In this document: positions 1-64,000 of the stretch, one piece after another
How positions within the stretch are numbered: position 1 is the stretch's first letter
How the letters are laid out: each line of letters begins with the position of its first letter
Assembly: GCA_030674185.1 (NCBI GenBank)
Contig: JAPXFY010000031.1
Coordinates: 42,493,949 to 42,557,948, forward strand
From: Monoplex corrugatus
Lineage: Eukaryota > Mollusca > Gastropoda > Littorinimorpha > Ranellidae
Direction: 5' to 3'
Length of the DNA stretch: 64,000 bases
The notes under the pieces: generated by a model
What the model saw: only the letters and a program-made list of their open reading frames with translations
Told to the model about the DNA's origin: nothing
The model's database searches: none
Made by a program: the position numbers and the translations under genes

Positions 1-212
1 TTGTCTCTAGTACTGCCCCTGTTTATGTCTCGTAATAGCGTCAATTTGAACTTTCGGTTCAAACGTGTGGTGCACCATTTGTATCAGTGCAAAGCGTCAT
101 GAGAATCACTTGCTGCTCTCTGGACGGAAGGCGGTAGTCATCCCTTCTGTCAGTGACTTCAGAAGTGACTAGATGATGCTCCTCGTCTTGCCTTGGCTGG
201 CGCTGTTGCCTG

Positions 213-1250
213 GTTGGTCTTCTTGGTAGTTGATGTTTTTGCTATGGTTGGTCTTCTTGGGAGTTGATGTTTTTTGCTATGGTTGGTCTTCTTGGTAGTT
301 GATGTTTTTGCTATGGTTGGTCTTCTTGGGAGTTGATGTTTTTGCTATGGTTGGTCTTCTTGGTAGTTGATGTTTTTGCTATGGTTGGTCTTCTTGGGAG
401 TTGATGTTTTTGCTATGGTTGGTCTTCTTGGGAGTTGATGTTTTTGCTATGGTTGGTCTTCTTAGGAGTTGATGTTTTTGCTATGGTTGGTCTTCTTGGG
501 AGTTGATGTTTTTGCTATGGTTGGTCTTCTTAGGAGTTGGTGTTTTTGCTATGGTTGGTCTTCTTGGGAGTTGATGTTTTTGCTATGGTTGGTCTTCTTA
601 GGAGTTGGTGTTTTTGCTATGGTTGGTCTTCTTAGGAGTTGGTGTTTTTGCTATGGTTGGTCTTTTTGGGAGTTGATGTTTTTGTTATGGTTGGTCTTTT
701 TGGGAGTTGATGTTTTTGCTATGGTTGGTCTTCTTAGGAGTTGATGTTTTTGCTATGGTTGGTCTTCCTGACAGTTGGACGTTTTTGCTATGGTTGGTCT
801 TTCTGGGAGTTGGATTTAAAAAAAATTTTTTTTGCTGTGGTTGGTCTTTTTAGGAGTTGGACGTTTTTGCTATGGTTGGTCTTCCTGACAGTTGGACGTT
901 TTTGGTATGTTTGGTCTTCCTGGGAGTCAGATGTTTTTGCTATGGTTGGTCTTCCTGGGAGTCAGGTGTTTTTGCTATGGTTGGTCTTCCTGGGAGTCAG
1001 GTGCTTTTGCTATGGTTGGTCTTCCTGGGAGTCAGGTGTTTTTGCTATGGTTGGTCTTCCTGGGAGTCAGGTGTTTTTGCTATGGTTGGTCTTCCTGGGA
1101 GTCAGGTGTTTTTGCTATGGTTGGTCTTCCTGGGAGTCAGGTGTTTTTGCTATGGTTGGTCTTCCTGGGAGTCAGGTGTTTTTGCTATGGTTGGTCTTCC
1201 TGGGAGTCAGATGTTTTTGCTATGGTTGGTCTTCCTGGCAATCGGATGTT
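213..1250. repeat. 34-bp minisatellite, about 30 copies
   Basis: The unit is close to GTTGATGTTTTTGCTATGG followed by TTGGTCTTCTTGGGA, repeated head to tail. Two sub-blocks are visible: up to about 750 the units carry CTTCTTGG and GTTGATG, and after about 900 they carry CTTCCTGG and GTCAGGTG. Because 34 is not a multiple of three and the units have no stop codon, all three plus-strand frames stay open across the array. The resulting Leu/Val/Phe/Trp-rich reading frames are by-products and not proteins. The array ends about 120 bp before the exon at 1374. Confidence 0.95.
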
Positions 1251-1373
1251 TTTTGCTATCTCATCTCCTCTGTTGATCCACAAGAGCAGCCACAGCAACA
1301 ACACCACCACCACCACCAAATTAATCCTACCTGTTTACTCAGTGTTTGTTCACGACTAGCGCTTTGTCTACAG

Positions 1374-1592
1374 AGGGTGGTGAGGATGACGATAAACGGA
1401 ACAGAAGAAGTGAACGGCATGATCCCTATCTACATCTCCAATGAGAAGAAGGTGGTTTTCATCCACAAGATAAAGAAAATTGCCAAAATCTTCGGTGACC
1501 AGAGACCCCGTACCTTCCCCTACAAAATTCAGGTCTTTACAGACAACACAGTATCAGGGAGGCCCGACTTTGTGCATTTTATTGAGCGATAA
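1374..1592 (+). CDS. Terminal coding exon of an unrecognised host gene
   Basis: Seen: a pyrimidine-rich stretch and CTACAG acceptor end at 1373, followed by an open frame of 72 codons starting RVVRMTINGTEEV and ending PDFVHFIER before TAA. The composition is mixed and soluble, rich in K, I and V (for example KIKKIAKIFGDQRP), and unlike the low-complexity sequence around it. An AATAAA lies 330 bp downstream, so this looks like the last exon plus 3' UTR. I do not recognise the family. The frame stays open upstream into the minisatellite, but that part has repeat composition and is more likely intron. Phase 0 at the acceptor is assumed. Earlier exons would lie before the window. Confidence 0.6.
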   Translation, partial: RVVRMTINGTEEVNGMIPIYISNEKKVVFIHKIKKIAKIFGDQRPRTFPYKIQVFTDNTVSGRPDFVHFIER

Positions 1593-1921
1593 ACCTCCTC
1601 GCTGCGCAGTTGACACAGCATTTGTCGCGATCTCAAGATCGCTGGTGCACAGATGACGTACGACATAGGCTACGTCAGAGAAAATGGCGATACTGTTTTG
1701 CTCAGCACTGCACAACTATCAGACCCTAAGTTGCGAGATTTGATTCTCCTGGTCGAGAGCTCTCTCTCTCTCTCGATTTCATTGTAATGTTATCTTAATT
1801 TTAGTATTCAACGTGTATCTTCCTTAAGCTGTACTTGTTACTGTAAACAAATGTCATGTGTATAGAATAGCAACGGCAAGTTTGAAAAATGGCCTCTAGC
1901 CAATAACTTTTACCGTTGGAA

Positions 1922-1927
1922 AATAAA
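1922..1927 (+). promoter_or_regulatory. Poly(A) signal AATAAA
   Basis: A canonical AATAAA lies 330 bp after the stop codon of the exon ending at 1592 and is followed by a TGTCATTGTCATTGTCTGTG-rich stretch that could serve as the downstream element. This would give a 3' UTR of about 350 bp. Confidence 0.5.
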
Positions 1928-1947
1928 GTATCACTGTCATTGTCATT

Positions 1948-2126
1948 GTCTGTGTGTGTGTGTGTGTGTGTGTGCGTGTGTATGTGTGCGTGGTGTTGTG
2001 TGTAGTGTGTGTGTGTGTTGTGTGTGTGTTGTGTGGTGTTTGTGTGTGTGTGTGTATGTGTGTGTGTGTTGTGTGTATGTGTGTTGTGTGTGTGTGTGTA
2101 TGTGTGTGTGTGTGTGTGTGTGTGTT

Positions 2127-2193
<67 letters not shown>

Positions 2194-2440
2194 TGTGCGT
2201 TCGTATGTTATAGTGTGTTTAAACCTCTTCAAATGGTGCTTTGGCCTTACTGAATAAGTTTCTGATTCTGATTCTTCTCTCTCTCTCTCTCTCTCTCTGT
2301 ATTATGTTTATAATGTGTTCACACCCCCTTCAAATGGGGCTTTGGCCTTACTGTATAAATTTATGATTCTGAGTCTGATTCTCTCTCTGTCTCTCTCTCT
2401 CTCTGTGTCTGTCTCTGTCTGTCTGTCTGTCTCTCTCTCT
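1948..2440. repeat. (GT)n and (CT)n low-complexity block with two retroelement-tail copies
   Basis: Imperfect (GT)n runs from 1948 to about 2205, then (CT)n at 2275-2300 and 2384-2440. Between them are two related pieces of about 60 bp (around 2217-2270 and 2320-2382). Both contain GCTTTGGCCTTACTG, then a GATTCTGATTCT-like short tandem. This resembles the microsatellite-tailed 3' end of a non-LTR element or SINE. Confidence 0.8.
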
Positions 2441-2564
2441 CAAAAATACAGCAAGTTCAGTGCTGTGGGTATCACTCTGTGAGGGGGAGGGATGGGAGAG
2501 GGAGTGTGAGTGGGATTAATGAAAGGGTAGGGGCCAGTTCTGGCCCAGTTTTCTTTTTTGCGTC

Positions 2565-2568
<4 letters not shown>

Positions 2569-2633
<65 letters not shown>

Positions 2634-2675
2634 TGTGTGTGTCTGTGGCTTGTGTGTGCGCGCGCAATATCTGTG
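2569..2675. repeat. (GT)n microsatellite
   Basis: Nearly pure (GT)n of about 60 bp at 2569-2630, followed by a degenerate GT/GC tail. Cys/Val and Thr/His reading frames over it are simple-repeat artefacts. Confidence 0.97.
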
Positions 2676-2990
2676 TATTAAGTGCATTTTTGGCTCTAGG
2701 GAGGTGAAATATGCGGGAGTAATTTTACATAATTTATGCCCGTTTTTATGTGTTTTGGTGTCCTTAGGTATGCTTGAATTTGTATTCAGGTGTTTTTTAA
2801 ATCCCCTGTACAATAAATTGGACGGAGTGGTCAACGCCAGGGGCATGTCCCTAGATTATGTGCGCGAATGCATTGATATGTGTACTTAATTTTCTTTTTC
2901 TTTTTTTTTTCTGTTAAGTTTTGTATGTTTTGAAGCGGTTATAGTCCTGATATGGCTCTATGCGGTCGGCTGGGCTTTAAACAACAATAA
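2668..2990 (+). mobile_element. Dispersed repeat family R, copy C (retroelement 3' end)
   Basis: This segment aligns by eye with the reverse complement of 10183-10712 and 44474-45258, and with 57985-58345. Shared landmarks in order are TTTTTGGCTCTAGG, a TGGACGGAGTGG block, GGGGCATGTCCCTAGATTATGTG, a TGTACTTAATTTT block, and a GATATGG...GCTGGG...TTTAAA end with an AAC/AATAAC short-repeat tail. The fixed 3' end with a simple tail fits a non-LTR element or SINE. No coding sequence is visible. Confidence 0.7.
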
Positions 2991-3235
2991 CAATAACATC
3001 CTGGCTTCATTTTTTTTCCTATTTTTTTAAATGAACAATTGGTTTAGTGTCCACTCCAAGATTATAGATAATCCAGACATTTGGAACACCACTTGGTGGT
3101 TGCTGGGATGTCGAGTTGATTAACGAATATTGTTGTTTCATTCTTTTTTGTACATGTATAATCTTCAGCAATATAACCATGCAACAAAGATCATATACAC
3201 AAGTATAATGCATATTAATTATTATTCCGGTTTTC

Positions 3236-3490
3236 TTGTGTGTGCGTGTGTGTATGTATGTGTCTGTGTTTGTTTGTGTGTGTGTGTGTTTGTTGTATGT
3301 TTGTGTGTATGTGTGTATGTGTATGTGTTTATGTTTGTGTGTGTTTGTGTGTTGTGTGTCTGTGTGTGTATGTATGTGTGTGCGTGTGTATGTATGTGTG
3401 TGTGTATGTGCGTGTGTAAGTATGCGTGTGTGTGTATGTATGTGTGTGTGTCTGATGTGTGTGTGTGCGCACGCGCGCGCATGCATGCGT
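3236..3490. repeat. Imperfect (GT)n tract
   Basis: Degenerate GT/TGTA/GC-rich tract of about 250 bp, with an alternating GCGCACGCGCGCGCATGCATGCGTGCGCAC-like purine-pyrimidine end near 3468-3497. Confidence 0.95.
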
Positions 3491-3749
3491 GCGCACAGAA
3501 TTTTCTTTCCTCTTTCTTTGTTGATGTTGTTTTAAAGTTCTTGGGGTTTTGGGGGGTTTTTTTTAGCCTGTGCTTCTTTATTGTGCTAATGACAGTGTTA
3601 TAAATAAATCTTTTCTGAACTTCTCAACCTGTCTTCCTGAGGTTCAATTTGTTGTGTCTGCACGGTAGGGTTCTTTTCATTCACTTATTTTTTTCTTTTT
3701 GACCTTCTACACATGGAGACAAACTTAAGTGCTTCAAGAGATCATGCAT

Positions 3750-4180
3750 GCCATCAGTACTGTCTGAGAGAAAACATGCCACCAGAACCTCTGGCAACCT
3801 TCTACACGGCAAGAGGCGGCAAAATTCTGGCCTGAAAAAGATGTGACATCCACAGCATGGATGCAGGGTCTGCTTGGTGGAATGAACGACTGGGAGTGCA
3901 CAGCAGATCTACAATGTAAAAAAAAAAAAAAAAAAATCCAGAAATCATCAACTAGAGTGGCATGAGGCTGGGTAGAATTCTCCACTTCTATTTATCAGCA
4001 TTTATTATTTTGATGTAACTCACTGTGCCGTATGAAAGTATAATGGAAGAAGCCCATATCTACAATAGTGAAAAATGTGCCAGTCTAACCAGCAGTTTGA
4101 GGATTTCCCGTTTTCAAGCCAAAGTCATCGCCATAGAGGTTGGACCAAAGGGGTTGACGGTACATCAGCGAACTCTTTTC
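3750..4180 (+). pseudogene. Decayed RLE-type non-LTR retroelement fragment
   Basis: Conceptual translation in shifting frames gives DWECTADL near 3890, then VPYESIMEEAHIYNSEKCA and VIAIEVGPKG at 4025-4160. The intact counterpart at 59744-60436 reads DWECTADLPEW, VPYESRMEEAHIYKTEKYA and IFAIEVGARG in the same order. That protein carries the restriction-like endonuclease of R2/NeSL-type elements. Here the segment between DWECTADL and VPYES, including the catalytic PD...E part, is replaced by poly-A and unrelated sequence, so the fragment is dead. It lies just upstream of another LINE and is probably unrelated to it. Confidence 0.75.
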
Positions 4181-4662
4181 CTTCTTTTTTTAATTTTTTT
4201 TTTTTTATCTGCCGCTACCATCAGGTGTCGCGGGGAGATGGAGACAACGATCAATTTTGCCTCTGTGACTGACAGGACATGAACATGGAGGGTCTCGGAC
4301 ACGCCTTCGATCCATGCCAACAAATGTCAGAACTCACTCTGCCCTACAAACCTTCCAAAGCTTTCATATCTCAAGAAGCTTCTCTTCAAACATCTCTGAG
4401 GTGAGCGCTTCTCATGGGGCGTACACGCATGTTCAGCAGCTCCTAGAAATTCGCTTTGATATTGTGTCTACATTGTGGTTGTGTTGTATATCTTGTGCAT
4501 GGTGGTATCTAAATTTTTCAAGATGCGGACTGCTATATTTTTAGACGTGTTAGTTTCTGTGGCAGTGACATTTTGTGTTTTAAAATGTGAAGTGCGAGCT
4601 GTGAATACCGGTCAACATGGCGGCCATACTGCGCCCACACACTAGACACGCGCGAGGCAATC

Positions 4663-5472
4663 TTGCTGCTCCAGTCCACTGCTAACTTTCTCCCGCGCGC
4701 AATAGACACTTTCCCTGCCGAAATGATCCCAGACAGAAACACCGACAGTGACAGCTGCAGGAAGAAACGCAGACGGCCTGGCCACCGAGGGGGTGTACGA
4801 CGGAGGTTACGACGTGATAAAACCCACCTTCCCCTCCCTTCCATCATCATGGCCAACACGCGCTCCCTGCGCCCCAAAGCCCCAAATTATAATTTTGACG
4901 AACTTTGTGCTGATGTCAATTACATGCATGAATACAGATCTGCCTCTCTACTATGCTTCGCTGAGACATGGTTCGACGACAATATCAGCGATGATAGCGT
5001 CTTCATAGATGGTTTTGGCACTCCATTCCGCTGTGACCGAGACTTGGCAGTCAGCGGCAAGAGCGGCGGTGGCGGTGTGTGTGTTTACATCAGTCAGCAG
5101 TTTTGTCACCGAGCCAACGTCACCGTCAGAAAAACTCTCTGTACCCCTGACCTTGAACTGATTTCCTTGTCTCTCAGACCCAAATACCTGCCACGCGAAT
5201 TTGGACAAGTGTTTGTGACAGTTATTTATAGCCATCCGAAAGCCAACACTTCACGTGCTGTGACAGAAATTGCCGATGTTGTGCATTATTTACAAACACT
5301 CTCACCAGATGCCCCAAATTTTGTACTTGGTGATTTCAACTCTTGTGACCTGAAACAGACTTTACCTTCTTTTAAACAGTATGTAACTTGCAATACCCGT
5401 CTAAATGGAAAACCTGATCGATGCTATGGTAACATCACCTCTGCTTTAAATCTTTTCCTCTCCCTGAGATAG
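4663..5472 (+). pseudogene. LINE endonuclease (APE-type) region
   Basis: An open frame of 269 codons. From about residue 62 it follows an exonuclease/endonuclease/phosphatase fold: MANTRSLRPK, then LLCFAETWF (the catalytic E region), GGGVCVYIS, VTVIYSHPK, and FVLGDFNSCDL (the GDFN motif). The final SDH motif is in another frame just after the stop (GKSDHQAIHL near 5472-5500), so a frameshift lies near 5460. The basic segment KKRRRPGHRGGVRRRLRR before the domain may be the end of the upstream region. The domain nicks target DNA during retrotransposition. Confidence 0.85.
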
Positions 5473-5479
5473 GTAAATC

Positions 5480-7346
5480 CGATCACCAAGCCATTCATTT
5501 AATCCCTGCTTACAGACCTGTTGTTCAAACCCAGCCAGTTGTAAAGAAGAAAGTTAAAGTTTGGTCTAGTGAAGATGTTTCAAAACTGCAGGCATGTTAT
5601 GAATGTACAGACTGGGATATGTTTATTGACACTTCTGATTCTATTGACGAAGCTACCAACGTCATCTCTGATTATGTTACATTTTGTGAAAACATGCTTA
5701 TTCCGACAAAAGAAGTAAAAGTTTTTCCCAACAACAAGCCGTGGATCACAAAGTCACTGAAACATACCATTAATGAGAAGAAAATAGCATTCCAGAGTGG
5801 GGATAGGGTGAAGAGGAAGCAGGTTCAGAAGAAATTAAGAGAAGAACTAAGGATAGCCAAAGTAGAATATAAAAACAAAGTAGAGCAAACATTTTTTCGT
5901 GGTAATATGAAAGATGCGTGGAAGGGGATTAAAGTCCTTACTGGCCAGAATAAGCCACAACAGAGATGTTCCCTCCCTGAGGATGAAAAGATCAAGTTTG
6001 CCAACTCTCTGAATGAGTTTTATTGTAGGTTTGAGAGGCAAGACTTGAAAGACCAGTTACTTGATGTTATGAATGATTTGAGGGAAAGGGGGCGGGGAAA
6101 GGAAAGTGATGACGGTGGGATCGACGGCTCTCTTGTTGAGGCTATTTTTAGAAAACAGAACATTCACAAAGCTGTTGGACCAGACTATATTAGTGGAGGG
6201 TTGTTACGCACGTGCGCTAGTCAGTTGTCATATGTTTTTAGCATGCTGTTTTCCTGGTCGCTTAGAGTCTGCACTGTGCCTTCTCTCTGGAAAAACTCGA
6301 TCATTTCTCCTGTTCCAAAATCCAGAGGTCCAAAACTGCTCAATGACTTTAGACCTGTAGCCTTGACCTCCATAGTAATGAAATGCTTTGAACGGATAGT
6401 CTTACGCCAGGTACAAACCCAGACACAGCGCTCTCTTGACCCTTTTCAGTTTGCAACAAACAAAACAGATCCACTGATGACGCAACACTCACTCTTTTAC
6501 ACAACGCATACACTCATGTAGGAAAGCCAGGCTCTTTCGTACGCATTCTATTTGTAGACTTCTCTTCAGCATTCAATACTATTCAACCTCATCTCATGGC
6601 ACTCAAACTCCTCAAACTCAATGTTTGTCCTAAGCTCATTCTCTGGATAATAAGATTTTCTTATTAATCGTTCTCAAACTGTCTCTTTTCATCATGCACT
6701 CTCTGACTCTCGTTCCACCTCAACGGGCGCTCCTCAGGGTACAGTCCTCTCTCCTGTCCTCTTTACTCTCTACACCAATGACTGCTCTGGCACTGATCTC
6801 ACTCCTGTTATAAAATATTCAGATGACACAGCAATCCAAGACCTCTCCAACTCAGACACAACATTCAACCAAGAAGTAGTTAAGTTCACTACCTGGTGTA
6901 CAGACAACTTTTTAGATCTAAATGTTAGAAAGACCAGGGAGATGATCGTGGATTTCCGGAGAGAGCCCGGTGTGATCCCTGACCTTTTTATCAATGGTGT
7001 GAAAGTTGAGCGTGTGAATGAGTATAAGTATCTCGGAACGATTCTTGACAGCAAACTCACCTTTGATACAAACACGCAAATAATACACAAAAAATGTCAG
7101 TCACGCCTTTTCTGTCTTCAAAAACTTAGGTCTCTGCGTATGAATGAGTCCATTCTTGGTAATTTCTATCGTTGTTTTATTGAATCTGTCTTAACTTTTG
7201 GATTTTTGTGCTGGTTTGCTGGTCTGAGTGTGAAGAATAAGAGAGTGTTGGACAGGGTGGTGAAGGTGAGTGGCAAAGTAGTGGGAGTACAACAGAGGAG
7301 CATTAATGAACTATATGAGTGTCGTATTGGAGCAAGGCGAGAATGA
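5480..7346 (+). pseudogene. LINE reverse transcriptase region, frameshifted
   Basis: The frame resumes near 5474 and is open from 5619 to 6521, then breaks. RT landmarks in order are PWITKSLKH, AVGPDYISGGLL, WKNSIISPVPK, DFRPVALTSIVMKCFERIV, then in other frames FVDFSSAFNTI, GAPQGTVLSPVLF and YSDDTAI (the catalytic box, with YSDD replacing the usual YADD). A last open stretch, 6942-7346, holds MIVDFRREPG, the RT thumb landmark YKYLGTILD and a C-terminal domain. The catalytic aspartates are present, but reading-frame loss makes the copy inactive. Confidence 0.85.
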
Positions 7347-7739
7347 TCTTAGGTGAATCCACTCACGTGCTAGCTAAGCATTATGAGCTCTTGCCATCAT
7401 CAAAAAGGTACAGAACTCTGAAATGTTCCACCAACAGAGCAAGAATGTCTTTTGTAAATAGGTCAGTTGAGTATCTGAACAAGATTGGAGTGTGAGTGAC
7501 TAAAGGAGTGTGAGAGAGCGGGAGTTATGTAATTGTTTGTCTATTGCAGAATTTTACGCTGAACATGTACTGAATTTCTCTAAAGAGACATTAAAGTGAT
7601 CTTGAATCTTGAATCTTGAATCTGTCCCAATACAGACGGAAAAAGCAGTCGGGCAAGAGAAGGAGGAGAAACAAACCAAGAAAAGCCACAACACAGGCAA
7701 CATGAACAGACGCTGCTGGCCATTTTAACATAAGCCGGA

Positions 7740-7778
7740 TATGATAATGATAATAATAATGATAATGATAATGATACT
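7740..7778. repeat. (ATAATG)n microsatellite
   Basis: A short run of ATAATG/ATAATA units about 40 bp long. Confidence 0.9.
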
Positions 7779-7939
7779 TTTCCCGACGGTTTTCAAACAT
7801 GCCAATGCTTGATTTCATCTGTTCATAAATCAGCCGCTGAGCTGGACAGACAGACAGGTACATCGGAGCAGGAAGAAAGCTAGGATGATAGTTGATACCG
7901 TTCTGAAGAAAGGTAAAAACAAAACAAGGTCCTGGGCTA

Positions 7940-8900
7940 TTGCCCCATCAGTCTGACAAGTGCCTCTGACCCTGGCCATGCATGAAGAACGGTACCCCAG
8001 GAAAATATGGACACAGGCTTACACTGACGGATGTGCCATGGAACCACGCTCTGCTACCACCCTACACGTACTACCAGGCCAGCTCATGGGTTTACGTGCA
8101 GGCTTAAGGCTTGTGCCACGATCATCATACACATGGCACCTATGATGTTAGTGCATATGGAATTCATTCTAAGCGCAGAGACGTCTTGAGAAATCGAAAC
8201 TGAAACTGTAAGCAGACAAAAGGAGGTGCTGGGATATACAATATCAGTTCCCAAATGAATAGCAGTAGGCTGAAGCAATGCCAACTCATCTTCACTGCAC
8301 AAACTACACAGCCCAAGCTGATGTCTTGCTCTGTACAGTAAACATCATTAACAACGCTGCAGGCCATTACAGGCAAATAGTCTTTTTCATTGATGCCGTG
8401 TCATTGCTGGAAGCAACCACAGCAAGCAAACTGCCACATCTGCAAGAAGCAGTACAAAACATCTGGTGCACAAGCCAAGTACTACAATAGATCTCTTCAC
8501 ACTGTGGTATCCCAGGAAATGAACAGGCAGACAAAATGACAAAGATGGAAGTAGACCATGAACAGAAAAATAACAGTATCAATCTCAAAGAAATAAATGT
8601 TACCATCAAGTCTTGGTTCTGAGCACCCAAGCGACATGACAATTACCACCAGCTGTCCCAGCAAGAGCAAGTCATTATCCTCCACCAACAAGACTGAACC
8701 ACCACACGAACAAGCATTTCCCACAAGTATCACCCCCCCCCCCCCCCATCCTGCTCTCGTCCTGTGGAAAGGCTGACCAGATAGCAGTACCGGTACTCAT
8801 CCTCTAGGAGGGCAAGAGCTACCAGCTGCTGAAGAAAGAGATCTGACTGAGATCACTGTGTCCGCAGGAGAAGCTGTACAGGCCTGTGGATATGTTACAG
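7940..8900 (+). pseudogene. Retroelement RNase H domain remnant
   Basis: Broken frames together give the order of a retroelement RNase H domain. WTQAYTDGCA near 7998 corresponds to the catalytic YTDGSA motif. NYTAQADVL near 8300 sits where the E-containing helix (usually NYxAE) belongs, with Q replacing E. IVFFIDAVSLLEA near 8375 corresponds to the second D strand, and SHCGIPGNEQADKMTKM near 8495 to the H..GN..AD motif. Later text resembles the HQLSxQEQV region of I/Jockey-type elements. Stops occur throughout. It is probably the 3' part of another LINE; no reverse transcriptase is next to it. Confidence 0.65.
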
Positions 8901-9164
8901 ACGATCTATTTCATTCACACGATAAAACTCCTAGTGTGACAATGAATGAGAAGTATCAGCCATTTATCAGCCTATCTGTTTGTAAGTCTGTGTGTATTTG
9001 TCTGTATATGTCTATCACATATTTATATGTAGTGATAATTTAATCCTTAAATCATTTAGCATATCCTTGAATCGTTCAGCATATATTTTTGCCTTTGATA
9101 TGCTTGATGACATGCTATAAATGTGAAAATAAAAATTCATGGTCATGATACAAATTACATACAA

Positions 9165-9348
9165 GGGTGCAACTTAGAAAAAGTCAAAAAACTGAAAGGG
9201 GTCCATGGGCTGGCAGTGCCCCATATGGGGGGGTCTGGGGGGGCTATGCCCCCCAGACGCTGCACTGAAGCTTTTCAAAAAAAAACGATTTTCCGTTTCT
9301 GACTCTTGAAAAAATGGATTCCGTCGTCAAACGGAAAAAGTTGCACCC
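9165..9348. mobile_element. Small MITE with 11-bp terminal inverted repeats
   Basis: GGGTGCAACTT at 9165-9175 and its exact complement AAGTTGCACCC at 9338-9348 bound a 184-bp segment. The interior has a G-run/C-run palindrome (GGGGGGGCTATGCCCCCC near 9237-9254) and no coding potential. Flanking sequence shows no clear target-site duplication, so the superfamily is open. A lone GGGTGCAACTT also occurs near 46138. Confidence 0.6.
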
Positions 9349-9454
9349 ATGTACATATGACCTTCTGTGAATAAGATGTGAACTGATATTACAATAAACA
9401 ATTTCTTGAACATGAAAGTAGCAAACCATCTTTGTAAGGATAAAACATGATCAC

Positions 9455-9455
9455 A

Positions 9456-9516
<61 letters not shown>
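9455..9516. repeat. (CA)n microsatellite
   Basis: An almost pure (CA)n run of about 60 bp. Confidence 0.97.
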
Positions 9517-9517
<1 letters not shown>

Positions 9518-10182
9518 CACATCAATATGTTTATTTTTAAATCAATCAAGAGAAAATGCATGGTTTCCAAAGTACATGATTTAATCTGCATCAAACTGGA
9601 ACAGTGGCAATTATCCAAGAGTTTGCTGTTTACATCATCATTTTAAAACTGCAATATCTCATTTTTCATACAATTTATCACAACTGCAACTTTGTAAAGC
9701 AACATCATTGGCAAGATTTTCAACATGATTTAAAAAGAATTCTACAATGATAAAGTGAATCAAACGTGTGGAATTCAATATAAAAATCATCTCAAACTGT
9801 ATAAAAACAACTCTACAATATAGTACAAAGATTTAACAAGGTCAACTGCGTGGTTTTCAATGTAAGAATGATATCACACTGTATAAAAACTGGACATTTG
9901 TGACATTTTCTACAACAGTACTGCAGGAAAGTAACAATAAAGAAAACCACAGTTTTTGTGTGCATGTACATTGTAAAACAGAGGTGTCAGAAGTTGTGAA
10001 TGCATAGTTAACTTGTTCAGGGTTGGGAAAGGTAAATGGAACAGAAGGGAGAAAGCAGACACCACCCTCGTTATGCTGGCCCCAGGAAAAGACAAAGTAT
10101 CACTCCCCTACAACCTCATGGTTACAAACTATCCTTTTCTTTTCAGACTTATTATTGTTACTGTTACATTTGTTTACATCCC

Positions 10183-10712
10183 AACCGACTGCGTAGACCC
10201 ATATCAGGGTTATGACCATTTCAAAACATTCACAATACATTAACAGGAAGAAAAAAGGAAAAAGAAAATTAAGTACACATATCAATGCATTTGTGCACAT
10301 AATCTAAGGAAATGCCCCAGGCGCTGACCATTCCGTCCAGTTTACTGCACAGGGAATTTAAAAAACATACCTAAAAATACAAATTTAAACATAACTAAGG
10401 ACAATATAAAAATGGGCCTAACTTACCTAAAACTGCTTCCACATATCTCATTTCCCTAGAGCCAAAAAAGCAATTAATACATGTGCCCAATGATCAATCC
10501 TAAGAGAAAGTATGTAAGACTTTATTGAACACATGCAGGTGAATGAACCAGCAAGGCAGAAAATGGTAGGAAGAAATGGCAAAAAGCAAAGGAGGAAGGA
10601 AGAAACAAAGAGAGTGACAGAAAAGAGGACATTTCTTGCACAGAATTTCCAGAAAGTGAGAATACTATTTTAGTATTTATACTGAAAGAGCCCACGGCAT
10701 CCCCACAGGGGT
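10183..10712 (-). mobile_element. Dispersed repeat family R, copy A
   Basis: In reverse orientation to the copies at 2668 and 57985 and parallel to that at 44474. Shared landmarks read on the plus strand are CATATCAGGGTTATGACCATTT, CCGTCCAGTTTA, CATGTGCCCAAT, TATGTAAGACTTTAT and GAGTGACAGAAAAGAGGA (10612-10629). It is the longest uninterrupted copy in the window and shows what copy B looked like before its insertion. No open frame is visible. Confidence 0.7.
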
Positions 10713-11227
10713 TTAAAATTTATTATCATTTTATTATAATGACAGAACATTAACCACAAGAAAACTATCAAGTTACACTGTACTGAGAGTAGGGTCAAGC
10801 CAATAGCCATTCCAAAGCCACAAGGTTCCTGGAATGTGAGCTGATCAACAGTTCACTGCTCTTGGACCACAGGTATTACAATGGTGTAAACTCTTCTCCC
10901 TTACTGCTTTACCTTCTTCAACCTGCCAGGATTGTGTGTCCCTCCATGTCTGGGTGGGCAGGAAGCAACATGCACAGGACTTTACTCATGTCACAGTCCT
11001 TTCACTCCCTCATCCTGTACCCAGGATGCTGGTGGATAGGGCATAGGTGTGAATAGGTTAGAGCCACGTTCACATCTGTGTAGACTGAAGGCCAAATGGC
11101 CACTACCAAAGGCCTGTAATTATATGCAGTTGGATAACTCATGTTTCCCTTTTCTTGGGAAGTGACGTTCAAAGGCTGAATTGGTTCGCTTTATTTTTGC
11201 AGGATGAGGGCAGCACTGTTTATATTG

Positions 11228-11450
11228 TACACTTTCTCCCCACTGAGTTTACAATTCAGACTTTCAGAAAAGAAAAGGAATTTCTCCCCACTGAGCTAAT
11301 AATTCAGACTTTCAGAAAAGAAAAGGAATTTCTCCCCACTGAGCTTATAATTCATTCAGACTTTCAGAAAAGAAAAGGAATTTCTTCCCACTGAGTTTAT
11401 TTATAATTCAGACTTTTACTAGTTTTAGAAAAGAAAAGGAATTTAATCTT
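11228..11450. repeat. About 49-bp tandem repeat, four copies
   Basis: The unit contains CACTGAGTTTA, CAATTCAGACTTTCAG and AAAAGAAAAGGAATTTC. Later copies gain short insertions (ATTCATTCAG, TTTATTTATA). Confidence 0.9.
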
Positions 11451-11711
11451 GGTATTTTATGTGTCAATAACATAGTAGTTTTGTTTGTTCGTTTTCTTTG
11501 GGGGGGGGGGCTCTCTTCCTAAGTTCCTTTGTGCGGTTTTACAGCTTTACTATTTTAAAACATGTTTGTTCTATCTCTAATACGAAAGTCAAACGCATTA
11601 CACTGATAATAGTACACTTACTTTTCAACACCGGCTATGAGCATAAAATAAAAATGACACAAATACTTTTACAAATATGAAATAGCACTGACACTTACAA
11701 CTAGAATGACT

Positions 11712-11885
11712 AAAACTCTGAAAAGATCACAGAGATGCAAAATTCTGAAAGCGTCACAGAGATGCAAATTCTCTGAAAAGGTCACAGAGATGCAAAACTC
11801 TGAAAAGGTCACAGAGATGCAAAACTCTCAGAGATGCAAAATTCCGAAAAGGTCACAGAGATGCAAAACACTGAAAAGGTCACAG
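11712..11885. repeat. 27-bp tandem repeat, about six to seven copies
   Basis: The unit is AGGTCACAGAGATGCAAAA plus CTCTGAAA, with one truncated copy near 11825. Confidence 0.9.
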
Positions 11886-12119
11886 CAGATTCCCTGACTC
11901 TGAAGCTAGCACTAATTAGTAATTAACTTGTCAAATCCAGACGCCAATTTTTGGATGTATTTTCATGGCATGGTTTTCTGAGGAGCCAGTGGTACTGTGG
12001 ATCTGCTTAATGTTATTTTAGAGTCTAGATCTGATGGACTTTAAATGGAGTTCCGGCCTCAGTGATACTGCTCCTTTTATTTGTGCCAGAAAACAAAGAG
12101 TCAATGATCACAATGATGC

Positions 12120-12600
12120 TTGTTTGCAATTATTATTATAACACTGTTTTCCAATACACGTCACCAGTGATAACTGATATGTTTTTTTTTTTCCTATACA
12201 CATCACCAGAGATATGTATGCAAAACACTATTGCAATGACATTTCTTTGCAACTATAGCATTATTTCCCAATACACGTCACCAGTGATATGTTGTTTTTT
12301 TTCCTATACACGTCACCAGAGATATGTATGCAAAACACTATTGCAATGACCTTTCTTTGCAACCATAACACAGTTTTCCAATATAAGCACCAGTGGTAGG
12401 TATATAAAACTCTACAGCGATGACTCTTCTTCGCAACTATAACACCGTTTTCTTCGCAACTATAACACCGTTTTCCAATACAAGCACCTGTGGTAGGTAT
12501 GTAAAACTCTACAGCGATGACTCTTCTTCGCAACTATAACAATGTTTTCCAATATACATCATCAGTGATATGTATGCAAAACACTTTATACAAATTCCAA
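12120..12600. repeat. Degenerate tandem repeat with ACACGTCACCAG core
   Basis: Units of roughly 60 and 110 bp alternate CAATACACGTCACCAGTGAT, a T-run, ATACACGTCACCAGAGATATG and GCAAAACACTATTGCAATGA. Later copies drift to AAGCACCAGTGGTAGGTAT and TACAGCGATGACTCTTCTTCG. Confidence 0.8.
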
Positions 12601-12699
12601 CTTACAGGTACATGATTATGTAGTGAAATGACATCTGTCATTTATTTACACCAAAGATACATGATCTGTTACCACATAAAGCACAATCTTTAAGACATT

Positions 12700-13690
12700 G
12701 TGATTAAACAGTTTTGTATGGCACAATCATCTTTTACTTAAACCCATACAAAATTATCTACCTCAGTAAACAGCGATGCAAGATACAACCATCTTTTTAA
12801 ATCATTCCATACAAAATTACATACCTCAATAAACAACGCTGTATGTCACAACCATCGTTTACATCGTTCCATACAAAATCATATCTCAATAAACAGCACT
12901 GTATGATGTAACCATCTTTTATATCATTCCATAAAAAATTATATACCTCAATAAACAGCATTGTTAAGGCACAATCATCTTGTCATTCCATACAAAACAT
13001 ATCAATAAACAGCACTGTAATTTTGTATGGCACAACTATCATTTATGTCACTCCATACAAAATTAAACACCTCAATAAACAGCATTGTAATTTTGTATGG
13101 CACAACCATCATTTATGTCATTCCATACAAAATTAAACACCTCAATAAACAGCATTGTAATTTTGTATGGCACAACTATCATTTATGTCACTCCATACAA
13201 AATTAAACACCTCAATAAACAGCATTGTAATTTTGTATGGTACAACTATCATTTATGTCACTCCATACAAAATTAAACACCTCAATAAACAGCATTGTAA
13301 TTTTGTATGGCACAACTATCATTTATGTCACTCCATACAAAATTAAACACCTCAATAAACAGCATTGTAATTTTGTATGGCACAACCATCTTGTCATTCC
13401 ATACAAAATTACATACCTCAATAAACAGCACTGTAATTTTGTATGGCACAACCATCTTGTCATTCCATACAAAATTACATACCTCAATAAACAGCACTGT
13501 AATTTTGTATGGCACAACCATCTTGTCATTCCATACAAAATTACATACCTCAATAAACAGCATTGTAATTTTGTAGGGCACCTCAATAAATAGCATTGTA
13601 ATTTTGTATGGCACAACCATCATTTATGTCATTCCATACAAAATTACATACCTCAATAAACAGCACTGTAAAGTACAACCATCTTTAGAC
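12700..13690. repeat. 64-70-bp satellite whose unit is an inverted repeat
   Basis: About fifteen units of CCTCAATAAACAGCATTGTA followed by AATTTTGTATGG, a spacer of about 22 bp and CCATACAAAATT. In the most regular part (about 13021-13371) the period is exactly 70 bp. Each unit holds a 12-bp perfect inverted repeat, for example 13089-13100 against 13123-13134. Some 3' units have a shorter spacer and a period near 64. Open frames on both strands are by-products of stop-free repetition. Confidence 0.95.
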
Positions 13691-13716
13691 ATTTCATACA
13701 AAACTACATACCTCAC

Positions 13717-14074
13717 CAGTTGCTGTGGTGTAGCAGTTAGCACAATGGACTACTGACTGGAAGATTATGGGTTTGAATCCCTGTCAGTCTCTTCAAAAAT
13801 CACTGCGAGAATTTTTGGCTTAAAACCAGCACCTACCCAGAGTTCAGCATGCTATGGGCTCATTGGGAAAACTGGGACCACACAGTGGAGACTCATCCAC
13901 GTCACAGATGCATTATTGAGGGCAGTACTAAAATTTTCTTACCAATACCACAAGTAACTGTATTTCTCAGGCTGATCGACACAGTCTCAATCCAAGATGG
14001 AACTCCATAGTATCACGATTATCATCATCATCATCATCGCACTGTAAAAAAAAGTGTGCCAGCTTTTGTGGCCA
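13717..14074 (+). mobile_element. tRNA-derived SINE, 5' part (split by a TTAA element)
   Basis: The head has pol III promoter-like boxes: TGTAGCAGTTAGCACAATGG (A box region) and GGTTTGAATCC (B box, near 13770). The body includes TGGGACCACACAG and ends GATGGAACTCCATAG, an ATC microsatellite and GTGGCCATTAA. A reverse copy lies at 29300-29535 and a 3' fragment at 18621-18800. The sequence resumes at 14688, after a transposon inserted in the TTAA at 14075-14078. Confidence 0.8.
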
Positions 14075-14687
14075 TTAACCCGTACGCACCGTATGCCCGG
14101 TTTACCGGGCTGACATAATCAAGTCAGTATACTGAATACCCGGTAAACCGGTCTTCTCAAACCTAGTCAAAGCCACATGGATTGATAGCACGTGGGTCTA
14201 AAAATAGGTAACCAATCACAGCCAATTCTCGTTGTTAGTGCTGGATTTCAATTACGCAAATCGCGCAGTGCTTTCTTCTTTGTTGTGCATGAATTTTTCT
14301 CCTTTTTTGTGAATTATGAAGTGGTCATGTAAACCAAGTGAACCCTGTACTTCAACTGGGAAGAGAGCAAGATCACAGCGTTTCACAACGCAACAGGCAC
14401 TTGAATTAGTGACACTTCCTTCGTCGAGGAGTTAGAGAAGGGATGCGTGGCCCGCAAACAGCTGATGGGGGTCGACATGCTGGGTGGATTGGCATACCAA
14501 GGTGGAGTACTGGCGTTAGATCAAAGGTCTGTCTATTGGTTGTATTGTATTCAAGTTTCATGTCTCTGTCAGTTCTTTACCATGAAATCAATAAATATGC
14601 TAGCTATATGATTTTAACCATTTTTTTGCCCAGGAGGCCAGGAAATGGATGATGTATTCCAAGGGTCATGAGGTCTGAGAGGGTTAA
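14075..14687. mobile_element. piggyBac-like element flanked by TTAA
   Basis: TTAA at 14075-14078 and 14684-14687 bound 613 bp. The ends start TTAACCC on both strands and keep a weaker ACC..ATG match further in. Near the left end is a palindromic GCCCGGTTTACCGGGC and an inverted ACCCGGTAAACCGG. A short frame at about 14313-14430 includes KRARSQRFTTQQALELV, which resembles the start of piggyBac transposases. The rest of the gene is missing, so this is non-autonomous. The 3' flank continues the SINE interrupted at 14074. Confidence 0.75.
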
Positions 14688-14795
14688 GGTGGTGTAGAAA
14701 ATGGGACCCCAAAAAAATGAGCACAAAGATAATTTCCTTAAGTGTGAAGATTCTTTTAAAAAAATCGTAAAAATTTACGTACCTCAATTAAGTTT
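14688..14795 (+). mobile_element. tRNA-derived SINE, 3' part
   Basis: GGTGGTGTAGAAAATGGGACC, AAAAAAATGAGCACAAAG and GTGTGAAGATTCTTTTAAAA match the sequence after GTGGCCATTAA in the uninterrupted copy at 18716-18800. This shows it belongs with 13717-14074. Confidence 0.75.
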
Positions 14796-15414
14796 TGTAA
14801 GGCACAATCATATTTTAAGTCATTTTACACAAAATGACATATATATATATGTATACCTCAATTAACATCTTAGTAAGGAACAACCATCTTTTACGTCATT
14901 ATATACAAAAATACATATTTAAATCAAAATTTTCAGTGTTTACAAAATGTAACCTGTGAACACAACCAAAGCTAAAGCATGTTATTTTGCACAATTAAAG
15001 CACTAAAGTCCCTTCTTTTTGACAATGCTGCCTCCTAAAAAGAAGCTAAAAACATGAAACAGTACAATAATACTATGTATTATAATGACATGCACTGACC
15101 AAAAACAAAATTAAGCATAATTCGTTTTCTCATTTCCGTGGTAAGATCATCAAGCAAAGAAAAAAGTGCTGAAAAGGTCATCCATGGTGTTTCTGGTGTG
15201 AGGTGGCAAAGATCTTGCCCATTTCAAGCCAGCTTTCAGAAGCAAAGCCTACTTTCTTCACAGCTGCTTTATCTTCCACAACCCTGGACAAGGTCAGGTA
15301 TTCATTCACAGTTGGGTGAATGGAAAACACTCATGCACACAGTTTCAGCCAGGACTAAGCCTTTATCAATGAGTGTGAAAAGTGTACTTTTCTTTAAAGG
15401 TCTTGACATGTGAT

Positions 15415-15606
15415 TTAACCCTTTGACTCCCACACCCTATCCACCAACTGCAAAAGCTTAACCCTTTTGATTCCCTCAACCTATCCACCAGCTTCCTGCA
15501 GGAAACTGGTGGATATGCTGAGGGAGTCAAAGGGTTAAAGGGTTTTTGTTAGCATGGTTGACAATGGAGGAGGATGGTGGACAGGGTGCAGGAGGCAAAG
15601 GGTTAA
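15415..15606. mobile_element. Nested palindromic TTAA foldback element
   Basis: TTAACCCTTTGACTCCCACACCC-like sequence at the left faces its complement (GGAGGCAAAGGGTTAA) at the right. Inside, 15458-15538 is a second near-perfect palindrome that begins and ends with TTAA and has CCTGCAGG at its centre. Both levels have TTAA ends, as expected for piggyBac-type MITEs. Related copies are at 58447-58637 and 58798-58992, with fragments near 16190, 17190, 19109, 28703 and 31412. Confidence 0.8.
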
Positions 15607-16409
15607 TGTGTCCATGTTTTTGCCTAGAAAAGTCATCTCTGCCACCAAAAGTGTGCCCATCTTGAAAACAGAACTTAAGTTGTCCGCACTCCTCCTGACT
15701 AATGTTGCTCTGTCAGTCTGTGTATCAAGCTATTCATATGAAACAATCTAACAATCTTGTGGATAACTAATGAATTAATCTAAAAATATGTGGATTCCAA
15801 ACACTGTACAAATAAAAGTATGGTATATCATTAAAATAATCTTGTGCAGTTGTGGACAACAAATTTAAAAAGAACTTTGTGCAATCCAAGCATTGTATAA
15901 ATCACAGTACAGTATGGGATAAGTGGCACTTAAAATCAGGACTTGTGTTAAACAAAAAATCAGGACTGTGTAAAACACAGAAACATGTATACACACACAT
16001 ACACATGTACAAACACATTATATGCGTATACAGTCAAGTCTTCACATATATATATGCACACCCTAAAAAATTAGGGGAAATTCCATGACTCACATAAAGG
16101 CTCTCTGGAATGTCAAAATAAGAAACCATTCCATACTATATTGTGTGTGAACCATGAACCTCCACTGACTCCAGTACTCCAAGTTCAGTATTTCCCTCCC
16201 TCACCCTATATACCAGCAGTAAGCAAGTAGATTTGGTGAGAGAGTGAAAGAGTTAGAAGAACTGATGAAGATGGTGTCCAAGTAGTAACCATGGTCAATA
16301 CTGCAAAAGTTACATCAAGAAAGATCTCTAAAAATGTATCTCTTCAAACAATGCTACCACTAGTATTATTTCTATCAATCTATGTCTTTCTCCTCTTTGT
16401 CCTATCATA

Positions 16410-16805
16410 CTTGTGAATGATTGTGTGACAAAACATGGCGTGATCATACTTATGTGAATGATTGTGTGACAAAATACAGTGTGATACTTATGTGAATGAT
16501 TGTGTGATGAAACATGGTGTGATAATACTAATGTGAATTATAGCGTGACAAAACATGGTGAACATTATTTATGTGAATGATTGTGTGACAAAACATGGCG
16601 TGATCATACTTATGTGAATGATTGTGTGACAACACAGGGTGTGATCGTACTTATGTGAATGATTGTGTGACAACACAGGGTGTGATCGTACTTATGTGAA
16701 TGACTGTGTGACAACACAGGGTGTGATCGTACTTATGTGAATGATTGTGTGACAACACAGGGTGTGATCGTACTTATGTGAATGATTGTGTGACAACACA
16801 GGGCG
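16410..16805. repeat. 41-bp tandem repeat, about nine copies
   Basis: The unit is GTGATCGTACTTATGTGAAT plus GATTGTGTGACAACACAGGGT. The last five copies are nearly identical; earlier copies read CAAAACATGGCGTGATCATAC. Confidence 0.95.
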
Positions 16806-17187
16806 TTAAATCAATCTGTTGACCTTATGTCAGTGCATTAAGCATTCACCAGCATGAATTCCTGTGTAGATGTTTGTGTCTGTCTGTGTATGATTGCATG
16901 CGCACATGTCTGTGTGTATGTGTGTGTATGGGGTGGGGGGTGGGAGTGGGAGTGGGGGGGGAGGAGTTGGATGTGGGTGTACATGTATGTATTCATAAGG
17001 AAGAGTGTCCTTGTTTCATACGATACATGTAAAATACGATTGTTCTCTGTTTTGTTCTGGCATATTATGCCTATAAATATACTGATTTATTAATATTATA
17101 ATTATTTTACGTAACACTTTCTGTTAAGAGTAAAACAATTAGGAATTTTCTTTACAGATGTTGCCCATATAATTTTTCCTTATCATA

Positions 17188-17300
17188 ATTAGCCCTTTGA
17201 CTTCCACATCTTATCCATCAACTGCAAAAACAAAACCTTTGACTTCCTCACCCTATTCACCAGCTTCCTGCAGGAAGCCTTGTCTGTGGTTATCACATTG
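17188..17300. mobile_element. TTAA-foldback family fragment
   Basis: AGCCCTTTGACTTCCACATC, CCTTTGACTTCCTCACCC and CACCAGCTTCCTGCAGGAAG match the left half of the element at 15415. The right half is degraded. Confidence 0.65.
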
Positions 17301-17488
17301 TTGGGGGATGGACCGGGGAGCTACAGCTAGCTTCCTTATCCTGTCCATTTGAATCCTGCATTGGTTTGACATTTCAGTTTTCTATATATAACTAGTATAA
17401 ATTTATAAGCAAGTGTGCTGAATGTCTGAACGTCTATGAGTGCGCATGTGTGTGAGACTATGTTTATGCCTGCCTGTGAGCAGCTGGA

Positions 17489-17900
<412 letters not shown>

Positions 17901-17951
17901 TGCACACATGTGTGTGTAACATGATATGACATGACATGCACGCTAACCAAG

Positions 17952-18010
17952 TTTTTTGCTGGTCAATGGACAAATAAAATAATCTTGATTCTTGATTCTT
18001 GAAACTTGAA
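17952..18010 (+). mobile_element. LINE 3' tail
   Basis: GGTCAATGGACAAATAAAAT is followed by a (CTTGATT)n tail. This resembles the CTTGAAT tail of the LINE ending at 7622. Nothing else of the element is recognisable. Confidence 0.5.
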
Positions 18011-18620
18011 AAACTGCAACCTCCTGAATTTGACACCTGAGAACTTAAGATCCATTCTATACTAGCTGGTTATATATAGTTATCTTCGTTTATAGAACAA
18101 AGAAACAGTGTCAGTTTGATGGCTTACATAATTTCCCACATATATAAACACAACCGAACTTTTTTGATTTATTAGCATGCTGTGAAGCCTGAGCGCACAG
18201 AAAAATGGATGAAAGCAAGATCAAAGCAGCAGATGTATGGGTCTACAGCAGCTTCTTAAAGTTAAAGACAAATGGACTGATCAAAGAACAAATGAAAGCA
18301 TTCTGGTCAACTCACAGTCTGACATCAAAATATATATATCAGCACAAGAAAAAAAGAAATACATTTGCCAGGCAAGTCTCAACCCTAATGACAAGAATTT
18401 TGTAAATGTAAGGAAAAGTTAAGGCCAAACAAAATGCAGGCAAACCATCCACCTCTTGATCATAAGTGAACACCATCACTAACATCAGCGGATTGAAGAT
18501 AAAGCTGCACAGAGAAATCAAGATTGCAGTAAATAGAGGGCAGCTGTTACAATATCTGCTGCCAGCCTGGTTGACGCCAGGATAAATTATGATAGTAAGC
18601 ATAGAGTACAACCCTGTCAT

Positions 18621-18800
18621 GCAGTCTCAATTCTAGATGGAACTCCATAGCATCATGATTATCATCCTCATCGACATCATCATCACAACATAACATAAAC
18701 TATTTCAGCCTCTGTGGCCATTAAACTGGCATAGAAAATAGGATGAAAAAAAAATGGTGAGCACAAAGGTACCCTCTCTGAGTGTAATGATCCTAAAAAA
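18621..18800 (+). mobile_element. SINE 3' fragment (uninterrupted)
   Basis: TCTAGATGGAACTCCATAGC, a short ATC/TCATCG microsatellite, GTGGCCATTAAACTGGCATAG, AATGGTGAGCACAAAGG and GAGTGTAATGATCC parallel 13990-14075 joined to 14688-14760. This copy has no transposon in its TTAA at 18722-18725, so it is an empty-site reference. Confidence 0.75.
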
Positions 18801-19256
18801 TTTTAAGAAAATAAATTAAAAAAAATAAATTAAAAACAGTATCTGGTGTGGTGGTTTCCATCAAACTCGAAGATGCTGATGGGTGATGCATGATGGATGC
18901 TGATGGGTGATGCGTGACGGGACATGCCATTAAAATCTGAGGTCTACTTAGTTTCATGATCTTCATATATATATTCTCCATGAGAAGAATGAAGCACAGC
19001 CTACAATTTACCAGCACTGAACAATGTATCTGGAAATTCTGTCACACACAAGTTTCCCAGATTTATCACATATCAACACAATCTGACATAATTTACAAAT
19101 GCATTAACAGCCCTTTCATTCCCTCACCCTATACACCAGCTTCCAACCAGAAGTGAGTGAACAGAGTGTGGAACTGTAAGTGTTACCTGACGCATCAAAT
19201 GATCAATGATCATCATTGGTTGGTGGGTCTATATATATATGATGCCATCTCAAAAG

Positions 19257-20721
19257 GTGACATACAAAATGTGACATCACACCTAAAAATACAACTTTAT
19301 CTAAAATGAACAATCTTAGAGTCATTTGATTGCTTGAGCTCTGGAGAATTGAGGACAGTAAGTGAAAAGATAGTCGGATGATTAGAAGTTGCATTTTTGC
19401 ATGACCTTTTGTGCAGCAGTGTACATTGTCGTATGTGACAGCAGACAAAGTGTGAGCGCTGAAAACATCACATAAAAGCAGAAGAAGTAGAAACCGGCAC
19501 ATTACCAAAGAAATTAATCAAAATGTCTGCAAAATCAGATATTTGCATATAATTAATTCAACCATGGATTTTCTGAAATTAAAAAAAAACTTTGTCTGCC
19601 GTCACATACGACACAGAGAAAGGAGAAGCAGTTTACATAAAGAAGACACAAGCAACACATGTACTCTAAGTTCAACATAGATTTATTAGAGTCATTATCA
19701 TTATTGTACTGAACACATTCAGATCTCATATTTTTAAGTTTCAAGTTACAAAGCAGGAGAGGTTCATGTCGTATGTGACATTTATACCAGAGACCAAGCA
19801 CACAAACTATTTAAAGGCAGTGTGGGTGACCAAAATCATTTGCAAACAACTGGGTCAAACTGAAACAAACATAATGAGCAAATGGTCACGACAATCAACA
19901 TCAAAAGCCTTCAACTATTTCTCAGATCAGATTTTTCAGTCGTATGTGACGGTGTCTGAAGACAAAGTCAGTCGTATGTGACGGTGTCTGAAGACAAAGT
20001 GAATTCAATAAAATGTTTTAAGTTCACAACACCACATGGTATATTGTCTGTACCATTAACTAGCTGAACAGAAAACTTCACTACCAACAGAATATATGAT
20101 TTAAGTTAATTTTGTTCATTTTTAACATAGATTATGAAAATTATAACAAGCTTCATCAGCTGTAATGCAACAAAATTGAGAAACTATTGCACAAATTAAA
20201 AACAAAAATCAGCATAATCAGTTAAAGACATAAAATACACTGACTTTTATCAATGGCATTTGTATTCAACACCAACAAACTCCATATTCTTAGATGAAAA
20301 TGTTATGTAAGCACATTCACATGTTGTATGTGACATTCATAGCGGAGACAAAAAGTACAGTAATTAAAACATTGACACGAATTATCCAGATGACTGCTAA
20401 TGTTGAATACATGATTACAGTGATGTAAAATAACACTAACAGTTGAGTAATTAGCAAAGAACATCATAGTTCAGCATAAGGAGGGAAAAAATCAATAAAA
20501 AGAAGCCAGCATATCCGGAAAGTGGAATGAGCAGCTTTCAGTTGTCCCAGAAGACTTATTGGACATTGTCACCAGTGCACGTAGTCAATGCAGTATCATA
20601 TATAACTTTATTGTTATTGCAACCCAGTTAAAAGAATCAATACAAATCAGCAATTTTTAAGTCAGTTGAAGCTTTTTTTTTAATAAGTCAAAATTATGTT
20701 TTGTCTGCTGTCATATACAAC
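19257..20721. promoter_or_regulatory. Left array of the bipartite GTCGTATGTGAC motif
   Basis: Exact copies of GTCGTATGTGAC lie at 19428-19439, 19768-19779, 19939-19950 and 19971-19982 on plus, and at 19601-19612 on minus. One-mismatch GTTGTATGTGAC is at 20323-20334, and GTTGTATATGAC on minus at 20710-20721. Weaker matches are near 19257 and 20813. Reading in the motif direction, the sequence that follows is AGCAGACAAAGTG, GGCAGACAAAGT, ATTTATACCAGAGACCAAGC or GGTGTCTGAAGACAAAGT. The two copies at 19939 and 19971 form a 32-bp tandem duplication. All lie downstream of the stop codon of the 1164-residue gene. Confidence 0.85.
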
Positions 20722-21037
20722 GGACAAGTATGGGCAGCAGTTACACATCAAAAAAAGAAAAACACGATTTTACTGCTCTAGTACAAGAAGCCATTCTTAT
20801 GTACAAGATACTGTTGTATCGGAGCAGAGACAAAAAATGACAAGAAGGCCAAGGGCAGAAGTTTAGTTAATAAAAACAACTGTAGTTGATTGACAAATAA
20901 ATGATGTGCATAAATGTCCCACTAAACATGCAGTGATAGACAGCGAGAAAGTCCAACTCCCTGTAGAGATTCCCTCAACTCCTAACAAGCTGACCAATTT
21001 CAGCATAATAAAAGACAAAAAACCCTTGAGGCAAAAT

Positions 21038-23859
21038 TCAAACCAGCTTGAAAAACTGTTTCCGTTGTGAACTCTTGCTGGCCACAAGCTCTATGTGAAC
21101 TCTTTCTTTGAGCACATTGGTGCTTTCGTCAGATGTATCTTGTTCGTATGGCCAAAAGAAGAGACCTTTTTCCATCTCCATACAGCTGATTCTGATTGTG
21201 CCCTCTGGGTGAATCATTGTTATTTCGCATACATAGTCTTCTTCTCGCCAAGTTATGAGGAACTGGTCACCAACAGCGACATCTTCAAGTGTGAACCTGT
21301 TATAAACAGTGAAGTCCCCACTGACAGTGACGGCATCATTCACACTGTTGATTGGCATGAGTGGTACAAAATGATTTGCCGTCCAGTGTCTGTCCTCAAC
21401 ATCATCCCTGGTTGTTGTCCACATGATGTAGACAGGTATGTCACTGCCGAATCTTGGCTTCAGTATACGGTTGTGAAGTGACTGGTAATGAGCCCATCCC
21501 TTCTGTGGGTACACCGAACAAATGGCAACACCAAGAACACTGGCTGCTGCAGCAAGTTGCCATAACCCCATGTTGATGCTTCGGTTCCGCACATACATTA
21601 TTTCTCTGACAAGAGATGTCCTTACCATGTCGTCGTCAATGGATGATTCCGGGGTAAGCCCTGACCCCTCTGCAAGGATGGCAAGGTGTCTGACCACCCA
21701 TACCCCTCCCATTCCCTCACCCTGGATGTATCTTTCTAGGCTCTTTGTAAGTTCGCTGACAATCCTGCATCGCATCTCAATGTGATGTGTATCTTGCCCA
21801 TAAACAAAGAGACTCAAGCACCTTGGCAGGCAATTGCCATCAGCACCATTGATGACCGGAAAAAGATTACCCGACATTTTCTCAGGTATCAGCCTCAAGG
21901 CTTCCTTATCCACCGTTCCCCGCACTCCTACTACTGTCTTCTCCGTCAGTTCTGGCAGTGGTGGTAATTGTGCATTCAGAATCACATTCTGCAGCTCGTC
22001 AAATGTTCTGCATTCACAAATCGCAGCATGGAGTTGTGCGAAGTACTCTTCAACTGGCTGCTGTGGACAGAAAGGTGTTGGTGATGCAGTTTCTCTCTGA
22101 TTCTTACTGGGTGATGATGAGGTTGGTGCAGACTCTGTCCGACTCTGACATGATGATTGAGGTGGTGCAGTCCCTCTCTGATTCTGACAGGATGGTGGCG
22201 GTGATGCACTCTTTGTGTGACCCTGATGGGGTAGTGGTGCAGATTCAGAAAGTTTGATCTTTATGGTCTCCCACTGATCTACAAAGTCTGCATTTTCGCA
22301 CTTGGTGCCCGTCAAGCAGCCATTACAAAAGCAGGCTAACTTTCTTGTTTGAATCACAACCTCATGTCGGTCACCATCTGAAACACCACGCACACTGTGT
22401 AGTGACCTGGTGCCAGGCACTGTCTGCAAGTATGATGATACAAATGAACGGTCCACCTCATCAGATTTGATGCAGTGAAAGGTTCGCTTTACATGGCAGC
22501 ACTCGCCTGCTTGAGGTTCTTGTGTTGGAAGTACATGGTTGGCTGTACAATGGTCAAAGAAATCCACAGCATTCTGAACAACAACCTCGCCAGCACAGAC
22601 ATCTTCATCAACCAGGCATTTAACCACTCCACCACAAGAGTCACATGGGCTTTTGCCATGGCGGGATCCAAAGTATGCTCTTGTGATCCTGACTGGGGCA
22701 GTGGGGTCAGTCAAGTGGTACAGAGGTAGTTTACTTTTAAACTGTGCAGCACAGCCATCGCTGAACACAATGAGGTCAGTCAGATTGCCACTCATTCTGT
22801 TCTGCAGATTATGTGCAGTGGCATCCAGTATGCTCTTTGCCAGGCAAGCATCTTTGTTAAGGTCATCACTGACGAACACCATGTACTCTGTCACCATATC
22901 ATCACAGCTGGGGCACTTGTAGTATGTCACAGTTGGGTGGAGGGTCACTTGTGAGTACCCCCAGTGGGCAGACTGTACCTCATCTTGATGCTTGCAGACA
23001 TAGTTTTCTGCAAAATCACAAATGGCAAGAGCCATGTTTGGACGAGAAATGACGTCACTTTTGCAATTTCGAAATTGATGGTACTGCCACCGAAAGACAA
23101 GCAGATGTTTTGAAAAGGATTCTAAATCATGGAGCAGTGACTCTATGAGATCTCCCAGCTTCCCAACCTTCTTCACTATATCTTTCCGTTTGCCCTTCCC
23201 ATTTGCATTATCTACCATTTCCCACTGCTCCCATACGACAGTATCTTGTACATTTGATTCAGACTTCAAGTTCTCAAAAATAAAGTTAGAAACCAAATGA
23301 ACCCCGCATGCAGTACAGGACCTATTATAGCAGTCTAGTTTTGGCACAGCACACAGGCTGCGTTCAGACAGGACATCCCTTCCATCAATCTCAATCCCAA
23401 GAGATTGATTCACAACATCCAGTTTTTTGTCTATGCCTACACAAATTTCACAGAGACCTTGGCGAAGTTTCTGTTGCTTGTAAAAAATAAAGTTCTGTGG
23501 AATGCAACGGTAAAATGTTGCCCTGGACACTCTGACATTGGGATGAGTCTTGTTGTACTCAGCATGCAGCCGTTTTACACGTTTTGGAAGAAGCTTTTTC
23601 TGGACCATCTTCCGCTTGCTGACAGTTGCCTTGCCAGGAAGGTCAATGGCCACCTCATCCAGAAAATCAGCAAGTGAAACAGCTTTTGCTGATGGCTTCC
23701 TATGGTAGAGTACAGATGGCCTGTCTGCCTCCTCGCCTGCCTCATTGACTGTGTCAAGGATCAGCCTCCTGGCAGTCAAGCTGATCTTAGACCGCTTTTT
23801 CCTCAGGGAATCCAGTGTCTTCGTGACATTTTCCCTTATTTTCTTTGATGTGGGTGATC
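21038..23859 (-). CDS. Exon 5 of a transposase-like/OTU-like fusion protein
   Basis: It codes for residues 225-1164 of the spliced protein and ends at a stop at 21038. Features by residue are: CEIC 361-364, CTAC 406-409 and CPSC 540-543 (zinc-binding pairs); CDFAENY with D506, QDEVQSAHW 516-524, IVFSDGCAAQFKSK with D592, and HGKSPCDSCGG with D631 (a plausible DDD triad, spacings 86 and 39); CFCNGCLTGTKC 734-745; a Ser/Pro/Gln linker 762-827 with degenerate repeats; then an OTU-like module with DGNC (C901) and NHFVPL (H1054); and a C-terminal domain to 1150. The acceptor is TGTTACAG and the codon is split 1+2. I have seen such DFAEN/SDGCAAQF proteins unnamed in invertebrate genomes. Transposase and protease roles are inferred. 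Confidence 0.85.
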
Positions 23860-24392
23860 CTGTAACAGAAGACAGTGAAGCACATTTGCGGATGGTTATA
23901 GAAAATATACATTTTTCTGCTGACATTATGCCTTTTATATCTTATCACATCTCTAGCCTCTTTATTTTCCAACTTGGATATATTAGCACATTGGCCTCCT
24001 TACATAATTGCCATTGTTAAAAAAATGCCACAAGAAGAAAACAATGCAAATACTGTTCCTATAAGAAGAAATCCAAAATCATGAAGCAATTAATCAATAA
24101 ACAAAAAGCATGACCGGTAAAACAAATAACAATACAGTAATCATAATAACATGAACCAATAACATCACAAACCATTAACAAAGAAACACGTGAAGCTTAA
24201 TAATTATGATAATAAATTATCCACAAAGATAGATATGTGTGCGCATGGATGTGTGTGTGTGTGTGTGTCCATTATTATAGATTACAAATTGTTTAAATAA
24301 ATGCAGAACTGTATTTTGTGCTATTTCACGTGTATGTCATCATGATAATAAGAAAAATGATACTGACATTATTCAAACACAAACAAACAAAC

Positions 24393-24578
24393 CTGCCAGC
24401 AATTCAACTGCTTTGCGCTTTCGAGGTGTTGCTTTTGCTGCCTTGGTCACTGAGTGCAAGAATTTTCCAAACACCTCCGGCTTAAGCCTCAAGGCTGCCT
24501 TCTTTACCCTGGACACAGCTTTCCTGGCAGCTGACTCTGATGTTGCCTTGGGTGGTGTTGAAGGAGTGCTCCCCGTCT
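24393..24578 (-). CDS. Exon 4 of the transposase-like/OTU-like gene
   Basis: It codes for residues 163-225, a Lys/Ala/Ser-rich segment (TGSTPSTPPKATSESAARK, VSRVKKAALRLKP, KAVELLA). The acceptor is GTTTCAG and the donor GCAG|GTTTGT. The 2-nt start and 1-nt end match the phases of exons 3 and 5. The composition suggests a disordered, DNA- or chromatin-binding region. The donor +3 to +5 bases are poor, so alternative splicing is possible here. Confidence 0.75.
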
Positions 24579-25046
24579 CTGAAACCAAACAAGAAAAAAA
24601 TGAAAATGCTGTGAACTAACAGCTTTCACACATTTTCATCGAATCAAAACAACTTTATTATCTCACAAGGAAAAAGTATATCAGGTGCAAAACAAATACA
24701 CAATTTACACAAGAATATAACAGACATCATATGTGCATACAAATTGTAGCACAGGTAACTGCAAACATAAAATTGCCCTTTCAGTGTCATCAATACATAC
24801 AACATTCATAAGCCATGCATGCACCACACACACACACACACACACATTTTTAAAATTGAATATATATTTTTTTTATACATTTCATTTTGTGTGTACCCAC
24901 TCTGAGCTCTTTGGAGATAGGATAGAGTGCAGCAAAATCACATTATTATTATAAAACTCATAATGCATATGGGATGAATTATCCCCTTATTCTAATGAAT
25001 GACAGCATTCTGACAAGAAAATCACCAACATTACATGATTATTTAC

Positions 25047-25285
25047 CTTTAAATGGAGTATGGGATGTCTTCTTTGCATGATAGTATGCTAAAGCCTTCT
25101 CTCTGTGTCGCCTCTTCTTTTGAGTGCTCCACTTTGACCGCCTGATACGTTGCTGGTTCCTCCACTTCTGGCGCCTCTCTTGAGTGGCATTTTCTTGCTC
25201 AAGCCTGCTAGCACGGGTATCCCTCTTCTGTACTGCTTTTGGTGTTGAGTCCAATTTTTTTGGGCCTTCAGCTCTCAACCGTTCT
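25047..25285 (-). CDS. Exon 3 of the transposase-like/OTU-like gene
   Basis: It codes for residues 83-163, strongly basic and probably helical: ERLRAEGPKKLDSTPKAVQK, RRQKWRNQQRIRRSKW and QKKRRHREKALAYYHAKK. The acceptor is TTCTTACAG and the donor AAAG|GTAAAT, phase 1 on both sides (1 nt start, 1 nt end), fitting exon 2 (2 nt over) and exon 4 (2 nt start). Repeated Arg/Lys/Gln helices of this kind are expected of a nucleic-acid-binding N-terminus with nuclear localisation signals. Confidence 0.8.
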
Positions 25286-25761
25286 CTGTAAGAACACAAA
25301 CCTCATGTGCCTTAAACTAACCAAAGACACAAGCCCCAAATATTGGATCAGGTCTCAGAAATTTGAACTTTTGAACTCACCAGTAGTAGCAGGAGGCAGG
25401 CTCTGCCAGACTGCCACGCTGTTTATATACTACCATTCTAGCTTTAATTTTTCATGTGAAATTATCAGTCCCTAATCAAATCTGCCTGAAGCAAATTCAT
25501 ATCTGTGATTTACAAAGTTGCTGTTTGTATGTACAGAATAACTCAATATGTTTAGAATCAATCACTGGGCACTGATACAATTTTGAATTTGAGCTTTATA
25601 TACTGGTCAGTTCTTTTCTTTATTATGTTAGATATGTGTACGCAAGGTTCTCTTGTTTAACAAGAATAGATACACCAATAATGCAAATATCACACAGAAA
25701 AATAATGACTTGATTTACTAATTTTCTCCTTAGCCAATATATATTGATTGTAAGAAAATAC

Positions 25762-25987
25762 CTGCGCCTTTGCTGTCGCAGACGTGCTAGATCCCGGGCT
25801 CTTTGCTTCTGTTCTTCTGAGGCAGACTGCCGATTCTTTTTGCTTCTTCCTGCTTCTTTCAGGCGGTTCAGGGTGTATTGTTCTGGGTCTGCTTTAATGC
25901 TCATCCGATAGGCCCAGCATCTTTCAGCATTGCTGACTCGTGGAGTTGGTGGGGCAGTGGTCTTGGGGCCAATGCGTACACGTAAAC
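25762..25987 (-). CDS. Exon 2 of the transposase-like/OTU-like gene
   Basis: It codes for residues 8-83. It contains VSNAERCWAYRMSIKADPEQ, then a charged helix with KKNRQSASEEQKQRARDL and LRQQRRR. Segments of the SNAERCRAYR type at the N-terminus are common in these invertebrate multi-exon proteins. The acceptor is TCTGTCAG and the donor CGCAG|GTATTT. The exon starts with 2 nt that complete the codon opened by exon 1 (G|GT). Confidence 0.8.
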
Positions 25988-26139
25988 CTGACAGAAAGAG
26001 ATAGTAATTTTCTTTAAAATATGAAATCTGAATAGGCCTATACAGGAACAGCACAAGACAAATTACTTAAAAACTGTCACATACATTTTTGAGAAAGGGG
26101 TGGGGAAAGGGTTACTCTAAAGGCCCCATAGAACCTTCT

Positions 26140-26455
26140 GCGTTCACAGGCTGAAACTCCTGCGGGCACTCCCTATCTAAGCATGTAAATTGACACAACC
26201 TAACTACCTCATAGAGGGAGTGGATGTTTGCGTGCATGGCCCTTTTTTATCCAGCCATAAAGGCAGCCATACTCTGTCTTCGGGGAGTTGGGGAGAGAGT
26301 TTGGAAAAAATACAGGTGAATGGGCTTGAAGGCAGAAATACGAGAGCATGACAGGAAAGAGGAACTCCTAACTACCTAACACAGCAAACTAGATAGCTCC
26401 TGTGGTTCCAAAACAGGAGGGGACCCTAATTTCTCAATCCGCAGTACCCCACTGC
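26140..26455 (-). mobile_element. SINE copy inside intron 1
   Basis: Read on minus, it has CCGAAGACAGAGTATGGCTG, CCTTTATGGCTGGATAAAA, GGGCCATGCACG and a GTGAACGCAGAAGG end. These follow the 3' half of a SINE that I recognise from mollusc genomes. Its ends are bracketed by near-direct repeats CCCCATAGAACC (near 26134) and GCCCATAGAACC (near 26459), a possible target-site duplication. It points to an insertion after the gene/motif unit was in place. Confidence 0.65.
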
Positions 26456-26490
26456 GGGGCCCATAGAACCACTTGGTCTGTGTTGAGAAT

Positions 26491-27451
26491 GTCACATACG
26501 ACCAATCAGTTAGGGCATATCAGAAAATAATAGGTCTCATGTATGTCAGTATTATTCATTACAATATCATAATAGAGCACTTTGTAATAGAAACACCTGG
26601 GATGCAAAGCAAGTAACAAAACTAAAATTGCATTACTTCACAGTCGTTAGTGACATAAGACCAAGTGAGTACAAACCTAGACACTTGGTCTTCCGAAAGA
26701 TTAGTCACGACCAACCATGCAAATTGCTGAAGCAAAATTATGAATAAAGAGATCATGGAAACTTCGTTATAATTGTTAAAATGTTCGTCAGGCAAGTGCA
26801 ATACATCGATAATCTGACCTATGGTTGTCAGTAATGATTGTCCTGTGAAATATTTTAGGTTGTTCGTGACACAGACCAAGCCGGAAACTTGGTCTGTTGA
26901 TAAAACGAAAGTCGTTCGTTCAACCTTCGTTACCATAGCAACATTTTCGACGCTTACATTATCAATCAAAATAACGTTCTGCTGAAACAAAAGCACAAGA
27001 ACGTCCAGTAGATGCTTAGGAATAGGTATTTAAATGTTGTTTGGTTGTTCGTTACTTCTGATCGTACGTTACATATCATACAACAAAGACCAAAACCAAA
27101 AAACTCACCTTCGCGCTTTCTTCCCTCCATCTGGGCAAGAAAAGAATCACGTGACCGTACTGCGAGGTTCCACGAGAGAGAATTCTCGATTGAAGCAGAC
27201 GACGCAGTCGGTGCAGTTTTTCCGAGGCCGAAATTGTCGTACGTGACGAACAGACCAAGGCTTCAGTCAGTGTCGGAAAATCGACCGGACAAGTTAACTA
27301 CTCAAAAACGATCCGTGTGTGTAAAATATTTTGAAAAGAGATCCATAATACAGTTATGATTTACACATGGACTTCGTTTCATTGGCAGTTCATAGCCTTT
27401 GAGGAGGATATTTTGGATAAATTCAGCGTGACAAAGCATGTCACGTACGAG
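26491..27451. promoter_or_regulatory. Right array of the bipartite GTCGTAYGTGAC motif
   Basis: Copies: exact motif on minus at 26491-26502; GTCGTTAGTGAC 26643-26654; a reverse copy ending GTCACGAC 26704-26711; GTTGTTCGTGAC 26859-26870; GTTGTTCGTTAC 27044-27055; GATCGTACGTTAC near 27060; GTCGTACGTGAC 27236-27247; and reverse CTCGTACGTGAC 27440-27451. Most are followed by AGACCAAG, for example ATAAGACCAAGTG after 26654 and GAACAGACCAAGG after 27247. Two form inverted pairs around AAACTTGGTCTG-type sequence near 26683 and 26887. They straddle the start codon, so they could also control transcription. Confidence 0.85.
27109..27130 (-). CDS. Exon 1 (start codon) of the transposase-like/OTU-like gene
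   Basis: ATG at 27130-27128 opens MEGRKRE plus one base, followed by a consensus GTGAGT donor at 27108. This phase is the one required by exon 2, and with it the coding length is 3495 nt (1165 codons with stop) with no frame error over four junctions. That arithmetic is the main argument for this start. The upstream frame was not searched for another ATG. The 1121-bp intron 1 holds a SINE and five to seven copies of the GTCGTAYGTGAC-like motif. Confidence 0.7.
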
Positions 27452-27459
27452 CATACGGG

Positions 27460-28390
27460 TTTTCAAATCACATTGTTGTTGAAAGAAACGTTGTACACTG
27501 ATGATTCTTGTGGAAAATCATGATATAATCTTCCATCAGTCACACAAATAACACCACATTCGCTCATATACTGTTTACTGACAACCAAGTAAACACATGA
27601 TGAATGCTATGTGCAATGTCACAAATTGGAAGATGGATTTACACAACATTGATGAACATTTTCGTTATTTTCACCCACAAAAACATAATACAGCAATTTG
27701 GATTTATCATATGTATCTCTCAAATGCTTTCTGAGGCAAATTATATTAAAAATGTGTGTCAAAGGTTCAAATTTATTTATTATTGAACTGTTGAATAACC
27801 ATAGTAATAACAGTGGCACCTTTTGAGACAGCATCATATATATGTAGATACTATCTATCTACACTGATATTTTTTGCCCATTTGTGCCTTGAGGTGTCGA
27901 AGTTTGTATCACAGACACTCTTCAAACAATCAGTTGGATGAATAATGCATCAGACACAAACATGTGACCATTTTCAATAGTGGTGGTCATTTCTAAAAAA
28001 GTATATATAAAGAGGTATTGTACATCCAGTTGTGGTTTGATTAACTATAACTTGTATAAGTATAAAACAAACAATGATAATATTATAACAAAGTAAAGGC
28101 AAACTTCAACCAATCCTAATTTTAAGAAACAAAATTAAAAAGGCATTTCATATCACAGCCATGGTTCCTTTTAATTAAAAAAAAAATCACATAAAATTGT
28201 GGGTTTGATTCTAAAAAACTAACAATGATATTAATTATTATTAACAATAATAACAAAACACAGGCAAACTTACAGGTAAAGAGACACTTCGCATTTATAT
28301 TATAACTATTGTGGTTCATTTCTTGGGGGAAAAACAAGCAAAAACACAAGCCACAGTTTTATTTTTAAGCATGCCAATTTTTTTCAGATG
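27460..28390. other. AT-rich stretch without recognisable features
   Basis: No coding signal, tandem repeat or match to repeats elsewhere in the window was seen. If the 19-27 kb unit is a transposon, its right end and inverted repeat should be searched for here. Confidence 0.5.
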
Positions 28391-28399
28391 TGTGTATGC

Positions 28400-28700
28400 A
28401 TGTTGTTATGTGCACACTGTGTAGGCGGAATATTGCAGCATAGTGATACTATGTCTTCTACAGACATGCATGCTGGTTACTTTTATGAATATGATTCCAT
28501 AACTAAAGCCATGGGACACTGATATGGTGTACAGGATCTTTGACTAGATATTATGTGTGCACATGTGATAAAGTGGGCTTAGGCACTAACAAGTCAACAC
28601 ACACGTCGATCTGGGAAATTGGAAAACTCTCCTTACTTACCAAGCGGGAGGTATCCAGGCAGAATTGAACCTCAGATCTTAAACAGAGTCCCCTACTTCT
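28400..28700 (-). mobile_element. Mollusc-type tRNA-headed SINE
   Basis: Read on minus, a tRNA-like B box (GGTTCAATTCTGCC) is followed by CTGGATACCTCCCGCTTGG, TTTCCAATTTCCCAGATCG, TTAGTGCCTAAGCCCAC and GATCCTGTACACCAT. This is the order of a widespread mollusc SINE (CCCAGGTCAAC, TAGTGCCTGAAC, AAGATCCTGTAATCC). A plus-strand relative is at 62170-62425. Confidence 0.75.
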
Positions 28701-28701
28701 G

Positions 28702-28748
28702 TTTAACCCTTTCACTCTCTCACCCCATGTAACGGCTTCCTGCAGGCC
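28702..28748. mobile_element. TTAA-foldback fragment
   Basis: TTTAACCCTTTCACTCTCTC, ACCCCATG and GGCTTCCTGCAGG match the left arm of the element at 15415. Confidence 0.6.
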
Positions 28749-29299
28749 AGGATAATCAAATGAAATGATTAAAAAACAAATCTAAAGGATGGTGAAAGGA
28801 GAATGAAAAATAGGCACTTGATATAGGAAAATGGAAAACAGGCCCTTGACGCAGTCAGAAGAAAGGAAAACGCGCTCAACATTACAGATGCGTTTCCTTA
28901 TTTCAGGAATGCAGTAAATGGAATTTGGGGATAAAAGCAGTCTCCAAGTTTACAACACATGAGCAATAAATGGGTGAGTGTTTCCCTGATACCAGTGGAA
29001 CTTGATTCAAAAGAGTCAGTCCCTTAGATTAATTAGAAAAGAGTCTGAACACAACAAATTCAACAAACCTGATATCAGTAAAATAACACACTTTCCTGAT
29101 GACAAAATTATGTTAAGGCAAATTCACCAAACTGTTGTTTTTTTCAGGGGTGTGTGTTTTTCTGGATCCAAAATTCTGTGCTGTCTGAATGGTTTTGATC
29201 CCATGCCACTCGTTCTGACTCCACTATGTTACAGGGCTATACATGTTCTATGCTATCATAATATATATATTTCCTTTATCAACCAGGCCTGAGAGATAC

Positions 29300-29535
29300 A
29301 TGTGTAGTGCTAGTCAGACAGGTTGAGCAACACCCTCTATGATACATCTGTGAAGTGGATAAGACTTGCTGTGTGGTCCCAGTCTTTCCAGTGAGCCCAA
29401 AGCCCACTCGATTCTGGATGGGGTAAAAAAAATCCTACAATGATTTTGACAGGCTTGATTCGAATTTGAACCCACAAACCTTCCAGTCCGGTCCATTGTG
29501 CTTACATCTGGACCACAGCGACCGTTCAGATTAAA
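29300..29535 (-). mobile_element. tRNA-derived SINE (same family as 13717)
   Basis: Read on minus, GGTCGCTGTGGTCCAGATGT, AAGCACAATGGACC, GACTGGAAGGTTTGTGGGTT, CAAATTCG and later TGGAAAGACTGGGACCACAC match the head and body of the SINE at 13717 (GTTGCTGTGGTGTAGCAGTT, AGCACAATGGAC, TGGGACCACACAG). The B box is at about 29460-29472. Confidence 0.8.
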
Positions 29536-30640
29536 TGTCATACCAATATCACTTGTTATTGTTCTTCATATCATTTGTTATTGTTACATAAAACATTTTA
29601 CATTCAGACCCATAGCTGCATAAAGTTTTTCTCCCACAGCACACCAATTTGTGTTATTCAGTTCACTGGTAGACAAATAAATGGAAATTTTGTTTGAACT
29701 TTAGCCGTTGTGACATTATCATCAGGTTAACTACTATCTCCCACCCCTATTCTTTTTCCACACAACACAAAGACCACACTTGGTTCATTCATGATTAGTG
29801 AAAATCTCTTCAAATCTTTACAGTTTTACAAACTATGGTTATCAAAACTGTCATTTACAGAAATACTTTCAGCTCCCTTTTTTTTATTTTTTTTATTACT
29901 GTTTTTCAAATTTTAATTTCTCCATTTTATAAACAAACGTACTTCAGCCTGACAAAAAAAATCATTTGGTAGAATACTTTCTGTAGTTTTTATCCCCTAA
30001 CACTTTTTTCCCCACAAATAAACACATTTCAGGAAGGCCTAAGATCACCATGTGAACTTGGTGGAATATGAGTACAATATAATGGTAAGCTTGGTTTTAA
30101 ACTATTGTCTCTTCACTTATATTAACTTGAACCCAAGTACAATGTGTGTTAAATTTTAGGAGGGGGAGGGTAAGGGGGGGCGGAATTGCTGCCTCACCCT
30201 CTGCATCACGTCCATGTCACTCACTGCCCCACGCTGCTCATTTACTAAGTTTGGCTCTCCAACACACCTCAAACCCACTTTAACCACAGCCATCATAAGA
30301 GTAAGGCATGAATCATGATGAATGGCCTCTGAGTCTGGTACAATTTTTCATAATGTATGATGAGAGATGAACAAGGCCAAAGGGGCAACAGCAATGACAG
30401 TTTCCTTTCAGACCGAGACACTGAGTAAGAACTGAGTAAGACAGGACATTCTTAACATATCCTGGTGTTAACCAGGCCCGGAAGATATCAACATCTATCG
30501 TACTAACCTAAAAATCTGAGCAACACCCTCACCTGTCAATCTGTAAAGCTGACAGTTGATAAATGGATGGCACCACTAATGACAACGCACTGAAAGGACC
30601 ACACAGCTGAAACACTGAAGCTAATACAGGCTTAAGAATC
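29536..30640. other. Unannotated AT-rich stretch
   Basis: Contains homopolymer T runs near 29880-29900 and a short G-rich run near 30160-30180. I saw no gene, exon with flanking splice sites, or internal repeat. Confidence 0.5.
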
Positions 30641-30649
30641 AGGATACAG

Positions 30650-30870
30650 TCTGACTAAAACTGCCAATGTCTGATTATATCACTCTCTACATGCACAAAT
30701 GAAACAATCTGACTAAAACTGCAAATGCAAGTGTCTGATTATGTCACTCTCTGTGCAGACAAATGACACAATCTTACTAAATAAAAGTGCAAATGTCTGA
30801 TTATGGCACTGTGTTGTGGACAAATGACAATCATGTAAATGCCCAATTATGTAACTCTCTGCCCAGATTA
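30650..30870. repeat. About 64-bp degenerate tandem repeat, four copies
   Basis: The unit contains CTGACTAAAACTGCAAATG and GTCTGATTATGTCACTCTCT, then ACAAATGA. Confidence 0.8.
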
Positions 30871-31409
30871 ATGTTCTGTTAAAGTGACACAGCAATGGTC
30901 AAATTACTTACTGATTGATTTTCACATGAAGTTGTGTATATAAATGTTTCATAAAAAAAATCAAACAATGCTTCGTGATATCCTATTATTCACGTAATAC
31001 ATATGGTAACAGTGAGTTCAGCATCTTTCTTTCAATGTCTATTTCACTGTATTTATCTTACATCTCACCTACACTCACTCGTATAGATCTATAGATAAGC
31101 TTATCTCCATGTAAACATGACTGGGCCTACACTGTATTTCTCTATCACATGTTTTATAACACGTTAGTGTTGTTGAAATCAGGATGGCTTTGTGGTTTTT
31201 TCTTAAGTATATCTACTATTGTTCTTGCTGTAGAAATATCCCATGCATAACCTTATGCATGCTGGATGACATGCTGATACAGAAAGATTTTCATTCTTCT
31301 TTCATACACTGACTGAACATTTCATCACAACATGTCAATACACAATAACATACTACAATCCTTAGGATGGGGTGGGGTGGAGAGGACATTTTATCTGATT
31401 AATTTTCTC

Positions 31410-31556
31410 AATTGTTTCACTCACTCACCCTGTCCACCAACTTCTTAACCTTTTCACTCCTTTCTCAATTGTTTCACTCACTCAACCTGTCCACCAACTT
31501 CTTAACTTTTCACTCACAGGAATCTGGTAGACACAGCAAGGGAATGGAAGGGTTGA
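31410..31556. mobile_element. TTAA-foldback relative with internal duplication
   Basis: CAATTGTTTCACTCACTCA, CCCTGTCCACCAACTTCTTA and AACCTTTTCACTCC occur, then the first block is repeated. GGAATCTGGTAGACACAGC and GGGAATGGAAGGGTTGAT supply a complementary arm. Confidence 0.55.
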
Positions 31557-31579
31557 TCCACAGCAAAGCGTCATTCATT

Positions 31580-33215
31580 TTTGCATTATGACGCAACACT
31601 GGTGATGGCACTGGTGATGACAATGCAACAGATGATATGCAACAACACAGGCGATGCCAAAGGTGACGACATGGGTGACAACACAGGCAGTAACACAGTG
31701 ATGCCAAAGGCAACAACATGGGCGATGACACAGGCAACCACACAGACGATGACACAGGCCTCATCACAGGCGACATCACAGGCGATGTCACAGGCGATGA
31801 CATAGGCCTCATCACAGGCGATGTCACAGGCTCATCACACAGGCGATGTCACAGGCGATGACACAAGCAACCACACAAGTGATGAACTGGCAATGTCACA
31901 GGCAACGACACCGGCAACCACACAAGTGATGAACAGGTGATGTCACAGGCGATGACACCGGCAACCACACAAGTGATGAACAGGCGATGCCACAAGCGAT
32001 GTCACAGGTAAAGACACAGGCAACCACCCAAATAATGAACAGGCGATGTCACAAGCGATGTCACAGGTAAAGACACAGGCAACCACCCAAATAATGAACA
32101 GGCGATGTCACAAGCGATGTCACAGGTAAAGACACAGGCAACCACCCAAATAATGAACAGGCGACGTCACAAGCGATGTCACAGGTAAAGACACAGGCAA
32201 CCACCCAAATAATGAACAGGCGATGCCACAAGCGATGTCACAGGTAAAGACACAAGCAACCACACAAGTGATGAACAGGCGATGCCACAAGCGATGTCAC
32301 AGGTGAAGACACTGGCAACCACCCAAGTGATGAAGAGGCGATGTCACAAGCGATGTCACAGGTGAAGACACTGGCAACCACACAGGTGATGACACAGGGA
32401 ATGCTACAGTCAATGCCACAGGCGATGATGATACAGGTGACGACCCAGGCGACGACAAAGGTGACGACAAAGGCGACGCCACCACTGATGCCACAGGTGA
32501 TGACACAGGTGAGAACACAATTGATGACACAGGTGACGACACAAGCGATGACACAGGTGATGACAATACATTAGCTGCCGACTGTAAAACCCAACTCCTC
32601 CAGGAAGCCTTTTGGTTCATCTGTGTCCTGTAATTGATGACACAGCAATGACACAGGTGATGCCCACACGACTACACATGCTATGACACATGTGATGACA
32701 CAGGCAACAACTCAGATGATGGCACAAGCAATGAGACAGGCGATGACACAGGTGATGACGCAAACAATGACACAGGTGATGACACAGGCGATGACACAAT
32801 GACACAGGCAAAGACACATGTGATGACACAGGCGATGACACAGGTGATGACACAGGTGTTAACACAGGCGACCACATGGGTGACGACACAGGCAGCGACA
32901 CAGACAACGACACAGGTGATGACACAACGACACAGGTGACCACACGAGTGATGACAAAGGCAATGACACAGGCAATGATACAAGCAACAACTCAGGTGAT
33001 GACAGAGGTGACGGCACAGGTCATGACACAGTCAACAACACAGGTGAGGACACAGATGATGACACAGGCGACAACACAGGTAATGACACTGGTGACCACA
33101 CTGGTGACGACACAGGCAACAACACTGGTGAGGCCATAGACAATGACAGAGGCAATGACACAGATGAATACACAGGTGATGACACAGGTGATGATGATAA
33201 CTGCCTACTGTATAA
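31580..33215. repeat. 1.6-kb minisatellite with GATGACACAGGC core
   Basis: Variants of GATGACACAGGC, GATGTCACAGGC, AACCACACAAGT and AATGACACAGGT fill the region. A regular higher-order unit of 59 bp (including GCGATGTCACAAGCGATGTC and AGGTAAAGACACAGG) repeats about six times at 32010-32350. Two related single-copy-like spacers, AACTCCTCCAGGAAGCC (32590) and AACTCCTCAGAGAAACC (33210), suggest that a larger block duplicated. Open frames (MTQ/ATTQ on plus, SPVSSPV on minus) are repeat by-products. Confidence 0.95.
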
Positions 33216-33420
33216 CCAACTCCTCAGAGAAACCGTTGTGCTCATCCAAGGGCTGTAATCCAAACATGTGACAAGTCAATTCAATTAAAATTTAAACACT
33301 TATATCCAAAAGAGAAATTAAAATGCAACACAACTGTTGCCCAGTGCTAGCCACAATCATAGTAGTAGTAGTAGTAGGCCTCCTTCGGTCATGACTGACC
33401 ATGGACAAAGTACATCCATT

Positions 33421-35274
33421 CTAATGTCTAGATGGGCTGTCTGCTTGGTCCAAGCAGCGTCGCATGTGACTGTACAGACCAATGCGAGAGAGGCAGTCTC
33501 TGTCGCAGCGGTCGCATGTGTATGCTGATGCTGGTCTGTTGGCTGTCATCCCTTTTCTGCGAACTCGCTTTTCTGCTGCAGCAGCTGACAGTTTGTCCTC
33601 ACCAATCCGCAGCTGTTTCTTGAGAGTAGTTCTCCAGCTGTTGCGGTCGTCTGCGAGGTCCTCCCAGGACTCAGTGTTGATCTCAAGCGCCTTCATGTCA
33701 CGCTTGCAAACGTCTTTGTATCTCAGCTGTGGGTGGCCAATGTTTCTCTGCCCTGTGGCAAGCTCACCATAAAGGATGTCTTTTGGGATGCGACCATCTT
33801 CCATGCGGCGAACGTGGCCCAACCAGCGCAGCCAACGCTGTCTCAGCATGGTATGCATGGTTGGGAAGCCAGCGCAGGTTAGGACTTCGGTGTTGGTCAC
33901 CTTGTCTTGCCAGGAAATGCCAAGTATGCGCCGTAGGCTTCTCAGGTGGAAGGTATTGAGCCTTTTCTCCTGATGAGCATGCGTGGTCCACGCCTCGCTG
34001 CATTACAGCAAGGTGCTGAGGACACAGGCGTTGTATACAGCCATCTTTGTCTTTGTGGTCAGCTTGGGATTTGTCCACACCCTTTGTGTGAGGCGGGCTA
34101 GTGTTGTGGCTGCCTTCCCGATCCTCTTGTCGACCTCTGTGTCAAGGGAGAGGTTATCGGTGATGGTGGACCCAAGATATGTGAATTGATGGATGGCTTC
34201 AAGCTCGTAGTCATCAATGGTGATGGCTGGTGGAGATGGCGTGTCTTGGCCCAGGACGTTTGTCTTCTTAAGACTGATGGTCAGACCAAAATCTTTGCAG
34301 GCCTGGGAGAAGCGGTCCATTAGTGACTGCAAGTCCCGCTGAGTATGGGTCACAACTGCGGCATCGTCGGCAAATAGCATGTCTCTGATGAGGGCTTCAC
34401 GGACCTTTGTCCTTGCTCTGAGGCGGGCGAGGTTGAAGAGCCTGCCATCTGATCTGGTCCGCAGGTGGATCCCTTCTTGCGCTGTGCTGAACGCATGCCT
34501 CAGGAGGAGAGCGAAGAAGATTCCAAAGAGGGTTGGGGCCAGGACGCAGCCTTGTTTCACACCGCTACGTACGTCGAAGGGCTTGGAGAGGTTTCCGATG
34601 AACTGCACCATCCCTTTCATGTTTGAGTGGAAGGACTCAATTAAGCTGTGCAGTTTGGGGGGGCAGCCGATTTTTCGGAGAGCCCTGAAAAGGCCATCTC
34701 TGCTGACTAGGTCAAAGGCCTTGGTGAGGTCAATGAATGCCACATACAGGGGCATCCGCTGCTCTCTGCACTTCTCCTGGATTTGGCAAAGGGAGAAGAC
34801 CATGTCTACCGTGGATCTCTCTGCTCGAAAACCACACTGTGATTCCGGGTAGACACGTTCAGCCAGTTTCTGCAGGCGGATTAGGAGGACCCGAGCATAG
34901 ACTTTGCTAACAATGCTGAGGAGCGAGATACCTCTGTAGTTGTTGCAGTCGCTCCTTTCGCCCTTGTTTTTGTACAGGGTGACGATCTTGACGTCCCTCA
35001 TGTCCTGTGGTACAGCTCCCTCATTCCAACACTGACAGAGAACTGCGTGCAAAGGGTGCAGAAGAGAAGTCTTGCAGTGCTTGATGAGGTCTGGGGGAAT
35101 TCCGTCATTGCCAGGTGCCTTCCCTGATGCCAGGCTATCAATGGCCTTGCTGAGTTCGTCCGCAGTTGGCTCTGCATCAAGTTCTTCCATTACCGGCATG
35201 CATTGATGGCATCGAGGGCTAAGGGGGACACCATGTTCTGTGTGGAGTAGAGGTCGGAGTAGTGTTCCGCCCAT
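33421..35274 (-). pseudogene. Retrotransposon reverse transcriptase with C-terminal zinc finger
   Basis: A single frame from 35274 down to 33421, interrupted by one TAA at 34005-34003. RT motifs in order are GKAPGNDGIPPDLI, NNYRGISLLSI, GFRAERSTVD, VAFIDLTKAFD, GVKQGCVLAPTLF, FADDAAVV (catalytic box) and FTYLGSTI. After the stop the same frame continues WLRWLGHVRRMEDGRIP, then YTCDRCDRDC...SHMRRC, a C2H2 finger. It joins the endonuclease frame through a one-base shift near 35195. Apart from these lesions it looks complete, and the copy is probably young. Confidence 0.92.
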
Positions 35275-36482
35275 CTTTCCATCTGTTGGCTAGGATTGCT
35301 GATTACTTCCCCAGTGGAGGATTTGAGGGGGGCGATCTTGCTCTGTGTTGGTCCCAGTGCCTTCTTGATGCCATCATACATTCCTCGGATGTTGCCTCTT
35401 TCAGCAGCACTCTGTATCTCTTCACTGAGCTCTGTCCAGTACTCGTTTGCGCAGCGCCTGGCGTTAAGCTGAACCTTACTTCTGGCAGCCCTGAGGATTT
35501 GCAGGTTCTTCTCACTGGGTGACCGCTTATACTTGGTGAGTGCGGCACGCTTGGCCTCAACAGTGGGAGTCATCTCTGATGATTTGGCCTCAAACCAGTT
35601 GTGGGACTTCACAGTTTTCTTCCCAAAGGTGGCCATAGCAATGCGGTGCATGGTGTCTCGTAGCGTTTCCCATCTCTCAGTGGCAGAGTCTCTGGGCTGC
35701 AATGCATCGTATTCTCTCTGAAAGGCCTCTGCGAACTGTTCTACAAGATCTGGCTGAGACATCTTGCTGACGTCAATGCGAGGGTTCCCTTGTTTCTTTG
35801 AGCAGTGGAACTTCTTTGGTTGTAGCCTGATCTTGCAACATACCAGAGAGTGGTCTGTGTCGCAGTCTGCGCTGTGATAAGAGCGAGTGTGGAGAACGTT
35901 TTTGATAGCGGCACGTCTTACTAGGATCAAATCCAGTTGGTGCCAATGTTTTGAGCGGGGATGCCTCCAGGAGACTTTGTGCTGAGGCTTCGTCTTGAAG
36001 AAGGAGTTGGCGATGCACAGTTCATGGCAGGCGCAAAACTCAAGCAGTCGCTGTCCATTCTCATTCATTTTCCCCACTCCAAAGGAACCGAGGCAGAAGG
36101 GCCATGAGTCATTGTCTGCACCCACTCTGGCGTTGAAGTCGCCCAGGAGAACAAGTTGTTCTGTCCTGGGGATGTTCCTTATGGTTGATGCAAGATTTTC
36201 GTAGAACTCATCCTTGGTGTCTGGAGAGGCGGACAGAGTTGGGGCATAAACGCTGATGAGAGTGACACAGCCTTCGGTGGTGTTGAGGCGGAGAGTCAAG
36301 AGTCGTTCTGAACCGCCGCTGCCTGGTTCAATCATGTTCAGCAGGCTGTTCCTTACTGCAAAGCCTACTCCGTGCTCTCTTGGGGCATCAGAACTCTTTC
36401 CTTGCCAGAAGAAGGTGTAGTCCCTTTCCTTTAGTGTTCCTGAGTCAGCCAGCCGTGTTTCCTGCAGAGTGGCAATGTCCAC
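35190..36482 (-). pseudogene. Retrotransposon endonuclease and linker
   Basis: An open frame of 430 codons beginning MDIATLQETRL (catalytic E). Further motifs are GVGFAVRNSL, LISVYAPTL, LVLLGDFNARVG, HQLDLILVRR and DTDHSLV, the full set for an APE endonuclease. Homology continues upstream in another frame (ARKTAVINSELKRLN, and further up KLGCWNVRTMMPG to about 36600), so a frameshift near 36520 removes the true N-terminus. The frame ends inside the linker at 35190, just as the RT frame takes over. Confidence 0.9.
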
Positions 36483-37160
36483 ATTGAGCCTCTTTAGTTC
36501 GCTGTTTATGACGGCGGTTTTTCTGGCTGTCGCTGATGTCTTGCAGATCTTGGGAGAGCCCAGGCATCATTGTTCGGACATTCCAACAGCCCAGTTTCAC
36601 TGCTGATCCTTTTCCTGATCCGTTTCTTGAATTTTAATTTTTCTTTTTGTTTGGTGGGGTAATTAACGACCTGCTTGTCGGGATTTTCTCCTAATCTTCA
36701 TGCACCCAATGAAGAAGGCAGGTCGTGGCGGGACAGCACCTAACTGGCTGGGGACTGCCCAGCTTAGGCGGGCGGTAGCTGTCCAGTAAGACACGAAGGT
36801 CTCTCCCACCGTCAAAAGCAACCCCTGGCGTCAGCTCTACGCCAGTTGAGCAATGACTTATCACCGGTATCTGTTGCTTCCCGTGTTGTGCCGACACTAG
36901 TGTTAGTAGCGAGGCTGGAGTGTCCTCTCCAGGTCGTAGGTGCAGAGTGTTTGTGGATGAATGGACGGATGTAAGCCCGGGCAGTGTAATATGGAAGACA
37001 GGCTGTTGCCCATGCAACTTGTCCCCCCTCTCCACCTCGCTGACAGATCCAAAGGAACAGCAGGACTGTTACGTTTTGGTGCCAACTAGGCCGCAGTAGC
37101 TGCCGGAAAGTGACAAAGTTTGCCATCCAACCGCCACAATCATAATGCACATAAAATACT

Positions 37161-37167
<7 letters not shown>

Positions 37168-37223
<56 letters not shown>
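37168..37223. repeat. (CA)n microsatellite
   Basis: Pure (CA)n of about 55 bp immediately outside the 5' end of the LINE. Confidence 0.97.
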
Positions 37224-37224
<1 letters not shown>

Positions 37225-37444
37225 AAACCATACACTCACACTCTGTGCTCATCTACAGAGCATCCACACACGACTGACTCATTAGTTGAAGAAAATGACT
37301 GACTTTGATGCAAAGCAACCATAATCTTTGCCAAATTTAATTGAATTGACTTGTCACATGTTTATTGGATTACACAGGTGATGCTTTAGCTCGGCTGTTT
37401 CTGCTGCTTATTCATAATGTGCATCTGTTGGCTGGTAAGATGAC

Positions 37445-38056
37445 TGTTCCCAGATATTTAAACTTATCAACTGATCCCAATGTTGACTTCAATCTTCTTA
37501 CTATTCATTAGCTCCAGCCTTTAATTTCTGTTTTCTATTTGTACTACTAGTATATACATAGCATTTTTAAGACTTTTTTCATTTTCTGCAATTAGAATGG
37601 TGTCATCTGCATAACTATGGTTGTTTATCATTTTTCTGTTAATAAGACTGTATATCATTTTTCCTCTAACCTTTATGTTAGGGCATTCTTCTAGGTTTCT
37701 CAAGATGGTTTCACTGTAAAGTGAACACAAATCTGGCAACAAAACACCCAATCAAAAGCCTTGGTACACTAACAGAACATGAATACAAAGCCTTATTCAA
37801 CTGATCTTTGTATAACTATAAGAGTTCTTAGGATGAATAATATATGGCATTAATATTTCCTTTCCCGTCAACAGATCCACACTGTTCTACTACTTCTGTT
37901 TCAATTGTGTTTGTTGTCCTCATCATGATTATTCTTAATAGAATGTCTGTCACATGGCTCATCAAGCTGACTGTACAATGAAGTCTCCATTCTATAACCC
38001 TGCCTTTTTTTTTTTATTGGAAGTGCAGTGAAAATTGACTTTGACATATCCCTAGG
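37445..38056 (-). pseudogene. Non-LTR reverse transcriptase fragment, 3' half of a split copy
   Basis: Minus-strand translation gives CSLYSETILRNLEECPNIKV and SYADDTILIAENEKSL, matching FSLYSETIYRNLEECPNIKL and RYADDTVIIAEK of the plus-strand copy at 52800-52920. Upstream (to 38056) the DNA parallels 52320-52520: GATATGTCAAAGTCAATTTT, CAGCTTGATGAGCCATGTGA, AACAGTGTGGAT. Part of the fingers region is deleted. Its continuation is at 40840-41640, beyond an inserted transposon. Confidence 0.85.
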
Positions 38057-39330
38057 CACTGCTGTGCAGAAGACAGTTTTTCCTCACACTTAGTTTAGCG
38101 CCTTCAGCTAGCTGCCCTTTTGAACTGACCCCGTTTCTGGCATTCCTTTCCCTTCTTTCCTTCCCTGCTGTGAGCGGAAGGCGGTCGGCGGTCGGTGCCA
38201 GAGCTTTAGTAGCTACAGTTATAAGTTTTTACGCTAACTGGAAAAGTGCTGTTTGCATACGTTCCTTTTGTTGTGCTTAGAAGCAGAACTATACAAATTA
38301 CAACTGTCATACTTTAGTATCGTGTCTAAGTGACTTTCATCAGTTTATTGTGTGTTTTCAGTGTTCAGAACGTATTAGAAATATGTGCTGTGCCCTTGTT
38401 TTTCAGAATACTTGTGTGTCACTTTTTCACTGTCGATATGAAAGACTGCTGAGAGCGTGCTGTGTGTACTCTTTTCTTTGGTGCCGTCTTTCAAAGTATT
38501 TTGTGATTTTCTTTCCACTGTGGATATACAGAACTGTTTCATGCCCTTCTGTGGAGTGAATCTATATACCTAACTGTGGATGTAGAAGTGTTTGGTGCCC
38601 TTATTTTGGTGTGTGCTTATGCCTATTACTAATTCCAAATATGAGCATTTGGTGCCCCTTCTTAAGTGTATTTTTTGTCGAAACCCATGCATATGTCAAT
38701 GAGATCAAAAGAAGATTGAGCAACATAACAAATCCAGCAACAACAAAAAAAGAGTGCTGACGAAAGAAAAATTGTCAGCTGTTACACTTGTGGCAAGAGC
38801 TACCATCATGCGTTGCCTCCACACAAAGAGAAAGAAGAGAACAAAGACAAAAATTATTTGAACTAGTTTCATCTATACTAGGTATGAAAATGTCTTATCT
38901 TTTCCTATATGTAACCGACGATAAATTGGCCCAACATACAAAGAAACAAACAAGCTGTACAAACATCAATTTGTCAATAAAAGTCTAGGTCATAAATGAG
39001 GTTTTGTGTGTGTGCGTGGCAATTTTTTTTTAATCTTTTAAAATTTCTTTGATTGTATCATTAGCCAGAATTGTGTGAACATCAAGACCGTACAAGTCTG
39101 AACAATGAACCACTCTCTCGACTGTGGCACACACCATTATGGAAGGGACACTATTGTGTAAAAGATTAGGCAGTTGTTATTTTTACTGTTGTTGTTACTG
39201 TGGATGGTAGACAACAAGACTGCATAAAAGTTGTACATGTGTCTGGTGTCGTCTCTAGAATGAATTTCCGAGGTGAATCTCTATCCTAAATGTGGACTGC
39301 AATAGCTTGCTGCCCTTTGGCGAAGTACGA

Positions 39331-39332
<2 letters not shown>

Positions 39333-39413
<81 letters not shown>

Positions 39414-39530
39414 TGTTGTGTGTGTGTGTGTGTGTGTGTGTATATCTATCTGTATGTATGTATGTATGTATGTATGTATCATTATATGTAGTTGTATGTA
39501 TGTATGTATGTATATATGTATGTTTATCAC
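39333..39530. repeat. (GT)n and (GTAT)n microsatellite
   Basis: GT run 39333-39440 with one TAGTGT interruption, followed by GTAT units to about 39525. It lies within the CACTG transposon. Confidence 0.97.
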
Positions 39531-40159
39531 AAACAGAGACAGAGAGAGACAAACACACAAACACAGAGACTGCACAAGCAAAGCAAAAGCTATTTGAACC
39601 AGCTTTATCTGTGCTAGGTATTGGGATTTCTCTGTTTTCCTACATATAACACAGGCCAAAAATTATTCAACCAACATCACCATCATCTCCAACATCAGAC
39701 ATAATCACCATTTCAACATCTTCGTCAACAACAAACACCAGACATAAAAAGTACACATACAAAAATGTATTCTTGTTAACAGATATGTCCTCATGACTAT
39801 GATTTTGAGCAGTTTTATTTCTATACTTTTTCTGATTATCTTCAAACACTGTGACAAAAGGAAACAATCCATCTAAACCAACCCTCTCCTATGCCTATAA
39901 ACAAATCATCCAACCAACCAAAGCAAGCAAGCAAGCATGACCATTGTAAAAGACTGAACGATAGCAGCGTACCAGGAGGCACGAGCGCTGTTACAGTAGT
40001 CCCATCCCGTGATACTGGTGTAATTAATCACATTTCTTGCCTCTACTGACACTGGTTCCACTAATTAAGAACACATGTCAAGAGGGTAGACATGCAAAAG
40101 CATTAGCTGGTTGACTTGTATGTTTGTGAAAGCCATGCAGAGAGCTATGGACGACTGAA

Positions 40160-40545
40160 AATAACGTTCATGCTTATTGTTTTAAGTGACTACATGCATG
40201 CTGAAATACATTGAAAATACGTTCATTGCTTATTTGTTGTTTTAGAGTGACTACGATTGCATGCTGAGAATACATTGAAAAATAATGTTCATTGCTTATT
40301 TGTTGTTTTAGAGTGACTACGATTGCATGCTGAGAATACATTGAAAAATAACGTTCATTGCTTATTTGTTGTTTTAGAGTGACTACGATTGCATGCTGAG
40401 AATACATTGAAAAATAACGTTCATTGCTTATTTGTTGTTTTAGAGTGACTACGATTGCATGCTGAGAATACATTGAAAAATAACGTTCATTGCTTATTTG
40501 TTGTTTTAGCGTGACTACGATTGCATGCTGAGAATACATTTACTT
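40160..40545. repeat. 66-bp tandem repeat, about five and a half copies
   Basis: The unit contains GCTTATTTGTTGTTTTAGAG, TGACTACGATTGCATGCTGA and GAATACATTGAAAAATAACG, then TTCATT. 66 is divisible by three, so a minus-strand frame repeats a 22-residue segment (MYSQHAIVVTLKQQ...). The array lies near the right end of the CACTG transposon and could be subterminal sequence of that element. Confidence 0.93.
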
Positions 40546-40839
40546 AGACGTCTTGAAATCCTTGTGACAGTTTTATATGAAGTGTTGGGTATCATTTTAA
40601 AGCTCATTTTTTCCTCTTTCTTCTGTAAGCATTCACTTTTGGTCTTCTTAAAGGATATGAGAGAAAATAGTTGACATATCAGCCTGTAAATTTTCCTGCT
40701 GACAATGCTGTCTCTGCTGCTGGCACTGAATGGGAAAGGTAGAGGTAGTGCTGGCACAGCTGACCTCATTATTCATGGGGTTATGAACTCTGGCTGGGAG
40801 GGAAGCAGCCAGCTAAATGATAAGCTGTGCACAGCAGTG

Positions 40840-41640
40840 TAGGGATTTTTCTGGAGTCATAAATGTTGTTTAGGAGGACTATTACTTTTTCAATACTTCA
40901 ATCATCTCTTTCATAATACTATTTCGTCCTGGTGCTTTTCCCTGATTCATCCTTTTCAACACTGCTCTAACTTAATTTTTTATTACTGGTGATCCTTCAA
41001 CATTCTTTCTTATGATGAATTCCTCCTTTCGTCATCGTCAGAAAGGTCTTCAAGGCATTCTCCCCATCCATCCAATATTTTGGATTTTCCATAATAATCG
41101 TACCACCTTTTGATTTTCAGCAACCAATGAATGCATGCATCTTTTTCCTCTGGGCAATTTCTTCAATTTTTCTGTACATAAACTCAGAGTATGTCTTGTG
41201 TCGGTCTTCTATTTCTTACCACTTTGTTTCTTGCCAAGCTTCCTTAGTTTTGTTGCATTTATTCCTGATTTCCTTATCTATCTTGTATTCTTCATCTGTT
41301 CCCTTTACTTACCTTCCTTAATCCTCAATCCTAAAATTTCTTTTGTCATCCAGTTCTTCTTTTCTTTTCTTTCAACTCTCAGAGATTTTTTCACATGCTT
41401 CATTTACTGAGTTTTTTAAAATATGTCCATTGTTCCTTACTGTCCCCAACATCTTCCAGAGCACTGAATTTGTTTTAAACATACACACTAAATTTTGCAA
41501 GTATTGATTTATCTGCCTTTAAGAGTCCAAGATTTAGTCTGATGTTATTTATATCAACAGGCTACCGAACAAGTACACAAATGTCAGTATAGGTTCAATA
41601 AAACATAACATACATGCATGATTCTCAGCTGAACATTTAA
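40840..41640 (-). pseudogene. Non-LTR retroelement fragment, 5' half of the split copy
   Basis: The reverse complement parallels 51590-52325 almost throughout: AAATCTTGGACTCTTAAAGG, GTGCTCTGGAAGATGTTGGG, GACAGTAAGGAACAATGGAC, AAGAACTGGATGACAAAAGA, AAATTGAAGAAATTGCCCAG, AATGTTGAAGGATCACC and AGTCCTCCTAAACAACATTT. It is the linker between endonuclease and RT and the start of RT. Frames are closed. With 37445-38056 it forms one old copy. Confidence 0.85.
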
Positions 41641-41679
41641 ATTTCTAAGCTTGCATGTGTACATGTGTGTTTACTTGCG

Positions 41680-41712
41680 TATTTTGTGTGTGTGTGTGTG
41701 TGTGTGTGTATA

Positions 41713-41798
<86 letters not shown>

Positions 41799-41865
41799 TG
41801 TGTGTGTGCATGTGTGTGTGTGTGTGTGGGGCGCATGTGCGTGCATGCGCGCGTGTGTGTGTTCG
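41680..41865. repeat. (GT)n microsatellite
   Basis: About 140 bp of near-pure GT with a GCGCATGTGCGTGCATGCGC-type end, directly before the piggyBac element. Confidence 0.97.
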
Positions 41866-41878
41866 TTTGTTATTTCTT

Positions 41879-43755
41879 TTAACCCTTTGCCTACCACATG
41901 ACTTTGTGCTATATGTCTATGAGAATACCATGGAAAGGGAAGTAACTCCGCAACACATGCACATCCACCACAAATAAACCTCAATAAAAAATTTAATTTT
42001 TACTCACCAATTACATAAATTTGATGAAAAAATGCCAAAGACATCACTTCATCCAAAACAGCCATTTTTTTTCATATGTAGTGAACTAGTATATGAAGAA
42101 AAAAAACAAAACGATCAGACTAATTTTTACGTCAGAGTTCTTGGCGCTGTAAGAATATTTCCTGAATTCACTGGAACCACAGAATGTCATGGATTAGGAG
42201 CAAATAGTGATTTTCCATGTCCAGACATAGTACTGAAACCTTCAGGAACAAAATAAAGTCATTCTGTGTTTTCTCCACACTGAATAGTTAACTTTTGTGG
42301 TGAAGAAAAAAAAACCAAACTTTCAACAGTGTTGTGAAACTAAAAGCGTCACATACAGAAGATTTGTCTACTAACTACTGAGGGGAAAAAAACAACAAAA
42401 TGAACATATAATTGCTGACACTAGTGACAGGTAGATTTCAGGTGCTGATGAAACTCAGCAAAACATGTGCCTTTAAACAAATGAACAGAACAAATTACAC
42501 ATCCCCACATTGTGGTGATGCTATATCCCTTGTCCGTCTTCCTCTTCGCCTTCTGGCAAACCAGGCAATTCTTTATTAGGCCTGGAAGACGGACAGGTCC
42601 ATGGGAGAGAGGGTCTGATGCTGTGACACCTGCCTGTGCCACAGACTGGGGAGCAGATTTCTGGCGAACAGAGTTGCTGTTACGCAGGGCCTCCAGTGAG
42701 GACGCACTTTGTGCAAGGGGTCATAGCCAGGCTGACCCTTGGGAATAGCTTTACTGCTGTCATTTAAATGAAAATACTGATTTAATTTATTATATATCTA
42801 TTTCTACTAATGACATCAGCAACCTGAGCAATACATAAAGGATCTGTGGACCAGTAGTTGCTGATTTCTGGTACGCGAATGATCCCAAACATAAACTGAA
42901 CATAGATGAATAATTTCATTTCATCAGGTGTGGTAGGCTGCCAGAGTTTATCTACACCTTTTTCTGCTTGCCTTTGTGCAGCATATAAATTTGTTTCTGT
43001 GCTCAACATTTGCCAAAATTCGTCTGGTATCAAAAGACTAAAAAAATCCAAAAGGTGACGCACCCACAAGCAAATCATGGGACACGCCAACTGACTGCAA
43101 AATTTGGTCATCGTCCGATTCAGTTTCCTGGCTGTCAAAACCAGCAAAAGTTTTTTTGGGCTTCACCTCATGTAGTCTATCATTCCAGTGAACAATAACT
43201 GAATCTCTAGCAGCCTTTGTTTTCCGAATTTTCCTTTTTTTGGCGCTGGGCCCAGCAGCGATAGGCAAATCGATATCACCATCATTATCACCCGATTCAC
43301 TATCGATTTCGGACTCCAAATCAATGAGCAGACGATCACTGTTGATAACTAGGTCAACATCGACGTCGAACTCATCTTGTTTCGAAATTTCTTCAAGATT
43401 GAAGCCTTCAAAAACACTCTCTTCATCACTAACATATCCAAAAATGGATTCCAGAAGTTGCATGGTTTCTTGATCCGCCATTTTTGCAAAAAATTTTCAC
43501 GAAAAAAAGGCTGAACTTTGAAAAATCACAGCAGCAAAACTACTCAACCAAACTTCTTGCAACAAAGCACAAAATGTCGTCCGGAAATGGCCCTACCGGA
43601 AGCCGCTTATATCGCGATTGCATTCTGGGATATGCGATAGTGAAAGTGAAAGTCGCTGACCTAGTATTCGGCGGTCGATCTTGGTCGATCCGGTATTCAG
43701 AAAACGGAAATCTCTGTGCGGTCGATCGCGGTCGATCCGGTAGGCATTGGGTTAA
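41879..43755 (-). mobile_element. piggyBac element with internally deleted transposase
   Basis: TTAACCCTTTGCCTACC at 41879-41895 faces GGTAGGCATTGGGTTAA at 43739-43755, a 17-bp inverted repeat with two mismatches that includes the TTAA target on both sides. The right subterminal region has repeated GGTCGATCCGGTA/TCGATCTTGG. The 1.88-kb body holds the start and end of a minus-strand transposase but lacks its catalytic middle, so the element cannot move by itself. It lies in what is probably an intron of the AP-1 sigma gene or its 3' flank. Confidence 0.9.
42421..43481 (-). pseudogene. piggyBac transposase, core deleted and frameshifted
   Basis: The start is at 43481 (MADQETMQLLESIFGYVSDE), an acidic N-terminus typical of the family, open to the stop at 43038. 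A frameshift near 43060 is needed to reach LLDFFSLLIPDEFWQMLSTE, TPDEMKLFIYVQFMFGI and VISRNRY (to 42782), the entry of the DDE_Tnp_1_7 domain. The following several hundred codons with the catalytic aspartates are absent. Sequence resumes at about 42640 with LPGLIKNCLVCQKAKRKTDK, TMWGCVICSVHLF and CFAEFHQH, the C-terminal cysteine-rich DNA-binding finger. Confidence 0.88.
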
Positions 43756-43989
43756 CATCTATTCACAAATGTGCTTTTAGATGGAAAAAAAAAAGCCAAG
43801 GCAAGTAAATAAATAAATAAATAAATACATAAATAAGATGAAGACGTGTCTATGGGGTGAATGAATCGACGGAATCATAAAGGCATTGTACCATATAATG
43901 TAACATCAAACAAATTAACAAACCAGAGAAAAACAAACCAAACATTAGAACGATCAGGCTTCATCAGATTGCTCAGGGTTGTGTGTATT

Positions 43990-44030
43990 CATACGTGTGT
44001 GCATGCGTGCGTACATGTGTGCGTGCATGC

Positions 44031-44086
<56 letters not shown>

Positions 44087-44150
44087 ATATGTGTGTGTGT
44101 ATGAGTGTGTGTGCGCATGTTCGTGTGTTTGTATGTACGTGTGGGTATAT
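43990..44150. repeat. (GT)n microsatellite
   Basis: Core GT run 44030-44085 with flanking degenerate GTGCATGCGTGCG-type sequence, about 50 bp after the 3'-most AP-1 sigma exon in the direction of transcription. Confidence 0.96.
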
Positions 44151-44199
44151 TTCAACAGGGCCAAGGCAGGCATATACGACCATTCTGAATCATCATTAC

Positions 44200-44337
44200 C
44201 TCTTGCAGTTGATCCTGAGCAATGATGGCACGCAGAACATTTTTCTTGCTGGTGTCCTGAATCTCACCTCCCAGCATGAACTCATCCAGCATGAAGTACG
44301 CTTTCTCAAAGTTGAAGATAATGTCCAGTTCACACAC
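44200..44337 (-). CDS. AP1S: AP-1 complex subunit sigma, third coding exon
   Basis: 46 codons starting [19 protein letters not shown] and ending AQDQLQE. The acceptor is TTGTGTTGTAG and the donor GAG|GTAATG. Vertebrate AP-1 sigma proteins read [20 protein letters not shown] and end this segment in LLQE, at the same length. The product is the small sigma chain of the AP-1 clathrin adaptor, which sorts cargo between trans-Golgi and endosomes by helping bind acidic dileucine signals. A last exon coding roughly 15 residues ending in a LEE(I/M)GL-type tail is expected downstream; I did not find it between here and 38 kb. Confidence 0.95.
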
Positions 44338-44473
44338 CTACAACACAAAAGACAGAGTACATGAATAACACTGAGACATGTGTGACAGCCAAGTGAGTAA
44401 TAGGCCAGACTTCCCATTGTTCTGGGTTATTTCCTGCTTACCTCCTTACTGATGGGTTATTCTCATTATTCAG

Positions 44474-45258
44474 AGCCCAGCCGAGTTATATCAGGGCTAT
44501 AACCATTTTTAAACATACACAATATCTGGTTGGAAAAAAATCAAGAAAATTAAGAGAATTACGTACACATATCAACACAAACGCACACATAATCTAAAGA
44601 TTTGCCTCTGATGCTGACCAGTCCGTCCAATTTATCACCAGAAGATTTCAAAAACAAACCTGAATAAGATGTGAACAAAACTACGGACGCTAATTTTTTT
44701 ACTTGAGTATGCATAAAAATGAAAAATGCCTTTTCTCACACAGGACAAAGCAACAGGGAAGTTTCAGTCTTTTTCTCCTAATTTTTGCACCTGGGGTTTG
44801 TTTGTCTGTGATCTTATGCTTGACAAAGGCCAGTTGGCCAAAAATTTGTGCCTGTCTTGTCTTTTATTAAATATGCGTTCTTACTCTTTTTTTCATGTTT
44901 TGCCTGTTTGCTTGAATGCAGGCAGTCACACTTGCTTTGGATAATGCATAAAAATGGCCTAAATTAGCTAAAAGTGCTCCTGAATAGCACATTTCCTTAG
45001 AAGCAAACAATAACATGCAGTCCATACATGTGCCCAATTATCAATTCTATGAGAAAATATGTAAGGCTTTATAGAACACATACACATGAATGGATCAGCA
45101 TGGCAAAAAAATGATAGGAAGAGATGACAGAAAGCAAAGGAGAAAAGAAGAAACAAACAGAGTGACAGAAAAGAGGAAATTTCTTGTACAGAATTTCCAG
45201 AGGGTGAGGATACTATTCATACTGAAAGAACTCCCGGTATCCTTACTGACAGGTGAAA
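44474..45258 (-). mobile_element. Dispersed repeat family R, copy B (with internal insertion)
   Basis: It parallels copy A at 10183-10712: TATATCAGGGCTATAACCAT, GACCAGTCCGTCCAATTTAT, CATGTGCCCAATTATCAATT, TGTAAGGCTTTATAGAACAC and GAGTGACAGAAAAGAGGA (45160-45177). It is interrupted by extra sequence around 44690-44956. It lies in the intron between the second and third coding AP-1 sigma exons. Confidence 0.75.
44722..44943. mobile_element. 222-bp insertion with 13-bp direct repeats inside family R copy B
   Basis: ATGCATAAAAATG occurs at 44709-44721 and 44944-44956 and brackets 222 bp that have no counterpart in copy A. A 13-bp duplication is in the range made by LINE-type integration. The inserted sequence includes TTGACAAAGGCCAGTTGGCC and TTTTATTAAATATGCG. 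I recognise no family for it. Confidence 0.6.
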
Positions 45259-45634
45259 GGTTGAAATTTTTCCAGTCTCCAAGGTCAACATGCGTACAGA
45301 CCAATTATCTCCTGAACCCCTTCATGTGTACATACAAAACATCAAATACACCCATTAAGATGCCATACGCAGAGATGCCAACTTCCAGATTAAAAAAACA
45401 AACAAACCAAACCAAAACAAACCAAACACACACAAAAAAAACAACACAAAAAAACAGAGCATCCACATGGAACTTGGTGTGAAGATTGGTGTCAAGGTGT
45501 TAATGCTGTAATACTGAAGTTATAATGTTTTTCCTGTATATGGATTAGAATTTTTCTGTTTTTATCTTCATTCAAAATATTGATTATAATTTTATGTACA
45601 ACTATTGCATGCATAAACACACACACATGCATGC

Positions 45635-45643
45635 AAACATAGC

Positions 45644-45693
<50 letters not shown>

Positions 45694-45785
45694 TCTTACA
45701 AACACACACGCGCACAGCAACGCACACGCACGCACACACACACGTACACACACACACACGTACGCAAGCACACACACGCAGCAAT
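45635..45785. repeat. (CA)n microsatellite
   Basis: CA run 45650-45692 plus degenerate CA/CG flanks to 45785. Confidence 0.95.
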
Positions 45786-45954
45786 ATACACAGTATGCCT
45801 CTTTATAATTATTCATATGAAAAATCTGTTAATCTTTCTTCATTACATAAGTCAGTGTTTAAATTTTAATATTCTGTGGTTTCTTATGTGTCTTCTTACT
45901 TGTATAGCTTTAATGTTTGTTGTTATCTTATTGTGTATGTAATTGTGAACATTT

Positions 45955-46055
45955 TTTATCACCTTTTGCCTTTCTTGCGAAATGTAAAGCGCTGGTGAGC
46001 ATGTTTTTATATGGAATATGCGCCATACAACTAAACATTATTATTATTATTAAGA
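45955..46055 (+). mobile_element. Dispersed repeat 3' end with (ATT)n tail
   Basis: GCGAAATGTAAAGCGCTGGTGAGC, TATGGAATATGCGCCATACAA and ATTATTATTATTATT resemble the widespread animal repeat end AAAGCGCTTTGA..AAGCGCTATATAAAT(ATT)n. A reverse relative is at 56508-56580. Confidence 0.55.
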
Positions 46056-46734
46056 AGCAACAAAGCCCATCCTAGGCCATGCCCCCACCCCCACCTAGAA
46101 CCTTTTTTTCCAAAATAATACTAAAATGCATGCAATGGGGTGCAACTTGTGCATAATTTTGAGACCTTCACAGACAGACAAAAAGAACATTTGCTAGATA
46201 TTCCACTCTTTGCGAGACCTGGTACTAAACAGACACAAATATGGGGTGGGGTTGTTTTTTTTTCTCTCTCTTTTGTACTGTTCTTTTTCTTACAGAAAAC
46301 CAAAAAATGGAGCCCTGTGATAAGATCAGATCAAAGACCCTAAAATCGGAGCTGCTTTGCTCAAATCAGAGCAACTGGCAGCTTCATCAAAGCTGAGCAA
46401 GGTCGAGCAGGCTCGTGTTTGCATATTTATTGTTGGCACTATCTGGGTCAGTGCATGCATGACTGGTCAGTGTTCAAACGATAAAATCTGATTGGTTCTT
46501 ACCACATACACAACACTTAATGTGTGTTGGAAAATACACTGGACACAAAAAATTAAAAAATAATAAATACTCCTCCCTCTCCATACGTATTAATATATTA
46601 GTTGTTAACCATAATATTTTTATTGGGCATTAAAATCTATTAAATAAAATAATAGATTAATTCAAATTGACAGGTGATCTCACATTGGAATATTCTCGAC
46701 AACAGAGTGCCAGTGGTCATTGCTGTTCCAAATT

Positions 46735-46990
46735 ATCATCATCATCATCAAGTGCCATACCACATGGCATTGGCGATCATGGCCTTCCATCTGTTTCTAT
46801 CCCTTGTTGCCTCAAGCACCTCTTCCACCCTCTCTGTCTTCAGCCATTTTGCAAGTCCGTCCAATATCTTCTCCCTGGGTCTGCCTGGTGCTCTCTTTCC
46901 CTCCAGCTTTCCTGTTGTGACCAGGTGCTTCAATTCCCCTTTCCTCATAAAATGGCCTATAAATAAATAAATGTGAATGATCTTCTTGTG
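46735..46990 (-). pseudogene. Non-LTR retroelement 3' fragment
   Basis: Minus-strand frame GHFMRKGELKHLVTTGKLEG, KRAPGRPREKILDGLAKWLK matches GHIMRNGELEHLVRT, KLEGKRTPGRPREKILDGLA of the copy at 53540-53640. A (GAT)n tail at 46735-46750 ends it. It is the same family as 37445-41640 and 51350-53720. It lies in the intron between AP-1 sigma coding exons two and three. Confidence 0.85.
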
Positions 46991-47775
46991 TCTGCCTCCA
47001 TCAAGACTGTCTCGTTTGTTTTCTTTTCTTACCAAATTATAACCTGGTCCAACATATTTCGATCAGACAGTCGAGTAGTCTTGCATTATTATTGTAACCA
47101 GTGCAGCATTTCTGCACACAGTTTATGTACAGCCACTGCCTGGGAGGTTCTCGGCCACTACAAATTAGCCATTATTCAATATTTGTTTGCCCATATACTG
47201 TAGGCATTGTGAAACGAAACCAGTTTGCTCCAAGGTCTATCTATATAATTCAAATGTAATATGTGTGAAATCAATCTGAAGATAGGGGCCTTATTTCTGT
47301 GATAATAAATAATGAATGATGACAAAATCTGCAGGCCCAGCTTCTGAACACATGTACTCATTGTAGATCTGCTCATTGTTTAAACTGATACATGACAACA
47401 GGGTCCTAAATGCTTGATATATAACCTACTTTTTGTGGAAAGTTGATGCATAGCTAAGGATGGCACAGGCAGTAAAATAAAAGTACAACTTGGCTGAGAA
47501 AATGTGAGGTGTTTTGATTTAGACAAGCATTCTACACTGTGTTGCTTTTGACAGCTATTGTAGGTAAATGGGGAAAAAAGATTGTAACAACAGAGCAAGG
47601 CACTCTGTTACACATGTAAGGAAAAAAAAAAAAAAAAAAAAAAGAATTTAGACATGCTTGGATTGGGAAACCATTTTTTGGTGTCAAAACCAGAGATTGA
47701 GGAGCCAGAATGAACACCACAGGATCAACATCACTGAAACAGTGAAGAAGATGGAGAAGAAAATAATGTTCTCAC

Positions 47776-47884
47776 ACTTCCAAAGTATTTGTCCAACAGC
47801 TCCACATAGCGGTAAATGACCTCCAGGGTTAGTAGTTCATTGTCCTCTTGCTCTATGGCACAGCAGAAAAACAAACTGGCATAC
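47776..47884 (-). CDS. AP1S: AP-1 complex subunit sigma, second coding exon
   Basis: One base completing an Arg codon, then 36 codons from [20 protein letters not shown] to [10 protein letters not shown]. The acceptor is TGGCAG and the donor AGT|GTGAGA. It corresponds to RYASLYFCCAIE and [12 protein letters not shown] of known AP-1 sigma chains. Junction arithmetic (2+1 upstream, 0 downstream) fits both neighbours. FCCAIE and the following helix form part of the longin-like fold that contacts the gamma-adaptin trunk. Confidence 0.96.
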
Positions 47885-48099
47885 CTGCCACACATACACA
47901 CACACATCATTATGTTAAAACTACACACATACAACATAAAACAAACTGGCTCACCTGACAAAGAAAGATGAAATTCATAAACAAATTAATACAAACCAAA
48001 AACACATGACAATGGAAAAGAGAATATATACTTAATGAACAAAACAAGACAGGCACATATTTTCAAGCAACTTGTCTTTGTCTCTTTCAGTTTCTCAAA

Positions 48100-48460
48100 A
48101 TAATTCTCCGTGCTGGGAATGAATTCCATATACACTGACACCACTGATGCCACAGCTCACCAGTCAAAAGAGATATATTCTACGGTCAGTTGCTGCTTAT
48201 TTTCTGTGTTTGGACCATGTAACTGGAATGATCCCCTCTCTGACAGTCACATACTCTGTCGCCTTCAAGTTTCATTTGAAGACATACCTCTTTGTCCAGC
48301 AGTGATTCCCCCCATCCCCACCAACATGCCCACTTCTTTGTCCCACTCCCCTCCTGTCCTCCCCCTCCTGGTGTGTGTGTGTGCTTTGTACCCTTGAGTT
48401 TTTGTTAATAGGAGTGAATATTTTATTTAATGATGAGAGTTTGCACTTTGATTTGATTTC
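48100..48460 (+). pseudogene. CR1-like retroelement C-terminal fragment
   Basis: The plus frame gives FSVFGPCNWNDPLSDSHIL and LQVSFEDIPL, resembling the FSVFGPxxWNxLP...SSFKxxLKTxLF segment at the C-terminal end of CR1-type RT proteins. It sits in the intron between the first two AP-1 sigma coding exons. Confidence 0.6.
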
Positions 48461-48612
48461 TATATAAAGATCTGACACCTTTTCAATATTGTAATTATTG
48501 TATTACTATTAATAGTATTATCATCGACACACACACAAGACTTTTATTACTTTTTGTATACCTATGTGAGATTTCGATCATACTTTGTATGTACATCCAA
48601 GTCTTCAATTAC

Positions 48613-48791
48613 CTTTTGTAAACAATCTTGAGATCCTTCCATTCTATAAAGCTGCACATTTTGGGTTTGCGTGCCAGGACAAGACTGGTCAACTCACGTA
48701 CAATCTTCTTTTTTGTTTTGTCTGGGTGGGCCACGTTCCACTTTTGTAGACGCAGTTTGCCTTGACGGCTGAACAGTAGCATAAACTGCAT
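48613..48791 (-). CDS. AP1S: AP-1 complex subunit sigma, first coding exon
   Basis: ATG at 48791 directly after a TTGCTCAG acceptor opens 59 codons plus two bases: [18 protein letters not shown], then [32 protein letters not shown]. This matches the AP-1 sigma N-terminus ([19 protein letters not shown]...). The donor is AAAG|GTAATT. Because the ATG begins the exon, a separate 5' UTR exon must lie at higher coordinates. The three exons give 142 of an expected roughly 157 residues, all in frame with no lesion, so this is a functional host gene. Confidence 0.96.
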
Positions 48792-48879
48792 CTGAGCAAC
48801 ACATGTAGATTATCAATTAATCCACCTTTCATGAAAAATTAAATTTGCAATATACTATGTGACATGAATGCACATATAT

Positions 48880-48887
48880 ACCAGTGT

Positions 48888-48941
<54 letters not shown>

Positions 48942-48990
48942 TGCGCGCTCGTGTGTGTGTGTGTGTGCGTATGCATGTGCTTGTGTGCAT
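48880..48990. repeat. (GT)n microsatellite
   Basis: GT run 48882-48935, continuing as a degenerate GTGCGCGCTC/GTGTGC sequence. Confidence 0.97.
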
Positions 48991-49234
48991 GTGCATGTTC
49001 ATGCATGCATGTGATGATAATGCACTCTTGTCAATCCAAGGGATACAAATATGCATAACAGAAAAAATGGCCACATTCATCGCCAAACACAATCTGACTA
49101 TGTAGATACATGTCTTAGTGAATGAAAGAAAAAGACCTTATCAAAGAAATAGGGGGAAAAGGGCCTGATTTATTATTGATTTTGTTTTAACCAGGTTTTC
49201 CAAAATAGTAACAACATGACTCCCTAATTCAGCT

Positions 49235-49960
49235 CAAATAATGATAATCACCTTAATAATAATGATGATAACCAAAGCAATCACAGTAATAAAGACAATA
49301 ATGATGATGACACTTTTAATGATGTTGATGATGATATTGATAATAACAATAATAATAACATATGGGTGGAGCATATACAGAACCTGCCAGATAATCAAAT
49401 CACTGGCAGATCTCACTGGAGCACATGTATGTGAACCTGCCAGATAATCAATGGCAGGTCTGGGTGGAGCACATAAACAGAACCTGCCAGATAATCACTG
49501 GCAGATCTGGGTGGAACACATAAACAGAACATGCCAGATAATCACTGGCAGATCTGGGTGGAACACATAAACAGAACCAGCCAGATAATCACTGGCAGAT
49601 CTGAGGGGAGCACATAATAAACAGAACCTGCCAGATAATCACTGGCAGATCTGAGGGGAACACATAAACAGAACCTGCCAGATAATCACTGGCAGATCTG
49701 AGGGGAGCACATAAACAGAACCTGCCAGATAATCACTGGCAGATCTGGGTGGAGCACATAGACAGAACCTGCCAGATGATCACTGGCAAATCTGGGTGGA
49801 GCACATGTACAGAACCTGCCAGATAATCACTGGTAGATCTGAGGGGAGCACATAAACAGAACCTGCCAGATAATCACTGGCAGATCTGGGTGGAGCACAT
49901 ACAGAACCTGCCAGATAATCACTGGCAGATCTAGGTGGAGCACATGTACACGGAATCATG
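49235..49960. repeat. ATG/ATA microsatellite followed by 47-bp tandem repeat, about 13 copies
   Basis: ATAATGATGAT-rich sequence runs 49235-49360. From 49380 a 47-bp unit repeats: CCTGCCAGATAATCACTGGC, AGATCTGGGTGGAGCACATA and AACAGAA. Every unit has the inverted repeat CTGCCAG-ATAATCA-CTGGCAG. The GAGGGGAG and GGTGGAGC variants are interspersed. Confidence 0.95.
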
Positions 49961-49964
49961 TGAG

Positions 49965-51030
49965 TATGATGAATCCCTCTTAAACAAACTCCAAACCGGA
50001 ACTCTCCCAAGATAGTCATCATGACGAGTGGTTGGTCTGTGGTTGGCCTTGTCTGTGCTAATGACAGTAGCAGTTATGTGGTTAGAGAACCTGTTTGTGT
50101 AGCCTATGGCCCTAGTTTAAATCCTATAACTCCAGTCTATGTAATGATGTTGACCCTCCATGATCTCCAAATTTTCTACTTGTGATTTTTCAGTGGCCAG
50201 AACATTAATTTGTCCATGAAAATTGGTGTCTTGTTTCTTATACTAGTGATGGTGTTCTTCTACTGTTGTTAATGAACTGCTATCATAGATTTCCAGTCCA
50301 TGTGACGACTTACATCAGAACAATTCCTTCTATCCCTGAGCAATAGCTCTGACCCACTTTCCCTCTTTTGAGGCTGTAGCAATTATCTGCATCTACTGAA
50401 TGAGTCATTTTCTTTTCAGTTTTTGTCGACTCGAGTCAAGACTGTATCAGTGTATCACTGTATAGCAGATATTTTCTTTAGCCTAATTAAATAGATTAGA
50501 TCTATTGTCTATCCGTTTATGCGAATGAATCATTGAATGATGTCTGAAGTGAAATAATTGGTGCTCGCTTCATGATCTCTTACAGTACGCATGTGTGTGA
50601 TTTCGTATATATAGGCCTATACTTATATACTTTTTTTTAACAGTTTCTGCAACAAAAGTAGCCTTAATTCAACGCCCGCCCCTCCCCCGTGGCCGTGAAT
50701 TTCCTCAAATTGACATCAGACATGTGTCGTCTGCTCAAGTTTTCGTCACGCACGCACACAACTTTCAATGAATTTTAGGGATAGAACTACCAACCATTTT
50801 GATGAAAGGTCCTGCAAACAAAACAAAACAAAACCAATGAATAACCCAAAAGCCCCACAGCGGCGTTTCTGTTGTGTTGATGGGCACGCTGTTTGAACCA
50901 CAGTTTTCAAGAGTTTGTGTTCCAACGTCATCGGCTTTTGGGTATAGGAGCGAGAACTGTGTTCAATCTGCCAAAATTCCGAGCTGCAGGTTTAAGTTTC
51001 TTCCCTTCCCTTGAATTTCTTTTCTCAGCC
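49965..51030. other. Non-repetitive stretch upstream of the AP-1 sigma start
   Basis: No coding exon was recognised. A GC-box-like CGCCCGCCCCTCCCCC lies near 50672-50687 in a locally GC-rich patch. Since AP-1 sigma needs a 5' exon and promoter upstream on the minus strand, this patch is a candidate promoter, but no donor site was tied to it. A weak tRNA-like A/B box pair is near 50060-50120. Confidence 0.35.
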
Positions 51031-51035
51031 ACTGA

Positions 51036-51088
<53 letters not shown>

Positions 51089-51115
51089 CATTATTATTAT
51101 TATCATCATCATTAT
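51036..51115. repeat. (ATT)n microsatellite
   Basis: ATT units for about 75 bp with a few ATC variants. Confidence 0.97.
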
Positions 51116-51349
51116 CAGACAATGTCTTATCTAGATATGAGAGCCAGTATATGGCCTCATGTACAGTGCATTGTAGAATTTACAGCCTGAAAATGTGAAA
51201 GATGTTAAGGGTAGGAGAAGATATGTATTACGAGAAAAAGGGAAGAGAACACAAACACATTTTTATTTTCGAAGGTATTGGCAAAAGAAGATTAATACTT
51301 TTTTACATCTAGCATTCAGCCATGAAAGGGTAGAAAAATTTGTGGAATG

Positions 51350-53720
51350 AGCACAGATGAATGAGTTCATAATAGGAAACATCTGGTTTGAGCAACCTAA
51401 CAGAAGAAAATGGACATTGATGAGTCCAGGAGATAATACTAACAATCAAATTGATTACATCATGATAAATAAAAGATTTAGAATTTCTTATTGATATCAA
51501 AAATACTACCAGGCGCAGACTGCAGCAGTGACCACAATCCTGTAATGGGAAGATTTAGGCTAACACTAAAGAAAAGAACACAGAACAAAAGTAACAACAA
51601 ACTAAATCTTGGACCCGTAAAGACAGACGAACCAACGCTTGCAAAAATTTAACGTACATGCTCAAAAGAAATCCAGTGCTCTGGGGGACGTTGGGGACAG
51701 TGAGGAACAATGGACAAAGATAAGCAACTCGATTTAAGAAGCTTGTGAAAAAAAATTCCTAGAGTTGAAAGAAAAGCAAAAAAGAACTGGGTGACAAAGA
51801 AATCAAAGGCTTGATGAAGAATGGAGAAAGGCAAAGGGCAAAGAGGAAGAATACAAGAGGGTAAACAGGGAAATCAGGAATAGGTGCAATGAAGCTAAGG
51901 AAGCTTGGCTGAAAACAAAGTGCAAAGAAACAGAAGACAGACACAAAACAGATCCTCAGAGTAAGTAGAGAAAAACTGAAGAAATTGCCCACAGGAAAAT
52001 AACATGCACAACTGGATGCTTAAAATCGAAAGATGGTATGCTTATCATGGAAAAAGACACAAAAATTTTTTTTTTAATATTAGGGAGATGGGGAGAGTAC
52101 ATTTTCAGCGATAACAGAAATGAAGAATACATTATAATAAAGAACGTTGAAGGACCACCCTTAATGAAAGATGAAGTTAGGCCCACATTGAAAAGATCAA
52201 ACAGGGAAAAGCCCCAGGACCAGACAATATTACAACAGAAATGAGAGAGGCCCTAGAACATTTTGTTATTGAAAAAATACTAGTCCTCCTAAATGAACTT
52301 TATGATACCGGAAAAATCCCCAAAGATATGTCAAAATCAATTTTCATTATACTTCCAAAGAAAACAGGGGCTATAGAATACGAAATCTATTGTACAATCA
52401 GCTTGATGAGTCATGTAACAAAAATCCTATTTAAAATAATCATGATGAGGACAAGGAACAGAATCAAAAGAGAAATAGCAAAAGAACAGTGTGGATTTGT
52501 GCAAGGGAAAGGAACTATCAATGCAATACACATCTTAAGAACTATCATAGAGAAGTCAGTAGAGTTGAATAAGGATTTATTTTTGTGCTTCGTTGATTAT
52601 ACCAAGGCTTTTGATCAGGTAAGACACGAAGAATTAATCAACCAACTAGAAAGGCTCAATATTGATTGAAAAGATCTAAGAATAATCAGAAATATATGTT
52701 GGGAACAAACAGCAGTGATGAGAATAGAAAACGATATAAGCTCTTTCCAAAATATCAAAAGAGGGGTCAGGCAGGATTGTGTTCCGTCACCAGATTTGTT
52801 TTCACTTTACAGCGAAACCATTTACAGAAATCTAGAAGAATGCCCTAACATAAAGTTGGAGGAAAATGATAAATAAATTCGTTACGCAGATGATACCGTG
52901 ATAATTGCAGAAAAACAAAAGAGACCTACAAAACCTTGTGAATATAATAGTAATAGAAAGCAAAAATAAAGGGTTGGAGCTGTATAGGAAAAAGACTGAA
53001 GTCAAGGTTATCAGAAAAATACAAAAAACAAAACAAACAAATCGACGCACAAATAAACAGACAAACAAACAAACAAAAAACAAACAAACAAAAAATTTTA
53101 AAAAACAGGAAATCCCCTCATGCAAAATAACAGCAAATGGCACAACGTTGAAACAGATTAATAAGTTTAAATATCTGGGAACAGTCATCTCACCAAACTG
53201 GCAGATGCACATTAGAAATAGCCAGCAAATTCGGGGAAGCCAAAACAGCATTGAAGAAGATGAAAAGCGAGCTTACCATCAAATGCCTATCAGTTAACAT
53301 CAGGAAGAGAGTTCTTGAATGTTATGTAGAATCAATACTGTTGTACGGTTGTGAGGCGTGGACAATCAACACGCAAAGTCAGAACAAAATTGAGGCAACT
53401 GAAATATGGTTTATAAGAAGAATGTTGAGAATTCCATGGACATCAAAGAAAACAAATGAGACAGTCTTGAAGGAGGCAGACACAAGAAGATCATTAATAA
53501 AGAAGAGTAGGAAAAGACAAGCAACATTTATAGGACATATTATGAGGAATGGGGAATTAGAACACCTGGTCCGGACATGAAAGCTGGAGGGAAAGAGAAC
53601 ACCAGGTAGACCCAGGGAGAAAATATTGGACGGACTTGCAGGGTGGCTGAGGAGAGAGGATGGGAGATGTACTTGCAGCGACAGGGGATAGATTCGTGTG
53701 GAGGGCCATGATCGCCAACG
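51350..53720 (+). pseudogene. Non-LTR retrotransposon, most complete copy of the split family
   Basis: The endonuclease C-terminus is visible at 51395-51545 (FEQPNRRKWTLMSPGDNTNN, QIDYIMINKRF, then DHNPV-type text in another frame). RT follows: PGPDNITTEMREALEH (52215-52260), an open frame 52241-52669 with AKEQCGFVQGKGTINAIH and LCFVDYTKAFDQVRHEEL, then RGVRQDCVPSPDLFSLYSE, RYADDTVIIAEK, FKYLGTVIS, and an open C-terminus 53251-53580 (LLYGCEAWTI, RRMLRIPWTSKKTNE, FIGHIMRNGELEHLV). Several stops and shifts inactivate it. The downstream tail includes ATGATGATGATTATGATGAT. The clade is probably RTE-like. Confidence 0.85.
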
Positions 53721-53857
53721 CCATGATGATGATTATGATGATTCAGCCATGGAGGGTCTACTTGATAATATCCATACATATGAACTATATTAGTACAAAG
53801 ATATCAATGTAATACAGAACTGGAACATTTGCAGTATTGAAACGAGACATTTGAGGA

Positions 53858-53881
53858 ATTTAGATAGATAGATAGACATAT

Positions 53882-53959
<78 letters not shown>

Positions 53960-53962
53960 TTA
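53858..53962. repeat. (GATA)n and (GA)n microsatellite
   Basis: GATA units 53862-53894, then GA repeats to 53960. Confidence 0.97.
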
Positions 53963-53964
53963 AA

Positions 53965-56500
53965 GTAGTTAAGAGCCATCACTATTACGTTTATCATTAT
54001 TTTCGTTATCAGTACAAAAATAGATTTAATGAAATTATATACAATTGTTGGACACAACATATAATCTCAAAACATAATTGCACCACAGAACGTTGGCCAT
54101 TTATTGATATAACAAAACGAGTCAACTAAACAGACAAACGAACAAACAATCCCCCATGGACCAAGGATATATCTGTACACATCTTTACCTACAATGGTAT
54201 CGTCTGTACAATGGCAGTGTAATGTAACAGAGGGTCTCTCTTGAAAACTGCTGTGATTTGATTGGCTCTCAAAATGAGGTGGAAGTGTATTTCAGAGTAA
54301 GCCACCAGAGTCACCAAAGGCTTGATTTAAACATGACTATAGAACCGCAACAGAGAAAAGACCCAGCAACTTTTTCAGCCCTTACACTGATAGGACTTCT
54401 GCAAGATATGGCAAATGTTTTCCCAAACTTTTTTTTTTTTAAATGAAAGCGTGCCTGTGAATAAACAGTATTGTTGACAACCATGATGATAATTATCAAA
54501 CAACGCATTTCACTGGCAGCCTATCAATTTATGCTGCAGGGGGTTGTTCAGGATCCAGATCTGGATCGAATACGTCAGCATGGGAATGAAAATGGAAGTG
54601 GTGAGCTTGGCTTTTGTTTTAGTTGGAAAGGATGTTTATCATTTTACGATTTTAAAACCGAAAGTACAGAGGAAAGGAGATATGACGGGTGTGTCTGAAA
54701 TGACTTCTCCCTGAAATAATTAAACCTACACGGCAAGAGTTACGGGACTTGATATGGACAACGGTTTCTTCTTCCAGGGAAGCGGCCGCGATCAACCAGT
54801 TCACGAGGGAAAACATCGGTATCACTACCGATGCTCTAAAAATTGTCTTGAATTAGAAGTTGAATAGGAAAACGTAAGTTAATGCATTTAAGTTTTTAGC
54901 AGTTCTAGTTAAAGATGCGGTAGTCAAGTTGGTAAAGGTCAGACATCCAGTTGGAATATCTTGGGTTTTAAATTAATGCCACTAATACTAGATCTAGTAG
55001 TAGTAGTACTAGTAGTACTAGTAGACACCTCACCCTACCCTGGTTTGTTGGCTCAGCTAATCATTAATCAGCCAATCATTAATTAATGAAGATAATAACT
55101 TCGATGTAGACTCATGTCAGTGGCTGGCTTATATCATATATGGCGACATTATCATTATGGAAACATGAAAGCACAGCATCATGCATCATTGCATGCACGC
55201 CCACCAAAGGCAAGATGCAATTTGTGCAACAACATCGCTCGAGTTTTCCGTACTCCACAAAAAAGTGTGATCATGTGTAAAAAAAAAACTGTAATGCCCA
55301 GTCACAGTGAGGCCAGAGTTGAGTTTGGAGAACATTGCTATAGAAAAATTATTAATAATTAAACAAAAATATAGCATAGTTTATATCTAGTTGGTTTAAG
55401 TTTCTCTCCCTTTTGCAGATTTGGCGTTTGAATACATCATTACATGGCCAGACTTTACAGTTATACCACCAAAAGGAGTACTTTTGACAATCATGAAAGA
55501 TTCACCTTAGAAACACCACCCTTGTTTTAGCCCAAACCCTCACATTCAGATTTAAACATATAAATTATAATCAGTTCACAGAAAAAGATGATCCCAAGAG
55601 TTTTAGATTAGCCTAGTGTAAAGGCTGCTGCCAGGATTTCAGTTTTCACTAAAGCCCTGTTAGTCAGCAATGTGTCAGGATGACCCAAGCTGGCCTTTAC
55701 GGCTAGCATTGCGCCTTGGTGATAAAGTCACTCAGACCTAACAATGCCCTTTGCCCTGCTTCCTCTCCCAGGACTTGGACCCAGGGTTGGGCTTTGGGTG
55801 AAGTCAAAAGGTGACTGAAGAATCTTTAGAACTGGCTTTTGCCTTTATGGGTGCAAGATTTCTGTATATGTGCACTGCATTTCCAGAAAGCAGTGGCTTT
55901 ATACCCTTGAGACTCCAGGAAGGGACAGAACTCAGTAGAAGCTGGGGAAGGAGAATCCATGATTGTGGACAACAGCTGTGATTGTGACTGTGATGCAAAT
56001 GTATCCAATGGAAGTTGTAAGAAGCAGGCATGTTGAGTCTCCTCATCAAAACGTAAGAGAAAGAGAGGCATAATTATTGTTGATGGAAGAACGGAGAAAG
56101 GCAAAGGGAATTGGGCAAACTGGAACTCCTACTTAAGAATCTTAACAGCAACTGCAGTATGTGGAATCAGATGGAGCAATGAAGGTCTTTTAATGTCAGG
56201 TGACCATAGTTGTTTATTGCAGGTTCAAATGGCATCACTGTTGTTCTGGACAAGCATCATGTGGCCACCATTAAAAGTTACGCTGTTTAGTGTTAGTGAT
56301 AGCATTTGAAACGACAAAGCGAAACACCAAGCTTATCACCTTAACTCCGTTGACTTATTTACGAGTATACCCGTAAAGCTTGTCCAACCGTTTCTGACCA
56401 TTTGTGAGTCTACTCGTAATGCTCATTGTTCCCAGTTAGCATGGTTCCAATTGGTTTATTCTTAATCTTATTCTTATTTCTCTTTGTTGGTTTAAGCTTG
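53965..56500. other. Mostly unannotated stretch
   Basis: A SINE-like tRNA head may be present at 54912-54980 (TGCGGTAGTCAAGTTGGTAA then TTGGGTTTTAAATTAATGCC), and TAGTAG/ACTAGT repeats at 54995-55025. TTAACTCCGTTGAC with ACGAGTATACCCGT at 56342-56376 looks like one end of another TTAA element. I saw no exon with credible splice sites. Confidence 0.4.
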
Positions 56501-56504
56501 TCTG

Positions 56505-56612
56505 CAAATAATAATAATAATAATAATTACAATATTTATATAGCGCAAAATCTTGATAAAATCAAATTTAAGCGCTGAAACAGACACACACGCACGCACG
56601 TACGCACGCACA

Positions 56613-56643
<31 letters not shown>

Positions 56644-56670
56644 ACACACACACACACACACACGCATGGC
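56505..56670. repeat. (AAT)n-tailed repeat end and (CA)n microsatellite
   Basis: AATAATAATAATAATAATTAC at the left, then TATTTATATAGCGCAAAATC and AAGCGCTGAAACA: the reverse of the repeat end at 45955. CA runs occupy 56612-56664. Confidence 0.8.
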
Positions 56671-56945
56671 TATAAATGGGGAGAAAGAATAAAAGCAAGA
56701 ATAAAAGCAATGGAAAATTATAGAGAGCAGATCATATACAATTATATATTATAACAATGTGATTCCTCTCCGAGCGGAGACAGGCTGCAGAGGGGGGTTG
56801 AGTGAGGTTAGGATTTTATGCAGAGGAGAAAAGGTGAGTTTTGAGAGCGGACTTGAAGGAGACAAAAGTAGGTTTGCTAACTTGCCATGTGGCAGTTTCG
56901 TTTCCAACAACAGTTTGTTTTTATATTATCGATTTTTTCATTGAG

Positions 56946-57422
56946 ATGGCAAAGCATATCAGTGGGGATGAAGCGATCCAGTGAGTCTGGTAATGGGTGA
57001 TGAACTATGACAGCGATGAAAACGACAAATCTGTTGAAGATATTGTCACTCTGAGTGATGAACGTGATAGCGGCAGTCGAAGACAATGCTTTTCCATGTT
57101 CACATCGACCAGTAGATCGAATATTGTGACAACCAGTTAAGGTGGATATGGCTTATCACTGCAGATGCCGTGTGTAAATGAACGATATTCATAAACAAAT
57201 TATTTTACAGCAATGTCTATGAAAAAATAGTGGAAATATGACTTGGGCATTTACAAACTACATACTAAGATTTGAATGGAATCTATGACTTGGTACTAAA
57301 ATTTGAATGGAATCTATGACTTGGTGTAAAAGTTATTGACATTCTAGATGACTTAGTCATATTTTGCACACCTGGGCAGGGGGAGGAAACCCTGGCTGCA
57401 CACTTGGGATAGAGTGTGTTAA
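56946..57422 (+). pseudogene. piggyBac-like remnant
   Basis: A plus frame from 56946 gives MAKHISGDEAIQ, then after stops NYDSDENDKSVEDIVTLSDE and RDSGSRRQC. This resembles the acidic piggyBac transposase N-terminus (xxAEEAL..DSDxE..DIVxLSD). The catalytic domain is missing. TTAA at 57419-57422, preceded by TGGGATAGAGTGTG, could be the right end. A tandem duplication of AATGGAATCTATGACTTGGT lies at 57277-57325. The left end is not clear. Confidence 0.6.
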
Positions 57423-57984
57423 CATACCATCCAAGTACATGCCCCTACATCTACCAGCTCAGAAGAAATGATGGAACTATTTTGCATTGACCTACAAACA
57501 GTAAAAGACAAAAAAACAAAAAACAACCCCCCCCCCCCCCCCCCCAACAACAAGCATTTTAAAAAAACGCACAAAGAAATGTGTATGATCATGAGCAATC
57601 TAAATGCAAAGGTCAGGTAAAGTTTTAAGACAGACACAATAATGCATGCACCTAACCAGAGGTCACTACAGTCATTCACATTCTTGTGATCAGCGTCACA
57701 TGGTGATATCATGTGTAGTCTCCATCTTTAGTTGATCATCTGTAAAAAGTGTACTACATGTAAATAAATTGAAGAACATGCAGTTTTAAAACAGAGGATC
57801 AAATTCTAGTGAAGTTTTGCATCAAAGGAGATGGACAGGAACACAGTCATTATTGCTTTGACTTGTTTGTATGTTTAGCTTTTCAAACTTTAGCGACATC
57901 TTAGTCGTGAATTATAGGTAAAACTGAATACGTATGTCAAATAACGTGGGTTTGAAAATGTATAGCGACACACATGATATGGAA

Positions 57985-58345
57985 TGAGCCAATGTATTTT
58001 TGGCTCTCAGGAAATGTAATCTGCTGTAAGTAATATTAGATATTTTGGATCAGCTTCTGTACATACATGCATATTTTAATGTACTAAGCATTTATATTCA
58101 GGTTTGATTTTTTTGTAAACCATTAGGTGAACATTGGGTGGAATGGTATTATACACCAGGGATTATGTGTATAAATGTATTGCTATGTATGCTTAATTTT
58201 TTTTCCAGGTTTTTTGTTTTTGTTTTGTTTTTCGTCTTGTTTGTTTGATTGCTAGGGTCGGCGAGTTGTTGTGTGTGTTTTAAGAGGGTTATACTTATTG
58301 CCCTGATATGGATGTGTGTAGCTGGGGTTTAAACATTAATAATGA
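57985..58345 (+). mobile_element. Dispersed repeat family R, copy D
   Basis: ATGTATTTTTGGCTCTCAGG, TTATATTCAGGTTTGAT, GTGGAATGGTATTATACACC, AGGGATTATGTGTATAAATG, TGCCCTGATATGG and CTGGGGTTTAAAC follow the order of copy C at 2668-2990, ending in an AATAATGATA/AATAATAAC tail. Confidence 0.75.
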
Positions 58346-58446
58346 TACCCCAGTAATAATAACATGCACTTTGGTTCCAGTGTCTGATTGACACTGACTT
58401 ACACAGGTGCCAAGAGAGAAGGTCAAATACTGAGGATTGTTTGTAC

Positions 58447-58637
58447 TTAACCCTTTGACCCCGTACCCTGTCTACCAGCATCCTGCATTGTCAGACATGC
58501 TAACAAAGCAAAAACGTAATCCTTTGATTCCTTCACTCTGTCAGCCTGCTTCCTGCAGGAAGCTGGTGGATAGGATGAGGGAGGCAAAGGGTTAAACATT
58601 TGCAGTAGGTGGATAGGTGTGGGAGGCAAAGGGTTAA
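58447..58637. mobile_element. Palindromic TTAA foldback element
   Basis: TTAACCCTTTGACCCCGTAC at the left faces GTGGGAGGCAAAGGGTTAA at the right, 191 bp apart, with TTAA at both ends. The centre has CTTCCTGCAGGAAG. Same architecture and length as the element at 15415. Confidence 0.8.
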
Positions 58638-58797
58638 GGTGAGGAACAGGTAGACATCATGCAAATGAAGTGCAGTGCATGAAGAAGAAGGGTTATCAAG
58701 CCGAAAAGCATCGCAAATAATGGAATCAAGATGACACTGTTAAACCTCATCATCCAAAAGCCAGAGGGAAGCATTTGTCAGAGGGTCTCTGTTTAAT

Positions 58798-58992
58798 TTA
58801 ACCTTTTGACTCCCGCATCCTGTCCACCAGCATCCGGCATTGTCAATCGCGTGAGCAGAGCAAAAACTTAGCCATTTGGTTCCCTCACCCTATCCACCAG
58901 CATCCTGCAGGAAGCTGATAGATAGGGTGAAGGAATCAAAGGGTTAAGTTTTTGCTGGTGATGGATAGGATGCAGGAGTCAAAGGGTTTTAA
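58798..58992. mobile_element. Palindromic TTAA foldback element, second adjacent copy
   Basis: TTAACCTTTTGACTCCCGCA at the left faces GATGCAGGAGTCAAAGGG then TTTTAA at the right. The inner CCATCC/TATCCACCAGCATCCTGCAG arm is complementary to AGCTGATAGATAGGGTGAAG. It lies 160 bp after the copy at 58447 and about 70 bp before the exon at 59063. Confidence 0.8.
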
Positions 58993-59062
58993 GTACATGT
59001 GATTGCAACATGTTACAGTACAGCAAGCACTGTTCTTATCTGGTTTTAGGCACTTTGATCAA

Positions 59063-59150
59063 ATGGCATCGTGTGAACAGCCGACAATGTCTGTGGTGAA
59101 GGTGGAGATTGAAGTTGCTGAAAGTCCAGGCCCAGAAATGATGGAACAGG
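59063..59150 (+). CDS. First recognised exon of a SUMO-motif acidic protein gene
   Basis: ATG at 59063 opens MASCEQPTMSVVKVEIEVAE, then SPGPEMMEQ plus one base, and a GTGAGT donor follows at 59151. VKVE is a sumoylation-type motif (hydrophobic-K-x-E). A TTTTAG lies just before the exon (59043-59048), so a 5' UTR exon may precede it. The 1-nt end fits the 2-nt start of the exon at 61618 (codon GAT). Short acidic N-termini with VKxE motifs are common in zinc-finger transcription factors, but no finger is seen in this window. Confidence 0.65.
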
Positions 59151-59519
59151 GTGAGTTTTCATGTTCTCTTTCTCACTTCTGTAAGTAAAATCCAGCCTGT
59201 GTTTATTTTTGTTCCCTTATTGAAGATTTTGTTTATAGAGGCCTACTTATTCTCTCTCTTACTAAGCCTAGATGTAGCCTGTCATTGTGTGCTTTTTAAA
59301 AGTTCCATCGTGAAGAAGTACCATGGTGTATACCATGTGATGAGTCACTCAGCATCACACACCCTTTTATTGAATTGTTTTAACTTGTTTGAAGTGAGGC
59401 ATAAGCACTATACAGCAGACTCCTTAAATTAAAGAACCTCTTCAGAGATGTACCTCCAGACTGATGTGAGATATAACAGGTAGAAAGAAACTCTAGGGAG
59501 AGCTAGACAACAGAAGGTC

Positions 59520-59730
59520 TTCAGAGAAGTAACCCCCTTTAGACAAGTGTTTCGGCCCTGAATTCCTTACACTCTCGGGGGGCCGGGCCACATCCAGGTC
59601 ATGACTCCTGGATGCCCTTCTGCTGTTGTCTATTTTTTTTTTTTTCCCACGCCGGGGATCGAACCTGGGCGATTCTGCGCTTCAGAACTGCGGTACGCGG
59701 TTTTACCAATGTGCTAACGGGGCACACATC
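59520..59730 (-). mobile_element. tRNA-derived SINE inside the host intron
   Basis: On the minus strand a tRNA-like head (GCCCCGTTAGCACATTGG with A-box character, and CAGGTTCGATCCCCGG with the B box) is followed by an A-run (59634-59646) and a body CATCCAGGAGTCATGACCTG, GATGTGGCCCGGCC, CAGGGCCGAAACAC. The cloverleaf pairing is poor in acceptor and anticodon arms, so it is not a tRNA gene. Confidence 0.75.
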
Positions 59731-59743
59731 ATCTGTAGGGAAT

Positions 59744-60993
59744 TTAATCCTTATGAAGTTCACTTTTTTGGTTCCTCCTTGCCCAGATCCAGCTTGAGCT
59801 CCTTTCTGCTGCCTCTGCCATCGCTTTAAGGGCTCTAGTCCTCTTCTTCCCAGAAATGGCGAGTTGTTTCATGAGATCATAAGCGGAGGTGCCCACAAAC
59901 CCTCTTGCCCCGACCTCTATGGCGAAGATTTTGACCCGCAGACCTGCTTTCTTCAGGGTGCTGGCAAGACCGGCGTATTTTTCGGTCTTGTAGATATGTG
60001 CTTCTTCCATTCTGCTTTCGTATGGCACAGTGAGTTCTATCAGAATCACTTGTTTCGAGGAGTCAGAGTGGAGAGCGATGTCTGGTCTCATGCCTGTCTT
60101 GCTGATGACATCTGGGTAATTTCTCCACTCTGGGAGGTCTGCTGTACACTCCCAGTCGACTGCTCCATCCAGAAGACCCTTTGGCAATGTGCTGGTTGTC
60201 ATAGCCCTTTCGGGCCAGACCTGTTTCCCTCCTGCTTTGTAGAACGTTGTCATAGCAATTGGTGCGTTTGGGGTCATGGTTTTTTCGCTAACCACTCTGT
60301 GATCACTTTCAGAACTTGGTTGTGCCTCCATGTATACCTTCCTTGGGCTAGCGCTACTTTGCAAGAGCTTAGGACATGTTCCACTGTTTGTTTCTTCTGA
60401 CAGAGCGGACATGCTGGGTCGTCTGATTTCCCCCATTTCACTAAGTTTGCATTCGAGGGGAGCAGGTCATATACAGATCTGAGGAGGAAGCTTATCCTTA
60501 GAGGAGCCATGTGCCACATATCGTTCCAGCTAAGACTTCTTTGGAGTGCACTGTCCCATGTTGTCCATTGCCCCTGTTGACCTTGCTGGACTGCCTTCTG
60601 CACTCTTTTGACATCTTCTTCTTCCTTCAACTCCTGTATGATCATGTCTCTTTTTTCCTTCCCTTTGGCTTTGGACCACCACTGCATTTTTGTTGCTCCC
60701 AGTCCCTGTCTGTTGGTTTGCGTGTGTCCAATTATTTCTTTGATGCTGAGGTTTCTCTTGGCATTGTTTACAGCCTCTTGGACTTTCCACTTTCTGCCAG
60801 TTCTCAGCTTTGGATGAACTGCTCTCACGATATTGTCCTCCGATTCCTCCAGCATGCTCAACAGTCTTGCTTTTCCAACTTTGTATTCCTCCACTATGGA
60901 TTTCAGAGGTAGCTTCAGCATTGCAGACTCCTTAGAGAACCTCTTTGGAGAGGTACCTTCAGATGCAATTTTCAGTCTTTTACAAGAGATCAA
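59744..60993 (-). pseudogene. RLE-type non-LTR retrotransposon, 3' part of the ORF
   Basis: Two overlapping minus-strand frames, 60993-60274 and 60436-59744, are joined by a shift in the T-run near 60280. The first gives RKWKVQEAVNNAKRNLS, LSWNDMWHMAPLRISFLLRS and a CCHC zinc motif CPLC...HVLSSC (C-x2-C-x7-H-x4-C). The second gives DWECTADLPEWRNYP, RPDIALH...IELTVPYES (the PD-x14-E restriction-like endonuclease motif), EEAHIYKTEKY and IEVGARGF. This arrangement is that of R2/NeSL-type elements. RT is missing (5' truncation). It lies in the intron between 59150 and 61618. Confidence 0.88.
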
Positions 60994-61617
60994 AAGATAC
61001 CAAGTTGTATGATTATATGCATGGAAGAGATTTTCAAAGGCATTTTAGACTTGAAAGTTGTGAACTTGGTTGTCTTTTATTCAAATTAAACAATATGAAC
61101 TTGAAATTCTTGTCTTGTGTTTTTGTTTCTTTAAGAAATTAATGACGTGTTGATAAGAAATTAAACTAAAATCAAGACTATTAACAATACAAACATAATA
61201 AAAATCATGCAACTGAAAAAAGAATGACTATAGAAAGAAAAAACAGAACGGAACAGAAAAAAAAGTATTGTTAAACTGATTCTTGACAGGACAAGAAAAT
61301 AATGATTAATTGATAAATATATAATACAGTGAATACAGAAACCTTCCTAGCATGGAGAAAAAACCCTCTTTGTGGTAGCATTGACAGTGGGTTATAGCTG
61401 ATGATTTCATCAGGATGCAGTGGGATGGCACTAAACAAGATCACGGAATGTGATGTTTTAAGTTAATGAAAATGAAATAAAACAAAATACATTTTTTTAA
61501 ATGCCATTAGGGAATGTGATGTTTTTGGTTAAAATGGAGTAAAGCAAAGCGAAATTCTTAAAATGCTACCAGGAATGTGAGAGCAACAAGCCATTGACAA
61601 TTGTCTGTGTGTTACAG

Positions 61618-61928
61618 ATAGTTGTACCACGTCTGAGTGGCGTGAGAACAGTTTGGGGACAGCTCATACGCATGAAACAGACACAGGCTTCCCTTTGGAT
61701 GATAATGTCAAGTTTGAACCAGTGGAAGAAACAGACATGTATGAAGACATCAAGACTGAACCAGTCCACCAGAATATAAACACTGACGCAATTACATCCC
61801 ACACCAGCCGTGATGTCCGCTCTAAAAAAGTGACAGGCACAGTGGCGACTGCAACATATAGTACTGTCAGGTCTGGATCTGTCTCAAGTGTGGATGAAGA
61901 TGAGAACAAGCGACCAGGTGATGAACAG
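61618..61928 (+). CDS. Second recognised exon of the SUMO-motif acidic protein gene
   Basis: It follows a GTGTTACAG acceptor with two bases that complete GAT, then 103 codons: SCTTSEWRENSLGTAHTHET, FPLDDNVKFEPVEETDMYED, IKTEPVHQNINTDA, and SVSSVDEDENKRPGDEQ. The donor is CAG|GTATGT, phase 0. VKFE and IKTE are sumoylation-type motifs; IKTEP is common in C2H2 zinc-finger factors. The rest is Ser/Thr/Asp/Glu-rich and probably disordered. Further exons must lie beyond 64000. Transcription-factor identity is an inference only. Confidence 0.7.
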
Positions 61929-62169
61929 GTATGTAAAACTAGTGTCATTTTTAGTATAATCAGCTCAGTGTCCATTCATCAATCGTTGAAAATGTATCAC
62001 ACTGTTGACAGAGAAGCCTGTGGAAAATGTTGTCTCTGCTTGTGGCAAGCATACTAAGGACATAGTCAACTCAAACTGGCAGTCTGTTGTACTTGTTAAA
62101 TACTTAAAGTGACACTGAAGAATTCATTCTGTAACGGTAAAGTGATATTAATGTGAATCACTGAATGTA

Positions 62170-62425
62170 GTTAACTGGTGCAGAGTCAGTTGGTTAAACA
62201 TGGGACTTGGCAGTCAGAAGTTTCTGGGTTTCGTTCACATAGATACCTTGCCTTGGTGTGTAAAGGATGGGCATTTTCCCACTTACCAGATCAACATATT
62301 TACAGAGCTGCCAGCGCCTAAACCCTGTATATAAGCAGAATATCAAACATGCATGCTGAAATTGTGTAAGTCATGTCAGAGTTTGCTGGTTTATAGAAAC
62401 ATGAAACCCAGCATGCATGCCCACC
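62170..62425 (+). mobile_element. Mollusc-type tRNA-headed SINE
   Basis: The head GTCAGTTGGTTAAACATGGG with B-box-like GGGTTTCGTTC is followed by GATGGGCATTTTCCCACTTA, CCAGATCAACATATTTACAG, GCCAGCGCCTAAACC, AGCAGAATATCAAACATGCA and AAACCCAGCATGCATGCCCA. It matches the order of the minus-strand copy at 28400-28700 and the mollusc SINE consensus that I recall. Confidence 0.75.
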
Positions 62426-62439
62426 ATGCATGTACGCAC

Positions 62440-62544
62440 GCACATGCGCATGTGCATGAGCATGTGCATGCGCGCACACATGCACGCACACACGCACACA
62501 CGCACGCACACACGCACGCATGCATGCATGCACACACACACACA

Positions 62545-62632
<88 letters not shown>
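62440..62632. repeat. (CA)n and alternating CG/CA tract
   Basis: Alternating purine-pyrimidine GCATGTGCATGCGCGCACAC to about 62530, then (CA)n to 62630. Confidence 0.95.
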
Positions 62633-62635
<3 letters not shown>

Positions 62636-62783
62636 GATTGTCAAGTCAGTGGAAATATCAGTGTGAGAGGTAAGGCTGATGTAAATTGATTGTTGCTTTT
62701 CCCTTGATACTGGGTCAGTTTTTAAGCTACCTTCACAGAATTCAAATGGATTGTTGCTTTTCCCTTGATGATTAAGTCAGTTT

Positions 62784-63210
62784 TTAAGTCTTTCCTGATG
62801 GCCAGTGCGCACCGCGACAAGTTCCCAGCTACCGAGCTGTTGGCGTTTGTTTTCTTCCTTGCTGACGCACCATTTTAACTATTTTTTAAAATTTTATTTT
62901 ACAGCTATTAAAGAATGACTGATGGTGAAGTATTTGATATTACCAGAAAGCTCAAAACGTGATCTTTGCAGGCATACTATTTTCACATAAGAATTTCCAA
63001 CACTTATACACACTGTTTCAACAAGAACAACGTAGGCCAGAGAGTATAAACCAGACACATGCTCACGTTCTAGTAGTAACTGTACTGTGCTGTACTGAAG
63101 TCTAGAGAAACCTTTGAAACCTCTCTGTCTCTCTCTCTCCCTCTCTCTCTCTCTCTCTTCCTCTTTCTCTCTCTCTCTTTCTCACACATACACACACGCA
63201 TACACACGCA

Positions 63211-63265
<55 letters not shown>

Positions 63266-63722
63266 CACAAACACGCACGCACAGAAAGAGAGAGAGAGAG
63301 AGAAAGAAAGAAAGAGCAGTCAAGATGGTAAGGTTTTTAATAACTCGTGAATTCCCATGCCCAGTTCCTAGCAGTAGCAGATAGTATATCAAGGAAGACC
63401 GTGCAGACCTAACATATGGCATTGGAATTTCCTGGTCAGGGGGTCACTTTATTCTGTTATCAATCAGAGCATCAAGTGTAACGCTACACCAACTAAACAG
63501 ACTCTGTCCCTTAGCTAAAACCTTCTGCCAAACAGTACTGGTAGTTGTTACCAATAGTCTTTAGGGTGAAAGCTGCCAGAATTTGTCAAAACTTGACCGG
63601 CACTATATGGCCGGTGCGTCTGTAGGGAACTGACGCCTTACTGGCACCAGGGGTACGGTGTGGTAGGAAGGAACTTCTTTTGGCACTGGCTCCCGGTGGC
63701 CGGTTCGTCATGAAAAGGTTAA
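62784..63722. mobile_element. TTAA-flanked element interrupting a tandem repeat
   Basis: TTAA at 62784-62787 and 63719-63722. The ends, read inward, are TTAAGTCTTTCCTGATGGCC and TTAACCTTTTCATGACGAAC, an imperfect inverted repeat. Left flank GTCAGTTT and right flank GCTACCCTCACAGAATTCAA join at one TTAA to give the unit seen intact at 62716-62760 and 63765-63800. Interior: (CT)n and (CA)n at 63120-63300 and a short frame MTDGEVFDITRKL at 62917. No transposase; piggyBac-like by target site. Confidence 0.7.
63118..63315. repeat. (CT)n, (CA)n and (GA)n microsatellites
   Basis: CT run 63121-63182, CA run 63216-63262 and GA run 63288-63315, all inside the TTAA-flanked element. Confidence 0.97.
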
Positions 63723-63817
63723 GCTACCCTCACAGAATTCAAATGGATTGTTGCTTTTCACTTGATAACTGAGTCAGTTTTTAAGCTACCCTCATAGAAT
63801 TTGATTACTTTAGCAAA

Positions 63818-64000
63818 GTATTGCCCCATATCTCTGTATATTGCCCCATATCTCTATCAAAATTGTTTGTGTTTATAAATAAAGGAGTTAATAAACAACA
63901 AAACTCCTTAGTAAGGTATTGCTCCATATCTCTATCAAAAATTGTTTGTTAGTTTGTGTCTATAAATAAAGGAGTTAATGAACAACAAAACTCCTTAGTA
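63818..64000. repeat. About 80-bp tandem duplication at the window end
   Basis: CCATATCTCTATCAAAATTG, TATAAATAAAGGAGTTAAT and AACAACAAAACTCCTTAGTA occur twice, with ACTCCTT complementary to AAGGAGT within each unit. The array may continue past 64000. Confidence 0.9.

Follow-up and report, generated by a model that had tools for sequence, protein, structure and literature searches.

The window, a stretch of 64,000 nucleotides from Monoplex corrugatus, contains a predicted gene of five exons on the minus strand, a model inferred from splice signals and open frames that would encode a protein of 1,164 amino acids. A bipartite motif recurs on both sides of this gene, forming a left array beyond the stop codon and a right array around the start codon. 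Gene and arrays lie together within a transposon of 8.6 kb, the features of which are collected in Table 1.

Table 1. Features of the transposon, with positions in the window
Feature	Position	Strand	Basis
Whole transposon, 8,595 bp	19241..27835	.	similarity of dispersed copies stops here; GATGC at both ends
Target-site duplication ATAT, left copy	19237..19240	.	end comparison; ambiguous in window copy
Left terminal inverted repeat	19241..19262	+	inverted arms and end reading
Left array, full bipartite site, spacing 3	19428..19450	+	pattern match
Left array, full bipartite site, spacing 3	19590..19612	-	pattern match
Left array, full bipartite site, spacing 11	19768..19798	+	pattern match
Left array, full bipartite site, spacing 9; 32-bp unit in tandem with 19971 site	19939..19967	+	
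Left array, full bipartite site, spacing 9	19971..19999	+	pattern match
Left array, 1-mismatch site, spacing 11	20323..20353	+	mismatch scan
Left array, 2-mismatch site, spacing 3	20699..20721	-	mismatch scan
Degenerate site in 36-nt stretch matching exon 5 (23218-23253), inverted	20799..20834	+	
Predicted exon 5: Cys-rich and acidic-triad core, OTU-like C-terminus	21038..23859	-	splice signals, alignment, profiles
Segment absent from 38 of 42 typed copies (one shared deletion)	21857..25933	.	copy comparison
Predicted exon 4	24393..24578	-	splice signals and open frame
Predicted exon 3 (basic region)	25047..25285	-	splice signals and open frame
Predicted exon 2	25762..25987	-	splice signals and open frame
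Right array (intron 1), full bipartite site, spacing 11	26472..26502	-	pattern match
Right array (intron 1), 2-mismatch site, spacing 3	26643..26665	+	mismatch scan
Right array (intron 1), degenerate site facing 26643..26665 site, spacing 12	26684..26715	-	
Right array (intron 1), 2-mismatch site, spacing 2	26859..26880	+	mismatch scan
Right array (intron 1), 2-mismatch site, spacing 14	27061..27093	+	mismatch scan
Predicted exon 1 (start codon)	27109..27130	-	splice signals and open frame
Right array, upstream of start codon, full bipartite site, spacing 4	27236..27259	+	pattern match
Right array, 12-mer with 1 mismatch, second half not found	27440..27451	-	mismatch scan
Right terminal inverted repeat	27814..27835	-	inverted arms and end reading
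Target-site duplication ATAT, right copy	27836..27839	.	end comparison

A bipartite motif on both sides of the gene

The full bipartite form consists of the 12-mer GTCGTAYGTGAC, a spacer of 1-14 bp and the octamer AGACMAAG. It occurs seven times in the window, always between 19428 and 27259, and in none of 100 shuffles. The 12-mer itself has seven exact copies in the window, at 19428, 19601, 19768, 19939, 19971, 26491 and 27236; when up to two mismatches are allowed, the count is 19 against 5.03 expected, a number that 0 of 100 shuffles reaches. A k-mer count of the two non-coding ends, made without a prior motif, finds GTATGTGAC eight times, compared with twice in the window outside the element, while the top 9-mer in 500 Markov shuffles (simple ones excluded) reaches five. 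With weaker sites included, seven left and seven right 12-mers were tabulated (n = 14), an additional degenerate left site starts at 20813, and the second half AGACMAA follows the 12-mer in 13 of the 14 tabulated sites. The arrays, both of which use both strands, extend from about 190 to 1,600 bp from the left end of the element and from 385 to 1,365 bp from the right end.

These seven exact sites and their weaker companions bear out the central claim of the first-pass annotation, that the motif flanks the gene on both sides and on both strands. Its finer counts stand in part. Five of the seven copies that it called clear downstream of the stop codon are exact, but those at 20323 and 20710 carry one and two mismatches, respectively. 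Its figure of about eight near the start codon is a fair count, but only the copies at 26491 and 27236 are exact and the rest are degenerate, with 1-3 mismatches. The statement that the motif is absent elsewhere in the window is true as far as exact copies go; if as many as two mismatches are tolerated, matches also appear in exon 5 (22919 and 23228) and outside the element (1653, 33459 and 44169). These five stray matches are close in number to chance expectation.

The spacers of 13 sites measure 2, 3, 3, 3, 3, 4, 9, 9, 11, 11, 11, 12 and 14 bases and fall into two classes, 2-4 and 9-14 bp, which differ by roughly one helical turn. The gap of 5 between them has p = 0.027 against uniform spacing, a result that is only suggestive of two real classes because two of the sites form a tandem duplicate and the test was picked post hoc, after the data had been seen.

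Repetition near an end can also arise passively, by local duplication of end sequence that all copies then inherited from one recent founder. The perfect 32-bp tandem duplicate at 19936-19999 is what such a process would leave, as is the degenerate site within the 36-nt stretch common to exon 5. For the most part, however, just the 12 + 8 bases recur while spacer and flanks differ, the sites occupy both strands at both ends, which is not a product of tandem duplication, and the spacers form two classes. Passive arrays are thus an unlikely explanation, to which the comparison of copies adds evidence on both sides.

Limits, dispersed copies and a common deletion derivative

Among 15 copies that span the middle of the element, similarity to the window stops at 19226-19240 on the left and at 27837-27861 on the right, except in L010, where the fetched region ends, and in L014, which contains a gap of N. 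Inverted arms of 35 nt that are 89% complementary (19228-19262 and 27814-27848) cover both limits; their outermost bases belong to the flank, and the terminal inverted repeats proper are about 22 bp long and start with GATGC. The end sequences of the element are GATGCCATCTCAAAAGGTG on the left and GATGCTGTCTCAAAAGGTG on the right.

A perfect 4-bp duplication flanks all 14 copies in which both ends were compared, the window copy and 13 others, and reads ATAT in 11, ATCT in two and AAAT in one; L021, whose 12-base flanks are identical to those of L012, and L014, with its gap of N, were left out of this comparison. Two further full-length copies show one perfect ATAT and one imperfect end (L082), which brings the perfect 4-bp AT-rich duplications to 15 of 16 copies overall (ATAT 12; ATCT 2, in L011 and L022; AAAT 1, in L024). 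The length of the duplication is read as 4 because the cases other than ATAT (ATCT twice and AAAT once) cannot blend into TA-rich flanks or a repeat. The window copy, in contrast, is ambiguous in this respect because its site is a TA repeat.

The first-pass annotation had treated the segment of 19-27.5 kb as a unit. Similarity does end at common points with a target duplication, although the true span is slightly wider, 19241-27835. That gene and arrays form one mobile unit, as it had proposed, is strongly supported by the common end points, the terminal inverted repeats, the 4-bp duplications and some 40 dispersed, near-identical copies. The genome-wide motif scan that it had suggested agrees. 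In the 3.02 Gb of the genome (7,621 contigs) the full motif occurs 317 times and a backward-pattern control 0 times. Each of the 100 places listed (of 317) belongs to a copy of the element, as do 106 of 106 within the regions read, so that, judged on those 100, the full motif is not common away from the element and, as far as listed, is the private property of this element family. The copies also keep their arrays, since each of the 16 read across both ends holds 5-7 exact full sites. For this family, neither of the two refuting outcomes named in the first-pass annotation was observed.

Most copies are internally deleted. Seventeen regions were fetched around the first 100 listed motif places, and none of the 15 distinct middle-spanning copies among them has the segment 21857-25933. 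A search with the left end scored 40 copies of 48 candidates, which together with L011 and L015 gives 42 distinct copies that were typed, namely 3 full-length copies, 38 with the same internal deletion and one undecided case (C3503). The 38 junction copies comprise the 15 from the fetched regions, 22 of 25 in the later typing and one with a nested insertion (L034/L081). The full-length copies, which run through the deletion point, are that of the window and those at C30:19.1 Mb and C20:17.8 Mb. Over 8.6 kb, the latter two match the window copy with 99.77% and 99.78% identity; in L082 the whole 1,164-codon frame is open, while the other has one coding indel. At least two full-length copies, those of the window and L082, therefore have the whole predicted frame open. 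Thirteen derivatives lie 0.16-0.90% from their own consensus, and this near identity of full-length copies and derivatives alike indicates that the family is recent.

The deletion junction shows GTCA microhomology and happens to place the OTU-like domain in frame behind exon 2. A stand-alone OTU protein as a kept function of the derivatives was nevertheless rejected, because all 12 readable frames (of 13; L022 was left out), read with the exon 1 and splice sites of the window, are cut short: four end at 156-157 codons, before the conserved His, five at 68 and three at 29. What the deletion leaves in place is both arrays, with seven exact full sites in 11 of the 13 derivatives, six in one and five in another. 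The derivatives multiplied without the full gene, so the full-length copies, few as they are, probably mobilised them in trans. Because the shared deletion is a single founder event, retention of the arrays argues only weakly that they are needed.

The derivatives also bear on a possible role of the motifs in gene expression and not in transposition, as sites for regulators of the host or the element in the promoter, first intron and 3' region. The right array occupies a suitable place, partly within intron 1 of the predicted gene and partly ahead of its start codon, and a precedent is described in Spm/En, where TNPA binds the subterminal repeats for excision and also suppresses transcription (PMC2613891). 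A similar array nonetheless lies downstream of the stop codon, adjoining the other end, and derivatives with a cut-short frame keep both arrays and have multiplied. A purely regulatory role is for these reasons quite improbable.

The left ends of 30 copies, found with the outer 233 bases, allowed the motif to be compared with its surroundings in the columns beyond the query, after masking of L034 (850 columns, nested insertion) and of L047 and L055 (44 each). All 30 have identical 12-mers at 19428, 19601 and 19768; for the remaining four 12-mers of the left array the figure is 26-29. Variable columns are not depleted in the motif of these 30 left ends (6 of 120 versus 61 of 1,359 others, p = 0.82), as passive arrays would have it. 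Counted per letter, 0.17% differ in the motif and 0.40% elsewhere (p = 0.03), which argues the other way but is unreliable because letters inherited from a common ancestor do not count as independent observations. Motif conservation was therefore rejected as evidence of function: an apparent difference among 14 copies found by the motif itself (2 of 272 versus 108 of 3,173, p = 0.011) is gone in the 30 left ends. These left ends show no clear sign of selection on the motif, and the copies are of too recent an origin to reveal it.

The predicted protein and its relatives

Pfam, ncbifam and phrogs recognise no transposase or DNA-binding domain in the protein, Pfam has no significant match to it, and relatives sought among bacteria, archaea, viruses and phages were not found. 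Relatives are present in the same genome, where a protein search that scored 49 of 1,413 candidates gives at least 68 matches; several families are among the matches listed, with 39-50% identity and long open frames. An alignment of the window protein with four relatives (41-43% identity) has many Cys and His in common. In the numbering of exon 5, D281 (in DFAEN), D367 (in SDGC) and D406 (in GxRHGKSxCD) are invariant in all five sequences, and from this pattern we infer that they form a candidate active site. The motif DGNC (673-676) and H829 (in HFVP) are invariant in the same five aligned C-termini.

This C-terminal part likely folds as an OTU-like domain, judging by profile similarity. A profile of the five sequences finds nine matches in the PDB up to E = 10, the first five of which are OTU deubiquitinases, namely OTUD1 (E = 0.0014) and OTUD5 and OTUD7B, twice each (E = 0.15-0.21). 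All of these cover the DGNC stretch, and two of the alignments were inspected. The Pfam OTU model matches only one of the five members, with E = 0.05, and single-sequence fold models, with pLDDT of 37.9 and 36.5, are unusable.

Five distant relatives (two on C2 and one each on C3, C4 and C5) sit on contigs with a full listing of motif places. They lack the exact motif of the arrays, since the closest cluster of it is 0.64 to 72 Mb away.

Relation to known transposons and a model of end recognition

A comparison of the element with described transposons places it closest to Sola2. Sola elements are summarised as DDD transposons, mostly of 2-9 kb, with 4-bp duplications and terminal inverted repeats of 11-1,124 bp (PMC10741241), and those of the Sola2 type in slime moulds as having short terminal inverted repeats and 4-bp AT-rich duplications of the form AWWT (ATAT, AAAT, ATTT) (PMC3627910). 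The present element shares the 4-bp AT-rich duplication (15 of 16 copies), the terminal inverted repeats and the size range, and its candidate core has three invariant Asp that may correspond to the DDD. ATCT, found in 2 of the 15 duplications, departs from the AWWT rule at one base. In addition, it has an OTU-like C-terminus and long subterminal bipartite arrays; no report of either in Sola elements was found in the literature searched by title and abstract opening, and one mollusc survey gives Sola in bivalves only (PMC10294476). The name Sola2-like refers to the length and base preference of the duplication, which agree with those of published Sola2 elements.

The C-terminal domain may point elsewhere. 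Ginger1 transposons are described as joining an OTU or Ulp1 domain to their transposase, and a C-terminal OTU domain is known in Ginger1 and Helitrons (PMC2836005), whereas no Sola2 case appears in the literature searched. The element may thus belong to another or an undescribed superfamily that duplicates four AT-rich bases by coincidence. It resembles Ginger1 in its 4-bp duplication and, for some Ginger1 members, in its C-terminal OTU domain. Ginger1, however, targets CCGG or CCGT, ends in TGTNR and has a core like the Gypsy integrase, and Ginger2 has a 6-bp target, RTATAY, with TGTNR ends (PMC2836005); the target here is ATAT, ATCT or AAAT and the ends are GATGC. As the Sola description of DDD, 4-bp duplications and mostly 2-9 kb does fit (PMC10741241), placement in a different superfamily is conceivable but doubtful.

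The anatomy of the ends recalls systems in which a transposase reads subterminal repeats, a likeness of anatomy alone. The Ac transposase is reported to bind AAACGG repeats inside the terminal inverted repeats, three copies of which were shown necessary, although some maize Ds1 elements without the repeats still move; Ac/Ds also has internal-deletion derivatives moved in trans and 8-bp duplications (PMC3260210). Many short repeats near the ends and internal-deletion derivatives are found here as well. Unlike Ac/Ds, with its hexamer confined to about 200 bp of the ends, the element spreads a 12 + 8 motif over about 1.4 and 1 kb, and its 4-bp duplication differs from the 8 bp of hAT elements. 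Spm/En and other CACTA elements likewise have repeated motifs in both ends and deletion derivatives, and their subterminal motifs vary between elements (PMC2613891). Spm/En, however, uses two proteins, TNPA and TNPD, and CACTA ends, in contrast to one predicted protein and GATGC ends here. In Hermes, subterminal repeats are read by BED domains (PMC10368747).

We consider it likely that the element is a young 8.6-kb cut-and-paste transposon of Sola2-like type whose own protein is the transposase and pairs the two ends by binding their arrays. Recognition of the motif by the protein, which the first-pass annotation had also proposed, is an inference. The product of the five-exon gene would act as transposase, with the acidic triad D281/D367/D406 cutting at GATGC and inserting at AT-rich 4-bp sites. 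The protein, or a DNA-binding part of it, would bind both arrays and so bring the ends together. The two spacer classes, of 2-4 and 9-14 bp, differ by roughly one helical turn, which would suit a single protein that reads both half-sites from the same face of the helix. The OTU-like domain would probably be a deubiquitinase whose substrates are proteins rather than DNA, and the derivatives would be moved in trans by the few full-length copies. More tentatively, a Sola2-like lineage may have evolved long bipartite arrays, with spacer classes about one turn apart, that are read by a fusion of transposase and OTU deubiquitinase; motif and reader may then change together between families, each of which would move only its own copies and derivatives.

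The locus thus holds a Sola2-like DNA transposon of recent origin, which has bipartite arrays near both ends, encodes an OTU-like domain and gave rise to one deletion derivative that multiplied in a burst. Binding of the arrays by the protein, if it occurs, would make end recognition directly testable in a Sola-type element, for which the natural deletion derivative suggests which ends suffice. The link between transposase and deubiquitinase, known in Ginger1, would extend to another kind of transposon, and the distant families in the same genome offer a chance to test whether motif and binding region change together.

Further features of the window

The window also contains several LINE remnants and an acidic open frame. 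This frame has no Pfam match, and our impression is that it resembles the beginning of another transposase.

Other features of the window, with the basis for their assignment
Feature	Position	Basis
LINE remnant	4591-7346	endonuclease, reverse transcriptase or zf-RVT match
LINE remnant	34003-36566	endonuclease, reverse transcriptase or zf-RVT match
LINE remnant	52181-52669	endonuclease, reverse transcriptase or zf-RVT match
LINE remnant	60274-61044	endonuclease, reverse transcriptase or zf-RVT match
Open frame, 152 aa, acidic	43038-43496	

Relatives and unusual copies elsewhere in the genome

Among the matches listed in a protein search of the genome, exon 5 has another long relative, the fourth, at G000:C30:36695759-36698458; it is 98% identical across residues 1-900, with the last 39 residues lacking a reported match in this search, and its open frame is 1,011 aa long. 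Two copies of the element, L010 (C1:50.19 Mb) and L015 (C2:43.68 Mb), present part of the element together with its flank as a tandem repeat, with units of about 4.0 kb (99.7% identical) and 3.7 kb (95.3% identical), respectively. These units reflect either local duplication or the assembly of two haplotypes. In the internally deleted derivative L034/L081 (C32:31.59 Mb), about 1.6 kb of sequence is inserted at the point corresponding to window 20093-20097, and 5 bp may be duplicated there.

Architecture of the subterminal arrays

Second-half motifs of the right array form close face-to-face pairs, AGACCAAG ... CTTGGTCT, separated by 18 bp at 26658-26691 and 7 bp at 26873-26895; the closest comparable pair in the left array lies 139 bp apart. 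A 36-nt left-array stretch (20799-20834), within which a degenerate motif sits, matches coding exon 5 (23218-23253) in inverted orientation at 86%, with a score of 26 against a maximum of 20 among 200 shuffles. The gene may have been the source of one array site, or an array site the source of this stretch of the gene.
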